Positions 1-64,000 of a stretch of DNA of 64,000 bases are shown in pieces. The notes beneath the pieces were generated by a model. It was not told the origin of the DNA. It saw only the letters and a program-made list of their open reading frames with translations, and did no database searches. The stretch is from the NCBI RefSeq assembly GCF_015500095.1, contig NZ_CP062983.1, positions 992,001 to 1,056,000 of the forward strand, in the 5' to 3' direction. The position numbers and the translations under genes are program-made. The first letter of the stretch is position 1. Each line of letters opens with the position of its first letter. Origin of the DNA: Phototrophicus methaneseepsis. Lineage in GTDB: Bacteria; Chloroflexota; Anaerolineae; Aggregatilineales; Phototrophicaceae.

Positions 1-3000
1 CCTGTGCGCGTGTTTTGCAGAACTGGCTGCTGGCAGGGTATCGCTGCCAACCCGATCCCGACACAGGCTACGCACCATTCGCCTTTCGACTGCATCAATT
101 CATCAGTCCTGGCGACACGGTCTACGCGACCATTGAACCCGAAGCCGAGCGCTACATCACTCTGAACGGACAGCGCTTCGTCCCTGGCGACCGGGATAAG
201 GTCTTGTTTCCCCTGTGCTTTTGCCGTGAGTGTGGGCAGGAATACTACACCGTGCGTATCACGACCAACGAGGATGGTGAACGGCGCAAGGTGATGCCGC
301 GTGACTTCAGCGATCGCCTGCCTGACGATGGCAGTGAGGCGGGCTATCTTTACATCGGCAGCCACAAGCCCTGGCCGCATGAATTGGACGATCTACTCGA
401 CCGCCTGCCCGACGATTGGCTTGAGGATCACAAGGGCGGTCGTCGCATTCGTCGTCATCGTCGCGAGAAACTTCCACGTCATGTGCGAGTCACTCCATCA
501 GGGGATGAAGCGACCAGTGGACAGGAATGCGTGTACATTGGATCACCATTTATGTTCTGCCTCAACTGCGGCGTATCGTATGCAGCACGCCAGAGCGATT
601 TCGGCAAGCTGGCGACGCTCAGTTCCGAGGGGCGCAGCAGCGCCACCACATTACTCAGTCTGTCTGCGATTCGTTCACTGAAAACGTCGGATTTACCTGC
701 TCACGCGCAGAAGCTGCTCAGTTTCACGGACAACCGGCAGGATGCCTCGCTGCAAGCCGGACACTTCAACGACTTCATCGAGGTTGGCCTGCTTCGCGGA
801 GCGATCTATCGGGCTGTACAGGATGCGGGAGATGCTGGGCTGACCCATGAAATCGTCGCCGAGAAGGTGTTTGAAGCACTGAGATTACCGTTGGAACTGT
901 ATGCCGTTGATCCGGGGGTGCGTTTTCAGGCGCTGCAGGAGACCCAGAAGGCCCTGCGGCAGGTGCTGGGGTATCGCATCTACCGTGACCTGCGTCGTGG
1001 CTGGCGTATCGCGCTGCCCAATCTGGAACAGTGTGGCCTGCTGGAGATCGATTATGCCGATCTGGATGCCGTCTGTGCTGCCGAGGATGTCTGGGAAGAT
1101 GGTCATCCAGCCCTGGTGACGGCGACACCCGCGACACGTGCCAGGATCGCTCGAACGCTGCTGGATTACATGCGGCGCGAACTGGCTATCAAAGTCGATT
1201 ATCTGGACAGTCATTATCAGGAGCGCATCCAGCAGTTGAGCAGCCAGCGACTGGTGGAGCCCTGGGCTATCGATGAAGATGAACGCATGGAGTATGCCTC
1301 GACCTTGATCCCTCGTTCGTCTGGTGGCGATGATGGACGCGGCAACTACACCTATGTTTCGGCACGCGGTGGATTTGGTATCTACCTGCGGCGCCCGGGG
1401 ACGCTGACCGAATACCACGCGAAATTGAGTCTGGAAGACACCGAGACGATCATCCGCGAGCTGCTCGAAGGGTTGCGTGTAGCGGGATTGGTCGAAGTCA
1501 CGCGTGAAGCGCAGTCCGACGACGATGTGTCGGGTTATCAACTGGTCGCCTCGGCCATGCGCTGGTACGCTGGTGAGGGCACACGTGCCTTCCACGATCC
1601 CATTCGTGTACCGAACGAGTCGGAGGACGGCGGGCGACCGAATACATTCTTCGTCGATTTCTATCGCAGTGTCGCCACTTCATTGGTCGGGTTGGAAGCC
1701 CACGAACATACTGCGCAGGTGCCTTATGAAGAGCGTGAGAAACGGGAGGGGTTGTTCCGTACGGGCGAACTACCGATCCTCTACTGCTCTCCGACAATGG
1801 AACTCGGTGTCGATATTGCCGAACTGAATGTGGTGAACATGCGTAATGTGCCGCCGACTCCGGCCAACTATGCCCAGCGCAGCGGACGTGCTGGGCGCAG
1901 TGGTCAACCTGCCCTAGTCTTCACCTATTGTTCGGGCGGCAGTCCTCATGATCAGTATTTCTTCAAACGCCCATCGTTGATGGTCGCTGGCGCTGTCGCG
2001 CCACCCCGTCTGGACCTGAGCAATGAAGACCTGCTCCGTGCCCATATCCACGCTATCTGGTTGGCGGAAACAGGTATCGATCTGCGCGATACGCTCAAGG
2101 AAATCCTCGACATGGACGGGGATCCGCCATCGCTCACGCTGCTGCCAGAGATCCGACAGCAGGCAGAGTCCGTCACAGCACGCCAAATGGCGCGGCGACG
2201 TGGGGCACAGATACTCAGTACGATCCCCGATCTGAGTGATCCGGATGGTCTACTCGATTTGACAATGCAGAACGTCGTCCAGAGTTTCGACGGTACGTGC
2301 AAGCGCTGGCGTGAGTTGTACTGGTCAGCACTGAAACAGGTGAAGGTGCAGGAAACGATCCGCCGTGACTCGACCCGCCAGCAGTCCGACAAACGTCAGG
2401 CTGAGCGCCTGCGGCGGGAAGCCCTGTCACAGATCGACCTGCTGACAGAAGTCAATAGTATGGCTCAGTCGGACTTCTACAGTTACCGTTATTTTGCGAC
2501 CGAGGGTTTCCTGCCGGGTTACAGTTTCCCCCGGCTACCGCTCTCGGCCTTTATCCCGGCACGACGCGCCAATCAGCGCGACAATTTTCTATCGCGCCCG
2601 CGCTTCCTGGCAATTTCTGAGTTCGGCCCCCGTGCCATCATCTATCACGAAGGTTCACGCTATCTCATCAATCAGGTCATCATGCCTGTGACAGATGATG
2701 AGGAGGGGCCGCTCACATCCCAGATCAAGCAGTGTGGCAACTGCGGCTATATCCACCCGGTCAAACCCGGGGCGGATTATGATCTGTGTCAGCGCTGTGG
2801 TAGTCCACTCGATTCTCCGCTGCAATCGCTGTTACGGCTGCAAAATGTCGTTACCCGACGGCGCGACCGCATCAACGCTGATGAAGAAGAGCGGCTGCGT
2901 CTGGGCTACGAAATCCGCACCGGCGTGCGCTTCAGTGAACGGGATGGTCAGATGGATGTACGCACGGCGATCGTCTCCGATGGCGAAATAGACATCGCAC

Positions 3001-3992
3001 GTTTGACCTATGCCCAGACTGCGACCCTGTGGCGCATCAATCTGGGCTGGACACGACGCAAAAACAAGCACCAGCACGGGTTTGTTCTGGACATCGAACG
3101 GGGTTATTGGGGACGCAACGAGCAGAACGAAGACGACCCGGACGATCCGATGTCGGAGCGGACACGGCGCGTGATCCCGTATGTCGAGGACAATCGTAAT
3201 TGTCTGCTGTTCGAACCGATGGTGACGATGGAATTGGAGGAGATGGCCTCATTGCAGGCGGCCCTCAAACGCGCTCTCGAAGCGCAGTTCCAGCTCGAAG
3301 ACAACGAACTGGCGGCAGAACCGCTGCCGGATGGTAATAACCGCCAGATGCTGCTGTTCTACGAAGCAGCGGAAGGCGGTGCCGGTGTCCTGCGACGGCT
3401 CGTCGATGAGCCGCACGCCCTCAGTGATGTGGCGCGTCGGGCGCTGGAGATATGCCACTTCGATCCCGACAGCTGCGAGGATTTGCGCCATGCACCTCGT
3501 GCTCGAGAAGACTGCGAAGCCGCTTGCTACGACTGTCTGTTGAGTTATGGCAACCAGCGCGAACATCCGGTTCTGGACCGCCAGATCATCCGCAATACAC
3601 TGTTGATGCTTACCCATGCCCGAATCAGCACCAGCCCGGCCAGAGGATCGCGTGAGGTTCACCTCGAACAATTGTTACGGCTGTGTGAGTCCGATCTGGA
3701 ACGGTCATGGTTGCAGCATCTCTATGCCTGTGGTCTGCATCTACCAGACGCCGCACAAACCTATCTGGACGCCTGCGGTACACGCCCGGATTTCATCTAT
3801 GAGCGCAATGGCATTTATGCGGCGATTTACATCGACGGTTCGCATCACGATTATCCGAGGCGGGGTGAGCGTGACCAGCAGCAGACAGAATGCCTGGAGG
3901 ACTATGGCTATCGAGTCATCCGCTTCGGTTATCGCGATGATTGGGACACAATTCTGCGTGACAACGCACACATCTTTGGAGGTGAAGCATGA
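1..3992 (+). CDS. DUF1998-type DEAD/DEAH helicase with C-terminal nuclease-like domain (5' partial)
   Basis: The reading frame is open from the left edge, so the N-terminal half, with helicase motifs I and II, lies outside the window. Counting from a possible TTG codon at 15, split Cys pairs lie at residues 70/73 and 182/185. A 'FTDNRQDA' motif is near 237, and helicase motifs V/VI ('CSPTMELGVDI', 'QRSGRAGRSGQ') are near 595-635. A four-Cys ribbon follows near 905-930. The DUF1998 signature, ending 'ACYDCLLSYGNQREHP', is near 1170. The last 70 residues ('AIYIDGSHHDY', 'GYRVIRFGY') resemble the DUF559/Vsr endonuclease fold. Helicase plus DUF1998 in one chain is typical of DruE and of DrmA/DrmB-related proteins. 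The stop overlaps the next ATG (ATGA), so it is co-translated with the SNF2 gene. A role in foreign-DNA defence is inferred. Confidence 0.85.
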   Translation, partial: CARVLQNWLLAGYRCQPDPDTGYAPFAFRLHQFISPGDTVYATIEPEAERYITLNGQRFVPGDRDKVLFPLCFCRECGQEYYTVRITTNEDGERRKVMPRDFSDRLPDDGSEAGYLYIGSHKPWPHELDDLLDRLPDDWLEDHKGGRRIRRHRREKLPRHVRVTPSGDEATSGQECVYIGSPFMFCLNCGVSYAARQSDFGKLATLSSEGRSSATTLLSLSAIRSLKTSDLPAHAQKLLSFTDNRQDASLQAGHFNDFIEVGLLRGAIYRAVQDAGDAGLTHEIVAEKVFEALRLPLELYAVDPGVRFQALQETQKALRQVLGYRIYRDLRRGWRIALPNLEQCGLLEIDYADLDAVCAAEDVWEDGHPALVTATPATRARIARTLLDYMRRELAIKVDYLDSHYQERIQQLSSQRLVEPWAIDEDERMEYASTLIPRSSGGDDGRGNYTYVSARGGFGIYLRRPGTLTEYHAKLSLEDTETIIRELLEGLRVAGLVEVTREAQSDDDVSGYQLVASAMRWYAGEGTRAFHDPIRVPNESEDGGRPNTFFVDFYRSVATSLVGLEAHEHTAQVPYEEREKREGLFRTGELPILYCSPTMELGVDIAELNVVNMRNVPPTPANYAQRSGRAGRSGQPALVFTYCSGGSPHDQYFFKRPSLMVAGAVAPPRLDLSNEDLLRAHIHAIWLAETGIDLRDTLKEILDMDGDPPSLTLLPEIRQQAESVTARQMARRRGAQILSTIPDLSDPDGLLDLTMQNVVQSFDGTCKRWRELYWSALKQVKVQETIRRDSTRQQSDKRQAERLRREALSQIDLLTEVNSMAQSDFYSYRYFATEGFLPGYSFPRLPLSAFIPARRANQRDNFLSRPRFLAISEFGPRAIIYHEGSRYLINQVIMPVTDDEEGPLTSQIKQCGNCGYIHPVKPGADYDLCQRCGSPLDSPLQSLLRLQNVVTRRRDRINADEEERLRLGYEIRTGVRFSERDGQMDVRTAIVSDGEIDIARLTYAQTATLWRINLGWTRRKNKHQHGFVLDIERGYWGRNEQNEDDPDDPMSERTRRVIPYVEDNRNCLLFEPMVTMELEEMASLQAALKRALEAQFQLEDNELAAEPLPDGNNRQMLLFYEAAEGGAGVLRRLVDEPHALSDVARRALEICHFDPDSCEDLRHAPRAREDCEAACYDCLLSYGNQREHPVLDRQIIRNTLLMLTHARISTSPARGSREVHLEQLLRLCESDLERSWLQHLYACGLHLPDAAQTYLDACGTRPDFIYERNGIYAAIYIDGSHHDYPRRGERDQQQTECLEDYGYRVIRFGYRDDWDTILRDNAHIFGGEA

Positions 3993-6823
3993 CATATACA
4001 GTAGGTTCTCTGGTACGTGTGCGTGGGCGTGAATGGGTCGTGCTACCGGAGTCGACAGATGACCTGGTTCGCGTGCGGCCACTGGGTGGCACTGAGGACG
4101 AAGTGACAGCGGTGTTGACGGCGCTGGAACCCATCGAACCGGCGACCTTCGCGCTGCCCGATCCAGAACAGATCGGCGACTACCGGTCGGCACGACTCTT
4201 GCGAGCAGCGGTACGGCTTGGGTTTCGTGCCAGTGCGGGCCCCTTTCGTTCATTTGCGAAGATCAATGTCGAGCCGCGCCCTTATCAGCTTGTGCCCTTG
4301 CTAATGGCACTCAAGCAGGATCCGGTGCGCCTGCTTATCGCCGATGATGTCGGGATCGGCAAAACCGTCGAGGCCCTGTTGGTGGCACGTGAACTGCTGG
4401 ATCGCGGTGAGATCGATCGACTGGCGGTGCTGTGTCCACCTCAATTGGCGGAGCAGTGGCACGCCGAACTGCGTGAGAAATTCTACGTCGAGGCGGAACT
4501 GCTGCTCGCGAGTACGGCCACCCGCCTCGAACGCCATCTGCGCATGGGCGAGTCGATCTTTGACCGTTATCCCTTTACGGTCGTTTCGACCGACTTTATC
4601 AAGTCGGAGCGTCGGCGTGATGACTTCCTACGTGCTGCACCGGATTTCATCATCGTCGATGAGGCTCACACTGTCGCTCACACGACGGACAGACGGGGCG
4701 GGAGACACCAGCGCTATGAATTGGTCGCGGCTCTGGCGGACAAACCTGAACGGCATCTGGTGCTGGTGACAGCGACACCACACAGCGGTAAAGAAGCGGC
4801 TTTTCGGTCGCTGCTGGCTCTCTTGAACTCCGATTTCGATGAGTTGCCTGATGATCTGACCGGGGCGGAGAATGAACCGCTGCGTCGCGAGTTGGCCCGC
4901 TACTTCGTCCAGCGGCGGCGCGGCGACATCAAAGCCTATATGGATGCGATCACACCCTTTCCAGAGCGCGAAGCGGCGGAGGACACCTACACCCTGTCTG
5001 ATGCCTACAAACGCCTCTTCGACCGTGTTTTGAACTATGCTCGCGAGACTGTTTTGCAACCCGGTGAAGGATGTCGGCAACGAGTGCGCTGGTGGTCGGC
5101 ACTGGCATTGCTGCGCTCGCTGGCATCCAGTCCAGCGGCAGCAGCCGCGACCCTGCGCAGTCGGGCGGCGACTGCCGAAGCCGAAACTTCAGAGGATGTC
5201 GATGAGATCGGGCGGCGCACGGTCTTTGATCTGATGACCGATGAGGCGGCGGAAGGGGTGGATGTCGTGCCCGGCAGTCAGCTCGGTGAATTGGCAGACA
5301 ACGAGAAACGCCACCGTGAGCGTCTGCTGGACATGGCACGGACGGCGGAAGCCTTGCAGGGTGACGACGACCGCAAGCTCCAGGGGGTGATCGACATCGT
5401 CAAACAACTGCTGCGCGATGGCTATAACCCGATCGTGTTCTGCCGCTTCATCCCGACGGTAGACTATCTGACTGAGGCGCTGCGCGATGCGACACGGGGT
5501 GTCGAGATCGCAGGTGTCACCGGCACCCTGCCACCTGCCGAGCGCGAAGAGCGGGTCTCGCAGCTCGCGACGCATGATAAGCGCGTACTGGTCTGCACGG
5601 ATTGTCTCAGTGAGGGGATCAACCTGCAGCAGGGCTTCGATGCCGTCGTGCATTATGATCTGTCCTGGAACCCGACCCGCCACGAACAGCGTGAAGGTCG
5701 TGTCGACCGCTACGGCCAGCCGAACGACCGCATCAAGGTTGTGACCTACTACGGGATCGACAACCAGATCGATGGCATCGTGCTGGATGTGCTGCTGCGT
5801 AAGCACAAAACCATTCGCAACTCCTTGGGGGTCTCGGTGCCTGTGCCCGGAAACAGTGAAGACGTGGTAGAAGCCATTTTCGAGGGCTTGCTCCTGCGTG
5901 AGAATGCCAGCTTCAGCCAGACGACGCTGCCCGGCTTCGACGAATACATGAAGCCGGGCCAGATGCAGCTTGACCTCCAATGGGAAGCCGCTGCCGAACG
6001 CGAGAAGCAGTCGCGGACGATGTTCGCTCAGCAGGCGATTAAGGTTGATGAAGTGGCGGCAGAACTCAACGCGGCACGCGACGCAGTCGGTTCGGGTGTT
6101 GATGTAGCGGCATTTATGCGTGACGCTGTGCGGATGCATCGAGGCGTGGTGTCGGTCAACGGCGCGGTTGGGTTCGATCTGACAGAAACGCCGCGTGGAC
6201 TGCGCGATATGCTCGGTGAAGAGCAGTTTACAGCGCGTTTCGAGCTACCTGTGAAGAACGATCAGCTTTATCTGACGCGTACTCATCCACTGGTCGAATC
6301 GCTGGCGACGTATGTGATGAACACGGCGCTCGATGCCGTCGAAGTCGAAGAAGATCAACCGCGTGCCCGCCGTGCCGGAGCCATCCGCACGACGGCGGTC
6401 GAACGGAGAACGACCTTGCTGCTGGTGCGGTTCCGTTACCATTTGATCACGAAAACGCGCGTTGAAGAACGCCAGCTCCTGGCCGAGGACAGCCTCACTC
6501 TGGCCTTCGAAGGATCGCCGGAGAATGCTCAGTGGCTTGACCCGGAAGCTTCCGAAGCTCTGCTGCAAGCGGAACCCGAAGAGAACATCCACCCACAACA
6601 AGCAGCAGACTTCGTCGGTCGCGTGGTTGCGGGTTTCGATGATCATCTCGCGCCTACATTGAACGACATCGCCCGTGAGCGCGGTGGGGAACTGCTTGCG
6701 GCGCATTTGCGTGTGCGGGAGGCTGCCTATCGGCGGGGCGATCGTCGGCCCCAGCATCGTGTGGAAGCGCAACTCCCGCCCGATGTGTTGGGCATTTATG
6801 TATATTTGCCTGTTAGAAGATAG
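3989..6823 (+). CDS. SNF2-family helicase, DrmD-like
   Basis: This is a 944-residue superfamily 2 ATPase. Walker A ('DDVGIGKTVE') is near residues 119-128, a DEAH box ('IIVDEAHTV') near 215, motif III ('VTATPHSG') near 260, and motifs V/VI ('TDCLSEGINLQQ', 'QREGRVDRYGQ') near 530-580. The gene starts four bases inside the preceding helicase-DUF1998 gene. Size and order, next to a large adenine methylase, match the class 1 DISARM helicase DrmD. No nuclease motif is visible. It probably remodels or translocates along DNA as part of the defence complex. The name DrmD rests on context and size, so other SNF2 subfamilies remain possible. Confidence 0.85.
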   Translation: MTYTVGSLVRVRGREWVVLPESTDDLVRVRPLGGTEDEVTAVLTALEPIEPATFALPDPEQIGDYRSARLLRAAVRLGFRASAGPFRSFAKINVEPRPYQLVPLLMALKQDPVRLLIADDVGIGKTVEALLVARELLDRGEIDRLAVLCPPQLAEQWHAELREKFYVEAELLLASTATRLERHLRMGESIFDRYPFTVVSTDFIKSERRRDDFLRAAPDFIIVDEAHTVAHTTDRRGGRHQRYELVAALADKPERHLVLVTATPHSGKEAAFRSLLALLNSDFDELPDDLTGAENEPLRRELARYFVQRRRGDIKAYMDAITPFPEREAAEDTYTLSDAYKRLFDRVLNYARETVLQPGEGCRQRVRWWSALALLRSLASSPAAAAATLRSRAATAEAETSEDVDEIGRRTVFDLMTDEAAEGVDVVPGSQLGELADNEKRHRERLLDMARTAEALQGDDDRKLQGVIDIVKQLLRDGYNPIVFCRFIPTVDYLTEALRDATRGVEIAGVTGTLPPAEREERVSQLATHDKRVLVCTDCLSEGINLQQGFDAVVHYDLSWNPTRHEQREGRVDRYGQPNDRIKVVTYYGIDNQIDGIVLDVLLRKHKTIRNSLGVSVPVPGNSEDVVEAIFEGLLLRENASFSQTTLPGFDEYMKPGQMQLDLQWEAAAEREKQSRTMFAQQAIKVDEVAAELNAARDAVGSGVDVAAFMRDAVRMHRGVVSVNGAVGFDLTETPRGLRDMLGEEQFTARFELPVKNDQLYLTRTHPLVESLATYVMNTALDAVEVEEDQPRARRAGAIRTTAVERRTTLLLVRFRYHLITKTRVEERQLLAEDSLTLAFEGSPENAQWLDPEASEALLQAEPEENIHPQQAADFVGRVVAGFDDHLAPTLNDIARERGGELLAAHLRVREAAYRRGDRRPQHRVEAQLPPDVLGIYVYLPVRR

Positions 6824-6855
6824 CTTGCAAGCGCTATTCACTGCGGAGAAAAGCA

Positions 6856-8226
6856 GTGCCTGAGTTCGAAACTATTGCAACTGTGTGGCTAACACATCCA
6901 GCAACATCAGATGTGAAAGCAAGTTTTGTACCGACATCGCATGATGTAGTTGCTATCTTTAAACAAGGTATAGGTTTGATTTCCCTTCTGAAAATTCTTG
7001 GGAATTCCGATGAGAATGTCCTTTTTTTACCAAACACAATTACGCTTGAAGCATTACGTGCAGAATTCGCTCAAGACTCTGCATTATGGAGCATTCTCAC
7101 CCCTGGTAATCATCTACGGCTTAGCGAGTCCGATGCAAGATCAATACGAGATTTGGTGGTTAATGCGAACTCCAATGATGAAGCAATTCGCGAGGCTTTT
7201 GTTGGACCAGAGACGGATGAAGCTATTGAGGAATCTGTAGCTGAAGGCATATCCATTGATCTTATAGATACCTTGCATGCTATGAGGTTAGCGCTAAAGA
7301 TTTTTGATGCTGCGTCAATGCGTAAGCGAGAAATCAATGATGAAATCAACAAGCTCTTCGAGACATATGAGAAGCGTGCGCTAGAAGTTGGTGACAAAAA
7401 TCAGTCCGATATTAGCAGGCAATTGCTAGCAGAATTTGCGTTAGGCAGTCAGTTTATGAACGATCTTGATGGAATAGGGATTACATCACGAATCGCCCCA
7501 CGCGACCTAACGGATTTTGAACGTAGTATGATTAATAACTTTCGAGAAAAGTATTTTGAAGATGCAGGTATCAGACAAGCATTTTATGGTCATACAGGTT
7601 TTTCCAAGGGGGATGACAATATAGACGGTGACATTGAGCCAATGAATGATCAGGCAGAGCTCGAGGAACTAGTTAAACATTATATGCGCCAAATTATAGA
7701 TCAAGATACGGGAAGAATCTTAAGACTATTCTGGGCCCATCGATCTGCCAGAAATGCAAGAGATTTAGCCGCATCAGATTTGATTTATGTTACAGAGAGT
7801 CACAACTCTATTATTTTAGTTCAGCATAAGAAGCTTGACTCTGGTGATCTGCAGTTAGATGGCAGAGACGCACAACAAAAGGAAGAATTACTTAGTATCT
7901 GTAGAAGGCAAAATTCTGATTGTACCAACCACCTTCGAGAGGAATTTGAAATGCGTGTAGCTGACTGCCCAACCTACTACAGCTTGGGTAGTTCCATTTT
8001 GGAAAGTAACTACATCCCCGCATGTATGGTTGATCGTATTCTCAACGACTGCACTAGAAATCCAAGTGAGCGCAAACGTAGACTAAAAAGAGCTTTTTCA
8101 CGATCGCAGTTCGAAAAATCTGTCAATCGAACTCTAATAGGCTCTAATTCTGAAGAATTTTCTACCTTAAAGGATGCCATACTAGAATCTTGGGATACCA
8201 AAGTACTTGCAGTTCAGCATACCTAG
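6856..8226 (+). CDS. Unknown protein with possible PD-(D/E)xK-type (QxK) nuclease core
   Basis: This is a 456-residue protein of unrecognised family. The start is a GTG preceded by GGAGAA at good spacing. It is visibly more AT-rich than the genes on both sides, which suggests separate acquisition. Residues 1-290 look alpha-helical and acidic. Near residues 325-345, 'DLIYVTES...ILVQHKKLD' has the hydrophobic strand, acidic residue and Q-x-K spacing of Mrr-type PD-(D/E)xK nucleases, in which Gln replaces the usual Glu. That reading is inference only. Its position inside the operon, 33 bases after the SNF2 gene and 28 before the methylase, suggests it is a variable effector or specificity module. 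Confidence 0.75.
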   Translation: MPEFETIATVWLTHPATSDVKASFVPTSHDVVAIFKQGIGLISLLKILGNSDENVLFLPNTITLEALRAEFAQDSALWSILTPGNHLRLSESDARSIRDLVVNANSNDEAIREAFVGPETDEAIEESVAEGISIDLIDTLHAMRLALKIFDAASMRKREINDEINKLFETYEKRALEVGDKNQSDISRQLLAEFALGSQFMNDLDGIGITSRIAPRDLTDFERSMINNFREKYFEDAGIRQAFYGHTGFSKGDDNIDGDIEPMNDQAELEELVKHYMRQIIDQDTGRILRLFWAHRSARNARDLAASDLIYVTESHNSIILVQHKKLDSGDLQLDGRDAQQKEELLSICRRQNSDCTNHLREEFEMRVADCPTYYSLGSSILESNYIPACMVDRILNDCTRNPSERKRRLKRAFSRSQFEKSVNRTLIGSNSEEFSTLKDAILESWDTKVLAVQHT

Positions 8227-8254
8227 AAACACAAATTGAGACAAAGTCAAGTCT

Positions 8255-12271
<4,017 letters not shown>

Positions 12272-12284
12272 CAGGAGTCATCAG

Positions 12285-12749
12285 GTGAAGAAACGCTGGT
12301 ACGGACGCCCGAATAAGCCGCCGGAAAACTGGCATACTCCCGATAAACCGGCCATTCGCATCATCAGCACATGGCGGGAAGAAGATAGTCCGGTTCCGTC
12401 CCCGCCCATGGGGAAGAAAGCGCATTTGGTTAAGGTCACACTCTGTGTGGATGATTGGGTGATGATTCTCAAAACGCTGCAATTATACGATGCTGTTATT
12501 CAAGAGGGTGAGAATCAGAATGCGCAATGGTCGGCGTGGCGGGTCACTGTCCGCCAGCAGATTCTGGGTACGGTCAATCCGCATATTGATCACTCACAGC
12601 GCGATGTTGAGGTCGCTCTTCATCTGGAAGATTGGCGGCAAATCTGGCAGGTTGCCCACATCATCTGCGAGGGTCGGGGCGATGATTGGCAGCATTGGTT
12701 CGCCCGCATCGACCATACGATGACAGAGCAGATTAAAGATCAAGTTTAG
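12285..12749 (+). CDS. Small unknown protein with internal duplication
   Basis: This 154-residue protein starts at GTG after an AGGAG ribosome-binding site, 13 bases past the methylase stop. After a basic, proline-rich N-terminus there are two related segments of about 45 residues. The first starts 'VKVTLCVDDWVMILKTL' (near 50) and the second 'VEVALHLEDWRQIWQV' (near 108). Each is followed by a Trp-rich helix and ends in a similar Q-I pattern. I do not recognise the family. The repeat suggests two copies of a small alpha/beta domain. Its position implies a partner of the methylase. Confidence 0.7.
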   Translation: MKKRWYGRPNKPPENWHTPDKPAIRIISTWREEDSPVPSPPMGKKAHLVKVTLCVDDWVMILKTLQLYDAVIQEGENQNAQWSAWRVTVRQQILGTVNPHIDHSQRDVEVALHLEDWRQIWQVAHIICEGRGDDWQHWFARIDHTMTEQIKDQV

Positions 12750-12806
12750 GTATGAATGCCGCTGTCTCCTGAGATAGCGTAAATATAAAACGAAGGGGAT
12801 TGATAA

Positions 12807-13169
12807 ATGTGGGGGCGTAAACAGATCGAGGCTTATCTTAAGCAGCGCGTCTGTGACAATGATGAAAATGGTGTATTTCTATCTTATGGTGAACTTTATG
12901 ATCTGGTTGGCTTGACGAATAAAGGTGATATTAGTCAACGGAATTATGTTCACGATATATTAGGCAATATCTCCAGAGATGAGGCTAAGGACGGTAGGCC
13001 ACTTATCAGTGTGATTGTTGTTCGGCAGGTAGATAACAAGCCGGGTCCAGGCTTTTTTGAATTAGCTCGTAAGGAATTACCTGATCAATATACAGGATTA
13101 GATGACGATACTATTCTCATTTTGGAATTCAAGAAAGTAATCGCTTACAAACAACAGTATTGTGGTTAA
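12807..13169 (+). CDS. Small unknown protein (120 aa)
   Basis: This short acidic protein has a 'LSYGELYDLVG' segment near residue 26, a conserved-looking 'GRPLISVIVVRQV' strand near 70, and 'PGPGFFELARK' near 85. The layout (YGEL, then GRPxxS, then PGxGFF) looks like a recurrent small domain seen beside restriction systems. I cannot name the family, and the faint similarity to MGMT-type 'TTYGE' motifs is not enough to assign one. Its 3' end lies only five bases before the ATG of the NERD-helicase gene, so it is in the same operon. Confidence 0.7.
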   Translation: MWGRKQIEAYLKQRVCDNDENGVFLSYGELYDLVGLTNKGDISQRNYVHDILGNISRDEAKDGRPLISVIVVRQVDNKPGPGFFELARKELPDQYTGLDDDTILILEFKKVIAYKQQYCG

Positions 13170-13173
13170 TCCC

Positions 13174-15153
13174 ATGCCATTTCCATCACAGAATGAATTT
13201 TTGCTCCCGTTTTTACAGTTACTCAGCGACGGCAATAGTTATACACGCTCGCAGATGATGTTCAAGCTAGCCAAGCATTTCGACATCAGTGAAGAAGAAG
13301 CTCAGGCGATGTCGGGCAATCAGTTCACGCTAGTGAGTCGTGTTGCCTGGTGCGATGTGTATTTCTGCAAAGCGGGCTTTGTTGAGAAACGTCAGCATCA
13401 CACCGATCATATGCAGGATGTCTTCCGCATCACGACCATGGGCATCCGCGAACTCAATCGCCACCCGGAGCAGATCACGGTTGGTTATCTGCAAGGCTTC
13501 TACCTGGGCAAAGTCCATCGCGGGGCAGGATCAGATGATACTACCAGCGAAGCTGAGCGCATCCTTTACGAGGCATTCGAGAACCTACCGGAGCCATTCA
13601 CTGTCTTGCACGCGGTCAAGTGGTTTGCGCGGGAACGCGGCACTGTCGGCGAAATTGATTTTCTCATCGCCCACCCCGATTATGGTGTGCTGGTGATGGA
13701 AGTCAAAGGCGGTCAGATCATGATCGAGAATGGTCAATGGTACAGTGTCAACCGCTATGGTCGAGCTAATAAAATTAAAGACCCCTGCCAGCAGGCGGAG
13801 CGTAATCGGCGTGCCCTGCATGATTGGCTGGGTTTCGATCCTCGCACAAAAGGGGTTCCGTTCGCCCTGTTTCCAGCGGTTGCCCTGCCTGATTCATCCG
13901 TCCGGGGTGATGTGCGTCCAGATTGCCCGCAAGACATCTTCATCGATATGACCCATCTGGATCAGCTTGAAGCGCGGCTACTGACGATCTTCGGTTATTG
14001 GTCGGATCACGCAGATGCCCACAATGCGACGATGGGTGGCAAGCGTGCGGTCGATGCTTTGATCAATCTACTCGTACCGACGCGCAGCCTACAACCCCGC
14101 ATTGTCGAGCAGTTCGCACGTGAGAACCGCCAGATCGAAGAACTGACCCAGCAGCAATTCAAAATTCTCAAGATGCTGCGTTATCAACGCCGGGCTGCGG
14201 TGATCGGCGGTGCTGGAACGGGTAAGACGCTGCTGGCAATGGAAAAGGCAACTCAACTCGCCGAAAGTGGGATGCGTGTGCTGTTCGTTTGCTATAACAA
14301 CAATCTCGCGGAGTGGATCAAGAGCCGCTTGGGATATGCGCAAATTGACGTGATGACATTCCATGGCCTTGTTGGACACATGGTTCATCGGGCACGAATC
14401 CCTATGCCGCGTGGGGCCAACTTCTATGAACAGGCGCCGGACTTATTGATGGATGCTGCCAGCGTCCTACACGCACCGGATGCGGACCCCGATATGCTAT
14501 ATGATGCGATCATTGTCGATGAAGGACAGGATTTCGAGGATACCTGGTGGATTGCTCTTTTGGAAACATTGAACGACCCTGAAATGAGCGTGTTCTATGT
14601 CTTCTTTGATGATAATCAGCGCATCTTCACGCAAATTAGCCAGATTCCGATGGAAAGTGCCCCCTTATATCTGGATGAGAATCTTCGCAATACGCAGCAT
14701 ATTCATGAGCGCCTCAAGCCCTATTCGCGCGATAAGGATATTCAGTGCATCGGCCCGGAAGGTCGTCCGGTTGAAATTATCCAGACAGATTCAGCATCTG
14801 ATCAACGGCGACAGCTTCAGCACGTGCTGCACCGATTAGTTAATGAGGAAGGTATCGCAGCAGAAGATATTGTCGTTCTGACGCCAGCCAGTCAGAAACG
14901 CAGCCAGTGGAAGAACGATGACCAACTCGGTAATTTTGTCCTGACCTGGCAGCTCGATACTGAGATGCCAATGGCGGCGCGAATTTGCACGATCTATAGC
15001 TACAAAGGATTGGAAAGTCCAGTTGTGGTCCTTACAGAATTGGACAAGCTTCATGCGGACAAGCTGGATCAGTTGGTGTATGTCGGGCTATCTCGTGCCC
15101 GACATCACGCGATCATCATCGGAGAGTTGCCAGTTTCTTCCAGTGTCGTATGA
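13174..15153 (+). CDS. Mrr_N - NERD - UvrD-like helicase fusion
   Basis: The ATG at 13174 is chosen over the in-frame GTG at 13162, which overlaps the previous stop. Residues 1-115 resemble the Mrr N-terminal winged-helix domain. Residues 140-220 are a NERD nuclease-related domain ('GEIDFLIAHPDYGVLVMEVK' carries the acidic and E-x-K residues). The rest is a superfamily 1 helicase, with Walker A 'GGAGTGKTLLA' near 350, 'IIVDEGQDFED' near 450, and a C-terminal 'YSYKGLES' plus 'VYVGLSRARH'. It probably binds, unwinds and cuts DNA. It is the last gene of the defence operon. Its stop sits in a small palindrome (GTGTC-GTAT-GACAC). Confidence 0.87.
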   Translation: MPFPSQNEFLLPFLQLLSDGNSYTRSQMMFKLAKHFDISEEEAQAMSGNQFTLVSRVAWCDVYFCKAGFVEKRQHHTDHMQDVFRITTMGIRELNRHPEQITVGYLQGFYLGKVHRGAGSDDTTSEAERILYEAFENLPEPFTVLHAVKWFARERGTVGEIDFLIAHPDYGVLVMEVKGGQIMIENGQWYSVNRYGRANKIKDPCQQAERNRRALHDWLGFDPRTKGVPFALFPAVALPDSSVRGDVRPDCPQDIFIDMTHLDQLEARLLTIFGYWSDHADAHNATMGGKRAVDALINLLVPTRSLQPRIVEQFARENRQIEELTQQQFKILKMLRYQRRAAVIGGAGTGKTLLAMEKATQLAESGMRVLFVCYNNNLAEWIKSRLGYAQIDVMTFHGLVGHMVHRARIPMPRGANFYEQAPDLLMDAASVLHAPDADPDMLYDAIIVDEGQDFEDTWWIALLETLNDPEMSVFYVFFDDNQRIFTQISQIPMESAPLYLDENLRNTQHIHERLKPYSRDKDIQCIGPEGRPVEIIQTDSASDQRRQLQHVLHRLVNEEGIAAEDIVVLTPASQKRSQWKNDDQLGNFVLTWQLDTEMPMAARICTIYSYKGLESPVVVLTELDKLHADKLDQLVYVGLSRARHHAIIIGELPVSSSVV

Positions 15154-15315
15154 CACATCGGATGATGGTCAACCACAGGGCAGCGATGTCTCGAACGCCC
15201 GATAGGTGGTTCGGTCGGCGTGGAACACCGCGCCGACACGCTGGCCCGCACGCAGTTGTAGGGTCAGCGGTGCGTCACGGGAGCGTGGCGCATCAGCCCC
15301 TCCGGCACATGAGGA

Positions 15316-15447
15316 GCCAGCGTTTTAGCTGGCGACCCATCTCAGCCGGTCATACCATGCGCACGCGCTCGTATGACACCTGACAGTCGCAAACGTGTCC
15401 GACGGACAATCGTTTACGCTGAGATGGGTTCGGCGTCCGTAGGACGC
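15316..15447. ncRNA. Candidate multibranched structured RNA
   Basis: No coding frame is convincing between 15154 and 15568, but several helices nest cleanly. The outer helix is 15336-15346 with 15418-15428 (11 perfect pairs). Inside it lie GTCATAC/GTATGAC (15348-15354 with 15370-15376) and a long arm that pairs AAACG with CGTTT and TGTCC with GGACA (about 15391-15415). Outside are GCCAGC/GCTGGC (15316-15321 with 15328-15333) and GCGTCC/GGACGC (15433-15438 with 15442-15447). Together these give a three-way junction flanked by hairpins. Strand and function are unknown. It lies between the end of the defence operon (+) and the end of ssb (-). Confidence 0.5.
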
Positions 15448-15568
15448 GGCGCTGATGCGAGGCAGCGCCATCGGCGGCGAGCGTCTATGACGCACACACC
15501 GCCGCAAAGCGCACGATCATTCGGATCACAAGGTTGGTTGGGAATAGGACAAACGCGAGGGAGTTGCC

Positions 15569-15598
15569 AAAAAAGAAGCGGCGCTCGCGCACCGCTTC
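15569..15598 (-). terminator. Intrinsic terminator of ssb
   Basis: On the minus strand, the stem GAAGCGG/CCGCTTC (15592-15598 with 15575-15581) is followed by six Ts (15574-15569). It lies 23 bases past the ssb stop, which is the classical rho-independent arrangement. Confidence 0.88.
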
Positions 15599-15620
15599 AG
15601 GATGGGGGAGAACTTCGGGG

Positions 15621-15992
15621 CTAGAAGGGGATGTCACCGGGGTTGTCGTCGCTGTCGCCGTTGACGCGATCCAGCAGGGTCAAGCGGTTGGCGTCGATGT
15701 CGATGCTGGCCTGCGGACTGCCGCTCTGATCGACCCAGGCACTCGGGCGCAGCCACTCAGTCGTCACACCCACCAGGCTGCCCTTACGGACATACTTGGC
15801 TGCCACGTCTGCCAGCGCGTTCCAGCAGTTCACGCGCACCCAGAGGGTCTGCTTCTGGCCGCCGCCGTTGGTGCGATTGACCGCCACCGAGAAGGATGTC
15901 ACCTGCTTATCGCCGTTGCTGGTCTGGACGGTGCGAACCTGCGGGTCGCTGCCAACGAAGCCGGTGATGTTGATGCTGATAATCGTTCCCAT
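15621..15992 (-). CDS. ssb: Single-stranded DNA-binding protein
   Basis: This is a 123-residue OB-fold SSB. The N-terminal 'NITGFVGSDPQVR' and 'VTSFSVAVNR' strands and the 'LWVRVNCWNALADVAAKYV' helix are typical of bacterial SSBs. The protein ends in the acidic tail 'DDNPGDIPF', the usual docking peptide for replication and repair partners. An AGGAGG site lies nine bases before the ATG and a strong terminator follows. It is short for a chromosomal SSB (usually 150-180 residues), which fits a plasmid or mobile-element copy. It is close to primase, helicase and PRTRC genes on the same strand. Confidence 0.93.
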   Translation of the reverse strand: MGTIISINITGFVGSDPQVRTVQTSNGDKQVTSFSVAVNRTNGGGQKQTLWVRVNCWNALADVAAKYVRKGSLVGVTTEWLRPSAWVDQSGSPQASIDIDANRLTLLDRVNGDSDDNPGDIPF

Positions 15993-16042
15993 GGTGTATA
16001 ACCTCCTGCGCGTTTTGCGCTCATCTGTTTAATCAGCCCTAT

Positions 16043-16210
16043 GCTGATTTGTTGTCCTGCCAGAAGCAGGTGGATAAGGCAGATGTCACCCGTAGGGCGC
16101 TATCCATTTCTGGTGAGAGAAACGGCACAAGCCAGGAAGAAATGGATAAAGCGAAGTCCGAAGGACTTTGACAAATACCGCGCCTGCTAGCATGGGCAAC
16201 GTAAATCAGC
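16043..16210. ncRNA. Rod-shaped structured RNA candidate, copy 1
   Basis: The segment folds as a long nested hairpin. The outermost pairing is GCTGATTT/AAATCAGC (16043-16050 with 16203-16210). Then comes TGTCA/TGACA (16084-16088 with 16169-16173), and TATCCATTTCT/AGAAATGGATA (16101-16111 with 16138-16148). The apical loop holds CTGGTGAG and CGGCACAAGCCAGGAA (16123-16138). A side hairpin AAGTCC/GGACTT (16154-16159 with 16163-16168) sits on the 3' side. The same apical sequence recurs in copy 2 (29037-29199) although the stem sequences differ, so the pairing rather than the sequence is conserved. Transcribed strand and function are unknown. Confidence 0.6.
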
Positions 16211-16460
16211 AAGCCATGGGTCTGAGTAACACAGAGATGAGAGCAGCGATCAGGGGGCAGGCACCGCCAGGGTCCGGCAGCTAACGAAACCGGATTGGAA
16301 GCAACCATGCATGGATCGTCAGACATTGGTGCATTGCAGTGGTCTCGGGTGGATGTTCAACGCCATCGGTGGGACAGAGTAGCCTCAGCACGCGCACAAT
16401 GGATCACTGGCGAATAACCGGGCGGTAAGTCTGGAAGGGGACTGGTAGTTAAATGACAGG
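16211..16460. other. Non-coding stretch between the RNA candidate and the IS
   Basis: I see no credible gene here. The sequence is GC-rich with short palindromic pieces, and it contains GCTAACGAAAC (about 16280), which also occurs beside RNA copy 2 (about 28989). It is probably more of the same non-coding element. Confidence 0.4.
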
Positions 16461-16462
16461 TG

Positions 16463-17410
16463 TCAAGTACCCCAAACATGAAGACCGTTGTCTGAGAAAG
16501 TTTTGGCGGCAAAAGTAGCCGGTGGCATCTTGAGAGCCGTGTGAATTCGGTGATGATTGTAGTAGTGGATATGGTGGTAAATGGCCTCGATCATCTCGCC
16601 AGGTGAATCAAAACGGTCGAGATCACCCAGCTCGTGCTTAAAGCGTCCGAAGAAGGATTCCATGCAACCGTTCTGCCAGGGTGAGGCGACATCGCTGACC
16701 GAAACCTGAATCCCCCGCTGCTCCAGATAGTCGGTACAACGCTGAGCCATAAATTCATTGCCCTGATCTGAATGGAAGAGTTGCGGCTGGCATCCGGTCG
16801 CCAAGGCCTGTTGCAGCGTGGCTAAAACCAGATGGCTGTCATGCCGTTTACCCATGCGCTGAGCGATGATCTGGCGAGTGAAGAGGTCTTCGATGGTGGC
16901 GATATACCAGAGGGTGCCGCGATACACGATGCGGCTCAGATCGCTGCACCACACCTGATGTGGACGCGTCACAGTCTGGTCTTTCAGCAGATTGTTATAG
17001 CTGTGATGGGATGTTGAGACGGTGCTATAGCGTTTGGCTCGGCGTCTGGGCGGTTTCAGCTTGAATTTGGCCATCACCCGCTGCGTGCGTTTGTGATTGA
17101 TACCCAGATGCAGTGCTATTCGGCGATGGCCGTAAGCGGGATGCTCACGATGCACCGCCTCGATCTGTTCTTTAAGAATGCGGTCTTTGGCAGCTTGCCT
17201 GAGCTGCCGATAGATGTTCTTGCGGTTGATGCCCAGTGCGTCAGCACAGACTGATTTCAGCCTGCTTTGGCGAACTATTTCGACTTTTTTTGCTGATGCA
17301 TATTCAGCGTCAACTCGCCGATGAGCCGCTTCAGTTCTTCGTTCTCGCGTTTGAGTTTGTTGTATTCCAGCACTGAAATAACGGTTTCGCCACTGTCTTG
17401 ACGCAGCCAT
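16463..17410 (-). CDS. IS3-family transposase OrfB (DDE integrase)
   Basis: This frame carries the catalytic rve integrase domain. An HTH_21-like segment ('HREHPAYGHRRIALHLG') is followed by the DDE triad in 'VWCSDLSR', 'LFHSDQGNEF' and 'MESFFGRFKHEL'. The open frame overlaps orfA in a different phase. Expression is expected as an OrfAB fusion by -1 frameshifting on the A7G run at 17291-17284 (minus strand), so the stated 5' end is the limit of the open frame rather than a proven start. The stop codon lies inside the left inverted repeat. The protein looks intact. Confidence 0.88.
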   Translation of the reverse strand: MAASRQWRNRYFSAGIQQTQTRERRTEAAHRRVDAEYASAKKVEIVRQSRLKSVCADALGINRKNIYRQLRQAAKDRILKEQIEAVHREHPAYGHRRIALHLGINHKRTQRVMAKFKLKPPRRRAKRYSTVSTSHHSYNNLLKDQTVTRPHQVWCSDLSRIVYRGTLWYIATIEDLFTRQIIAQRMGKRHDSHLVLATLQQALATGCQPQLFHSDQGNEFMAQRCTDYLEQRGIQVSVSDVASPWQNGCMESFFGRFKHELGDLDRFDSPGEMIEAIYHHIHYYNHHRIHTALKMPPATFAAKTFSDNGLHVWGT

Positions 17411-17526
17411 CCGTAGATTGATTTGGTACTGACCCCATACTGCTTGGCCAGATCGGCTACACGTTCGCCTGACTGTACCTTACTCAGGATTTCTTCCTTG
17501 ATTTCTTTGGCAATTCGTCGGCTCAT
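17275..17526 (-). CDS. IS3-family transposase OrfA (helix-turn-helix)
   Basis: This 83-residue HTH_Tnp_1 protein has 'KEEILSKVQSGERVADLAK' followed by 'YGVSTKSIYGWLRQ', the terminal-repeat-binding helix-turn-helix. A leucine-rich coiled-coil tail ('EYNKLKRENEELKRLIGEL') is typical for OrfA dimerisation. It begins just inside the right inverted repeat and ends beyond the A7G slippery run where OrfB translation takes over. It appears intact. Confidence 0.87.
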   Translation of the reverse strand: MSRRIAKEIKEEILSKVQSGERVADLAKQYGVSTKSIYGWLRQDSGETVISVLEYNKLKRENEELKRLIGELTLNMHQQKKSK

Positions 17527-17588
17527 TGATTCCCCCTTTAGCTGGCTTTTTTCTCAGACTCTTGTCTTACTATAAGGGGTACCGATCA

Positions 17589-18498
17589 CGTTGCATTTAG
17601 CCCCAATGATGACTATTTCGCGACTGGTAGCTATGACACGGCAGTGCGTGTGTGGGATGTAAACTCAGGTGAACGAATCCACACCTTGTTGGGACATCTG
17701 GAAAAGGTGAATGACATAGCATTTTCGCCAGATAGCACGATAATCGCGTCTGTAAGTGGAGCCTTCGACTGGTATCAGGATTTCAGTGTGCGGCTATGGA
17801 ACGTTCAGACTGGCGAAGAACTCTACATATTGCGCGGACACCGCGATCAAGTACAAAGTGTGGCATTTCATCCTACGAAGAATCTGCTTGTCACTACGGG
17901 CTTGGATGGTAAGGTATTGATGTGGGATGTAGATGAAATACTCTCTTCTCTGAACACTGTGCAGCAATCTAGCATGACTCTGTTCGAGAGTGATGGCTGG
18001 CTAGGTGATGTGACCCTCAGCCCCGACGGAAGTTATCTCAGCGTTATTGGCAACAGCGATGCCTTAATTTATGAGGCAGATACCCTTGAGCCTCTGATCG
18101 AATTGGATCGAGATTCAGAACAAGGAACTTGGTTGTATGACGCAGAGTTCAGTCCTGATGGGAATCAACTGATTTCTGTAGGTCATGAATCCGTGTTGAT
18201 ATGGGATTTATCGACAAGTGAGTTACAGGAAGTTTGGATGCTTGAGGGACTGCAATCTGTAAACCAGGACAACTTTCCCTATCAGATTGAGTTCTCACCT
18301 GTGGACAACCTTGTAGCTATTGCCGTTCACGATCAGATACAAGTTTTTGAATACTCAGGCAAACACCTTCTGACTACTCTAACCAGTCATGATCGTAGCA
18401 TGGACGATTTGGCCTTCAGTCCCGATGGAAAACTTCTGGTATCTGCAAGCCTTGATGGCACGACCCGTCTCTGGGGCGTTCCTACATCTGAGGAATAG
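17589..18498 (+). pseudogene. WD40-repeat protein, 5' part removed at the IS junction
   Basis: The reading frame runs straight out of the IS border ('DHVAFSPNDDYFATGSYD') and stays open to the stop at 18496-18498. It encodes about six to seven WD40-type blades with 'FSPDG' and 'VRVWD'/'TRLWG' signatures. No start codon with a ribosome-binding site exists upstream of the first blade; the first in-frame ATG-like codon is at 17644, in mid-blade. The missing part would be a signal or effector domain. The gene is a truncated remnant, perhaps once part of an nSTAND-WD40 protein like that at 57429-62270. Confidence 0.85.
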
Positions 18499-18775
18499 CA
18501 GGCCACTTCAACCGCACCTTTGGCTCATCGCGATTGCCTTTCTGTTTTTCAATCGCTTTGTAGATGCGTCGGACGTTTTTCTGAAGTGCAGTCATCACAT
18601 CAGCCTGCCGGTTGAGAAATGCCAATCCTGCCAGCACGTCGGCCATGATGCCGTCCGCCTCTTCGATGATGTCGATGGCAAACGCCAATTCGTCAGATTC
18701 CCACGACAGCGGCTGAAATTCACAAATTTCCTCGTATGAAAAATCGATCGAGCTATTGCCCGAACATGAGGTCAA
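18482..18775 (-). CDS. Small unknown protein (97 aa)
   Basis: The frame opens at a TTG immediately after the stop of the upstream gene and runs to 18482, overlapping the end of the convergent WD40 fragment by 17 bases. It is acidic at the N-terminus ('YEEICEFQPLSWESDELAFA') with a helical middle and a basic C-terminus. I recognise no family. The tight spacing behind the 177-residue gene supports it as the last gene of the PRTRC-like operon, but the non-standard start and absent ribosome-binding site leave real doubt. Confidence 0.5.
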   Translation of the reverse strand: MTSCSGNSSIDFSYEEICEFQPLSWESDELAFAIDIIEEADGIMADVLAGLAFLNRQADVMTALQKNVRRIYKAIEKQKGNRDEPKVRLKWPAIPQM

Positions 18776-19309
18776 CTACTGCATTAGCCAGGAAATCTGA
18801 CGGTATGCTTCTTGCTTATGACCCTGCAAATCCGCCGCTATCAAGCGTCCAGCGGTGTAGACACAGTCTGGGACATTAATGTGGTACGGATTGGGTTCCG
18901 GTGAAACACCAAAACAGGCCAGCACGGGCAGCACATGCGGATAGGCATTGTAGAAATCAGGGCTATCTAATTTGACGCCATAGGCAGGCATCGGAATACC
19001 AAACCCAATCCATTCCAGGTTATCCAGCGGGATACCGCGCTCGGTAATCGCGCCACAGATGAGGTGATCCAGTTCGGCGTAGGACGCGCCACGTCGAACT
19101 GCTTCTACAGCCTGCACGTACACATCGGGGAAGGCTTTACGCGTCACACGCAATGCAATCGCCAGCGTGCCGTCTTCGTCCTGCGGCACATCCTCTTCGT
19201 CGTCCTGCCATAGCGGATCCAACCAGACAACTGTGCTTGCCAGATGCAGTTGTGGGTCGGTTCGGAGATTAGATGCCAATAAAGCGTAAGTCTGGATGAG
19301 CGCGTTCAT
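18776..19309 (-). CDS. Unknown protein in PRTRC-like operon (177 aa)
   Basis: The ATG overlaps the stop of the preceding small gene (ATGA), so translation is coupled. The chain is acidic in the middle ('DDEEDVPQDEDG'), then shows 'EWIGFGIPMPAYGV' near 110 and 'NPYHINVPDCVYTAGRLIAADL' near 140, written here as one conserved-looking block. I do not recognise the family. Its place next to a PRTRC protein C homologue makes it a candidate accessory protein of that cassette, but no E2, E1 or JAB motif is visible in it. Confidence 0.7.
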   Translation of the reverse strand: MNALIQTYALLASNLRTDPQLHLASTVVWLDPLWQDDEEDVPQDEDGTLAIALRVTRKAFPDVYVQAVEAVRRGASYAELDHLICGAITERGIPLDNLEWIGFGIPMPAYGVKLDSPDFYNAYPHVLPVLACFGVSPEPNPYHINVPDCVYTAGRLIAADLQGHKQEAYRQISWLMQ

Positions 19310-19566
19310 AATCCAAACTCCAGGATGGATATCGTCGTTACGGGGACAGGTGCGAGGTGACTTAACCGCCGGGCGGCTGCGGTGCAGCGTCCGGTGTAAT
19401 CCACGATCTCGGAGACTGCCTGTTTAACGGTCTCACGCGGCAGATCGGTGGGATACAATCCCGGTTGGGGACACGTCTGTAATAGACGCATCCCCAGCAA
19501 ATCAACGGGATCGGTGGCCGCCAGGCACGCCCGCAGGGTATCAGCGGTCATACCTGAATTGAACAT
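19306..19566 (-). CDS. Small unknown protein in PRTRC-like operon (86 aa)
   Basis: The start is placed at the ATG at 19566, preceded by AAAGGG, seven bases after the protein C stop. A longer open frame runs upstream but would overlap the protein C gene. The protein is helical, with 'TADTLRACLAATDPVDLLG' and a C-terminal hydrophobic tail ('VPVTTISILEFGL'). The family is not recognised. Overlap with the next gene (ATGA) shows it belongs to the operon. Confidence 0.65.
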   Translation of the reverse strand: MFNSGMTADTLRACLAATDPVDLLGMRLLQTCPQPGLYPTDLPRETVKQAVSEIVDYTGRCTAAARRLSHLAPVPVTTISILEFGL

Positions 19567-19573
19567 ATTGCGA

Positions 19574-19792
19574 CTACCCTTTGCGTCCGGGGCGACTGAT
19601 GAAGTGATAGCAGATGCTGCCATCCTCCAGCGTTGTCTCACGGATATTGGCGTGAGTCACTTCGGGATAGGTTCGCTGTAAGTTGAGCTTGATTTCATTC
19701 AGCGATTTACCAGACATGCTCTCGTCCTCGACAATAGTGGTTGTGCCGATTTTGAAAATGCGGGGTTGGGTGTTGGGGTTCTGTTCGGTCAT
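19574..19792 (-). CDS. PRTRC system protein C (prokaryotic ubiquitin-like)
   Basis: This is a 72-residue beta-grasp protein. 'PRIFKIGTTTIVEDESM' begins the fold, 'EIKLNLQRTYPEVTHANIRE' is the helix and following strand, and 'ICYHFISRPGRKG' closes it. Length and pattern match PRTRC system protein C, whose family is related to prokaryotic ubiquitin-like proteins. In complete PRTRC cassettes it sits with ThiF (E1-like), an E2-like protein B, a JAB peptidase and a ParB-like protein. None of the conjugation enzymes is visible here. The C-terminus ends in Gly after two basic residues, with no visible precursor tail. Confidence 0.75.
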   Translation of the reverse strand: MTEQNPNTQPRIFKIGTTTIVEDESMSGKSLNEIKLNLQRTYPEVTHANIRETTLEDGSICYHFISRPGRKG

Positions 19793-19827
19793 GATGATTC
19801 TATTCCTCTCATTGAATGATGTTTGGG

Positions 19828-20415
19828 TTAAACAGGGGTGGCGTCCGTCTGGACGAACTCGTCAAGTGTGAATAGGCTGCTGATTTCTTTGTCGCTCAGC
19901 CCTTTGATCTTCTTCGCCGTCGCATACACATCTTGAAAACGAATCGGGCTTTCACCATCCCACAAACCGCCATCGATTAAGCGTCCAGCAACGGTGATGG
20001 CCTGTCGATAGGCCATGGCATCGCTTTCTCCGCCCACGATCTTGATATGACTGATATTGACGGCACGTGTTCCGTTTTTCAGGGGCACATCAATAGTCGG
20101 TTCTTCGTCGGCTGAGGGTGCTTCCACTTTTGCCTTCTTGCCCTTCTTTGTTTTAGACGCTACTTTCTCGGCAGGCGGATCAGGCACCACGGGTGGATTG
20201 TCAGACAGCACGCTTAGTGCCCCGGTCGCTTCCCGAATAGCCTCCATCACATCGGGCAGATAGCCGTTGTAGTGAAACTGCTTGACGTGCGCCAGATCGC
20301 CGCGCTGAATGAGCAACGTTGCAGTCGCTCGTTCGGGTGCGATACCACCTCCTTCGGGCGTCGTCAACGTCAACGTGATGACGGTCGGGGGTGTTTCCTT
20401 CTTCTTGTTGGACAT
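19828..20415 (-). CDS. Putative PRTRC system protein E-like protein
   Basis: This is a 195-residue protein. An N-terminal beta-rich half ('TVITLTLTTPEGGGIAPERA') is followed by a Lys/Ala/Pro-rich linker (residues 98-118) and a helical C-terminus ('GLSDKEISSLFTLDEFVQT'). Position directly upstream of protein C, size and two-part layout resemble PRTRC protein E, but sequence identity with that family cannot be judged by eye. A ribosome-binding site AGGAA precedes the ATG. Function is unknown. Confidence 0.6.
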   Translation of the reverse strand: MSNKKKETPPTVITLTLTTPEGGGIAPERATATLLIQRGDLAHVKQFHYNGYLPDVMEAIREATGALSVLSDNPPVVPDPPAEKVASKTKKGKKAKVEAPSADEEPTIDVPLKNGTRAVNISHIKIVGGESDAMAYRQAITVAGRLIDGGLWDGESPIRFQDVYATAKKIKGLSDKEISSLFTLDEFVQTDATPV

Positions 20416-20433
20416 GGTGTGTTCCTTTCTGGA

Positions 20434-21324
20434 TTAAACAAATAACCCGCCAAAATCGGCGAGGTGAATCTCAATTTCAGTGCAGATGTCCTTGAGCAGG
20501 ATGGATCCGCATACGTAGCAATTCCCATACCCGCTGCGGACATTGAAGCCAAAGCTGGGGTGGGTGTCGTCGTGTCGATGATGGGCAGGATATAAACAGG
20601 GGCCACTGAGCCAGTCGCCACGACCGCTGTAACCCATATGGATCAACCGATCAGCAACCGCTTGCAGCAGAAACGGGTTGAGCGTGTCACCGGATCGTCG
20701 TGGCGCTGTCTGACGCGGGGCGCGTCGTTTTCGGGGTTGTGTCTGACGTGGCAGCAGATGGTTGAAGGCTTCAATCGGATGGTAGCAATCATGCAGTTCA
20801 ACGATCCGACAGCGTGCATTATTTCGGTGAGGCTTGGTGTTATACGTACCCACCAGGCGCAAGCTCTGAACGGGTGACAGCGGATCGCTTCTGGCTACAT
20901 ACTGCAAGCCACGCAGCATCTGCCGTGCGAACTTCATATCGGTCAAGGGCTTTTCCAGCCACCAGTAAGCGTGATAGCCCCCACCTGTGAAGGTGATGCA
21001 AGATGGCGCGGGAAGCATGTCTTGCAGGCGTTTCAGCGCATCAGACGAAGGATCGTCCAGATCAACGAAGAGCGCAGGCAGCGCCACCAGATCTTCGGCT
21101 GTGCCCCGCTGGTAACGTCCCAGTCCGGATCGACGGAGTCCGATACCCACAAATGCTCCCCATCCTCGTTGGTTACTGATCCACAGTCGTTGAACCGCAT
21201 CATGACGTTGTTCCAGTTGATGAAGTGGAATATGGCGTGAGGGAGTTCGGTGTTTTCCGTCGGGATGGATCGCCGTCAGCGTCAGACAGGCTGTTTCGAG
21301 ATAGCTCTCTGACCGCGCCAACAA
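20434..21324 (-). CDS. Archaeo-eukaryotic-type primase-polymerase with zinc motif
   Basis: This 296-residue protein has an AEP/PrimPol core. 'ALFVDLDDPS' supplies the metal-binding acidic pair near residue 88, 'TFTGGGYHAYWWLEKP' the nucleotide/His motif near 115, and 'LRLVGTYNTKP' the third motif near 158. The C-terminus carries a CHC2-like zinc site ('GPCLYPAHHRHDDTHPSF' ... 'NCYVCG'). Such proteins prime plasmid or phage replication. The start is a TTG, and the 5' end abuts the methylase-helicase stop. Together with that gene and ssb it forms an element-encoded replication set. Confidence 0.82.
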   Translation of the reverse strand: MLARSESYLETACLTLTAIHPDGKHRTPSRHIPLHQLEQRHDAVQRLWISNQRGWGAFVGIGLRRSGLGRYQRGTAEDLVALPALFVDLDDPSSDALKRLQDMLPAPSCITFTGGGYHAYWWLEKPLTDMKFARQMLRGLQYVARSDPLSPVQSLRLVGTYNTKPHRNNARCRIVELHDCYHPIEAFNHLLPRQTQPRKRRAPRQTAPRRSGDTLNPFLLQAVADRLIHMGYSGRGDWLSGPCLYPAHHRHDDTHPSFGFNVRSGYGNCYVCGSILLKDICTEIEIHLADFGGLFV

Positions 21325-21338
21325 TGCGTTGAGGAAGA

Positions 21339-24300
21339 CTAGAACATCGCCAGCTGCTGTGGCTCGTGATCGGAGTCTTCGTCCTCGACTGAGAAAGGGC
21401 GACTATTTGTTGCAACCTCGGATGAAGGCGCATCATCTGGAACTGCCATCAGATCCAGTTTTTTGCGTTGAGGTTTACGGTGTTTCGGGGTCGCAGATGG
21501 ATTTGAGGGTTGTGACTTGAGGGTTTTGATTAGCTCCCGTTGTAGATCGTCATCACGCATCTCCTGCAATTTCTCAAAGATATCCAGTTGAACAGGTTTG
21601 TATCCAAAAGCCTGCTGCGCTAGATCAACGATCTTGGCGGCAGCCTCGCCCTCGCAGCCCATAAACACGAAGCCATGCTGTTTGAGCCAACCACGAACAT
21701 GGCGTATCAGCGTCTCCTCATGGTTGGGATATGTCGCGAAGTCCGGGTCACGTAGTCCGACGACGGTTCGCGTCTCCTCATTGTCGACCACACCATCGGT
21801 CAGGATAGTCAGTAGTCTGGCTTGCAGCTTCAACCGTTTGTCGCGGTCATGAATCAGATGCACGCCATCCAGATAGCTACCGACGTAGCGCACCAGTCGC
21901 GCCGTATCACTTGATAAGCGTTCTGGTAGCGCCACTGTCTTAGCAGGGTGGGGCGTCTGACGTGTCTGACCATCCTCGACCAGCACACCACCGAGTTCAA
22001 TCGCCGTCTGTACCACCGGATCGGCGTGGGCAACGAGTGTGGATTCTTCTGCTTCCTCCTCGCTCACCTCGACATTCCAGTAGGCGACATCTTCAGCGTC
22101 AATCTCGCTCTGTCCCGCACTGGCCTTGAACATCTCGGAAGGATCAATCAATGACTCATCCTTGGCGATAGCATCGAGCAAAGCCTCCTCGAAACCACTC
22201 TCACCCTCGGTCAAGGCATCTAGTCCGGTCAGCCCAATATCGCCTGTCAGCAATTTCGCTGCCCGCTGCTTGCGGCTCATGAGCTGCACGGCAGTATGCT
22301 CCATCGTACCTTCAGCGTAAATGTAGACCGTCCTACACTGTTCATGGGTTTGATTCAAGCGATAGGCACGCGCCGCTGCCTGCATCATGGTGCCAAGATT
22401 GAAGGTGATTTCGAAAAAGATCAATGTCGGGCTGAACAGCAAATCAAGGCCGGTTTTTACAAGCTCAGGATTGCAAATCATCACGTTCATGCCTTTGGCG
22501 CGCTCCGCTTCAATCACCTTCTCACGCCGTTCAGCTGTGACTGTGTTTTTGAGGATGTAAGGCACAGCATCAGGAACGTGTTTGCGAATCAGTGCCTCGA
22601 TGCGTGGCTGAATGTCCTTCGTCCCTGTCTGACGTAGATAGACCACGCAGGGTCGTCCCGCGGCAAGCTCGTCATTCAACAACTCAATGAGTGCCTGCTC
22701 TTTGGCATAGATGCGATCCTCACCGTAGGACGCAATTCGTGTGACCACATGCGGTTTCTTCTCACCCGTAATCGGATGCTTGATATTGTGAATGACGTCG
22801 GTCGGACGGAAGGGGCTATTGATCCATCCCATCGACCACTGCAGATAGGCGCCGCGAAAACTGGAATCGCCCTCCCAGCGACGCTGAATCAGGTAATCTT
22901 TGAGCAAAGAGCGCGTGCGGTCGTATTCACTGTAGGTGTCTGCGGCCATCTCAACGGGCAATGCTACCTCTTCATAGTCAGGGAGATTTTTACCCAGATC
23001 GGCTAGCGAGAAGAAGATGGCGTGATCCAGCACTTCGGCTACTAACAACGGCGAAATTCCCGGTGCTTCCTGATAGGGACGCTCGTATGTGGAGGTGCCC
23101 GTGTATGCTCCGGTATTGCTGTCATAGGTTGGGCGTTCTTCAACGACCTGCTCGCGCACGCCCATGGCCGCGACCCACTGTGACTCGGCGCGACCACGCT
23201 GCTTTCCACTGGCATCGATGACGGTCTGGAAACGGGAATATCCGCGTTCCTTGCGGCTGAGCCGATCGGCACCGCCCCAATTGTAGCGTTGTCGGACACG
23301 CTCATTGAGGTGATATTCGATGTTGAACAGCGACGAGGCTTTGCCGTTGAAGGGGGTGCCGGTCATAGCCAGCACTTTCTTTGCGATGCCTGCTAATCGG
23401 CCAAAACTCTCGCCATTACCTGTATCGCCGTTGGCGGCCTCGTGACATTCATCCCAGATGAGGAGATAGACGCGATCTCGGTACTGGCGTTTGATGTACT
23501 CGTCCAGACGAAATCGCGGGTTCTTCGATGGGTATTTTTCACCCGGTTTGAGTCGCGATCCACGGTCACGCGATTCCTGCCACAGCGGTGTCTGACACAC
23601 ACTGCACGACCGCTTGCCGGACTTCAACCAGTTCTCAGAGGCGGGAACCTGTGTGCCTTTGCGTTCTTGCATGACGGTGTTGCCACAATGAGGGCAATTT
23701 GGCACACGGTGTTTGACGATTCGTCCTGTGGGGTCGTAGCCTTCTGGTGTGGGCTGATTATGCTGCCACAACGCCACGGGTTCGTTGCGCCAGACCACGG
23801 CCACATCACGTGATGCGCCCAGCTTGGTCAAATCGCGTTTGATGAGACCAATTTTGGGGATACCTGCGCCGACTTTTTCCGCTTTGAGCATAAATTGCTT
23901 CACATCTTCGTGCCGGTCCAATCGCTCAACCAGCATATTGGGATGAATACTGAGCAGTTCGCGCTTCCACTTTCCGATCAAGTGGGGCGGACTGACGATC
24001 AATGTGACCTGGTCATCGCGCATCTGATCAGCAATGTTCTGAACCGCATGGGCGGCCATGGCAATGGCGGCTGTCCCGCCCATCGCTGTCTTTCCCGTTC
24101 CCATGGCACCCACCAGCAGAATACTATCGCGCTGCTCGAAGCCCTTCGTGATGGCGGCGATGACGTGCTTCTGCGCTGCATAGAGCGGATACTTACCCTT
24201 CAGCCGCACGCCATCTAAAAAGCGACGAATACCGTTCATGTCGAACTGGTAGGCTGGCGAGAATTTATTGTTGAGGTAGCCAGCCAGCGCCTTTTTGTTG

Positions 24301-25382
24301 CGGGTGATGAAGTCGAGCAGCGCGTCATCCCCATCCATTTCCACCAGGGTGCCGTCATCGGCCAGCAGGGTGAGCGTTGTGGTCGGCTTGAGACGGATGG
24401 TGGTTTTCTTGACCTGTCGATCCGGGTCATTGGGATCACTCTCGACATCGACACGGGCAATTTGTTCAACCGGTTGGGTTTTGCCGCGAATCGCAACGGT
24501 GCCGTACTCATCGGTGTCGATCACTGCCCCATCAGCGACGCCAGCCGCGAGAACCAGCGCCATGTGTCCGGGACGCGGCGCGACGACCGGCTCAATCTGA
24601 GCGGGCGGTGCAGGCACCTCCAGCAATGCTTGAAAACCGTTCGTCTTCCACGCCCCCTGTTCTTCGATCAGGCGTAATCCCTGCTGGTCATCAATAACAT
24701 CGGGCGAGAATACAAATTTGCGCGATGGGTCTGGCGCAGGTGGCAGCCTGTAAATCGGCTCGGATTGGATGTCCAGAACCGTTGGCTGAGACTTCTGCGC
24801 CAGGATGCTCTGATAGAGGGTTTCTGGATTCGGTTGCACGCCTTTCACAGCAGCGACCACAATCTGATCGTACGCCCCCAGATGTTTACCGGGCAGCGCC
24901 CACACATCCACACGGCGGCTGTATTTGCTCAGGAATGCCACAGCATCTTCGGTGAGATGATGCAAATACACCATCCACAGCGCCAGACCGCCATCTTGCA
25001 GCCACTTCCAGCTATGACGCAGATAGCGGAACTCGACCCGTTTGTTGCCCGCTGCGGTGCTGTCGTGATCGTAGGGGGGATTGCACCACAGCAGTGAGAA
25101 GGCGTTATTGCTGGCGAGCAGGCGTTCCGCATCGCAGCGAACGGCCTGTTTCGGTCCGAAGCGCTGGATACACTGTTCGACACGCTCCCCATCCAATTCG
25201 TTGGCATAGGGCGTCATGTTCCATGCCTGTGCCGCCACATCGAGAAATTCCCCCTCCCCGGCGAAGGGATCTAACAGGCGGTGAGCGGGTGTTGCCGGGG
25301 CAACTAAAGAGGTGATTGCGGCATGGTGGTTCTCGTCGATTTTGAGGTATCCCATGATTTGCTTTGAGGCGTTGCGTGCCAT
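21339..25382 (-). CDS. DUF6094-type adenine methylase fused to SNF2-like helicase
   Basis: This is a 1347-residue fusion. Residues 1-200 are a class I methyltransferase with motif I 'DPFAGEG' (38-44) and the N6-adenine motif NPPY (101-104). A beta-rich linker follows. The helicase has Walker A 'GAMGTGKTAMGG' (near 428), two Cys pairs ('CPHCG', 'CSVCQ', near 570-605) forming a zinc ribbon, a DEAD-like 'LIWDECHEA' near 650, and a C-terminal 'AAARAYRLNQ' motif VI. Similar proteins occur on large plasmids with primase and PRTRC genes. A role in replication, or protection of the element's DNA, is inferred. No nuclease motif is evident. Confidence 0.83.
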   Translation of the reverse strand: MARNASKQIMGYLKIDENHHAAITSLVAPATPAHRLLDPFAGEGEFLDVAAQAWNMTPYANELDGERVEQCIQRFGPKQAVRCDAERLLASNNAFSLLWCNPPYDHDSTAAGNKRVEFRYLRHSWKWLQDGGLALWMVYLHHLTEDAVAFLSKYSRRVDVWALPGKHLGAYDQIVVAAVKGVQPNPETLYQSILAQKSQPTVLDIQSEPIYRLPPAPDPSRKFVFSPDVIDDQQGLRLIEEQGAWKTNGFQALLEVPAPPAQIEPVVAPRPGHMALVLAAGVADGAVIDTDEYGTVAIRGKTQPVEQIARVDVESDPNDPDRQVKKTTIRLKPTTTLTLLADDGTLVEMDGDDALLDFITRNKKALAGYLNNKFSPAYQFDMNGIRRFLDGVRLKGKYPLYAAQKHVIAAITKGFEQRDSILLVGAMGTGKTAMGGTAAIAMAAHAVQNIADQMRDDQVTLIVSPPHLIGKWKRELLSIHPNMLVERLDRHEDVKQFMLKAEKVGAGIPKIGLIKRDLTKLGASRDVAVVWRNEPVALWQHNQPTPEGYDPTGRIVKHRVPNCPHCGNTVMQERKGTQVPASENWLKSGKRSCSVCQTPLWQESRDRGSRLKPGEKYPSKNPRFRLDEYIKRQYRDRVYLLIWDECHEAANGDTGNGESFGRLAGIAKKVLAMTGTPFNGKASSLFNIEYHLNERVRQRYNWGGADRLSRKERGYSRFQTVIDASGKQRGRAESQWVAAMGVREQVVEERPTYDSNTGAYTGTSTYERPYQEAPGISPLLVAEVLDHAIFFSLADLGKNLPDYEEVALPVEMAADTYSEYDRTRSLLKDYLIQRRWEGDSSFRGAYLQWSMGWINSPFRPTDVIHNIKHPITGEKKPHVVTRIASYGEDRIYAKEQALIELLNDELAAGRPCVVYLRQTGTKDIQPRIEALIRKHVPDAVPYILKNTVTAERREKVIEAERAKGMNVMICNPELVKTGLDLLFSPTLIFFEITFNLGTMMQAAARAYRLNQTHEQCRTVYIYAEGTMEHTAVQLMSRKQRAAKLLTGDIGLTGLDALTEGESGFEEALLDAIAKDESLIDPSEMFKASAGQSEIDAEDVAYWNVEVSEEEAEESTLVAHADPVVQTAIELGGVLVEDGQTRQTPHPAKTVALPERLSSDTARLVRYVGSYLDGVHLIHDRDKRLKLQARLLTILTDGVVDNEETRTVVGLRDPDFATYPNHEETLIRHVRGWLKQHGFVFMGCEGEAAAKIVDLAQQAFGYKPVQLDIFEKLQEMRDDDLQRELIKTLKSQPSNPSATPKHRKPQRKKLDLMAVPDDAPSSEVATNSRPFSVEDEDSDHEPQQLAMF

Positions 25383-25395
25383 GATTCAACCTTTC

Positions 25396-25436
25396 AGAAA
25401 ACAAAAACAGCCACCCGTCGTCAAAGGCGTGGCTGT
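25396..25436 (-). terminator. Intrinsic terminator downstream of the toxin gene
   Basis: On the minus strand, the stem ACAGCCAC/GTGGCTGT (25429-25436 with 25407-25414) is followed by a T-rich run (TTTTTGTTTTC). It separates the VapBC-type pair from the methylase-helicase gene. Confidence 0.75.
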
Positions 25437-25545
25437 CAAATTGGCAAGGAGTAGCAATGCATCAGGTTATGCGTCGAATCGCATACCCGATAATGTCAGG
25501 CAACCATCAGTTTTGATGGTGCATCACGTTGTCAAAACGGAGGCG

Positions 25546-25950
25546 TTATTCCCAATCCTGATAGTTCAGGTTCGGAATACGGGAGAATTCACGTGTATTG
25601 TGGGTGATGAGAATGAGGTTATGTGCCACGGCAATGGCAGCGATTTGCATGTCCAGCGGGCCAATCGGGGTGCCTGCTTTTTCGAGTGTGGCTCGAATGG
25701 TGGCGTAAGCGTTGGCGGCGGTATCATCGAAGGGCAAGCTGGCAAAACCGTTCAGGAAGTAGTCCTGTTTTTCCCGGGAACGGGTTGGGGTCTGGCTCTT
25801 TGCCGCGCCGTAGAACAATTCGCTGCGAACAATGCTGCAAACCACAATCTCGGCGGCGGGCACTTGCAGCAACTGTTTGCGAACCTGCGGTGCCCGACCG
25901 TTGATGGCGCGAATACAGGTGTTGGTATCCAGGGAGTAAATGAGCGCCAT
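25546..25950 (-). CDS. vapC: VapC-type PIN-domain toxin
   Basis: This is a 134-residue PIN ribonuclease. 'YSLDTNTCI' carries the first Asp (8), 'VRSELFYGA' the Glu (44), 'PLDMQIAAIA' the second Asp (100), and 'LITHNTREF' the last metal site with Asn. The length is typical for VapC toxins, which cleave tRNA or rRNA. It lies three bases after the stop of its putative antitoxin. The pair probably stabilises the element. The protein appears intact. Confidence 0.88.
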   Translation of the reverse strand: MALIYSLDTNTCIRAINGRAPQVRKQLLQVPAAEIVVCSIVRSELFYGAAKSQTPTRSREKQDYFLNGFASLPFDDTAANAYATIRATLEKAGTPIGPLDMQIAAIAVAHNLILITHNTREFSRIPNLNYQDWE

Positions 25951-25953
25951 GCC

Positions 25954-26199
25954 TTACTCCAGCGGTTCGCGCGTTTCGGCAACGCCCTGTTCTGGACGTT
26001 CCATGAGATCATCGGCGGCCATCGCATCCAGTCGCTCAAAGAAATCAATCGGATACCCTTGAGCGCTCAGATGGGTCTCGTTTTGCACCGGGTTCAGAAC
26101 CAGAATGACTTCGGCGGCGACATTCCGATAGCCCGTTGGGGTTTCGATTTTCAGCAAACCATCGTCACCGATCACTGCTTTTAAGTGAATGGTTTTCAT
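25954..26199 (-). CDS. Antitoxin partner of the PIN toxin (VapB-like)
   Basis: The start is taken at the ATG at 26199, preceded by AGGAG; a longer open frame upstream lacks a ribosome-binding site. The 81-residue product begins 'MKTIHLKAVIGDDGLLKIE', a short beta-rich DNA-binding-type N-terminus as in many VapB/DUF104-like antitoxins, and ends in an acidic helical tail suited to wrapping the toxin. It is directly upstream of vapC. The exact antitoxin family is uncertain. Confidence 0.75.
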   Translation of the reverse strand: MKTIHLKAVIGDDGLLKIETPTGYRNVAAEVILVLNPVQNETHLSAQGYPIDFFERLDAMAADDLMERPEQGVAETREPLE

Positions 26200-26227
26200 C
26201 ACACAATCTCCTATCTGATTGCCTTCA

Positions 26228-27718
26228 TTATACATGGGCTTTTGTGAGTTGAATGACATCTTTTGCCAGACCCCCGGTCAGCAGTCGGGTCCAGGCGTCG
26301 ATATCCAGCGTGACCGTCCATAGTGTCACATCACCGCCCGTGCGTGTCGGACGCACCAGCATGGCAGCCTGTCCCGCCTGCCACAGATAGCCCGTCCATT
26401 CCGGAAACACGGGCACTTTCACCAGTTTCATGACATGATGGCGTAACTGTGCCATTGCCTGTTCATCGGACACATGGAAAATGAACGTTGTGCTTTTGCC
26501 GCCGTAGTTTGGGATCGTCAGCAACTCATGGCACAGGATCAGCGACGTGAACTTCGCTTCCGGGATGTTCTGCATGAAGGCGCTGTACATGCCACTGTTA
26601 CCTTCACCCGCTGTCAGTTCGATGCTCGGCGCGTCCCAGGGCACACAGTTCACTAAATCGCCTTTAGCAAGCTTGGCGCGAATCGCCTCAACGGCCATTC
26701 TGGGGCCACCACAATTCACATAGACGCATATGCCCTCATGAACGGCCCATCCATAACACCAGACACTGCCGGTAATGCTCCCGGTGAGTTCACCACAGGC
26801 CGCCTGCGGGATACGCTGTAGATGATGGCTGTTGGTCATGCCAGATTGTAGGACAGGCAGCGACTCTGCCTTCGCCTCACGTACAGCGGTGACAATCGTC
26901 TCGTCTCTGTCGTCCAACACAGGCTTGATGACACGGATTTTCGGCGTTGGTTCGGGTTCGTCTGGCACCTGGGATACGGATTTCTCCCGGATCGGCACAC
27001 CCAGAATGGCAGAAGCCTCCTCGATAGAGCAGGGTTCCTGATCGTCGTCTGACATATGTTGCTCGTGCACCTTATCGTCCGACGGCACATTCACTTGCTT
27101 AATCAGCTGCTGCACCGCGTCAGGAAGATCCGCCCCGATGTAGTACCAGCTTTTTCTCTTCTTCGACCAGCGACAGCCCCAGCGTTTGAGCGTCTCACGA
27201 TGCGGATAGGTGTCCCCGGAAATCCAATGCCACGGCGTATCCGACGCGCTGCGCTGCGTCTTCTCAACCAGAATACCCGCCACAGCGGCCTCCACCTTTC
27301 CAGTGGTTGCCGCAACAATTCGCATCCCTGTCGGGTTGAAATTCGGCCCTGAATAGTCACCCGTTGGCGTATAGTCTGGTGATTTCAGGCTTGGAAACTC
27401 GACCCAGGCATCCTCACGCCAGCGGTAGACCGCTGGGTACTGCATCTGACGGGTGATTGTTTCGACTTGCGCCAGTTCAGCGTCTGATACCTTGATCAGA
27501 ATATAGCCATGGTGAATAGTGATGTCGGCATCCACCTGGATGTAATGATAGGAGGCGCGCTTGGAAGACACATCCCGTGCCCGGTCGCCGTAGAGTGCCA
27601 GCAGCACCGCGCTGGCGGCACTGCTGTAGCCAATCTTGTACGCCGATACCGTCTTCCCGGTATGACGGTTTTTGATTCTGTGTGACCCGTAACTGGATAT
27701 GGCTACTATGGTATCCAT
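26228..27718 (-). CDS. Unknown 496-residue element protein
   Basis: A strong GGAGGT site precedes the ATG. Near residues 172-194 is 'HRETLKRWGCRWSKKRKSW', a short basic/aromatic motif that recurs in plasmid and phage proteins with RNA- or DNA-related roles. The N-terminus ('VAISSYGSHRIKNRHTGKTV') and the C-terminal 200 residues are beta-rich. Nothing identifies an enzyme. It lies two bases from the RNase HI-SLOG gene and is co-transcribed with it. Function is unknown. Confidence 0.75.
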   Translation of the reverse strand: MDTIVAISSYGSHRIKNRHTGKTVSAYKIGYSSAASAVLLALYGDRARDVSSKRASYHYIQVDADITIHHGYILIKVSDAELAQVETITRQMQYPAVYRWREDAWVEFPSLKSPDYTPTGDYSGPNFNPTGMRIVAATTGKVEAAVAGILVEKTQRSASDTPWHWISGDTYPHRETLKRWGCRWSKKRKSWYYIGADLPDAVQQLIKQVNVPSDDKVHEQHMSDDDQEPCSIEEASAILGVPIREKSVSQVPDEPEPTPKIRVIKPVLDDRDETIVTAVREAKAESLPVLQSGMTNSHHLQRIPQAACGELTGSITGSVWCYGWAVHEGICVYVNCGGPRMAVEAIRAKLAKGDLVNCVPWDAPSIELTAGEGNSGMYSAFMQNIPEAKFTSLILCHELLTIPNYGGKSTTFIFHVSDEQAMAQLRHHVMKLVKVPVFPEWTGYLWQAGQAAMLVRPTRTGGDVTLWTVTLDIDAWTRLLTGGLAKDVIQLTKAHV

Positions 27719-27720
27719 CG

Positions 27721-28605
27721 CTATACCTCCGCACTGAAGTTAATCAGGTGAGCGTCTTTGCCGCGCCCACGCATGTAGTCGAAACCCGCCTTCGTCCCCA
27801 GACTCGTGCCGTCCCAGACGAACAGGCCAATCTGGGCGGTGTCCGCCAGCCAGCGATCCCGCACTGTGTAGCGGTTGAGCGGATTCCCGCTGGCCGCCCG
27901 GTATGTGTCGCGGTGAACTTTGACATAACTCCCGTGTTTGCACCCGCCATTGCGCGGGAAGTTGCCCGGACCTGCCACAATCACCGGTGTCTTCAGCCGT
28001 CGGCACTCGCGTACCACCGCCATGTCCACGCCCTTCGGGTTATCCCCGACGATGACGATATAGCCGCGTTCGTGAGCACGACGCACCGCACGACGGGCAT
28101 AGTCCAGCATCTGCGCGGTCGCGTCACGCGATCCGGCGATCATCAGGTGGGTAGTTGTCGTCACCGGCTTCGTCGCAGTCAGCCCGTGATTGAGCCGTGC
28201 TTCCTGCGCCAGCCCGTCCGCCTCGGCGTTCTGTTCACGCGGCACCCAGGTCACCGTGACCTGATGCCCTGCCAGCAATCCGTGCAGCTGCTCCCACAGC
28301 GCACGGTTCGCCACCGGCTTCTTGTTGGCCGTCAGCCAGCCGCGCTCAATCCAGCCGGGCATCCACTCGTTGACGCCACGGGCCACGTACTGCGAGTCGG
28401 TGATCAGCGTGACGGTCTGGTTCGCTCCCTTGAGCGCGTTCAGCCCGTTCACCGCCGCTGTTAGTTCCATCGCGTTGACGGTCGTCTCCACCGCGCTGCC
28501 GCTGAGAGCCTTGCGATGTTCGCCGCAGGACAGCACCGCCGCCCAGCCGCCGATGCGCGTCTGGGTCTGGCACGAGCCATCCGTATAGATTGTGATTTCG
28601 GTCAT
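27721..28605 (-). CDS. RNase HI fused to a SLOG/YspA-like domain
   Basis: The ATG at 28605 is chosen because AGGAGGTG lies just upstream. Residues 1-140 are ribonuclease HI with the carboxylates D9 ('IYTDGSC'), E47 ('AMELTAA'), D70 ('LITDSQY') and D131 ('EADGLA'). Residues 150-295 are a Rossmann-like SLOG domain ('LMIAGSRDAT', 'VIVGDNPKGVD', 'PVIVAGPGNFPRNGG'), as in YspA/DprA relatives that bind nucleotide-derived ligands. The RNase HI part would remove RNA from hybrids, for example primers. The SLOG part suggests ligand control. The fusion is unusual and its joint role is unknown. Confidence 0.83.
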   Translation of the reverse strand: MTEITIYTDGSCQTQTRIGGWAAVLSCGEHRKALSGSAVETTVNAMELTAAVNGLNALKGANQTVTLITDSQYVARGVNEWMPGWIERGWLTANKKPVANRALWEQLHGLLAGHQVTVTWVPREQNAEADGLAQEARLNHGLTATKPVTTTTHLMIAGSRDATAQMLDYARRAVRRAHERGYIVIVGDNPKGVDMAVVRECRRLKTPVIVAGPGNFPRNGGCKHGSYVKVHRDTYRAASGNPLNRYTVRDRWLADTAQIGLFVWDGTSLGTKAGFDYMRGRGKDAHLINFSAEV

Positions 28606-29036
28606 ATCACACCTCCTGAAAGGTGAAATGGTGTATGAGTATGCGAAAACGCCCACCACAATCCGCAGATCATGATGAGCGTGAGTAGTGAGAATCTTGT
28701 TGTCTACCGCCTATCAGTGCGAGACAAGCACAGATGCGACTCTGCATTCGTCTGTTTTTCACAGCCTGGATGCGCCCCGGCTCCGCACGAACGAAGACCT
28801 CGAGACGTTGGCCCTTCCGGTCTGGTGAATATCACAATTCACCAGCATCCACGACCGCTATAGCACCGCTCAACCGGACTGTTGAGGGCAGGGATGGCAT
28901 ATCGGATCAGAGCGACCGTCTACAGGAGACCGTCGGGGCACAGAGGCTCCGGGGATTACAACGTGCCCTTTCGAGCAAACGAGACCTGGCTAACGAAACA
29001 CCGTCCGGTCGATAATCCGAATATGCTTTTGTTAAG
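28606..29036. other. Non-coding, hairpin-rich stretch
   Basis: No credible gene is seen. A perfect hairpin CTGGTGAAT/ATTCACCAG lies at 28822-28830 with 28837-28845. A smaller CTCAAC/GTTGAG hairpin lies near 28869-28885. GCTAACGAAAC near 28989 is shared with the stretch beside RNA copy 1. It may be the 5' part of the same large RNA as the rod at 29037. Confidence 0.45.
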
Positions 29037-29199
29037 CTGCCGATACGCATCAGAACCCACCACGACTGGGGGCCCGTGCTGTCACCTGAAGGGCAGTGAG
29101 TTTTCCTGATGAGCGCAGCGGCACAAGCCAGGAAGGAAAACTCGCTGAGCAGCGCTTGACAGCACGGGCTGGCGTGGTCTGATGCAGGGCTATCGGCAG
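29037..29199. ncRNA. Rod-shaped structured RNA candidate, copy 2
   Basis: Nested perfect helices run from outside in. They are CTGCCGATA/TATCGGCAG (29037-29045 with 29191-29199), GCATCAGA/TCTGATGC (29047-29054 with 29178-29185), GCCCGTGCTGTCA/TGACAGCACGGGC (29072-29084 with 29157-29169), and GAGTTTTCCT/AGGAAAACTC (29098-29107 with 29134-29143). The apical part holds CTGATGAG and CGGCACAAGCCAGGAA (29119-29134), identical to copy 1. The TGTCACC-G-AGGGC block is also shared, while the helices differ in sequence. This is strong evidence of a conserved fold. Confidence 0.65.
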
Positions 29200-29544
29200 G
29201 CCAAAAGCCATGCGCTGGATGACGAGGATGGTGCGATGCCAGCAGACTCGCAGGGAGGGTAATTTAATTCGCCGAATGACTTGCACCAGGACTTCTGCCG
29301 ATGGCGCAGCAGCCTGGATCTATGCTACTAATATGACAATTCAATTGGCACGAAATCTCATTAAGTGGGGAGAGAACATAGGGGAGGCAGAGGTTCGGTT
29401 GCGACCCGAGTTAACATAGCCTATAGTCTAGTATTAGAGGAAGCTCTAGTGGCAAAGTAAAGCATTCAATATTATTGATTTGAGGACTCTAGGATATGAT
29501 GCAGGAATGTAATTTTATCCTTCTTGTTACATGGTGTTAAATAT
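29200..29544. other. Intergenic leader of the TIR gene
   Basis: The first 120 bases remain GC-rich and palindromic, as part of the RNA region. From about 29330 the sequence turns AT-rich up to the TIR gene. I see no gene and no convincing promoter hexamers. The composition change marks the edge of an acquired segment. Confidence 0.5.
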
Positions 29545-31239
29545 ATGGCAACTAAGCTGTTTATAAGCTATCGAAGTCTGGATTCAGCAAAAGTGGATTC
29601 TATTGTTTCCAGATTAAATTCACTCAAATCCCCTGATGGCTTAAAGCTCTACGAAATTTGGCAGGACAAGCTTAGCATTATTGTCGGACAAGATTGGTGG
29701 AAGGCAATCGTTAATGGAATTAATGAATGCGATGCCTTCATTTTTATGATTTCCCATGAGTCAGTCTCGAATATAAATTGTCAAGCGGAATTAGCTTATG
29801 CTCGCAAACGTAATCGGCCAATTATTCCCCTAGTGTTGGAAGATGAATATGGATACAACACTATAACGGGTAAAAATGATATTTCATTTTGGGAAGATAT
29901 TCCTTCCGAACTAAACAATAGCCGCTTTCAATTTTTATTTTTTGAAGGCGTAGCATCAATCCAGCAACTGGAGAAATCAATTGATCTTCTTGTGAAAGAA
30001 GATTTCCCAGATATGCCTGCACCAGAGCCATTGGACCCTCGCACGATAAACGTTTCTGAGGATTCATATCAAATTTATGATCGAGCCAATGATTTTGCTT
30101 GGCGTCTGGAATTTGCTACTGCAGAGAAGCTATTTCAAAAATTAGTTGACTGGAAAGATGAGTTGTTCTCTCATGAGGCATTAGAATGGATAATCCTCGT
30201 ACGCGAATATGAGAAAATTTTGCGTTTGCATCAGCACAAAAATACTAGATTCAAAGTTCCCACTTTGTTGAGTGATTATCTTAAGAAATTCCCTAAACCC
30301 TTTATTGAACTTTTTGATCCCAAGAATCTGAAGGATTACTATAGTTCGCAGATCAAAACGGAATTACTTTTCAAACCCTCCTTGAGTAACATAATGCCTC
30401 AGCCATTTGAGTGGTGTTATATACCACGTAATTTTGTGTCTTACTCCCAAGATTGGGATGATTACTATGCTTGTGACACGTCACAAGTATTGGAACCATA
30501 TTATATTTCTAAATTCCCCATTACATTGCATCAATTTCTTGAGTTTGTTATCGCTCGTAATGGATATTCACAAAAAGAATGGTGGGATGAAAATCGCCAA
30601 CCTTCAAAGTACAAATATTGTGATTACAATATATATGGAGATGTAGTAGATGGTGGCAAATTCTTTTCTATGGATAGATATTTAAAGTTTAGAGATAAGC
30701 TTGCTCATGCGAAAGCCACATTAGAAGAGATGAATCAATGGCTTATTCCAGCCACTGTAACAAGATTTGAAGCAATTGCGTTTTGCCGCTGGTTATCGGA
30801 GCTTTCAAGCAGTTTCATATTCGTCCCATCTGAAGCCCATTGGGTACTTGCGGCACAGGGAACATCAAGAAATAAATATCCTTGGGGTAATGAGTTTGAT
30901 GCACACTATTGTAATTCTGCCCTCTCAGGATACGGACAAGTTACACCAGTAACTACATTTCCGTACGGTGCTAGTGAATTTGGATTGATAGACTGTGTAG
31001 GAAATATTCCTGAATGGTGTGTTTTGGGGAGCGAAAGCAAACATGATGGATTCTCATTTGATTACTATGATTCGGGAAGATTTCATAACCGGGGAACAAA
31101 CTTTGCAGATTCAGAAACAGAGAACTTTCGATGTCTTTATCGTGGAAAAAGTAATGCTCCTATGCCGGAGGTGATAGCTGGTTTCAGAATTTGTACACCA
31201 GCAACAAAAGCATCTTCATTAGCAACTAGCTATCATTGA
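29545..31239 (+). CDS. TIR - formylglycine-generating-enzyme-like (FGE/SUMF1) protein
   Basis: The start is placed at the ATG at 29545, directly before the TIR fold ('MATKLFISYRS'). Residues 1-150 are a TIR domain that keeps the putative catalytic Glu (E82 in 'INCQAELAYA'), as in NAD-cleaving TIRs. Residues 270-560 are an FGE-sulfatase-type domain ('YYISKFPITLHQFLEFV', 'VPSEAHWVLAAQGT', 'YPWGNEFDA', 'FGLIDCVGNIPEW', 'GFRIC'). FGE-like domains in bacterial immune proteins are thought to act as binding or sensing modules. The gene is much more AT-rich than its surroundings and stands alone on the plus strand, suggesting a transferred defence gene. Confidence 0.85.
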   Translation: MATKLFISYRSLDSAKVDSIVSRLNSLKSPDGLKLYEIWQDKLSIIVGQDWWKAIVNGINECDAFIFMISHESVSNINCQAELAYARKRNRPIIPLVLEDEYGYNTITGKNDISFWEDIPSELNNSRFQFLFFEGVASIQQLEKSIDLLVKEDFPDMPAPEPLDPRTINVSEDSYQIYDRANDFAWRLEFATAEKLFQKLVDWKDELFSHEALEWIILVREYEKILRLHQHKNTRFKVPTLLSDYLKKFPKPFIELFDPKNLKDYYSSQIKTELLFKPSLSNIMPQPFEWCYIPRNFVSYSQDWDDYYACDTSQVLEPYYISKFPITLHQFLEFVIARNGYSQKEWWDENRQPSKYKYCDYNIYGDVVDGGKFFSMDRYLKFRDKLAHAKATLEEMNQWLIPATVTRFEAIAFCRWLSELSSSFIFVPSEAHWVLAAQGTSRNKYPWGNEFDAHYCNSALSGYGQVTPVTTFPYGASEFGLIDCVGNIPEWCVLGSESKHDGFSFDYYDSGRFHNRGTNFADSETENFRCLYRGKSNAPMPEVIAGFRICTPATKASSLATSYH

Positions 31240-31322
31240 AATCTTCCTATTTACTAAAATGTCTCAATGGTATTCTCATTTGAGGAATAATTTGATTGGG
31301 AGCTTTGATTTGATGACAAGTC

Positions 31323-32114
31323 TTAAATAAACAGCGCAGCGAACTGATGCGCGACCACATTAATCGTGCCGCCGTCGCCGCGCTCCAGCAGGCCTTTCAC
31401 CAGCAGCAGCGGACTATCCAGAATGATGCGGGCATAGCGTCCGAAGATGTCGGGTCGCACGACAATGTTCATCATGCCCCATTCATCCTCCAGTGTCAGA
31501 AAGGTCATCCCCTTTGCGGTCTGTGGCGACTGCGCGACACGGTTCTGCCCTGCCACCCGCACAATCGAATTATGGCCGCAATCCGCCAGTTCATAGCTGG
31601 CGAGGATGTCGCGCTGCCTCAGCCAGTCGCGGGCATAGCTCATCAGGTGGTCGCCCGTGTTGATGCCGGTCACGCTGTACTCCATGGCCTGCTCCTGCAT
31701 CACATGTTGCAAGGGCAGTTCCAGTTCTTCCGCCAGAAATTGCAGATCGAGTTCATCCTCGTCTACCTTGTAGAGTCCCGCCTGCCAGATCAGCTTGCGC
31801 CTCGGAATACCCCACGCATCAACCGCGCCCGCCTGAATCAGATTCTCGATTTTGCGTTCAGGGAGCCGTGTCCGTCGGCATAGATCATCGAGGCTGGTGA
31901 AACTGCCTTCCTGGCGTGCTGCAAGGATGCGCTCTGCGCTAGATTCACCGATGCTTTTCACCTGTGTCAGACCCAGCCGGATTGTTTTGGCGTCCAGTAC
32001 CTCGGTGTTGACTGTGCTGTGGTTGATGTTGACCTTCAGCGTTTTCACACCGAGCCGAGCCGCATCGTTGGTCATATACTCGGCGGAAATAGAATATGAT
32101 AGATCAGTGCCTGC
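31323..32114 (-). pseudogene. C-terminal fragment of a DnaE-type DNA polymerase III alpha subunit
   Basis: The fragment encodes the last 250 residues of a DnaE/DnaE2-like polymerase. It has a 'TNDAARLGVKTLKVNINHS' segment, a helix-hairpin-helix region ('IGESSAERILAARQEGSF', 'LDDLCRRT'), the linker, and the OB-fold ('SIVRVAGQNRV', 'MTFLTLEDEWG'). The catalytic PHP, palm and finger domains are absent. In frame, the sequence runs back into the terminator hairpin at 32106-32133, where it meets a stop. The first ATG is at 32075, but a stand-alone product is doubtful. It is a GC-rich remnant left between two AT-rich acquisitions. Confidence 0.82.
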
Positions 32115-32133
32115 TCACCCGAGAGCAGGCACT
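32106..32133 (-). terminator. Terminator-like hairpin after the subtilase gene
   Basis: A perfect 11-bp stem AGTGCCTGCTC/GAGCAGGCACT (32106-32116 with 32123-32133) has a 6-base loop. On the minus strand it is followed by a moderately T-rich stretch. It lies 74 bases past the subtilase stop and coincides with the breakpoint of the polymerase fragment. Confidence 0.65.
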
Positions 32134-32206
32134 ACTAGCGGTTTGTGGCTTATATCAGCTCCGTTTGATTTGGTATGTAACAGGTCTTGTTGGTGAAAAG
32201 ATAGAA

Positions 32207-35200
32207 CTATGGCGCAGCTTCACCATTATATTCGGCGACGGTTGGTTCTGCGACCAAAGGACGTACACTATTACCCAACGGATCCATGACATACAAATCG
32301 TAGTTATTCAAACGATTAGATGAGAAAATGATCTGCCTACCATCACGCGTCCAACTTGGCATAATGTTATTATCTGGTCCACTGGTCAATTGTATCAAGT
32401 TTGATCCGTCTACCTGTATGCGGAAAACCTGGATAGTGCCATCTGCTGTGATAGCATCAAAAACAAGGTTACTACCACTCGGAGAAATACCCAATGTCTG
32501 TACTGTACCTAATGTCGTAACACGTTGCGGATTGGCTCCGTTCATATCTGATTGATAGATGTCACGAACACCAGCAACCTCCATCACTAGAAATATATCA
32601 GATGGTATGGTTGGGATGTCTACAGCAATAATTGGAAGTTCCAGTACGCTACCCCTGCCAATGACCGAAACCACACTTGTGCTGACCCAACCTTCTGTTC
32701 CATCACTAAGCACAACCTTCACCCAGTAGCCGGTCTCATTGCGCCCAGTGACCTGAGTAGCCGTTTCACCGTAGTTTAATCGACCGACAAGTTCGAACCT
32801 ACGGCTTGGGCCACTGCGTACTGCCACATACGGTGACGCGATTGCTGTTGCTTGCCAACTCGGCGCAGGTCCACCAGTCGCTGGAATTACATCAAAGAAA
32901 TATTTGACATACGGAACATGGTCAGTACGGCAGACTGTCACGCGTACATGGTGGTTACGATTGACATCCGTGATAGTATAAGCTCCTAGTGGCCCACGCT
33001 GATTAACACGACTAAAACCGAAGTTTCCATCCTCTATAGGAGTATCACAGTAGATTGTTGGATCTATGATTTGGGAGGCATCTCTGCCAGTTGAGTCAAC
33101 GTTAGAAGGCCCAACAATTAATTCCCATGGATAGGTATCTGTTAGCGGATGCGATTGTCCTTCGGATGGTTCAGCGGGTGGGACAGGCGCTACTTCGATA
33201 ATGTACTGGGCGAAATCGGGCACTGTAATCTCACCAACAAAGTTAACCTGGGTAGCTGTTACAATCTCACCAGTTAGATCCACTGTGAAGGCCGGGTTCG
33301 TGACATCCAGATAACGAAACTGTGTTGTTGAAGCTTCCAATTGCCAAGTGGCAGGTTCATCAGTTGCACCCTCGGCAAGTGTACAAAGATCAATACGCAT
33401 AACATTGTCGCCCGCCGGGATATTTGTCAATGGGATAGTCGCTAGTTCTGTATGTGCGTCATCTATCACACCTACTTGATTCATATCCAACCCTCTCCCA
33501 TCGGCAGACAGCAGACGCTCATGTGCTGCCTGGCATAACGCATCACCTACGCTGTCCGTATTGGACATAGTCAATGACTCATCTAGCGGCGGATACTGCA
33601 CTGTCCATGTCTCTGTTTTGCCCCAGCGTTCTTGCTCATAATCGGTAGAGATAACATACCCTCGATAACTTGCATCTCCGAGTGCTGCTCCTAGAACGAC
33701 AAGGTTATCCATAACCGGGTACTTTTCGTTTGATGGTGGTGGATCCGTTACTGTAAGCTGTGGGCTATGGTCAATGGTGTAAGGGCCGAAAGTGTGAGCT
33801 TCTGACTGATCGTCTGTTAAGTTAATTTCCAAAAGCAGATAATAGATCCCACTAGGCAAACTCGCTGTATTGATCTGTTGTTCACCAATAAGATCACTGC
33901 TCGCATCTACGACTTTCGCCAACTTCGTACTTTGGTAGGTAAAGACAGTAGTCCAGTCAGCAACCATCGAAGCAGTAGGCCAGGTTGTGTCTGCTGCTTC
34001 GTTGGGCAGTTCTAAGTCATCTGGTTGCAGATGTAGTGACAGATTATAGCTTTCCAATGTCGCTGCCTGGATTCGTCCTAACACCATTTGTTGAGAATCG
34101 AGTGAGGTATTCTGCGGTGGTGTAGTGACCTCCACGACTGTGTCGTTGTTGATAGTGAAACTAGCGGTAATGGTTTGTGAAATATCGTCAGAAGGTTTCC
34201 ACAGCACGACATTACCCTGCTCGTCGTAAAGATATAGTGACAGACGCACCTCGTAGTCAGTGTTCTTGTAGTTCCATGTGTTCAGTTCGGCTAATGGCCC
34301 AGTACGTGGAATACAACCGGTTGCATCTGTGGGAGCTGTGCTGCAATATGTTTCTAGATTGACCGAATCTGACACCTGTGGTACTACCAACTTCCAGGCA
34401 TCTGGCCTTGCTTCATCACCAACTGGAGCGATTTCGACTGAATAGTAAGCGAAATTTTCAGCATCGGGCACATAGACTTCTCCAAGTAGTTCGGCTGCAT
34501 CACCAGACAGCCGCTGCCCAGGGATAATCGTGAGCACTGGATTTTCAGGGTAGCTAAGACTGATGGTCTTGGCGTCATGTGTTTCCATATCTAAGGTATG
34601 GTCCTCACAGCGATAGAGGCTGAGCTGGTAACTGCCTGAAGGGTAGTCATCTTCATTTACTGTAAACTGACCAAGGCTGTCAGCCGGCTTTGGATCAGCA
34701 GGACGCTCAATAAACGTCATATGGTTTGCCTGCTCTTCAGCACATAATGCTTCCAGACGTGCGTCCAATTCTGTATCATCTGAAAAAGTCTCACTATCAG
34801 GTGATACTAGGCGTGCTATCCAGTTGACGGATGTAGAGTCAGTTGGGGCAATAGTAACAAGCCAACGCGTAAAGCGTTCACCACCTACATAACCTGATAT
34901 TTCTACCAAGCCGCCAGATACGTCTCCTGTTGGTTGCACAATTTCGGCAAACGGCAGTGAGTAATTGTTGACGAGGAATACGGCTCGATCAGGTAGTGAC
35001 GGTGGTACTTCGTCGCCCTGGCAGTGGGTCAGCGCAAGTTCATAGAAACCATCCCCACTAAAGTCTCCATCCGTAGTAAATTGCCAGGTTTCTGTATTAA
35101 GTTGGACAAGTTCACCACCAGCACGAACTTCTCGTGTTTGCATTGCCTCCGTGCCACACAGGTTGGGCGGTGAGTCCCCATCTTCTGCTATTCCCACAAG

Positions 35201-37858
35201 GGATTCGTCATTTGCTTGTAATGGGTACCAGTCAGAAACTGACTGCTGATTATCATCAAGTTGGCGCACCTGGAGAACGTAACCTGCCCATACACCACCT
35301 TCTGCCTGACCGAGGATAGACACTGTCCCCGCGACAGCCATCTGTGTGTCTTCGCGATCTGAAATTACTAGCCCACCCCATTCTTCAATGGGGGCAATTT
35401 CGGCAGATGGTTCTATTCTGGCAAGTGTGAAGTTCTGCTGCATGGACTTACCAGGGATAGGTATATTCCCCTGACAGGTGGTGAGACGGACAATATAGTC
35501 GCCAGCTCCGTAATCATAGGGTGATATCTGTTCCCTGTAGAAGTTCGAAGCGTCAAACTTGTTGGAAAAATTGAGGTCGGCCTCATGCACAAAATCGGGA
35601 TGAGTGCCTATATAGCGACAAGGATTGTCATCTGGGCCACCAGGCGTTGGCAGGTTGGGAGAGCCAACAGCATCCAGTAACAGCCACTCCTCTGTATCCA
35701 TGTCTGCCCGTCGTACTTCGAGTACATAGTTGCTAACTGTGAATATTGTGTCGTCAATAAGGCTGCTACCAGACGCTGCACCATTAAGGTCAATAAAGCT
35801 TTCAACTCGATCCGCGTTATCGATCCCGTCCAATATGGCTCGCAGTGGGTTATATTCACCGCCAACGCGAGTATTGGAACGAGGCTCGGTCACTGCTGGA
35901 TCATAGTCGTATGTCGAGCAAGTGTGATTTTCCAATCTACCAATATCGCCAGGCAAAGGTAGAAGCAGGCGGGGCAAACGGACACCCACCGCGCCATCTT
36001 CCAGGCAAGCAGTTGCTTGTCTGGTGAGTACCGTGCGGACAGCATCAGCGCTATGTGTAACATCTGGATGATTGTAGAGCAGCGCGGCCACACCGCCCAT
36101 CAGTGGCGTGGCTGCTGAAGTCCCCTCGAAAGTGTAAGTTGATTCATCTGGGCGTTGGATTATTAGTGTGCCAAGAGTTGATATATCTGGTTTGACAACA
36201 CGATTTTGAGCGATGATGGTACCTGCCTGGTCGCCCTCACGGGGCCAGCCAAGCGCAAATTGACTGTAGTTGGAGCGTCCTGAATACCAGGCCAGACGGT
36301 TGGTGCTTGGATTATATGCACCTACCGTCAGGACTTCAGCCAGATCTCCCGGCACCGGCACAACTGGTTCCAGTGACTGACTGGTTGTGATATCGTACTC
36401 TGCAGGAATAGCTCCCTCGATGAACAACTCGAAAGCGGTCCCTGATATTGTATCTTTTCCCCGCCCTTGGCCGCCCATTGTTAAGCCAATGTAGATTTCA
36501 TTGTCATTGTAGGCATCAATTCTGCAATTATTGTCTTGTTGGCATTCCCCATACATTTGCGGAGCACCTGGTTTCCCGTTATCACGATAGATTGGGATGC
36601 GGATCGTGCTCTGCAGTTCTGTTAATAGCACGTCGCTGGGGATGGTCATAGCCTCAATAGGTGGAATTTCCCAGTTCCCCTCCATCACTCTGTCATCGTT
36701 TGGTGCCTGACTCATATCTGCAGTGTAATAGTTATTATCAAATGGACCAAAGAGATTCTGTACACGTAGCATAAGGTCATTGACCGGAACCTGTACCGGC
36801 CCATCACTCCCCGGCGCCTCTCGTGTAGGTGTACCATCCCAGGCAACGCGTACAGTGACTGGATGCGCGACATCAACTGGAACCATCAGCGTGTTCTCGC
36901 TCGACGCATTTCGATTGCGATCATCGAAATAATAGTCATTGCGAGAGCTATCGAAATAATAGTTATCGAAATAATAGCCAGCGCCAATGTTCCCTGCAGC
37001 GTTAACCCACAGGATACCTGTATCGGTCGCGCTAAGCACTGCCTCATAATAGCGTTCTGGCGCGAGGGTGTAAGCATTGGCAGCGTAAATAATAATGTCT
37101 ACTGGTGGATTTAGTGCCATCAACTGCTCGACGGCTTGCTCGAATTCATCTGCATTTTGTGAGGCAACAGCGAGGTAATACTCAGCATCAGGGGCAATCT
37201 GCGTCAGGACTGTTAGTACATCTGTGCCGTGAGATCCCTCTCCTGGATCTGGGGAGAGTAATTCCACATAGCTACTAGAGATAGCCTGATAAACTGAAAA
37301 GCCAGCATCGATGACACCGACACGTACCCCGCGACCAGTGTAACCTGCAGAATGCCATGCCGAGATAGGCAATCCATATTGTTCCCCAATGCCAGTGTTT
37401 ACCAGTTCGTTCAAATCAATTGATGGAATGATTGGCACACCCCATTGAGGTGGTTGGCAATCGGCTTGTACTATATGATCTCTCGAAAAAGCCACTATCT
37501 GTTCATCGACTATTTCTTCATCGCCAATGGGCAGCAGGAAAAGCTCTGGCTCTTCTTTAACAGAATGACGTTGGGTTTTCTCAATAATCCAGTATTCACC
37601 ATTGGGGGTCTGCCCAACTACCCATAAAGTGACGGGATCACCGTTCATATCAATAGCATGATGAACGGCTAAATATTCAGGTTGAAGATCGTACTCTGCG
37701 CCGATGGCATTGTATAACTGCACATCACGATCTATAGGAAAACTGCAGTTGGAAGGAGCATATACTGCTTGTGTTGATGGTACGAAGTTTATTAAAAATA
37801 TAAACGTTACCATCACGAGGAATAGTTTGTGCTTCTTAAATAACCTTCTTTGTTGCAT
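32207..37858 (-). CDS. Giant exported subtilase (S8) with repeated beta domains, SH3 and TolB-like propeller
   Basis: This 1883-residue protein has an N-terminal signal peptide (residues 6-31, cleavage near 'STQA'). The S8 domain is complete: D184 ('GVIDAGFS'), H210 ('GSHGTDV'), oxyanion Asn 290 ('VNAAGN') and S581 ('FEGTSAATP'). A Tyr/Phe/Asp-rich repeat sits at 295-312. Residues 700-1650 are a series of repeated Ig- or beta-sandwich-like domains, each with Cys-containing loops and 'GSYQLSLYRC'-type strands. An SH3-type domain ('VAVRSGPSRRFELVG') and a TolB/DPP6-like half-propeller ('DIYQSDMNGANPQRV') end the chain. A GGAAGGG ribosome-binding site precedes the ATG. It is probably secreted or surface-held and proteolytic; the substrate is unknown. 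Confidence 0.88.
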   Translation of the reverse strand: MQQRRLFKKHKLFLVMVTFIFLINFVPSTQAVYAPSNCSFPIDRDVQLYNAIGAEYDLQPEYLAVHHAIDMNGDPVTLWVVGQTPNGEYWIIEKTQRHSVKEEPELFLLPIGDEEIVDEQIVAFSRDHIVQADCQPPQWGVPIIPSIDLNELVNTGIGEQYGLPISAWHSAGYTGRGVRVGVIDAGFSVYQAISSSYVELLSPDPGEGSHGTDVLTVLTQIAPDAEYYLAVASQNADEFEQAVEQLMALNPPVDIIIYAANAYTLAPERYYEAVLSATDTGILWVNAAGNIGAGYYFDNYYFDSSRNDYYFDDRNRNASSENTLMVPVDVAHPVTVRVAWDGTPTREAPGSDGPVQVPVNDLMLRVQNLFGPFDNNYYTADMSQAPNDDRVMEGNWEIPPIEAMTIPSDVLLTELQSTIRIPIYRDNGKPGAPQMYGECQQDNNCRIDAYNDNEIYIGLTMGGQGRGKDTISGTAFELFIEGAIPAEYDITTSQSLEPVVPVPGDLAEVLTVGAYNPSTNRLAWYSGRSNYSQFALGWPREGDQAGTIIAQNRVVKPDISTLGTLIIQRPDESTYTFEGTSAATPLMGGVAALLYNHPDVTHSADAVRTVLTRQATACLEDGAVGVRLPRLLLPLPGDIGRLENHTCSTYDYDPAVTEPRSNTRVGGEYNPLRAILDGIDNADRVESFIDLNGAASGSSLIDDTIFTVSNYVLEVRRADMDTEEWLLLDAVGSPNLPTPGGPDDNPCRYIGTHPDFVHEADLNFSNKFDASNFYREQISPYDYGAGDYIVRLTTCQGNIPIPGKSMQQNFTLARIEPSAEIAPIEEWGGLVISDREDTQMAVAGTVSILGQAEGGVWAGYVLQVRQLDDNQQSVSDWYPLQANDESLVGIAEDGDSPPNLCGTEAMQTREVRAGGELVQLNTETWQFTTDGDFSGDGFYELALTHCQGDEVPPSLPDRAVFLVNNYSLPFAEIVQPTGDVSGGLVEISGYVGGERFTRWLVTIAPTDSTSVNWIARLVSPDSETFSDDTELDARLEALCAEEQANHMTFIERPADPKPADSLGQFTVNEDDYPSGSYQLSLYRCEDHTLDMETHDAKTISLSYPENPVLTIIPGQRLSGDAAELLGEVYVPDAENFAYYSVEIAPVGDEARPDAWKLVVPQVSDSVNLETYCSTAPTDATGCIPRTGPLAELNTWNYKNTDYEVRLSLYLYDEQGNVVLWKPSDDISQTITASFTINNDTVVEVTTPPQNTSLDSQQMVLGRIQAATLESYNLSLHLQPDDLELPNEAADTTWPTASMVADWTTVFTYQSTKLAKVVDASSDLIGEQQINTASLPSGIYYLLLEINLTDDQSEAHTFGPYTIDHSPQLTVTDPPPSNEKYPVMDNLVVLGAALGDASYRGYVISTDYEQERWGKTETWTVQYPPLDESLTMSNTDSVGDALCQAAHERLLSADGRGLDMNQVGVIDDAHTELATIPLTNIPAGDNVMRIDLCTLAEGATDEPATWQLEASTTQFRYLDVTNPAFTVDLTGEIVTATQVNFVGEITVPDFAQYIIEVAPVPPAEPSEGQSHPLTDTYPWELIVGPSNVDSTGRDASQIIDPTIYCDTPIEDGNFGFSRVNQRGPLGAYTITDVNRNHHVRVTVCRTDHVPYVKYFFDVIPATGGPAPSWQATAIASPYVAVRSGPSRRFELVGRLNYGETATQVTGRNETGYWVKVVLSDGTEGWVSTSVVSVIGRGSVLELPIIAVDIPTIPSDIFLVMEVAGVRDIYQSDMNGANPQRVTTLGTVQTLGISPSGSNLVFDAITADGTIQVFRIQVDGSNLIQLTSGPDNNIMPSWTRDGRQIIFSSNRLNNYDLYVMDPLGNSVRPLVAEPTVAEYNGEAAP

Positions 37859-38381
37859 TGAATTCCCTTCCTCGAATCTTAGGTAAAACGCAAAATAAAC
37901 ATGATGATATTACTTGAGTAATGAAAATTACTTACGATAAATAATACGTAAGTAATCAAGTGTTAGATATAAAAATCTGCCAAACTAGATTACAAATTGA
38001 TAACGATGTGATTCAGAACCTCAGCACTTCCTGATGATGGCTGAAACCGGCTACTCAGATAGCTTTATTAAGATTAAAATTTATAAATTGTGAATTTATG
38101 TTGGTACATCAAAGCTATATTTATATTAAACTTGCCTATTATCACAGTATACATAATAATCAGGTTTATACAAATCTATGGACACCAAGCATTTTGAACT
38201 CACAACTCCCTTATTTGACTTATTCTGTATAAAAATATAGTTGACAATATTCAATTGTTATCCAAAGTTGATTATAAAAATAACGAGTAATTAAAAATAT
38301 GTTGTTATGTTTTATCGTTTGATATTACACTGAAGTTACTTAAGCTTGAGGTTTAAAACTTTACAATTAGAGGGGGAGCAC
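37859..38381. promoter_or_regulatory. AT-rich divergent intergenic region
   Basis: About 520 bases, strongly AT-rich, separate the divergent subtilase and secreted-protein genes. No gene is seen. The region must hold promoters for both directions; several AT-rich hexamers are possible and none can be chosen with confidence. Confidence 0.45.
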
Positions 38382-39560
38382 ATGATATTTCTGCAACAAT
38401 ATTCCAGCCGCAATATATTATGTGTCGTTTTGTTATTGTTTTTGATTACTAAGGGAGTGGTCAGCGCTCAAACTAGCGGACATATTGTCGGTCGAGTTGA
38501 TTACTGTAGTGTTCAAGCCGGAGATGGTAATTATCGGGCCCAGGAGTACTATCAGTTCTCGAGTTCAGATGGCAATGTGCGTGACCTTTATGCTATTGAC
38601 TCAAACGATGGTTTTTCGGTTTGTCGTCATGTTTATAGCGAAAATCACGACATTGTATACTACGCGGTAGGTAATTATGTGCAGTCTGTCAACTGGAGCG
38701 ACCTCACGAATATTCTCGGTACGGATCAGTGCCTGAACGCATTGTATGATCCAACACAGGCTCCGATGGGAGTACTTACAAGTGTAGATAGTGTAGAGAT
38801 GTCTGCAGAGAATGATTTAGCGCCATTGTTTGCGGGTGACTTACTGCGTCCGGCGTGGCATGGGGCATTCCCCCAGCCTGGTTATAATCGTGTTATTGAT
38901 ATTGATATACTAGGTGATATGCCGCATAAATTTACCTTTAGTGTGGATTTCGCATCAGTAGTTCCATCTGCTGGTGGCCCCCTAGATCTGGACACAATTG
39001 AAGAAATGGATACACCTGATGAATTGGCCTGGCTACGCGATGCGCTTTATCATTTTTATGCAACTGCGCTCGGGAATGAATGGCAGTTGGCTGCGTACCA
39101 AGAGCGTTGTGGTGCAGTGAACCCGTGTGTGGATAATCGCTCGGACATTCGAATTACCTTTGAAGCAATTGAACAACATCATCTGATTCAGTTACTTATA
39201 ACACCAAATATTATGGAGAGAAGTGGTGTATTGGATGTAACGGTCCTTGCCGAGCCCTTCGAGGTGGTACCAAGGGGATATGGCATTCTGGCTGGAGCAG
39301 ATTTTTCTCCTACACAAATAGAGACTGAGTTAGACAAGTGGAATATTGTGGCAGTAGGAAGCGGATCAGATGGTTGGAAAACTTTTGTTTTGCAAGATCC
39401 AGATCATACGAATCATGCACGACTTTGGTCGGTAACCCGTTCGAACTCGGATGAGAATTTTGTAACAGATCAGATTGAAGAATTGAGTACTTCAGGGTCA
39501 GATGTAATCTGCGATCCTGCGACTTTTCTACCTGCGTGGACGGGATATGTTCACCCATGA
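38382..39560 (+). CDS. Secreted protein of unknown function
   Basis: The ATG at 38382 follows a GAGGGGGAG ribosome-binding site. The 392-residue product starts with a signal peptide ('MIFLQQYSSRNILCVVLLLF' then 'LITKGVVSAQ', cleaved after the Ala). The mature part is acidic, with paired Cys ('RVDYCSVQ', 'FSVCRHVY', 'RCGAVNPCVD') that may form disulfides. No enzymatic motif is seen. The stop overlaps the start of the inactive subtilase gene (ATGA), so the two products are probably partners. Confidence 0.78.
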   Translation: MIFLQQYSSRNILCVVLLLFLITKGVVSAQTSGHIVGRVDYCSVQAGDGNYRAQEYYQFSSSDGNVRDLYAIDSNDGFSVCRHVYSENHDIVYYAVGNYVQSVNWSDLTNILGTDQCLNALYDPTQAPMGVLTSVDSVEMSAENDLAPLFAGDLLRPAWHGAFPQPGYNRVIDIDILGDMPHKFTFSVDFASVVPSAGGPLDLDTIEEMDTPDELAWLRDALYHFYATALGNEWQLAAYQERCGAVNPCVDNRSDIRITFEAIEQHHLIQLLITPNIMERSGVLDVTVLAEPFEVVPRGYGILAGADFSPTQIETELDKWNIVAVGSGSDGWKTFVLQDPDHTNHARLWSVTRSNSDENFVTDQIEELSTSGSDVICDPATFLPAWTGYVHP

Positions 39561-41539
39561 TACCCCGACATCTTCTTAGAATACTGGTAAGTCTGGTAAT
39601 TCTGAGCTGTGCAATCAATGTAAGTTATGCACAAGACGATAATAATCAGCCGTCCTGCCAATCAAGTTTACGGACCTACGATTATTTGCTCGACGCACCA
39701 GAGCTAGCTCCTATACGTGCTTGGCATGAGGCTGGTTATTGTGGGCAGAACTTGACGATTGGAATCTTAACAACACGCTTGCCGATCAATAACATGGTTG
39801 CTCCTTTGCTTGGTGAGATACCGTTGTTAGCAATTAACCGGAATGGGTTTCTTCCCGATGGTGAGACTGATTCAGCTAGCATCACATCGGTAAGAGTTTC
39901 CAATCAAATTATCTTGCTCCATACCATTGCCCCGGCTGCTCATTTATATCTCTACAGCGTACCGCAGGATGTTGTTAACCCTGCAGCCTTAGCGGATGAG
40001 CTCACTAAAGGCGCAGCAGTGTTGCAGAGTTCAACACTTCCGGGTGCCTCAGACTTCCCCCCAGTACAAGTTATTGCCAATCTAGTTGCCAATCCATTGC
40101 TAGGGTTAAACGATACTTTCGATCTACTGAACGACTTCATGGCAGATGAAAATGTACTCTGGCTCAATGCAGCCGGAGAGTTCGGACACAGCCATATCTA
40201 CCTGGAGTTGACTTCAGAATCCATAAATCCATTTACAGACTGGGTAGTGCTTCCCCCTGGTTTCTTGCGCGTGCCAGATAGTGGTTACACGATAGATAAC
40301 CAATTCATTCCTTTTACCAGGCTTGACAAATCTGCAGATGTTATTTTGAATCTGCTATGGACAACTCCCGGTGAATTCACCCTATATGTCGTAGATGATC
40401 CAATCACTCAGAATCGCATTCCGGCACCGGTTGAGATACCCAGGCCTGGTATTACATTCGCACGAGTGGAACTGAATGCTGAAGAGGATACCTTCTATGT
40501 TGCGATAGAACATTCCGGCCGAGACAACATACAGGAAGAAGGTGAAGCGCATCTATACAGCTATAATGCAGTTACAGCATTAACGGACAATAGCGTTTCT
40601 ATACCACCTCCGAATGATTACGCGGGTGCAATCACAATTGGAGCATTGTGGCCTGATGAGACCCCGGACAATCTACAACCTGCCTCGGGCCGTACTCGCG
40701 ATAAACCAGAGATCATGGCCTATGGTAGCTTTGGAGAGAATGATGAAACGAGCAGTGGATACGCAACCCTCGTTACTGCTGGCGTGGCAACCATTTACTA
40801 TAGTAGTAATCTGGGCATCAGTCGGGCAGCCTTGACTGAAAAACTAATCCCCACCAGCACATCGGCACAGTTGCGCATTGAACCTGTACCATATGATTGG
40901 CAGCAATGGGTGATCATTCCAATCATTTGTCTTATGATCGGGTTGGGATTACTTATAATAGGCTTGCTTCGTAGACGACTTTTGCGCCAATCAGCAAAAG
41001 CAGCACTACAAAAGATCGCTTCTCTCGAGAACACTTGTAAAGTAAATATAGAGAAAACTCGCCTGACGATTGTGTTTGATCCTAGCTTCATCCGACTTCT
41101 TCTAATTATCGTACAGTTTAAACCGCGATTGCTAGTAGTCACGGAATTTTCGAGGCAGATACCAGTGAACCAAGATATTAAACTAACCACTTTTCCCAGT
41201 CCGAAACCAGCTAACTCACAAGAGCTAGCCATTTCATCGGAGATATCGCCAATAAAGGAGATTCTCGGTATCTTTATTTTAGTGTTGCGTATCCTCCAGC
41301 GTATTCTAGATAGGCCTACTACCAGTGGTGAAATATCCGGCATTAAAGAAGAGAAATCTTATTTGCAGTTCAACTTATGGATGAAACGATTTCCTCGGCT
41401 GAGAGAGAACGAAAACCTAGGCTATATATATGAAGGGATACAATGGGATAATCCGACTGAGCCAGGCAATGTGCGGGTAATAATCACCAGCCGTCTGGGT
41501 GAAGTGTTTAATCGTGAGCTAACGCCTGAGGTACAGTGA
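39557..41539 (+). CDS. Membrane-anchored, catalytically dead subtilase homologue
   Basis: The start is the ATG overlapping the previous stop. A signal peptide (1-25, ending 'VSYA') leads to a subtilase-like fold that aligns with the neighbouring active enzyme: 'WHEAGYCGQNLTIGIL', 'LHTIAPAAHLYLYSV', 'VLWLNAAGEFG', 'GYATLVTAGVATIYYS'. The catalytic Asp is Thr 72, the His position is about Arg 113, the oxyanion Asn is Glu, and the Ser is Gly. A single transmembrane helix ('WVIIPIICLMIGLGLLIIGL', near 453-473) is followed by about 180 residues with Arg-rich start, probably cytoplasmic. It is likely a receptor or regulator rather than a protease. Confidence 0.8.
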   Translation: MIPRHLLRILVSLVILSCAINVSYAQDDNNQPSCQSSLRTYDYLLDAPELAPIRAWHEAGYCGQNLTIGILTTRLPINNMVAPLLGEIPLLAINRNGFLPDGETDSASITSVRVSNQIILLHTIAPAAHLYLYSVPQDVVNPAALADELTKGAAVLQSSTLPGASDFPPVQVIANLVANPLLGLNDTFDLLNDFMADENVLWLNAAGEFGHSHIYLELTSESINPFTDWVVLPPGFLRVPDSGYTIDNQFIPFTRLDKSADVILNLLWTTPGEFTLYVVDDPITQNRIPAPVEIPRPGITFARVELNAEEDTFYVAIEHSGRDNIQEEGEAHLYSYNAVTALTDNSVSIPPPNDYAGAITIGALWPDETPDNLQPASGRTRDKPEIMAYGSFGENDETSSGYATLVTAGVATIYYSSNLGISRAALTEKLIPTSTSAQLRIEPVPYDWQQWVIIPIICLMIGLGLLIIGLLRRRLLRQSAKAALQKIASLENTCKVNIEKTRLTIVFDPSFIRLLLIIVQFKPRLLVVTEFSRQIPVNQDIKLTTFPSPKPANSQELAISSEISPIKEILGIFILVLRILQRILDRPTTSGEISGIKEEKSYLQFNLWMKRFPRLRENENLGYIYEGIQWDNPTEPGNVRVIITSRLGEVFNRELTPEVQ

Positions 41540-41615
41540 GATAACTGTGAATTAATATCTGGCAGGTAAATATCGCTATTGATAGCAAATAATGTCAATG
41601 TCGACGACGCTGTAG

Positions 41616-42842
41616 TTATTGGTGATATAAGGCACGCAACAATGCTAAGTCGTGTTCACTCATGCTGGAGTCAGATCCAAAGAAGGGGAACATAATATCG
41701 CCACGGATGTCACTGTGGCGTAGACCGAGTGCGTGGAGCAGTTCGTGCAGCATTATCCCTGGTGGATTGGGAGCAGTTTCAATAATACGCACAAATCCCC
41801 GATAATCGTAGGCGTCCACTTGTGTGGAACTTGAATTCTGACGCACTGCAATAATCCAACCACAGCCTAATACTTCCTCTGGTAGTGGGCAATCTTGCAT
41901 GGTATACGTAGTTTCGCTTACTACTTCGACAATAATATCTGCCTGAGCAGGGGAGGGTACGCGTGTAATCGAAATTGCTTGCTGCACCTGTAAAAGTGCT
42001 GAGCTTAAGGCTATGTCCCATTCATCGTCAAGTGAACGAGCATAGACATGGATGGGTAAGCGATAAAAGCGCATATTTACTGGATTGAAGGTGTCGTTTG
42101 GCTGGACTAAAACCTGATCTGCTATCCCCCCACTTGTTTGAACAGACAAAACACTGCTCGGCGTTAAGGTTGGTAAAGGTTCGATTCGTGTAATCGCTGT
42201 CGGTGCAACAGCGATGGACAGTTCTGTCGCTCTTGCCTCTGGGCTTAGCGTAAAAGTTGGCTGTTTCATAGTGCCAACAGCAGATATTGGAGTAGGTAGC
42301 GGGATCGGGATTCCCCATCGATTTAACAACATCATCAGCAACACGATTGTTACGCTCACTAATGTTAGTGCTAGGGTAAGCTGCCGTGCCGGGGAGCTTC
42401 GGTAGCGAGCGCGGCGCTGCATGCGTCGTTGCTGGCGAGCTCGTGCCTTGCCAATTTTGATATTTTTCGCCTTCGGTTCATAACTCTCCTGGTAACGCGC
42501 AACCAGGTTCTGGTAACGGCCCTGATGATGGGTCATTACGTAGACAATTGCTTCGTGTGCAAGTGCGTACGCAGTTTCGCGTGCTGCTCGATCTGTTGAT
42601 GTGCAATAGATCATGTCATACGCTTGAAAGCGTAATGCTTGTAGGTCTAGGGATTCTTCTGAGGAGAGATATTGATATTCAATATTTGGTCTGGGATGTG
42701 GCGAAACATTGGTCAAAAATGTATTGCTTGCTGAATATGAGGTCTGGATAGTTTCGAGCAAGTTAAGAACAATCAGTGGTTCCCCACGTGCGAGATATTG
42801 TTCGGCTTGGGCGTATAGTGTACTTAGTTTCCTGTCAGTCAT
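41616..42842 (-). CDS. Membrane-anchored metzincin-type metalloprotease
   Basis: This is a 408-residue protein. A cytoplasmic helical N-terminus (1-150, TPR-like at the start, then very basic) leads to one transmembrane helix ('LTLALTLVSVTIVLLMMLL', near 155). A Pro/Thr-rich linker follows, then a C-terminal M10-like protease with the zinc motif 'HELLHALGLRH' (366-376) and a Met-turn in 'GDIMFPFFG'. The active site would be outside the cell. It is convergent with the inactive subtilase gene. No propeptide Cys switch is obvious. Confidence 0.83.
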   Translation of the reverse strand: MTDRKLSTLYAQAEQYLARGEPLIVLNLLETIQTSYSASNTFLTNVSPHPRPNIEYQYLSSEESLDLQALRFQAYDMIYCTSTDRAARETAYALAHEAIVYVMTHHQGRYQNLVARYQESYEPKAKNIKIGKARARQQRRMQRRARYRSSPARQLTLALTLVSVTIVLLMMLLNRWGIPIPLPTPISAVGTMKQPTFTLSPEARATELSIAVAPTAITRIEPLPTLTPSSVLSVQTSGGIADQVLVQPNDTFNPVNMRFYRLPIHVYARSLDDEWDIALSSALLQVQQAISITRVPSPAQADIIVEVVSETTYTMQDCPLPEEVLGCGWIIAVRQNSSSTQVDAYDYRGFVRIIETAPNPPGIMLHELLHALGLRHSDIRGDIMFPFFGSDSSMSEHDLALLRALYHQ

Positions 42843-44014
42843 GTACGGTTATCATTCTTCGTTTTCATACATGATGCTCTAGACAAGGACCTTCTCAAAC
42901 TTGCTAATCCCCAGTTCAGATTACTGCACATTTAGTTAGAATATAGATTACAAGCAGATATTGATGGCATCATATTTTTCTTGATGTCGATCTGTCCAAT
43001 ATTGTACCTCAGACAGAGAAGTCATTCCTATGCAAGATACGAATACGAGATTCCAGTAGTTAAGGCTGGTATCATCATTTTATAATCCGTCGTTTGGCTA
43101 TATAAAATTCAGTTTGAACGTTGTGTACTGAAATGAACTTTATGTAACTACTTATACCAACGTGAATGTTGTGTTTTTGCCACGGTGCCAGAAAGTCATG
43201 ACTGGTGTGCTGACTGCAGCGATCCCTATGGTAGACAAAATCCTCACATCGTTTACAGTGTCTCATCACCATGTGCAAGGCATCTTCTACCAATTGCTTT
43301 TGCAGTCACTCGTTCATTGACTAGCCCACAATCTTGCGCAAGTAAATATGGAGAATCATTGCCAGATACAACCAACCTTCGCTGGTATAGATGTAGACAT
43401 TAATGTTTATCGGCTAGGTTTCATTGGCGATCAGGGATCTGAAATCCTGAGCCACAAGGTTGCGAGCATCCGCCCAACTTTGTGGCTGTCGGGCTGTCAT
43501 CCTCTACCCATAGATCTGCGAATATCCACCACCAGCGCGACAATCATTCGCTCCCGAACGTCCGGTTTATGCTCCAGCGAAGCATAAAAACCTCTACAAT
43601 TGATTTTATGTAGGCTGTTCGTTCCTAAAACAAGGATTTCACCTAAGTCGATTCGTGGCAACTGGAAACTGGTTGTCACGAATGAGGAGTTTGATCAAGG
43701 ATAAGCAGGAGATAGCTGAAAACAATGTATCTCACAATACATGGATAGACATTTTCATTGTGTCTGGCTTTGTTTTTCTCCCGTTGAAAAATACGTTAAT
43801 CGATTATGCCTCTTCTAAAAACCCAGTCATCTCGAGGCTAAAACAGCCTCCATACATACTGACTCTTTATGCAGTATAAGGGTCTGATACTCCTCTGCTT
43901 GTTGTGATCTTCGTTAACAAAATCCATTTCCGAAGGGAGAATTGGCGAAATACTCCATAGCTTGCTACGGAGAAAGTCAATTCAAGATTTTGCTTTATCA
44001 TGATACGGCTCAAT
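42843..44014. other. Decayed intergenic region with possible transposase remnants
   Basis: About 1.2 kb has no intact gene. On the plus strand near 43348-43470, 'PTFAGIDVDINVYRLGF' recalls the N-terminal catalytic strand of IS110-type transposases, but it soon breaks down. On the minus strand near 43180-43293, 'HCKRCEDFVYHRDRC' has a zinc-like Cys/His pattern without a continuing frame. Both are weak. The region looks like an old mobile-element scar. Confidence 0.35.
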
Positions 44015-45007
44015 TTAGAACAAACAATCTGCCCACGCTTTCACAGTATCTTTTCCAGCAAGTTTGTAAAATGCATTGATGTCCTTGCCCTGCGGCACAT
44101 GAATACATCGTGTCGCTTGAGAGAGTTTGCTGAGTTGGTCAGCGGCCCGTTGACCTGCCTGGTCATCATCCATGCAGATGAGGATGCTGGGTGCAGAGAT
44201 GAACTTGGGGAACCAGCGCGGATTGATATGTTTGTGGGCTGCACTGCCGAGGGCGACTGCAGAGATCAGCCCTTTGCCAACCTGCCGAGCAATGAGCGCA
44301 TCGAACTCGCCTTCCGTGAGCAAGATAGGCACTCCAGGCTGGAGCTCATCAGCCAGATAGAGGCTGCCTCTGATGTTGCCACCGCTGACTTGTTGATAGC
44401 GTTGTTGGCCTGCGGCGCGCCGCACCTTGATGCCCCAGATGGTATGGCCTGTCATCCAGGGGATGGTGATGCCACAAGGTACTTTCAAGCCAAAGAGAGC
44501 TTTCCATTCTTTGTGATGACCCGGAATATATCCCAGCCCCGCTTCGACAATGGACTTCTCAGTCAATCCACGCTCTTCTTCCAGATAGCGCCAGGCCGCT
44601 TGGCCTTTTTCACTGTAGAGGGTTTCCATCGCTAGATAAGCCACGTCGCGAGCTGCTTTTTGCCAGACTTCATTAGGCGGCTCAGATAGGGATCGCAGTT
44701 TTGACTTCTGCTTAGGCTTTTGCTGTTGAACTTGTGGCAGATCACCGGCAGCTAGCTGTTGGCAAGCATCCTGAAAACGCAACCCGTGATAAGCTTGCAA
44801 CCAATCGATAGCATCGCCCCCACGATTACACTTACCGAAGCAATGCCAATGATCAGCGTAGATCACCAGTGAGAAGCCTTTTTCCTCATGATGAAGTGGG
44901 CACTTGTAGGTGCTGTACGTGTCATTGTGGTATTTTGGCTGGCCCAGATCGCGCTCGATGAGGTCGCGACAATCAAGATAGGCTTTGAGTTGTTCAACGT
45001 CAATCAT
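44015..45007 (-). CDS. CHC2 zinc-finger / Toprim primase-like protein
   Basis: This 330-residue protein has a CHC2 zinc finger ('YKCPLHHEEKGFSLVIY', 'HWHCFGKCNRGGDAIDW') near residues 34-68. A Toprim domain near 205-300 carries the Glu ('LLTEGEFDALIA') and the DxD ('ILICMDDDQAGQRA'). The central RNA polymerase fold of DnaG is shortened. Such proteins prime or assist plasmid and phage replication. It lies downstream of the DUF3987-like gene on the same strand, and together they resemble a split primase-helicase module. Confidence 0.85.
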   Translation of the reverse strand: MIDVEQLKAYLDCRDLIERDLGQPKYHNDTYSTYKCPLHHEEKGFSLVIYADHWHCFGKCNRGGDAIDWLQAYHGLRFQDACQQLAAGDLPQVQQQKPKQKSKLRSLSEPPNEVWQKAARDVAYLAMETLYSEKGQAAWRYLEEERGLTEKSIVEAGLGYIPGHHKEWKALFGLKVPCGITIPWMTGHTIWGIKVRRAAGQQRYQQVSGGNIRGSLYLADELQPGVPILLTEGEFDALIARQVGKGLISAVALGSAAHKHINPRWFPKFISAPSILICMDDDQAGQRAADQLSKLSQATRCIHVPQGKDINAFYKLAGKDTVKAWADCLF

Positions 45008-45126
45008 AGTGAGCTCGCTTTTGAATTATGGCAGTGGCAATGCCATTTGCCGAAATGACAGAATGTGGCATTATGGCAAACCCACTGCCGAATATCAGAT
45101 ACTAACCGTTATCTTCAGATATTTTC

Positions 45127-46767
45127 TCAGGCATCCTCTTCACTGAGGATATAGCCTGTGGCGCTGCGTCCACGTGTATTATTTCGAGCCTGTGCTTCGA
45201 TTGTCCCCGATTCAAGCAGAGCATCGACGGCGGCATAGGCCTCTTTGCGGCTCTTGATGCCCGCACCGCGATGAATCTCGCGCTTGGTCGGTGGCTGATC
45301 TTTTTGAGCGCGAGCGATGAAATCGAGGATCTTCTGCTCATTTTTGGTATCTTGCCCCACATTCAATTCAGCCAGGAGCCGATGGGCCGACGCGCGATAC
45401 TGCTCGGTCAGCATCTGAGCGCGTGCCCAATGAGCAAGCGAGATGCGTGGCGCATTTTTTGCACCCGCTTCGACCCAATCCATGCCGGTCAGAATGAGAG
45501 CGATCTTCATGGTCAGCACCGGAAAGCGACCGTAGTTACCGCGCAGGCGCTCGTCTAAACCACGTCGAGGATCGGTCAGCTCATGCATAGCTGCTGCATA
45601 GGCGTTGAAATGCGTCATGACTTCGGGGTCCATGAGTGCGTTAACTGTAGGAAGGTTTACTGATTCTTCATTGCCATAAAGAGCGTCCCATTCGGGCGGT
45701 GTCGGAAACGCCTGATGGATCTTCAGCAGCCGAGATTTGAGGTTTTCCATGGCCTGATTCAATTCGGGTGAGGGATTGCTGACGATGTAAGGGACATCTT
45801 TTTCTTCTGGGGTCAGCGTCAGGATGCGGGCCATGAGGCCACTTTCCCACTCGGCATCGCCCATGTAGCGGGCCAACATGGCTGGCGTGGTAGCGCCAAT
45901 CAGTGAGAGGGCAGGATTATAGATGATGAGCTTGCCATCACCACGCAGTTCTCGTTCCATCCTGTCGGGCGCATCGAAGAGCTGCATGAGTGCTTCGGCA
46001 TGACCTTCCATATATTTCTTGGGAATAAGGATCTTGCTGGCCTCATCGATACTCATCCCGCGTTGACCTGCAAAGCGAGTGCCCTGTTCTTCCAGTTTTT
46101 TCTCCACAGGCAACAACTGCTCATAGTTGCTGGGTTTCTGTCCAGCTAGTTTTGCCATGAGCATCTCAGGTGTGGTTGTCTCAGGCAGCAGCAGATGCTG
46201 AAAAGTACTCCGGACCAGGTTGGTGATGGCTTTCAAGCCGGTGGATTTATGGTAGTAGGTCGTCGGAGCAACCCATAAGAAGAAAAGGTTGGGATAGATG
46301 TCATCGAAGCTGAGGCGAAGTACACAGCGGCGAGCGATGGCGAGGCCGACTGCCCACAGCGGAGCAGATTCCAGGAAAATGCGTGGCGTCATGGGCGATT
46401 TCTGCGCTAGCCAGTGGGTGCAGTCCTGGTGGAAGCGACCTACTTTCTCAGCTGATTGAATGAGTGCATCATCGAGTTGAGCCTGTTCCGGTAGCGGCGG
46501 TACATACAATTCATCTGGCTTTTTCTTTTCAGGAGCAGGCGGTTCTGTTCTGGGATCGATGTACATGATCTGCTGCATGATCTCGTGATCCTGGGTGGCG
46601 ATATCTTGCAGCGTCTGCCAGCCAGCCGGATTATGCTGTGGATCGAGCGTTTTTAAGAGGAGTTGGACAACAGGACTCAGTTCCAGGTTGTCGGGAACAT
46701 CCATTTTGGATAGGACCCGTCGAAAAGCATAGGCGTCGTTAGGGGATAAAGATAGTTGGGTAGGCAT
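45127..46767 (-). CDS. DUF3987-like replication protein
   Basis: The start is placed at the ATG at 46767, which has GGAGA seven bases upstream; an open frame continues further without a site. The 546-residue product resembles DUF3987 proteins, which usually partner primases. It has 'ESAPLWAVGLAIARRC', then 'NLFFLWVAPTTYYHKSTGLK' where family members carry a P-loop-like region, 'GMSIDEASKILIP', 'LSLIGATTPAML' and 'WESGLMARILTLTPEE'. The P-loop position here reads 'APTTYYHKST', with the K-S/T kept but glycines lost. A winged-helix C-terminus ends the protein. Confidence 0.72.
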   Translation of the reverse strand: MPTQLSLSPNDAYAFRRVLSKMDVPDNLELSPVVQLLLKTLDPQHNPAGWQTLQDIATQDHEIMQQIMYIDPRTEPPAPEKKKPDELYVPPLPEQAQLDDALIQSAEKVGRFHQDCTHWLAQKSPMTPRIFLESAPLWAVGLAIARRCVLRLSFDDIYPNLFFLWVAPTTYYHKSTGLKAITNLVRSTFQHLLLPETTTPEMLMAKLAGQKPSNYEQLLPVEKKLEEQGTRFAGQRGMSIDEASKILIPKKYMEGHAEALMQLFDAPDRMERELRGDGKLIIYNPALSLIGATTPAMLARYMGDAEWESGLMARILTLTPEEKDVPYIVSNPSPELNQAMENLKSRLLKIHQAFPTPPEWDALYGNEESVNLPTVNALMDPEVMTHFNAYAAAMHELTDPRRGLDERLRGNYGRFPVLTMKIALILTGMDWVEAGAKNAPRISLAHWARAQMLTEQYRASAHRLLAELNVGQDTKNEQKILDFIARAQKDQPPTKREIHRGAGIKSRKEAYAAVDALLESGTIEAQARNNTRGRSATGYILSEEDA

Positions 46768-46878
46768 TTTTGTCTCCAGGCTGGCCGCAGTTGGGCCAGG
46801 TAAAATTGGCAAAGTGAAACACAGGTCATGGCAAAACATGACATCGAGCTTGACAAATTCAGTTGCAGCGGGCTGGAG

Positions 46879-46921
46879 ACTGTGATAAAGTTTAAGTGTC
46901 TGATTTAAACATTGTCACAGT
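46879..46921. promoter_or_regulatory. Symmetric dyad, possible operator or centromere-like site
   Basis: The arrangement is ACTGTGA - 4 bases - GTTTAA - 9 bases - TTAAAC - 4 bases - TCACAGT, perfectly symmetrical in arm length and spacing. It lies between the ParB-like gene and the DUF3987-like gene, upstream of the latter. The symmetry suits a dimeric DNA-binding protein such as the ParB-like product. Confidence 0.55.
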
Positions 46922-46926
46922 TCCGT

Positions 46927-46959
46927 GCCCATCCAGTTTTTGGTGGGCGTTTTTATTTT
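46927..46959 (+). terminator. Plus-strand intrinsic terminator-like hairpin
   Basis: The stem GCCCATC/GGTGGGC (46927-46933 with 46942-46948, one G-T pair) is followed on the plus strand by GTTTTTATTTT. No plus-strand gene ends here, so it may close a short antisense or counter-transcript beginning near the dyad. Confidence 0.5.
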
Positions 46960-47026
46960 CAGGTGGTGCGCGTACTTTCATTCTGATCATGCTAGTCATT
47001 TCTTTTATAGGTCAACGTGCGTTGAC

Positions 47027-48217
47027 TTATCTGTTTTCTTGAAGTTGGTTTTGAATGCGTGTTAAAAATGAAATTGTGCTTTCTAACCTTACACATGCCA
47101 TTGATACACTATTTTCCTGTTCTAGGAGCCTTTGGATAAAGTCCCCTTCATCATCCTCTGACATTTTTTGCATAGAGCGGACAAACCCACGGATATGAGG
47201 GGATATCTCTCTAGTTAGATCTACTGTGTCGTCGTCCATACCATGCTTAACAATGTCGTGTACCTGCCTTCCTGTTAATCCAAACTGAATGATGTGTTGG
47301 ATCATTTCCATATGTGTTTCTGGTGGTAGTTGTAAAACAGGACGTAGGATGTACTCATCCAAATTATTCCGATCAGCAAGTTCCATTGCTTCATCAGATA
47401 ATTTCAGCAGGTCTTTATATTGATTGAATCGCTGTTTGGTAACTCCACCAAGTGATGAGTGCATGGTTTCAGCTTGGCCTTTTGGAATGCGGAGTTCAAG
47501 AGCCTGCCGGTAAAAATCAGGCGGCACAGGCCCTTCTGGCATCGGATAACCATGCACATAGAGCAGAAGTAGCGCGGCTTGTCTTGCCATTGCAATGGCT
47601 GAGAGTCCCGAGCGGGCGGTGTTCTCTTTGGCCTGGCGAAAAGCCGACGCGGATTCGTTGGGGATGACAATACAGGGAATCATGCCGTCGCTCTCGTAGC
47701 CGGAGATGAAATCTCGTAGAATCCAGGTGGCCCAGTAGCGGCGTTCGCCTGTCTCGATGCGATACTGCCGCGTGATACCTTGCGAGACATCGACGACCGT
47801 TAGCGGGTTAACCTGCCCATCATCGCGGATGGTGACAGCCAGATTGACCAGATCATGCACGAGCTGTTCTTCAGGTGAGAGAGGCGGTAGCTCTTCGCTG
47901 TTGTCTTCTTCTGGATTGCCAAGAAGATCGAGCACATTGGAGAAGGGGCGTCCTTGTTGGCGCGCTGCGAGCTGTGCAATCTGGATCAGTTCGCGCATGG
48001 CCTGTGAGGGCGTCACCTGTCCTGCATGAAAGGCTTGATAGATGCGGTCAGGTAACACACGGCGCGGCTGCAGCGGATCAGGACGAACGAGTTCCAGCAG
48101 GATGTATTCCACCTTGAGACCCTCATCCTGAAAGAAGGCCATGTCGCCACCGCCGAGCATATCGGCGGTGACGTTATCGAGCAAGGATGTGTTGATTTCA
48201 CGTTTCTTGCGAGCCAT
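47027..48217 (-). CDS. ParB-like nuclease/partition-family protein
   Basis: This is a 396-residue protein. The N-terminal ParB/Srx-like fold contains 'LVRPDPLQPRRVLPD' near 45, an inserted acidic loop (125-150), then 'VNPLTVVDV' and 'YRIETGERRYWATWIL' (the GERR CTP-binding-type motif) near 160-180. It continues 'KENTARSGLSAIAMARQAAL', the helix preceding the DNA-binding HTH. The C-terminal part is helical. It overlaps closely with parA (two bases apart). Together they should partition the element at cell division. Confidence 0.87.
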   Translation of the reverse strand: MARKKREINTSLLDNVTADMLGGGDMAFFQDEGLKVEYILLELVRPDPLQPRRVLPDRIYQAFHAGQVTPSQAMRELIQIAQLAARQQGRPFSNVLDLLGNPEEDNSEELPPLSPEEQLVHDLVNLAVTIRDDGQVNPLTVVDVSQGITRQYRIETGERRYWATWILRDFISGYESDGMIPCIVIPNESASAFRQAKENTARSGLSAIAMARQAALLLLYVHGYPMPEGPVPPDFYRQALELRIPKGQAETMHSSLGGVTKQRFNQYKDLLKLSDEAMELADRNNLDEYILRPVLQLPPETHMEMIQHIIQFGLTGRQVHDIVKHGMDDDTVDLTREISPHIRGFVRSMQKMSEDDEGDFIQRLLEQENSVSMACVRLESTISFLTRIQNQLQENR

Positions 48218-48219
48218 GG

Positions 48220-49047
48220 CTAGCCTGCTTTCTGACGTGACATCTGACGAACAAGATTCGCGACCAATTCGCCATAAGCGACACTGGCAGCGGCTTTGGG
48301 ATCGTAGTTGAAGACACTCAGGTGATTATGATGAGAGTAGGAGACAGCTTCATTCTGAGGGATCACGCCACAGAGCAGTTGCCCAAGCACGTTGTGTGAT
48401 TTCATCTCGTCGAGAAGCTGCGTATGGCCTTTGACACGCCGATCCATCTTGGTGACGAGGATGCCACTGACGTGCAGGCTCGGGTGCCGCCAACCTTCAC
48501 GAATGTCGTTGATCTTGCCGATGACACTCAGCAAACCAACTGTCTCCAGATAGCGGGGCTCCACGGGAACAATGGCGTCAGTAGCGGCAAGTAGCCCCAT
48601 CTCTGTCATCAGTGAGAAAGAGGGGCGGGTATCGATCACGATGGCGGCATAGTGAGGTGCGATTTTTGAGAGGGGATCTGCTAGACGGTAGGGCGCTCCT
48701 GCCGTGCCGGTTAATTCTCGTTCGGCACCTTCCAACAGGGGAGATGCAGGTAGCACATGCAGATCCGCATCCCACTCGCTTTGAACGATACAATCTGCCA
48801 GCACATTAGGTGCTTCTCGGCGATCTGCCATCAGCACGGTGTAGAGGCTGTTGTCGGTGCCGAAGTCATTACGACCGGTGGTGACCAGAGAAGCGTGTCC
48901 CTGGCTGTCGGTGTCGATGAGGAGCACACGACTATTGCGAGCGTTGAAGTGCCGCAGGATGTGAACGAGACCGAGTGCGATATTCGTTGCAGACATGGAT
49001 TTGCCCACGCCGCCCTTGTGGTTCGTCAGTACAATAGAACGAGTCAT
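48220..49047 (-). CDS. parA: ParA partition ATPase
   Basis: This 275-residue deviant Walker ATPase has 'NHKGGVGKSMSATNIALGL' (the K-G-G-V-G-K-S/T signature) at residues 8-26, 'VLLIDTDSQGHAS' near 40-52 and 'AIVIDTRPSFS' near 133. There is no N-terminal HTH, so it is a type Ib/Soj-like ParA, and repression, if any, would be by the ParB-like partner. It is two bases upstream of that gene. It would drive segregation of a plasmid or large integrated element. Confidence 0.93.
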   Translation of the reverse strand: MTRSIVLTNHKGGVGKSMSATNIALGLVHILRHFNARNSRVLLIDTDSQGHASLVTTGRNDFGTDNSLYTVLMADRREAPNVLADCIVQSEWDADLHVLPASPLLEGAERELTGTAGAPYRLADPLSKIAPHYAAIVIDTRPSFSLMTEMGLLAATDAIVPVEPRYLETVGLLSVIGKINDIREGWRHPSLHVSGILVTKMDRRVKGHTQLLDEMKSHNVLGQLLCGVIPQNEAVSYSHHNHLSVFNYDPKAAASVAYGELVANLVRQMSRQKAG

Positions 49048-49100
49048 GATAGTACCTCCGCATAACGCAGTGATTTAACCAAAACCGCCTGTGAAACCAA

Positions 49101-49206
49101 CTAGCGTCCACCCTGTGCTATCCTGTGGGGTGGGAGCGTCGTTAGCCTCCGCGACGGTGCTTCAAGGTGGGCTGGGAGGGTGCAGGTCCCTCCTCTAGCT
49201 CACCGC
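49101..49206. other. Tandem-hairpin structured element upstream of parA
   Basis: Three helices follow in order on the plus strand. CCACCC/GGGTGG is at 49108-49113 with 49128-49133, and CGTCG/CGACG is at 49137-49141 with 49152-49156. A two-part helix joins GGTGGGCT/AGCTCACC (49166-49173 with 49197-49204, one G-T pair) to GGAGGG/CCCTCC (49175-49180 with 49188-49193), with a 7-base loop. It lies 60-160 bases 5' of parA and could be a leader RNA, a small RNA or a partition site. It superficially resembles a tRNA acceptor/T arm but is not a tRNA. Confidence 0.5.
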
Positions 49207-49294
49207 AAAAGCCGACATCAGGTCTGGTTCAAAATCTGCTGGAGCCGAGAATTTTGGGGAAATATGATTGCTTGGAGGAATTTGAGGGATGGTT

Positions 49295-49536
49295 TCAGAG
49301 GACTCTGATGTTCGAGTTGAATCTCCTCAGGTCCACCTCGCTACACCCTGTATCTTCTAACACACCTTGTTGTTCATCAGATAGCATCATAGCGCGAACG
49401 ATCAAGTATTGATCTGCCCAGGGCTGTAAACGGAAGTCTGTAATTTTCTTTTCTTCCAGATCAAACAGGATATATTCAAAAATCGAGTGAACTAAACTGC
49501 GCTTATCTTCAGATGAGCCTTCATAACCAGACGCGC
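49295..49536 (-). pseudogene. C-terminal end of the serine recombinase, shifted out of frame
   Basis: Just past the recombinase stop, the -1 frame continues as credible protein ('SASGYEGSSEDKRSLVHS', 'FEYILFDLEEKKITDF', 'LQPWADQYLIVRAMM') and runs to a stop at 49295. Removing one A from TTAAGC at about 49538 on the minus strand would join the two frames and give a recombinase of about 582 residues. This is either a true frameshift mutation or a sequencing error. The left flanking repeat (49317-49337) lies inside this tail. Confidence 0.72.
49317..49337. repeat. Left copy of 21-bp direct repeat (candidate attachment site)
   Basis: TTGA-2 bases-CTCCTCAGGTCCACC matches 56923-56943 at 19 of 21 positions, with the last 15 bases identical. 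It sits at the 3' end of the recombinase gene, where att sites of integrating elements are usually found. The sequence also looks like a worn tRNA 3' end (T-arm plus acceptor). Confidence 0.55.
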
Positions 49537-51041
49537 TTAAGATTCGTGAGTGTGCCCAGTACGGATATGAGTTCGATAATAATTTCTTGTGTTTTGACAG
49601 TGCGGGCTAACCAATGAGCGATTTCTTCTTCGTTGCGTTTCTTGGTTCGCAAGTATTCATCTTTGGAAATATCACCTTCCAGAAAGAGGAACTTAGCACG
49701 TTCTAGCCGATGGCGACATTTAGCAATCGCTTCAGCTTTTTGCTGTTCCAGATTATCCGATTCAGTATGCTGGTCAAGATTCAGGTCTTTAGTAACGATT
49801 CGCTGCATCAAATCCATGTATTCTGGATTGACGATGAGATGATCGAGGACTTTCTCGAATTCGCCATTCAAATCAGATTCTTTAACCGAGCGTGTGCCCG
49901 ATGTGCATTTCATACCGATACTATGACGGTATCGACGGATACCCGCCGAAGTTGTATAGCCTTGCAATGTAGCCGTTCGTTTCTGGACATCTTCTTCAGC
50001 GCTACAATGAGCACAGCGAACAAGCACCGAAAGCGGATAAATCATCTTCACATTATGGGTTTTGGTACGACGGGGTTTCTGTGTTCTGTCGTACCTGACC
50101 TTTGCGACCTGTTCCAGCAGATCAACGGGCATGACTGCCTGATCGGGATTCAGTACAACAGATGAAAGGTCATCATCCTTGTAGGCAGGTCGGTTTCTGG
50201 CTCTGGTTGTTTGTAGCAATCCGCCATATTCACGCCAGTTCGCAATGATCCGGCGAACATCATCGCGCTCAAATACTCTTGGTGTGTTTTGTACGGTTCG
50301 GTAGCACCAGCCCTCATCATCCAGTTTGTAGGCAATACGCGCGATGCCCATATCGCCAGCCGCATATAACTCCATTGCTCGTAGCGCTGCATCAAAATAT
50401 CTCCGCCAGATTGCATCAGGATATGGTTTTTCATGGGGTTGCCCTTGCTGAAATGTTCCATTAGGCATAAGCCACGCTCCTTCATGGGAAGGCTCAAGGA
50501 GACCATTGCTATCACGTTGAGTGCCAAAAGGGACACGCCCCACATACTTGCCCTGTTTGCGACGATGACGAATGCTATCGCGTGCTTTTGCAGAAACATC
50601 CTCGGCATAGTATTCGTCAAAAAGTGCTCCCACTTGTACCAGCAGACGACCATTGATTGTTGATGTATCGATGTGTCCTTTTCCAGGAGCCGCTAGCGTC
50701 AGAGCAATATTCAATTCATTCAGTTGCTCCATCAAATCGCCAACACGCCAGCCCTTGCGATGCAAGCGTGACATATCATTAGCGACCAGCGCCACCACAT
50801 CCCGATCCTTGAGACGGTTGATCAATGCCAGCCATGCAGGGCGATTCTTGACTGTGCGCCCCGACTTGTGACCGCCAGTATCTTCGTACCATTCGGGTAT
50901 CCAACCCTTGGCATCACAAACCGCCTGAATGTTTGCCTTTTGCCGTTCTGGGCTATTGGTATCGTTTTCATCCTTCGTGACGGATTGGCGCACATAGCAC
51001 AGGGCGACATTTCGTTCTACACTGGATTGTGATTTTGCCAT
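49521..51041 (-). CDS. Large serine recombinase (frameshifted near the C-terminus)
   Basis: This is a 506-residue resolvase/invertase-type recombinase. The catalytic Ser is in 'ALCYVRQSVTKDEND' (near residue 20), and the catalytic-domain Arg pair lies in 'ANDMSRLHRKGWRVGDL' (near 105). A Recombinase domain ('AYKLDDEGWCYRTVQNT') and a zinc ribbon ('LVRCAHCSAEEDV' and 'GMKCTSGTRS') follow, then a coiled-coil region rich in Lys and Glu. The stop at 49521 is premature; the last 75 residues are in another frame (see the pseudogene entry). The enzyme would integrate and excise the element bounded by the 21-bp repeats. It may be impaired now. Confidence 0.87.
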   Translation of the reverse strand: MAKSQSSVERNVALCYVRQSVTKDENDTNSPERQKANIQAVCDAKGWIPEWYEDTGGHKSGRTVKNRPAWLALINRLKDRDVVALVANDMSRLHRKGWRVGDLMEQLNELNIALTLAAPGKGHIDTSTINGRLLVQVGALFDEYYAEDVSAKARDSIRHRRKQGKYVGRVPFGTQRDSNGLLEPSHEGAWLMPNGTFQQGQPHEKPYPDAIWRRYFDAALRAMELYAAGDMGIARIAYKLDDEGWCYRTVQNTPRVFERDDVRRIIANWREYGGLLQTTRARNRPAYKDDDLSSVVLNPDQAVMPVDLLEQVAKVRYDRTQKPRRTKTHNVKMIYPLSVLVRCAHCSAEEDVQKRTATLQGYTTSAGIRRYRHSIGMKCTSGTRSVKESDLNGEFEKVLDHLIVNPEYMDLMQRIVTKDLNLDQHTESDNLEQQKAEAIAKCRHRLERAKFLFLEGDISKDEYLRTKKRNEEEIAHWLARTVKTQEIIIELISVLGTLTNLKRVWL

Positions 51042-51056
51042 TGGAATTGTTCCTGA

Positions 51057-51266
51057 CTATGAATCATCGTTCGTTGTGTTGTCTTGTGAATTGCGCCGTT
51101 TGGCTTCATATTGCGCGAGGAATACAAGGAATTGAGCAAGCCCGCGAACAACTTCCTGATCCTGTAGTCTTGCATTGGTGAGTTGGCTACAAACCAACTG
51201 GACAAACTTGCTGACCGTCTGCATATCAGGCGCAACATAGATAACAGGGTGCTTATTGCTCATCAT
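51057..51266 (-). CDS. Small unknown protein (69 aa)
   Basis: The start region (two consecutive ATG codons) overlaps the end of the Rep gene, and the stop lies 15 bases before the recombinase gene, so it is in their operon. The sequence is helical ('MQTVSKFVQLVCSQLTNARL', 'EVVRGLAQFLVFLAQYEAK') with a polar tail. No family is recognised. A recombination directionality factor or small DNA-binding accessory is possible from position alone. Confidence 0.65.
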   Translation of the reverse strand: MMSNKHPVIYVAPDMQTVSKFVQLVCSQLTNARLQDQEVVRGLAQFLVFLAQYEAKRRNSQDNTTNDDS

Positions 51267-52464
51267 CTACTGCCTTTGTCACGAGGCGTGATAGAATTTC
51301 AAAGCGCTCTTGTGCCTTCTGCTTTATTGGCTTGGTTTCGCTTTGAGCGAGAAGAATAGCTTCATAAACATCAACTGGCGCATCTTCCCCTTTAGCTATC
51401 GCGATGCGTGCCATCAGGCCAGCGATCCAACCTGCTACTGATTTGAGATAAGCCGGGTTCACATCAGGAATGGTGTGATAATCTCTTTGGGTGATGCCTA
51501 CGTGGTCAATGTCCCATTCTTCGATCATCAAGCGACGGATTTGTTGCCATAAAGGATGAATCATCCATCGCGATTTAGGCACGCTAGCTTGTGCGATACA
51601 GAGCCGCCCCCATTTTTGCGTCAGATAGTTGATAAGTTCTTTCAGCCCATCGAAGGTGTATTCTTCCAGGTAACGCATACCGAGGAACTTAGCATTGTGA
51701 GGTTTCACTGTCCACTCAAACCGGGCAATGTTGAGATCATTAGCTTGTGAAAAATTTAAGCCTTGCTGTATCCAGACTGAGAGCCAAAATCCAATGTCGT
51801 TTGTTTTGGTGCTTTCCAGTATCTTGTCGTAGATCTTGAAGCGGACAGCCCCTTTAGAGGAGCCAATTACAAAGCCAGAGAGATTGCCGGTTGTGTTGTC
51901 ATCGTAGAAGTATTTACCTGATGCGCGCCCGATCCAGCCCCGCCGCCATTCATCAATCGAAATGTCATTAGTAGACAAGCCCAGGACATCTAGTGCTATA
52001 TCAATGCGATTGATGCGGATAGGGTAGCACTCAGGCTCATCAACTTTGTATTCTCGAAGTAGGGCGAAAATAGAAGCGGAAAGCGCTTCATAAGATGTGA
52101 AATCTGCATTCTGACGTAGCCACTTTGTGCCAAGCTGTAACAGTATGCCCATACCTTGTCCAGTGTGTGGCGTATTGTGCAGGACATCTTCAACACGGTT
52201 GGTAATGTATAGCCGATTATCCCCCGAACGGACACACAGCTTGTAACCGTGTGCGCCTGTCCTAATGAGCATATCTCCATGTGGAATACCCTCATGCAGT
52301 CGCCTATCCTGGTTATCATTGACACTCCTTGACCAGTAATCGAATACGTCCTGTGAGGGGTACTCGATAACAAGATAGAGACTATCCACTCCTAGAAACG
52401 CGGGTTGTAACTTCAACCCCCGTGATACAGGACGGGGGTTGTCGGCATCAGTTCTGATTAACAT
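51253..52464 (-). CDS. Rep_trans-like replication initiator / relaxase
   Basis: The ATG at 52464 with AGGAG eight bases upstream is preferred over the GTG at 52485. The 403-residue protein resembles rolling-circle initiators of the Rep_trans family, related to Tn916 and pXO2 proteins. It has 'LYLVIEYPSQDVFDYW', 'IRINRIDIALDVLGLS' near 155 (the acidic and hydrophobic strand), and 'GAVRFKIYDKILESTKTND' near 210 (the catalytic Tyr/Lys region). The C-terminal domain is unassigned. It would nick an origin to start replication or mobilisation. A 9-bp inverted repeat lies just upstream. Confidence 0.75.
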   Translation of the reverse strand: MLIRTDADNPRPVSRGLKLQPAFLGVDSLYLVIEYPSQDVFDYWSRSVNDNQDRRLHEGIPHGDMLIRTGAHGYKLCVRSGDNRLYITNRVEDVLHNTPHTGQGMGILLQLGTKWLRQNADFTSYEALSASIFALLREYKVDEPECYPIRINRIDIALDVLGLSTNDISIDEWRRGWIGRASGKYFYDDNTTGNLSGFVIGSSKGAVRFKIYDKILESTKTNDIGFWLSVWIQQGLNFSQANDLNIARFEWTVKPHNAKFLGMRYLEEYTFDGLKELINYLTQKWGRLCIAQASVPKSRWMIHPLWQQIRRLMIEEWDIDHVGITQRDYHTIPDVNPAYLKSVAGWIAGLMARIAIAKGEDAPVDVYEAILLAQSETKPIKQKAQERFEILSRLVTKAVDDEQ

Positions 52465-52488
52465 GTATACTACTCCTATTGACACTCG

Positions 52489-52526
52489 TTGCGGCGGTGC
52501 TCGTAAAAAACTGCGCGCCGCCGCAA
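52489..52526. promoter_or_regulatory. Inverted repeat between rep and the XRE gene
   Basis: TTGCGGCGG/CCGCCGCAA (52489-52497 with 52518-52526) flank a 20-base AT-rich centre. It lies in the divergent gap between the initiator and the XRE regulator, so it may be the operator of that regulator or the nick-site stem of a rolling-circle origin. Confidence 0.6.
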
Positions 52527-52585
52527 GTAGTGGACTTGTGTGCGAAATTCAGATACTATTGTACGAAAAACGGACAACTTTGTCA

Positions 52586-52993
52586 ATGATCCCTGATCTG
52601 TGGAAAGCAATCTACGATAGCTTTACAAACTTAGGCCGCTTACCCAACAAGCTTTCTATTGGTATTGGGCAGGCTATAAGAGAATGTCGTGAAGAAGCTG
52701 GAATGAGTCAGGCAGAACTTGCGAGACGTGTTTATAAGCGGCGGGCGTCTATATCAGACATTGAAAACGGCAAAATGTATCCCGATATAGAGACGCTAAG
52801 TTATATAAGTCGTGTATTTCAAAAACCAATGATGTATTTCATCCCTGAGCGCTATAGACGTGACTTGGATGCAGGAGAAATAACTGTTGAAGATCGCGAG
52901 TTGCTTATGGTCTTTCATCGTCTAACAGATTCCCGAAAGATCATAGCTTTAGAGCAGATGAAGGCATTATCTGGTTGGGACTTGGATGAATGA
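52586..52993 (+). CDS. XRE-family transcriptional regulator
   Basis: The start is placed at ATG 52586 ('MIPDLWKAIY'); a longer frame upstream crosses the inverted repeat and has a low-complexity, unlikely N-terminus. The 135-residue product has a Cro/C1-type helix-turn-helix ('IGQAIRECREEAGMSQAELA', then 'RRASISDIENGKMYPD'), followed by 'LSYISRVFQKPMMYFIPE' and a helical tail. It is divergent from the rep operon and precedes the ATPase-PIN cassette, so it may repress either one. No signal-sensing domain is visible. Confidence 0.87.
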   Translation: MIPDLWKAIYDSFTNLGRLPNKLSIGIGQAIRECREEAGMSQAELARRVYKRRASISDIENGKMYPDIETLSYISRVFQKPMMYFIPERYRRDLDAGEITVEDRELLMVFHRLTDSRKIIALEQMKALSGWDLDE

Positions 52994-53240
52994 GCGTCGC
53001 CGTTCCTTGATAGGCAACGTTCCAGCTATTGAGGTTTTGCAGAGAAAGTGTGTGGTTTCTGTCCCTTGATTAATATTGTACTCTAGCTTAGAAACAAAGT
53101 AAGCTATGCAATGTTGAATAGAGTTTCCAGACATTAGCTTATCACACCAATATATACAACCGTAATTAAACTTATTTATAGATCTTAATTATGGTAAGAT
53201 ACAAATGAAATCACACATAAGCATTCGGTAGTATTCATCA
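52994..53240. promoter_or_regulatory. AT-rich leader of the four-gene cassette
   Basis: This gap separates the XRE regulator from the cassette. It becomes strongly AT-rich from about 53060. TAAGAT near 53197 is a possible -10 hexamer, but no clear -35 matches it. No gene is seen. Confidence 0.4.
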
Positions 53241-54548
53241 ATGCAGGATTATAACAATCTCACACGGAGAACTTTAACACGCCCCCAACAACCAAGAAAG
53301 TTCTATTTTCTTGAGTACATATATATATTGTTAAAAAGCGTATCATTTTCCACAAATCGCTCTACTGTATTTGAGCATTTCTTGACTTTAAAAGCCAAAT
53401 ACAATCTTGGGGATTCAAAGTATCGCAAGATTGGTGACGAAGAAGTCGAAAACGAGCGTAAACAACTCAAGTACAAGTATACATTTGAGCAAGTGGTAGC
53501 CGAGGCTGAAACCTACGAGTTAGTTACTTCTGTAGCTTCTTCAAATTCAATCCAGCTAAAATCAAATGGTGAAATTGCTCTATATAAATTTGAGAATGAG
53601 GGTCAGCAAGAATTCAATTTATATATTTTTGAGTTTATGGAATCCAAATACTTAGCTTTTCGCTATTTAGTAGAAAAAAGCTATTTGGCAAATCCGAAGA
53701 AATCAGGTTTGCTTGTTTTGCCGATCTACTCAGCAAATAGATTAGGTTTTGAAAAAAGTGCTATGGTGAAAAGCCGAGATTTTGTTCACTATTTAGATGT
53801 GCTTCAAGATAGACTGGAAGCTGATATACAAAAACATCTGAATAAGAGCATCAGCCTTTCAGAGGAAAGTACACAGCTTAGAGAGAATCTCATCAGAGCC
53901 GAACTACTTTCTCGCAACGATGACGACACTTTTAATCTGAGTAACTACAATAGTATGTTGAAGCGAGTACGAGACTACTGGCTAAAACATTTTCTTCAGA
54001 ACCTATATAGCTATGAAATTTCCCTGGCTAACTTTGAACTTTGGGCATACCGAGCAAAGCAGATAGGTATACTTCATATCACGGAATTTTATCCAGATTC
54101 CGATTTTCACGGTAGGTTAGTGTATCCTTTATCTGTTGTACGATCTTCCTCGCAGTCACCAAATTTTAAAAAGATTTATGAATACTTCGATCAACAGTCA
54201 AATTGCTTATTTTTGCATCAGCCTGACTGGAATGACGGCGAGAAATTCGTGGAATCGCTAACGCATGCGTACATTGAAACGCGCCGCTCTAGTAAATCTT
54301 ATTTCGTGCGGTTGGCAAATGTACGTGAACGTGTTTGCTACAGTATGAAGATACCAGAGTTCTTATTTGATGAATATTTAGGCATGGCCTATCGCATGCG
54401 AGAAGAACTGAAGATACGAATCTCATTAGAAGCGGATCGACTTCCAGGTGACACAAACATGGACTATATCCATCGCGAACCAGTGATGATTGATGGAAAA
54501 TATCGGAATATAATCGCGATTGACTATGACAAGGACAGTAGATTATGA
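53241..54548 (+). CDS. Unknown protein, first gene of the ATPase-PIN cassette
   Basis: This 435-residue, AT-rich coding frame has no recognised domain. The first 60 residues are basic. The middle has alternating strands ('EFNLYIFEFMESKYLAFRYL', 'KKSGLLVLPIYSANRLGF'), and the C-terminus is helical with aromatic residues ('PEFLFDEYLGMAYRMREEL'). Its stop overlaps the ATPase start (ATGA), so the two are translationally coupled and probably interact. No ribosome-binding site is obvious before the ATG. It could be the target-sensing subunit, but that is conjecture. Confidence 0.75.
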   Translation: MQDYNNLTRRTLTRPQQPRKFYFLEYIYILLKSVSFSTNRSTVFEHFLTLKAKYNLGDSKYRKIGDEEVENERKQLKYKYTFEQVVAEAETYELVTSVASSNSIQLKSNGEIALYKFENEGQQEFNLYIFEFMESKYLAFRYLVEKSYLANPKKSGLLVLPIYSANRLGFEKSAMVKSRDFVHYLDVLQDRLEADIQKHLNKSISLSEESTQLRENLIRAELLSRNDDDTFNLSNYNSMLKRVRDYWLKHFLQNLYSYEISLANFELWAYRAKQIGILHITEFYPDSDFHGRLVYPLSVVRSSSQSPNFKKIYEYFDQQSNCLFLHQPDWNDGEKFVESLTHAYIETRRSSKSYFVRLANVRERVCYSMKIPEFLFDEYLGMAYRMREELKIRISLEADRLPGDTNMDYIHREPVMIDGKYRNIIAIDYDKDSRL

Positions 54549-55939
54549 GTAAATATACTACTAAGCCAGAGGCAGTACCGAGTCGAGCCCATAACAAATA
54601 CGAACGTTATTCTCTGCGAGAGAATCCTTTTCCAGTGAATCCGATCATTAATCCTGACTCTCCTGATGATCGTATGAACGGTGTTATCTATGATCCGTCC
54701 ATTCGTACTGCTGAATATGACAAGGTCGTTTCCAATTTTATTAAAGTGCCGCAGACAGAGCCTAATCATCTGCGCTTAGGATATATTGTTGACACCTCAT
54801 ACATTGGTCGCGGCAATGGGAAATCTGCCTTCATTGTAAATCTTCAAAAGGAGATAAACAGAGATTTTGCGTTAACTCTATCTCAAAGCCAGAATAAATG
54901 CTTTGCTGTTCGCCTTCGTCCTGAAGGAGGGGGAAGTATCAAAACATTTGAGAGATTTATTGAACTTTTTGTGGACGAACTGTTTGACTCTCACATTATA
55001 GCAGATGCACTCGTAGCGCTCAGGCTTAGTGCAATTCTAGCAATAGATGAAACCTTTGATGCTGATCAACATTTCACAACTGACGATGATTATCGTGACA
55101 AGTTGTCTCAAATGGAATGGTACAGAGATAATAGGCTAGATTATAGACACATCAACCACCGAATTCTTTCAAACGAATACATCCAGTCTCTACCACCGGA
55201 TTTTCCATTGTTTCAAGATAATCGACTTTTTGGTCGTGTTTCCAATGAATCTACTTTCCGAGATTACTTTGTTTCGTTAAGACGCGGAAAACCCAAGTCA
55301 GAATTCGTCTTCTCCCATTTAGTCAATATGTTCATAGCAGCCGGTTTCAACGGAGCTTATGTTTTTGTAGACGACTTTGAAAGGATTCCCGATTTCCAAT
55401 CGGGTAGGCAAAAAAGGGACTTTGCTACCCAGTTGCGAACTTTTGTGTTTGATGGCTCGTATACCAATGCAAGTATTGGTTTCTATAACTTTATATTAGT
55501 ATTGCATGCTGGTGTACAAGGAATGATTCAAGAGGCTTGGGAATTATCCGGTCTTGAACATCGAGCACCTCTTCCTCACCAAGGGGCAGCCAATGCTCCA
55601 AGCCACATTATTTTCTTCAACAAAATTACTACGGAAAATACATACTCACTTATAGGAAAGTATCTCGAATCCTATCGTATAACGAAGATGGACGAAAGTG
55701 ATATGTTATTTCCATTTTCTAGGGAAACGGTATCCAGACTAGCTGAAATAAATGAATATAACTGCACCAAAATCCTGAAATCTGCATATGAGGTTCTCAA
55801 GAAAGCTGCTGACAATAACATTTCACCCATCACACCCGATATGATTGTAGCAGATGAAGATGATATTTCAGACGATCTAGGTAACCGTCTTACAGGTATA
55901 CATAACGCGCCAACGAAAAACCTACTGGACGAGGAGTAG
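54545..55939 (+). CDS. P-loop ATPase, second gene of the cassette
   Basis: This is a 464-residue protein. 'RENPFPVNPI' near residue 25 leads to Walker A 'IGRGNGKSAF' (87-96), with Walker B 'GAYVFVDDFERI' near 271-282. Between them lies a 170-residue insert. The C-terminal part has a helical lid-like region ('NEYNCTKILKSAYEVLKKAA') and an acidic tail. The layout recalls ORC/Cdc6- or STAND-like AAA ATPases found in defence loci, but I cannot place it in a named family. The DD in Walker B is odd for an active AAA+ enzyme, which usually has DE. It is coupled to genes on both sides. Confidence 0.8.
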   Translation: MSKYTTKPEAVPSRAHNKYERYSLRENPFPVNPIINPDSPDDRMNGVIYDPSIRTAEYDKVVSNFIKVPQTEPNHLRLGYIVDTSYIGRGNGKSAFIVNLQKEINRDFALTLSQSQNKCFAVRLRPEGGGSIKTFERFIELFVDELFDSHIIADALVALRLSAILAIDETFDADQHFTTDDDYRDKLSQMEWYRDNRLDYRHINHRILSNEYIQSLPPDFPLFQDNRLFGRVSNESTFRDYFVSLRRGKPKSEFVFSHLVNMFIAAGFNGAYVFVDDFERIPDFQSGRQKRDFATQLRTFVFDGSYTNASIGFYNFILVLHAGVQGMIQEAWELSGLEHRAPLPHQGAANAPSHIIFFNKITTENTYSLIGKYLESYRITKMDESDMLFPFSRETVSRLAEINEYNCTKILKSAYEVLKKAADNNISPITPDMIVADEDDISDDLGNRLTGIHNAPTKNLLDEE

Positions 55940-55944
55940 CCAAA

Positions 55945-56340
55945 GTGGGATTTCTAGATTATCACTGTCTCTCATCAGCAGAGATCAATGATTTGATTGA
56001 TGTCGAAGTACTTACTTCCATATCCTTAACCAGCCTAGATGAGCTTCTGATTGAAAGAATCGCTCGATGGAAAAATTGGGATATCGATTTTATTTGTAAT
56101 TTGCTTTTATTGTCACAAATTATTGAGCGAAAAATAGCTGACACCCCAACGTCGAACTCATTTGAAATTCTAAACTCATTTTATGCATTGTCACATGACT
56201 ATGGCTATATTATGACATTTGACGGAATAAGTGCAGAGTTCATAGAATTCATGCTGCGAAACTATTCTCGAGAAGCATTTGAATCAGTTGAAGAAGTTCT
56301 TCTCGAAATTAGTAAAAGTTTTTTCAGTACGTACAGGTAG
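55945..56340 (+). CDS. Small helical protein, third gene of the cassette
   Basis: This 131-residue acidic protein starts at GTG, with GAGGAG eight bases upstream, six bases after the ATPase stop. It is predicted mainly helical ('SLTSLDELLIERIARWKNW', 'SFEILNSFYALSHDYGYI', 'SVEEVLLEISKSFF'). No family is recognised. It lies immediately before the PIN gene, where an antitoxin or adaptor would be expected, and its acidity fits an inhibitor. That role is inference from position. Confidence 0.72.
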   Translation: MGFLDYHCLSSAEINDLIDVEVLTSISLTSLDELLIERIARWKNWDIDFICNLLLLSQIIERKIADTPTSNSFEILNSFYALSHDYGYIMTFDGISAEFIEFMLRNYSREAFESVEEVLLEISKSFFSTYR

Positions 56341-56350
56341 CTGTTTAGAA

Positions 56351-56815
56351 ATGCAAAAAAAGAGATATGTTTTGGATACGGTAGCATTAGTTTCCTATTA
56401 TCACGAAATTTTCGATGATCTATCTCGAATTTCTGCTAAGGGAATGAGAATTATTGCAGACGCTGTCGATTATGGCGGCAACGATGGCACTTTGCTGATC
56501 ATTCCAAGTGTGGTTTTTCTTGAGATTTTTGATAACTGGTGCAGAGTCGAGAAATCGGAAGACGAATTAAGAGCACAAATATTTTCAGATATTTTTATTC
56601 CCTTGAGGGACCTAACAAATGTAGAGATTCGTGAAATTGATCTTGAGTTACTGCACAAGTTTCTTGAATTAGACGACATGAAAATTAATCTCGAAAATCG
56701 AGATCGGATTATTCTAGCAACAGCATTAATACTGGAAGCAGACTTAATAACGACTGATTCCAAAATTAAGGATTTTGTCAGCCACTATGGACTGAACACC
56801 CGAATAATAAACTGA
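56351..56815 (+). CDS. PIN-domain ribonuclease, fourth gene of the cassette
   Basis: The ATG at 56351 is chosen, eleven bases after the previous stop; the longer frame overlaps that gene. The 154-residue product has the PIN acidic set: Asp 9 in 'RYVLDTVALV', a Glu in 'IPSVVFLEIFD', an Asp in 'LENRDRIILATALIL', and an Asp in 'LITTDSKIKDF'. It is longer than a typical VapC because of an insert near 60-90. It is probably the RNA-cleaving effector of the cassette, perhaps released or activated by the ATPase. Confidence 0.82.
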   Translation: MQKKRYVLDTVALVSYYHEIFDDLSRISAKGMRIIADAVDYGGNDGTLLIIPSVVFLEIFDNWCRVEKSEDELRAQIFSDIFIPLRDLTNVEIREIDLELLHKFLELDDMKINLENRDRIILATALILEADLITTDSKIKDFVSHYGLNTRIIN

Positions 56816-56922
56816 AGAGGCAGGTTCTGTTTCATAAAAGATCTGTTTTCGTCTAGTTCATCACTGCTATAAACAAACGATAGGCTATAATAATCCGCTC
56901 AGAGTAAGATAGCGAAGCGATC

Positions 56923-56943
56923 TTGATGCTCCTCAGGTCCACC
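56923..56943. repeat. Right copy of 21-bp direct repeat (candidate attachment site)
   Basis: It matches 49317-49337 at 19 of 21 positions in the same orientation, 108 bases after the PIN gene stop. The pair bounds a 7.6-kb segment with its own recombinase, initiator, regulator and cargo. Confidence 0.55.
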
Positions 56944-57116
56944 AAAATATTATGAAATATAAATAATATTATTTTTGTATCAAAATATTGAATAAATCGT
57001 GCTGACACTGAATTTTTACCTCTTCTGTCGGGAAATCTGTATTGAACCTCAATCGAAGAAAGTCCCTCATCCTCGCTTTAGGACTTTGGGTGCATATTAG
57101 TTTATACAGCTCATTA

Positions 57117-57152
57117 TCTCAGACTTTTGTCTTAATTTACGTGTACCGATCA
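57117..57152 (-). mobile_element. Solo IS3-type right end (remnant)
   Basis: The segment starts TCTCAGACT and ends GTACCGATCA, matching the right terminus of the intact IS (17552-17588) at roughly 30 of 37 positions with one gap. No transposase remains beside it. It is the scar of a related, more diverged copy. Confidence 0.7.
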
Positions 57153-57428
57153 ACGAGTGAAGAGCATTGCTAACTATTCTCTCAACTCGAGGCGAGCAAG
57201 CAGTTAGGCTGACTCCAGCATAGCATCACTCCTATATGATGAATGTAGGGTCAAATTCATACCAAGCGGTGCTCAAGCATTACTTAGATCACCGTTATAT
57301 CTCTCAGATCATCATCTATCCCTACATCTCCTATGTCGCATATGTGGGGTAAGGCGAATGTTCGGTGCTGGCATTTGCAGTCTCATCGACACTATCGTAG
57401 CCAAATTGCTCTCAAAGAGTACAATTCC

Positions 57429-60400
57429 TCAACTACTTAGTTGGCAGATTGGCGTAATATTTTCCATGTTAATGCCGAACTGCCGTAACTCGACATCGCG
57501 CAAGGTACGATTTGCAACCGCGCAGGCATTTGCAATCCACACCGCTGGGTCAACCGTCCATTGACGTACCGTCGCGTCGGCTGATGTAGAGACTAACCTG
57601 CTTCCATCGGGCGAGAAGGCGACACTGAGTACCATGGCTGTATGTCCGGTAAAAGGTAGTCCAATTGCCTGCCGGGTGGCGACATCCCAAACTTGCACAG
57701 ATTGACTGCGCGATCCACTGACCAGCCTAGTCCCATCTGGACTGAAGCCGATATCAGTCACCCAACTGGTGTCGGCAGTAAAACGATCGATCTCAGTCAG
57801 CGTCCCATTAGCATCCGACAACAGCGTGATCACGCCGTCACGACCAGCTGTTGCTAATGACCCATCCGGTTGATACGCGACTGCTTGCAGGGCTTGTGTG
57901 TGGGTATCGGTATAAGACATGAGGGAAGTGCCATCGGTAGCGTCCCAGACAATGAGTTGCGCGTCCTGCCCGGCGGACGCTACCTGCGTCCCATCTGGTG
58001 ACCATGCCAGGCCTGTTACCCAATCACTATGTCCAGATAAAACTAGTGGATCAGCATCAAAATGGGTGGTCTCCCAAACGCGCACCATGCCATCATCACT
58101 ACCTACTGCTAACCGCCCCCCATCTGAATTGAAAGCAACCGTTCGCACCACGGTGCCGACTGTCAGCGTAGTGATTTGTTGGTTCTCCACCCAATCCCAG
58201 ATGGTTATGTTGCCGCCTTCGTCACCATATGCCACCATGTTACCGGCTACAGACACACTGAGCACTGGTGATGTCGCCGGGAGCGGTTCCTGTGCCAACC
58301 GCCCGCTTGCAGTATCCCATATCAACACCACTCCATCACCACCCGCTGTAAATAATCGCGATCCATCGGCGCTCAGTGCACTATCCCACACTTGCCCCTC
58401 ATGGGCACGGAGTGTTTGTGTCAACGAGGGCGCATTGTCACCCCACAAAATCACGTTGTTATCCGCACCGCCGCTAACGAAGCGCGCCTGTGTCGGATGA
58501 TAAGCCAGCGCCCAAACTGCATCTGAATGACCGAACAGTGGGCTTCCTGTTGGACGCCCATTGACATCGCGCATGACTAGTAGACCATCTGCACCCGCAC
58601 TAAGTAGCTTGGTTCCCGTGGGGTCATAAGATAGCGCCCGCACCCAATCACTGTGACCTCCGTTCGCACCACCAATCGGTTCGCCAGTACTAGTATCCCA
58701 AAGACGCACGGAACTATCGGCGCTACCGGTGGCGATGGTTGTCCCATCTGGTGACCATGCCAGCGACATCACCCAATTGTTGTGTCCTTCCAACTGTAGA
58801 GGGTTGGCGTCCAATTCGTCACTCGGCCAAATCAGTGTGACATTGTCTGATCCGCCCGCTGCTATTCTCGAGCCATCCGGGCTGAATGCCAGCGCAAAGA
58901 CTTCTGGCTGAACAGCAGCTTCAGCAATCAAATCAGTGGATGTCATATCCCATAGGCGTACACCGCCATCTCGGTGGCCTGTAGCAAGTAACATGCCGTC
59001 AGGCGACCATGCCAGCGTATTGATCCAATCGTCTGTTTGTAATGGTTCGCCTATTACAGCGTTGGTCTGTACATCCCAAACAATGATGTTGCCGGACTCG
59101 TCGCCTGTCACCAATGCGTTTCCATCTGGGCTGAAAGCAAGCGCCCGTATCGGGGCATCGTGCTGCGTTGTGAAGGTTGCCACCCGTGAACCATCTGCGG
59201 CGTCCCATAGGCCGATTGTGCGATCTTCGCCCGTACTGGCAATCAACGTGCCATCTGGGCTCATTGCAACAGCGTACACGGGCGCCGTATGGCTATGCAG
59301 GAAAGTCACGATTTGAGGGGTGCGCTGTAATACTGTGAGCAAGCTGCTTTGCGCGACTGGTGTATCGGCAATGGTCAAGGCGGTCACGCCGAGTAACATA
59401 GCAGTATCGTAGCGTCCGGTGTTGCTGGCCAATAGCGACTGCACTGCCACCCTACCAGATTCTGAGCGCTGAGCCTCATCATTAGCGCGATCACGCTCGG
59501 CATCGGCACGACCTGCTTCAGCGAGGGCATCTTGCCGTGCAACCCGTTCAGCTTCTGTCTGTTGCAAGGCGATGCCTGCTGCAATGACTGCCGCGACTGC
59601 CAGGAAACTGACCAGGGCAAACACGCCAATCAAGACACGTTGCCTTCGGTTGACCTGTGCCGTCCCCGCTGCGACAAACTCACGTTGTAAAGATGTAACG
59701 AATTCATTATCTGTTGCGATCCATTCTTGAGCTGCTGCCAGCCGTGCTCCACGTAGCACATCTGCCGAGCTGCGACCTGCCGCTGCCCACTGCTGTGCAG
59801 CCTGCTCGTATTCATCGCGTTGGATGATGGATTGTTCGTTATCTCGAACCCACTGTCGACAGCGTTCCCAGTGTGTTAGCAGCGCTTCATGGCTGACTTC
59901 GACCGTCGTAGTAGCGTTTGTGTCAGTGCCGTTACTCCCTGTGACGAGTAAACGATTGTTGGCGGCAGTTAGCAAACCGATGAGTGCATCGATTTGTTCC
60001 GCTGGCAAACCTGGGAATTTCAAATCCGCGCGGTCACGCCGTCGCCGCACAATTTCCCCAGTATCAGGATCAACCATTATCAGTGCCAGCATTAAGCGAC
60101 GAAGGCTTTCCGCATCCGTTCTGGATAATCCGAGATAAACGGCTTCTGCATGGTTGGCAAGTGCCTGCTTAATGCCTCCGATAGACGCGTAGGCTGCGAT
60201 AGTAAGTGCAGTGCCGTCGCGCCATTCGTAGAGTTGTTGCAGCGCAAATTGCAGTAGCGGCAACGCGCCCGGTTCGCTTTCGACATCACGCAGAATGCGT
60301 TCTGGCAGACCACTTTCATAATGTAGGCCAACGACTTCTGCCGGTTTGCGGATAGCTTGTAGTAGATCATCCGGTTCGAGTCGAGTGGCGATGAAAGGGT

Positions 60401-62270
60401 TGTCGTTTTCGCTGAACAACGCCGCCAATTTGGGATGATCGCTGAGATGGCCGAAGTAATCAGCACGCATCGTTACCACGACCAGCATGCGACCATCTGG
60501 CACAGTAGCGGCATGATGTAGGTTATCTATGAAGTGAGATCGATCAGATGAGTCTGCTGCCTGAGTAAACAATTCCTCGAATTGATCCACAACCAATACG
60601 AAGCGCGTGGATGGTGGAGCCTCCACAAGCGTAGTTTGGATGACTTGATGCAGCCCTGTTTGTGACCCTTGTAGCGACTCTCGTATGCTCGACTCGTGTA
60701 AGGGGCTAGCTTCAGTCAGCCGCGATATCAATGTGTTCAGCGGGCGTTCGCCGGGTGTCATAATGACGCGCATCCAACCGGCGTCGCGGAGTTTGGGCAG
60801 CAGACCAGCGCGCACGAGTGAGCTTTTTCCGCTACCACTGCTGCCGACTATCGCCAGAAATCGCGCCCCACGCGGCGATTGCGCGCGGGCGATCATACTG
60901 GTGATCATAGACTCCCGTCCATAGAACAGCGCTGCGTCTTTCTCTTGAAAGGATTCCAACCCTTTGAAAGGCGATTGTCCTGATGCTGGCTGCGAGAGCG
61001 CTGCAATCACGGCATTGACAGTTGTGGTCGTATCCTCGGTGGCAGGGATGGGTGACAGATCGGCCAGGGCGGCAATGTCATCGTAGTCGGTGGCGCACTT
61101 CATATCTACTCCGTCAACCTGAATCGGTAGTAATCGCTTGTTCAGGCACAGTGCTGCCGCCACATACCGCCGAAATGTCGCGTCAACAAGTGCAGACTCG
61201 CTCACTATAGCGACCACGGTCTCCGCTGCTTCCAATGCGGAATCGCGCTGCTGACGTACGCCGACCCCCGCACGCAGTGAGTCCGGGTCAAACCAAACCT
61301 TTAGTCCAATCTCATGCAGCCCGACTGCCAATGCTCGGGCTAGCGTCTCATCAGTATGCAGCAGCATCACGCGACCACTCTCGGTCAAATCTGGGCGAGG
61401 GCGCGCTTCAGTCAATAAGGTAATAAGGTCAATCACATGGATCAGATTGTCGTTTCGGATAGCCTGTTCGTCGCGACGCATGGTTCGCAGCAGTGCTACC
61501 AGTGCGTTTCGTCCTGGGTACGCTTCCACATCAAGTAGAGCTGTCACGAGTGATCGCACTAGCGTCTCTGGCGGGTCTGTCCAGGTCACGCCACGCAATG
61601 CCGGGAAGTCCGTGCCTAGCGCCTGATACGCGACTGCCTGCAAGTCGACACCCGACTCAGACTGCACGAGTAGTATCGGCACGACTTCCCGCTCGGCTGT
61701 TGCCGATAAACCTTCCTTGCGCTGGACAAGTGCCTGCACTTCCGGTTCGCGTAACAGTGCGTCCAAGCGATCGTTCAACAGGCTGATGCCTGTATCGACT
61801 CGCAAGTATAATCCATCGAGGGCGGCTTGCATGGTGTCCAGATCACGAGCGACAAGCACTGGGCCATATGTTTCATCTCCTGCGAAGGTTTCACGGAGCT
61901 GCCATAGGTATTCGCGCATCAGTTTGCGCTTGGCATCTGTGATCTGACCACCTTTGAGGAAACGCTTGCTGTAGAGTGCTGCCAACCGGTCAATGTCGGC
62001 GTCGTCCCCATTGACAATGTAGGCCGTCAGGATACGCTGTACCTCTCCTGATGTGATAAACCCTTCGTCGAACAGATCAGGCAGGGTGTAGCGGGATTTA
62101 TCACGCAAGTCAGTGAGGGCATTGCGCGTCAGCGATTTGAACCGTTGACCTTCGAGATAATTCTCAATCGGGTCACGGAGCGCCTTTACTTCTGGTCGAT
62201 TCCATACCGCCATCGTCAGTGCCGACAGGACGTGGCCTGTGACCTGATCCAGCACTAAGTCGACGAACAT
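57429..62270 (-). CDS. TIR-like - nSTAND1 NTPase - 14 WD40 repeat protein
   Basis: This is a 1613-residue protein. Residues 1-190 are an unassigned helical region. About 198-290 look like an effector-associated helical domain ('DFPALRGVTWTDPPETLVRS'). 298-425 is a TIR-like fold ('RVMLLHTDETLARALAVGL', 'LKVWFDPDSLRAG') whose usual catalytic Glu position reads 'RRYVAAALC', so NADase activity is doubtful. nSTAND1 follows, with 'PFKGLESFQEKDAALFYGRE', Walker A 'VGSSGSGKSSLVRAG' (475-489) and 'VLVVDQFEELF'. A transmembrane helix ('IGVFALVSFLAVAAVIAAGI') and coiled coil lead to 14 WD40 repeats, i.e. two propellers. It is likely a membrane-bound immune or signalling sensor. Confidence 0.88.
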   Translation of the reverse strand: MFVDLVLDQVTGHVLSALTMAVWNRPEVKALRDPIENYLEGQRFKSLTRNALTDLRDKSRYTLPDLFDEGFITSGEVQRILTAYIVNGDDADIDRLAALYSKRFLKGGQITDAKRKLMREYLWQLRETFAGDETYGPVLVARDLDTMQAALDGLYLRVDTGISLLNDRLDALLREPEVQALVQRKEGLSATAEREVVPILLVQSESGVDLQAVAYQALGTDFPALRGVTWTDPPETLVRSLVTALLDVEAYPGRNALVALLRTMRRDEQAIRNDNLIHVIDLITLLTEARPRPDLTESGRVMLLHTDETLARALAVGLHEIGLKVWFDPDSLRAGVGVRQQRDSALEAAETVVAIVSESALVDATFRRYVAAALCLNKRLLPIQVDGVDMKCATDYDDIAALADLSPIPATEDTTTTVNAVIAALSQPASGQSPFKGLESFQEKDAALFYGRESMITSMIARAQSPRGARFLAIVGSSGSGKSSLVRAGLLPKLRDAGWMRVIMTPGERPLNTLISRLTEASPLHESSIRESLQGSQTGLHQVIQTTLVEAPPSTRFVLVVDQFEELFTQAADSSDRSHFIDNLHHAATVPDGRMLVVVTMRADYFGHLSDHPKLAALFSENDNPFIATRLEPDDLLQAIRKPAEVVGLHYESGLPERILRDVESEPGALPLLQFALQQLYEWRDGTALTIAAYASIGGIKQALANHAEAVYLGLSRTDAESLRRLMLALIMVDPDTGEIVRRRRDRADLKFPGLPAEQIDALIGLLTAANNRLLVTGSNGTDTNATTTVEVSHEALLTHWERCRQWVRDNEQSIIQRDEYEQAAQQWAAAGRSSADVLRGARLAAAQEWIATDNEFVTSLQREFVAAGTAQVNRRQRVLIGVFALVSFLAVAAVIAAGIALQQTEAERVARQDALAEAGRADAERDRANDEAQRSESGRVAVQSLLASNTGRYDTAMLLGVTALTIADTPVAQSSLLTVLQRTPQIVTFLHSHTAPVYAVAMSPDGTLIASTGEDRTIGLWDAADGSRVATFTTQHDAPIRALAFSPDGNALVTGDESGNIIVWDVQTNAVIGEPLQTDDWINTLAWSPDGMLLATGHRDGGVRLWDMTSTDLIAEAAVQPEVFALAFSPDGSRIAAGGSDNVTLIWPSDELDANPLQLEGHNNWVMSLAWSPDGTTIATGSADSSVRLWDTSTGEPIGGANGGHSDWVRALSYDPTGTKLLSAGADGLLVMRDVNGRPTGSPLFGHSDAVWALAYHPTQARFVSGGADNNVILWGDNAPSLTQTLRAHEGQVWDSALSADGSRLFTAGGDGVVLIWDTASGRLAQEPLPATSPVLSVSVAGNMVAYGDEGGNITIWDWVENQQITTLTVGTVVRTVAFNSDGGRLAVGSDDGMVRVWETTHFDADPLVLSGHSDWVTGLAWSPDGTQVASAGQDAQLIVWDATDGTSLMSYTDTHTQALQAVAYQPDGSLATAGRDGVITLLSDANGTLTEIDRFTADTSWVTDIGFSPDGTRLVSGSRSQSVQVWDVATRQAIGLPFTGHTAMVLSVAFSPDGSRLVSTSADATVRQWTVDPAVWIANACAVANRTLRDVELRQFGINMENITPICQLSS

Positions 62271-62415
62271 ACATTCCCTCTGAAATACATGTGAACAATC
62301 ATAGTACCCATTGCATTGATTAAAAATCTGTTATTCGAATAAATTATGGTTCGTCTCCAATATGAACGGAGTGTCCCCTGAGGATATCTCAGACAAAAAC
62401 GCAGTAGCGTATCAG

Positions 62416-62484
62416 CTATTCTGGGCGGTTCCATACCGTCATCTTCAGCGTCGATAGGACATTATCAGTCACTTTTTCGATCAC
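62416..62484 (-). pseudogene. N-terminal remnant of a paralogue of the nSTAND gene
   Basis: Translated, this stretch reads 'VIEKVTDNVLSTLKMTVWN' then 'RPE' and a stop. It parallels residues 5-27 of the intact protein ('LVLDQVTGHVLSALTMAVWN' 'RPE'). The matching DNA lies 150-210 bases upstream of the intact start. It is the stub of a tandem duplicate whose remainder was deleted. Confidence 0.72.
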
Positions 62485-62528
62485 ATTTCAACGAGTATGG
62501 AATGCCCTTTAGAGATGTGTAAGGCGTA

Positions 62529-62565
62529 ACGTAGCAACGTATCAAATGATGATATGTTGCTACGT
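62529..62565. terminator. Long hairpin between remnants
   Basis: A 16-bp stem ACGTAGCAACGTATCA/TGATATGTTGCTACGT (62529-62544 with 62550-62565, one G-T pair) has a 5-base loop. No T-tract follows on either strand, so it is a terminator only by position, between minus-strand genes. Confidence 0.5.
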
Positions 62566-62613
62566 GCATTGCTGCGAGTTATGGTTTTATAACAGACTTT
62601 GGCAAACGTATGT

Positions 62614-62854
62614 CTACGGTCCTATAAACGTGAGCTCGATCTCGTACTCGTCTTGGTAGAGTTCATCAGCAATTGTGATCGATCGCTCCAGAATGTCCAC
62701 CGACAGTACACTGATATCATCGTCAGTGCCGTCAGGTCGTACAACTGGCTACCTTGGCCACCGTCTTTTCTTTGAGCAGTTCAGCACCACGTGGCTCTTG
62801 AACCTACGTATGAATCTTCGTTTTGTCTGCATCTGTCATCCCTTTCTTGAACAT
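62614..62854 (-). pseudogene. Decayed small gene upstream of the nSTAND gene
   Basis: From ATG at 62854 the frame reads 'MFKKGMTDADKTKIHT', then a stop. The next frame gives 'VQEPRGAELLKEKTVAKVAS', and after another shift 'DDDISVLSVDILERSITIAD' then 'ELYQDEYEIELTFIGP' to a stop at 62614. The protein-like quality of each piece shows a once-intact gene of about 80 codons broken by a stop and at least one frameshift. Family unknown. Confidence 0.6.
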
Positions 62855-62923
62855 GGGATTTCATTTAGACCTGTGTCCATTATGCGGAGGTCAGCATCAT
62901 ACGTCTGGCGAAATTTGGATTCG

Positions 62924-64000
62924 CTAGCTACAAGTTATAGTGAATGGGAAGCCATCAAATAGATAAGTTCCCCCGCCTGGTCCACCACTCACTTCAGACA
63001 TTCCTAGATTAGATGCGCCCACATAAAGCGTACCTTCCACCACATTGAAAGGAAATGTCACACTAAGTGTTTTGTCAGAGCCTGAGCCTACTGTAATATC
63101 ATATACAGCAAAATCAGGGTCGGGAATTGAGCTTGCCCGTATGATGATAAAGTTACCACGGCTTTCAACTAGTCCTAGGTCTTCCATAGCGCTCCACCGT
63201 CCTCCAACTGTGCCGCCTCCACTTGTAGATACAGTTAGGGTTGTACCAGCAGTTGCAACAAAATCGATGTAGGTAGCTAGTGTTTCTGGTTCAACAGTTG
63301 CAGTGATTGAGGCATCACAAGCATCAAGTCCAATTATGTCTGGGCCTTGTTCGCCACCGTAGTTTGTGCGAACTATCCTAATACTCGGTTCAAGTTGACC
63401 AATTTCCAGAAGTTGAAGTGGTAGTGCGTCTACACTTGCATCTGCGTAAGCCTGCACAGTTGGAGCACCAGCGGCGATGCCACTCGCGTCCAATGGGATA
63501 ATCGCTTGGGTACCTGCTGTAACCATAACGGAGTCATTTCCGACACTGACAACGGCCGATCCCTCTACAAGTGACACGGTCATCACATCACTTGGGACAG
63601 CTTGTAAATAAGCAGTTGAGCCGAGGCTGATGGCGACTTCATTAACCAGGAAATCAATCGCGCCTGCGCCATCTGGCGTCTGGATCATTAAGCCGCTGTC
63701 CGGTGCTTCGTCACACGGACGGTCCTCACCGCCAGAAGTAAACAAGAATGCTTGCATCGGTCCATAGACCGGGTCGCTCGTTTGTTCCTCGATCACGGTG
63801 TCCTCTGGTGCAGCGACCGATAGTGTGTTCACGTCGCCATCGACTGTGAACAGTGACACAAACACCCAGCCATACTCAGGGGTGGCATCTTCCTCGGCAA
63901 TATTGATTCGCACCCAATCCCCGGCTTCGTTGCGCGCGTTGGCTGTCACGGTAGCTCCACCATCAACCACACCAATTACTGCTCCACTCGTTGACGCAGT
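62924..64000 (-). CDS. Exported protein with SH3-like and FecR-like domains (5' partial)
   Basis: The frame stays open to the right edge of the window, so the N-terminus is missing. The visible part begins with an SH3-type strand set ('ATVTANARNEAGDWVRINIA', 'YGWVFVSLFTV'). A FecR-like beta domain follows ('IQTPDGAGAIDFLVNEVAIS', 'VSLVEGSAVVSVGNDSVMVT', 'AGTQAIIPLD') and then a Ser/Gly-rich beta domain ending in Cys-Ser. Such proteins are usually cell-surface or periplasmic and bind ligands or peptidoglycan. No enzyme motif is visible. Minus strand, upstream of the decayed gene and the nSTAND gene. Confidence 0.78.
   Translation of the reverse strand, partial: TASTSGAVIGVVDGGATVTANARNEAGDWVRINIAEEDATPEYGWVFVSLFTVDGDVNTLSVAAPEDTVIEEQTSDPVYGPMQAFLFTSGGEDRPCDEAPDSGLMIQTPDGAGAIDFLVNEVAISLGSTAYLQAVPSDVMTVSLVEGSAVVSVGNDSVMVTAGTQAIIPLDASGIAAGAPTVQAYADASVDALPLQLLEIGQLEPSIRIVRTNYGGEQGPDIIGLDACDASITATVEPETLATYIDFVATAGTTLTVSTSGGGTVGGRWSAMEDLGLVESRGNFIIIRASSIPDPDFAVYDITVGSGSDKTLSVTFPFNVVEGTLYVGASNLGMSEVSGGPGGGTYLFDGFPFTITCS

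Follow-up and report, generated by a model that had tools for sequence, protein, structure and literature searches.

What does a subtilase do that has lost its catalytic residues, sits in the membrane and lies next to an active enzyme of the same family? The question is raised by the gene q in the window, as we call the whole 64,000-nucleotide stretch of DNA analysed here. Immediately upstream of q is u, encoding a secreted protein, and on the opposite strand lies n, encoding a secreted S8 protease (Table 1). A reading of the sequence alone had proposed that the q product is a pseudoprotease receptor that could report extracellular ligands or protease state to the cell interior.

A subtilase without its catalytic residues

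Codon log-odds for q are positive in frame +1 only, the other five frames containing 19 to 54 stops, and codon statistics mark both u and q as coding. By BLASTP, q matches the adjoining protease n with an E-value of 1e-7, and a search of its own genome with a family profile (17 rows, q itself among them) covers it at E 1e-94. A search with Pfam PF00082 did not reach q itself; both of its TIR-bearing relatives, described below, exceed the gathering score of 21.8 bits, with 26.7 and 34.2 bits. When q is aligned with 16 additional relatives from the class, its catalytic domain can be recognised throughout; the WHxAGY.G and LWxNAAG blocks, the TxGA strand and the KP(D/E) motif are among the parts identified.

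The Asp-His-Ser triad and oxyanion Asn of S8 enzymes are absent from q, where the family alignment places T72, R113, G401 and E208, respectively. The claims that q resembles its S8 neighbour and that all four residues are replaced are thus borne out. In n, the corresponding residues are intact (D184/H210/N290/S581).

The predicted structure has the subtilase fold, on which the sequence-only reading depended. The AlphaFold2 model of q, derived from a six-row alignment, is of low confidence, with a mean pLDDT of only 46. Its top Foldseek matches are nonetheless all S8/S53 proteins (E 2.7e-4), and CspA is among its structural matches. Over about 220 residues, the model aligns with subtilisins and PatG at VIA-align Z 16-17, so that the fold is confirmed as far as such a model allows. 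Family S8 is defined by sequence homology and the subtilisin fold, and q has both: by sequence, tree and predicted fold, it is confirmed as a subtilase.

Table 1. Features of the pseudosubtilase locus and its surroundings (positions in the window)
Feature	Position	Strand	Basis
q, membrane-anchored pseudosubtilase, 660 aa from ATG	39557..41539	+	ORF, homology, tree, fold comparison
Signal peptide of q, about residues 1-25, ...INVSYAQ	39557..39631	+	hydropathy, sequence
Pseudosubtilase ectodomain of q, model residues 38-445	39668..40891	+	VIA-align Z 16-17, family alignment
T72 of q, catalytic Asp position	39770..39772	+	family alignment
R113 of q, catalytic His position	39893..39895	+	family alignment
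E208 of q, oxyanion Asn position	40178..40180	+	family alignment
G401 of q, catalytic Ser position	40757..40759	+	family alignment
Transmembrane helix of q, residues 452-470, then RRRLLR	40910..40966	+	hydropathy
Cytosolic tail of q (predicted), 190 aa, no recognisable domain, TIR absent	40967..41536	+	domain and profile searches
u, secreted partner with signal peptide, 392 aa; a homologue lies upstream of each TIR receptor	38382..39560	+	profile and sequence comparison
Shine-Dalgarno-like GAGGGGGAG 5' of u	38370..38378	+	sequence
ATGA overlap, q start/u stop	39557..39560	+	sequence
n, active secreted protease of family S8, SH3 and PD40 repeats at its C-terminus, divergent from u-q	32207..37858	-	domains, alignment, tree
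Defence-island genes: DruE-like and DpdE/DrmD-like helicases, DrmMI-like methylase, NERD-helicase	15-15150
Replication/partition set: Rep_trans, resolvase, ParA, ParB-like, DUF3987, CHC2-Toprim primase	44015-52485

The transmembrane (TM) helix of q is strongly hydrophobic (KD 2.96) and is directly followed by LRRRLLRQSAK. The presence of five K/R and no D/E within 15 residues indicates that the C-terminus is inside, and on these residues the tail should be cytosolic. The helix had been described as a gain; it is present, but the gain itself is not clear-cut, since several active S8 relatives also have a C-terminal hydrophobic helix. Five loci of our set (L005, L007, L012, L016 and L017) encode active S8 proteins in which such a helix is followed by segments that, by eye, are FHA-like or zinc-ribbon-like; these proteins may constitute another outside-in link.

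Relatives with a TIR domain and a conserved partner

Single-protein searches retrieved no close relatives and first suggested that q and u were orphans. Profile searches, run over 98 genomes of the family and then over 154 genomes of the order, changed this picture. The first true counterpart of q came from the family set, on contig JAHDWN010000008.1 of the metagenome-assembled genome (MAG) Anaerolineae bacterium CHL11 (G422); its frame of 778 aa matches residues 1-479 of q at a BLASTP E-value of 4e-25. Across the 154 genomes of the order, only one other full-length receptor accompanies these two, in a genome of another family (G466): a protein of 784 aa that matches q at E 4e-38 and its G422 counterpart at E 3e-109. 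Built from the two relatives, a profile retrieves exactly three such ectodomains from the same genomes (G466, G422 and q), all beside u; its other matches, among those listed, are other TIR proteins and one secreted pseudosubtilase in G422. At L069 7855-9588, G422 encodes a secreted pseudosubtilase of about 580 aa with His replaced by Thr and Ser by His, an SH3-like C-terminal part and neither TM helix nor TIR.

Both relatives consist of a signal peptide, a pseudosubtilase domain, a TM helix and a TIR domain. Their C-terminal domains match Pfam TIR_2 (E 9e-19 and 2e-18) and the CRISPR-associated TIR Cat1, that of G466 also matches the TIR of Toll-receptor-related 2 in the PDB, and both keep a Glu aligned with the Glu of Cat1 and other bacterial TIRs. 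Hydropathy and positive-inside residues give q and both relatives the same arrangement of signal peptide, ectodomain and single TM helix with a predicted cytosolic C-terminus, most clearly in q.

The window copy departs from its relatives in its tail. Neither Pfam nor the TIR-receptor profile detects in q the intracellular TIR domain of Toll/TLR-type receptors. Of the 'cytoplasmic-side domain' proposed earlier, the 190-aa inside-oriented tail stands on its positive-inside residues, and the recognisable output domain does not. We also considered whether the tail could be the juxtamembrane region of the TIR receptors; past about residue 525 no homology to that region is detectable (hhalign probability 1%; shuffled Smith-Waterman p 0.2-0.9) and the assignment is unsupported. 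For the window copy, the receptor reading is weakest here, with no TIR and a tail that shows no detectable homology.

The Shine-Dalgarno sequence of u is strong, and the ATGA overlap suggests translational coupling of u and q; the proposed coupling of q to a secreted unknown fits both this overlap and the u homologue that also precedes each TIR receptor. The G422 homologue is 25% identical to u over its whole length and shares a conserved Cys and a C-terminal CDPxxFLPAW motif. At pLDDT 42, the structure model of u was not of sufficient quality to search for its fold. The u profile finds u in four of the 154 genomes of the order (the window's, G422, G436 and G466), and in a phylum-wide sample of 400 genomes none besides the window's own. 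A weak match in G180 (L021) was dropped, as it sits in an unrelated large secreted protein.

The suggested search for conserved pairs of secreted unknown and pseudosubtilase thus returned a u homologue directly upstream of the receptor in G422 and in G466. In G422, a WD40 protein and an active S8-WD40 protease precede u and the receptor, all co-directional and with the u and receptor frames overlapping. G466 repeats the layout of the window, with an active S8-propeller protease on one strand and u, then the receptor, on the other; a small fragmentary frame separates the last two. The G436 contig has u immediately after an S8-WD40-FGE fusion and ends before any receptor. The module, that is, u directly upstream of a receptor with an active S8 of the n clade beside it, is therefore complete in the window, G422 and G466, and represented by u and protease in G436. 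G466 also has a second u copy, split over two frames (L100 6708-7640), next to another S8-WD40 gene and followed by unrelated genes; it is an older, broken copy of the module.

In the window, the module is flanked by a defence island with Dru/Dpd/DISARM-like genes and by mobile-element genes (44-52.5 kb), the latter including a replication and partition set that looks like an integrated plasmid-like element. The patchy occurrence of the module would fit transfer with mobile DNA. Directly 3' of q is a convergent gene for a membrane-anchored M10-type metalloprotease (41616-42842). On the other side of n lies an orphan C-terminal HHH/OB piece, DNA polymerase III alpha-like (31323-32075), and beyond it a gene for a TIR fused to an FGE-sulfatase (C-type-lectin fold) domain (29524-31239). 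The architecture of this fusion is like that of DGR-diversified putative antigen sensors, a role attributed to FGE-type domains (PMC10907252). We considered a link between this gene and q; the genome of the window contains 32 TIR domains, so that nearness is weak evidence.

Descent of the dead fold

Maximum-likelihood analysis of 63 S8 domains places the three pseudosubtilase receptors in one clade (100/99). A second clade (100/99) unites n and the active S8s encoded at the G422, G436 and G466 loci. The two clades are mutually nearest, joined at only 96/69, a topology that would fit an ancient duplication after which the active and the dead copy remained linked.

Arg stands at the catalytic His position in all three receptors, a position that is His in each of 51 active relatives. 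Further residues common to the receptors are absent or rare among those 51 relatives: C62, L203 and N353, like R113, occur in none, Y414 and P350 each in one. From such receptor-specific residues common to all three members, the dead fold appears to be under selection of its own. The remaining sites are less uniform. The Asp position reads T/S/A across the three receptors, the Ser position is Gly in q and Ala in G422 and keeps its Ser in G466, and the oxyanion Asn is kept in both G422 and G466. Replacement of all four residues is therefore special to the window copy; the change common to the receptor group is the loss of Asp and His.

Could q be a decaying receptor, its TIR lost and the remainder drifting without function in the window genome? 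Its branch is the longest of the 63 (1.67), it has changed all four catalytic positions where its relatives keep one or two, and the TIR is missing. Against this, the frame of 660 codons is intact with coding-like codon use, the signal peptide, TM helix and ATGA coupling to an intact u are preserved, and R113, C62, L203, P350, N353 and Y414 are retained; we find decay quite unlikely. Alternatively, the former active site of q may have kept or gained a different enzymatic activity. There are unrelated S8 branches whose site is altered yet conserved (the S/DEG/N/S group below), so a changed site does not necessarily imply loss. Among the three receptors, however, the Asp and Ser positions vary and only the Arg is constant, which makes such an activity highly implausible.

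A third alternative is that q acts in trans outside the cell as an inhibitor, chaperone or membrane dock of n, its tail serving only as an anchor, in analogy with iRhom for ADAM17 or the pseudosubtilases controlling CspB. The conserved linkage with the sister protease clade would agree with such a role, as would a q without recognisable intracellular domain and the occurrence elsewhere, in G252, of a degenerate S8 beside an active one. An intracellular TIR, carried by two of the three members, would be superfluous for a purely extracellular regulator, and we regard this alternative as unlikely.

The 63-domain tree requires six independent departures from the D/H/S triad, so S8 degeneration is not rare in these bacteria; with at least six cases in the sampled set, pseudosubtilases are probably under-annotated. 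The pair in G252, a genome of the window's genus, consists of a degenerate S8 (D/D/D/R; L054 6478-9534) and, directly after it, an active S8 with a similar domain layout (9708-12704), and is independent; L052 contains a second degenerate S8 (D/E/D/R). In G466, a protease-clade S8-WD40 protein (L102 5867-10165) has Asp and His replaced (S, T) beside intact copies, a recent and separate loss. The S/DEG/N/S proteins (L075 291-3407, L104 9914-11734 and L105 356-1990), from a Chloroflexota genome, a Richelia MAG and a Methanofilum MAG, form one clade (100/99) in which Ser is conserved at the Asp position, Glu ('DEG') occupies the His position and both Asn and Ser are kept, possibly a subtilase branch with another triad. 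Six loci (L059, L060, L062, L067, L068 and L077) encode two tandem S8 domains in single proteins, the first much diverged. We considered these N-terminal domains as pseudosubtilases of the q type; those with alignable sites keep D, H, N or GTS and therefore do not belong to that type.

A candidate signalling module and known systems

On balance we think it probable that the secreted protease, the secreted partner u and the TLR-like pseudosubtilase receptor form one signalling module, with q as the receptor component. The receptor reading proposed at the outset is much strengthened by the TIR domains of the two nearest relatives, the conserved u and the sister clade of active proteases, and falls short in that q has no recognisable output domain. 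Also counting against it, only three receptors occur in 154 genomes, and one of these (G422) comes from a MAG.

The module would be one that is rare in Anaerolineae and carries signals from outside the cell to its interior. After duplication of a secreted subtilase, one copy would have lost Asp and His, the latter to Arg, and become the ectodomain of a single-pass receptor. This ectodomain, together with u, is likely to bind a peptide outside the cell, a product of cleavage (for example, cleaved u) or the active sister protease n. Binding would switch the receptor to another state, transmitted through the single TM helix, and in two of the three receptors drive NAD-consuming or scaffold signalling by the intracellular TIR. 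The 190-aa tail of the window copy may signal through another partner, or the output may have been lost. A more specific version, which we find rather doubtful, is an independently evolved relay reminiscent of the cascade of proteases upstream of insect Toll: an extracellular protease of the same origin would generate or control the signal, the dead copy would serve as TM receptor and TIR as output. To our knowledge, nearly all bacterial TIR proteins studied so far are cytosolic. The module, if it works as proposed, would be a route feeding extracellular information into bacterial TIR signalling, and would offer a testable account of how pseudoprotease receptors arise, by duplication of a secreted protease.

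How does this module compare with known systems? None of q, u and n matches the PADLOC 2023 defence-system models at E 1e-4, and no pseudosubtilase-TM-TIR protein was found in the open full-text literature. The active subtilases anchored in the membrane, such as the mycosins and the Anaerolineae S8-TM-FHA and S8-TM-zinc ribbon proteins (L005, L007), also place S8 outside, followed by a C-terminal TM helix and a cytosolic appendix; they differ in having intact catalytic residues, no u partner that we could see and other cytosolic domains.

The NTPase-centred conflict systems contain inactive trypsin and caspase domains along with TIR, FGS and S8 (Kaur et al. 2020, PMC7159879). They resemble our locus in combining degenerate peptidase domains with TIR and FGE/FGS in multicellular-type bacteria, but are mainly intracellular and built around an NTPase. 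No MoxR/GTPase/STAND core component is present in the u-q operon, an nSTAND1-WD40 gene lying 16 kb away, and the text of Kaur et al. (PMC7159879), with a single S8 mention, contains no pseudosubtilase-TM-TIR protein.

In Clostridioides difficile, the soluble pseudosubtilases CspC and CspA sense germination signals (PMC6636752, PMC12880746). There, too, dead S8 paralogues of an active S8 (CspB) are used as signal-sensing modules, as q beside its sister protease n may be. However, the Csp proteins occur in soluble form in spores and act on CspB, whereas q is secreted, membrane-anchored by a single pass and linked to u, with TIR in its relatives.

The overall plan of the G422 and G466 receptors, an extracellular sensor, one TM helix and an intracellular TIR, is that of animal Toll/TLR receptors. 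The TLR ectodomain is an LRR domain, in contrast to the pseudosubtilase found here, q has no TIR, and we claim no common descent of the whole protein. With this difference in ectodomain, q looks like a bacterial counterpart of the animal Toll receptor, of which the window copy lost or never had its TIR.
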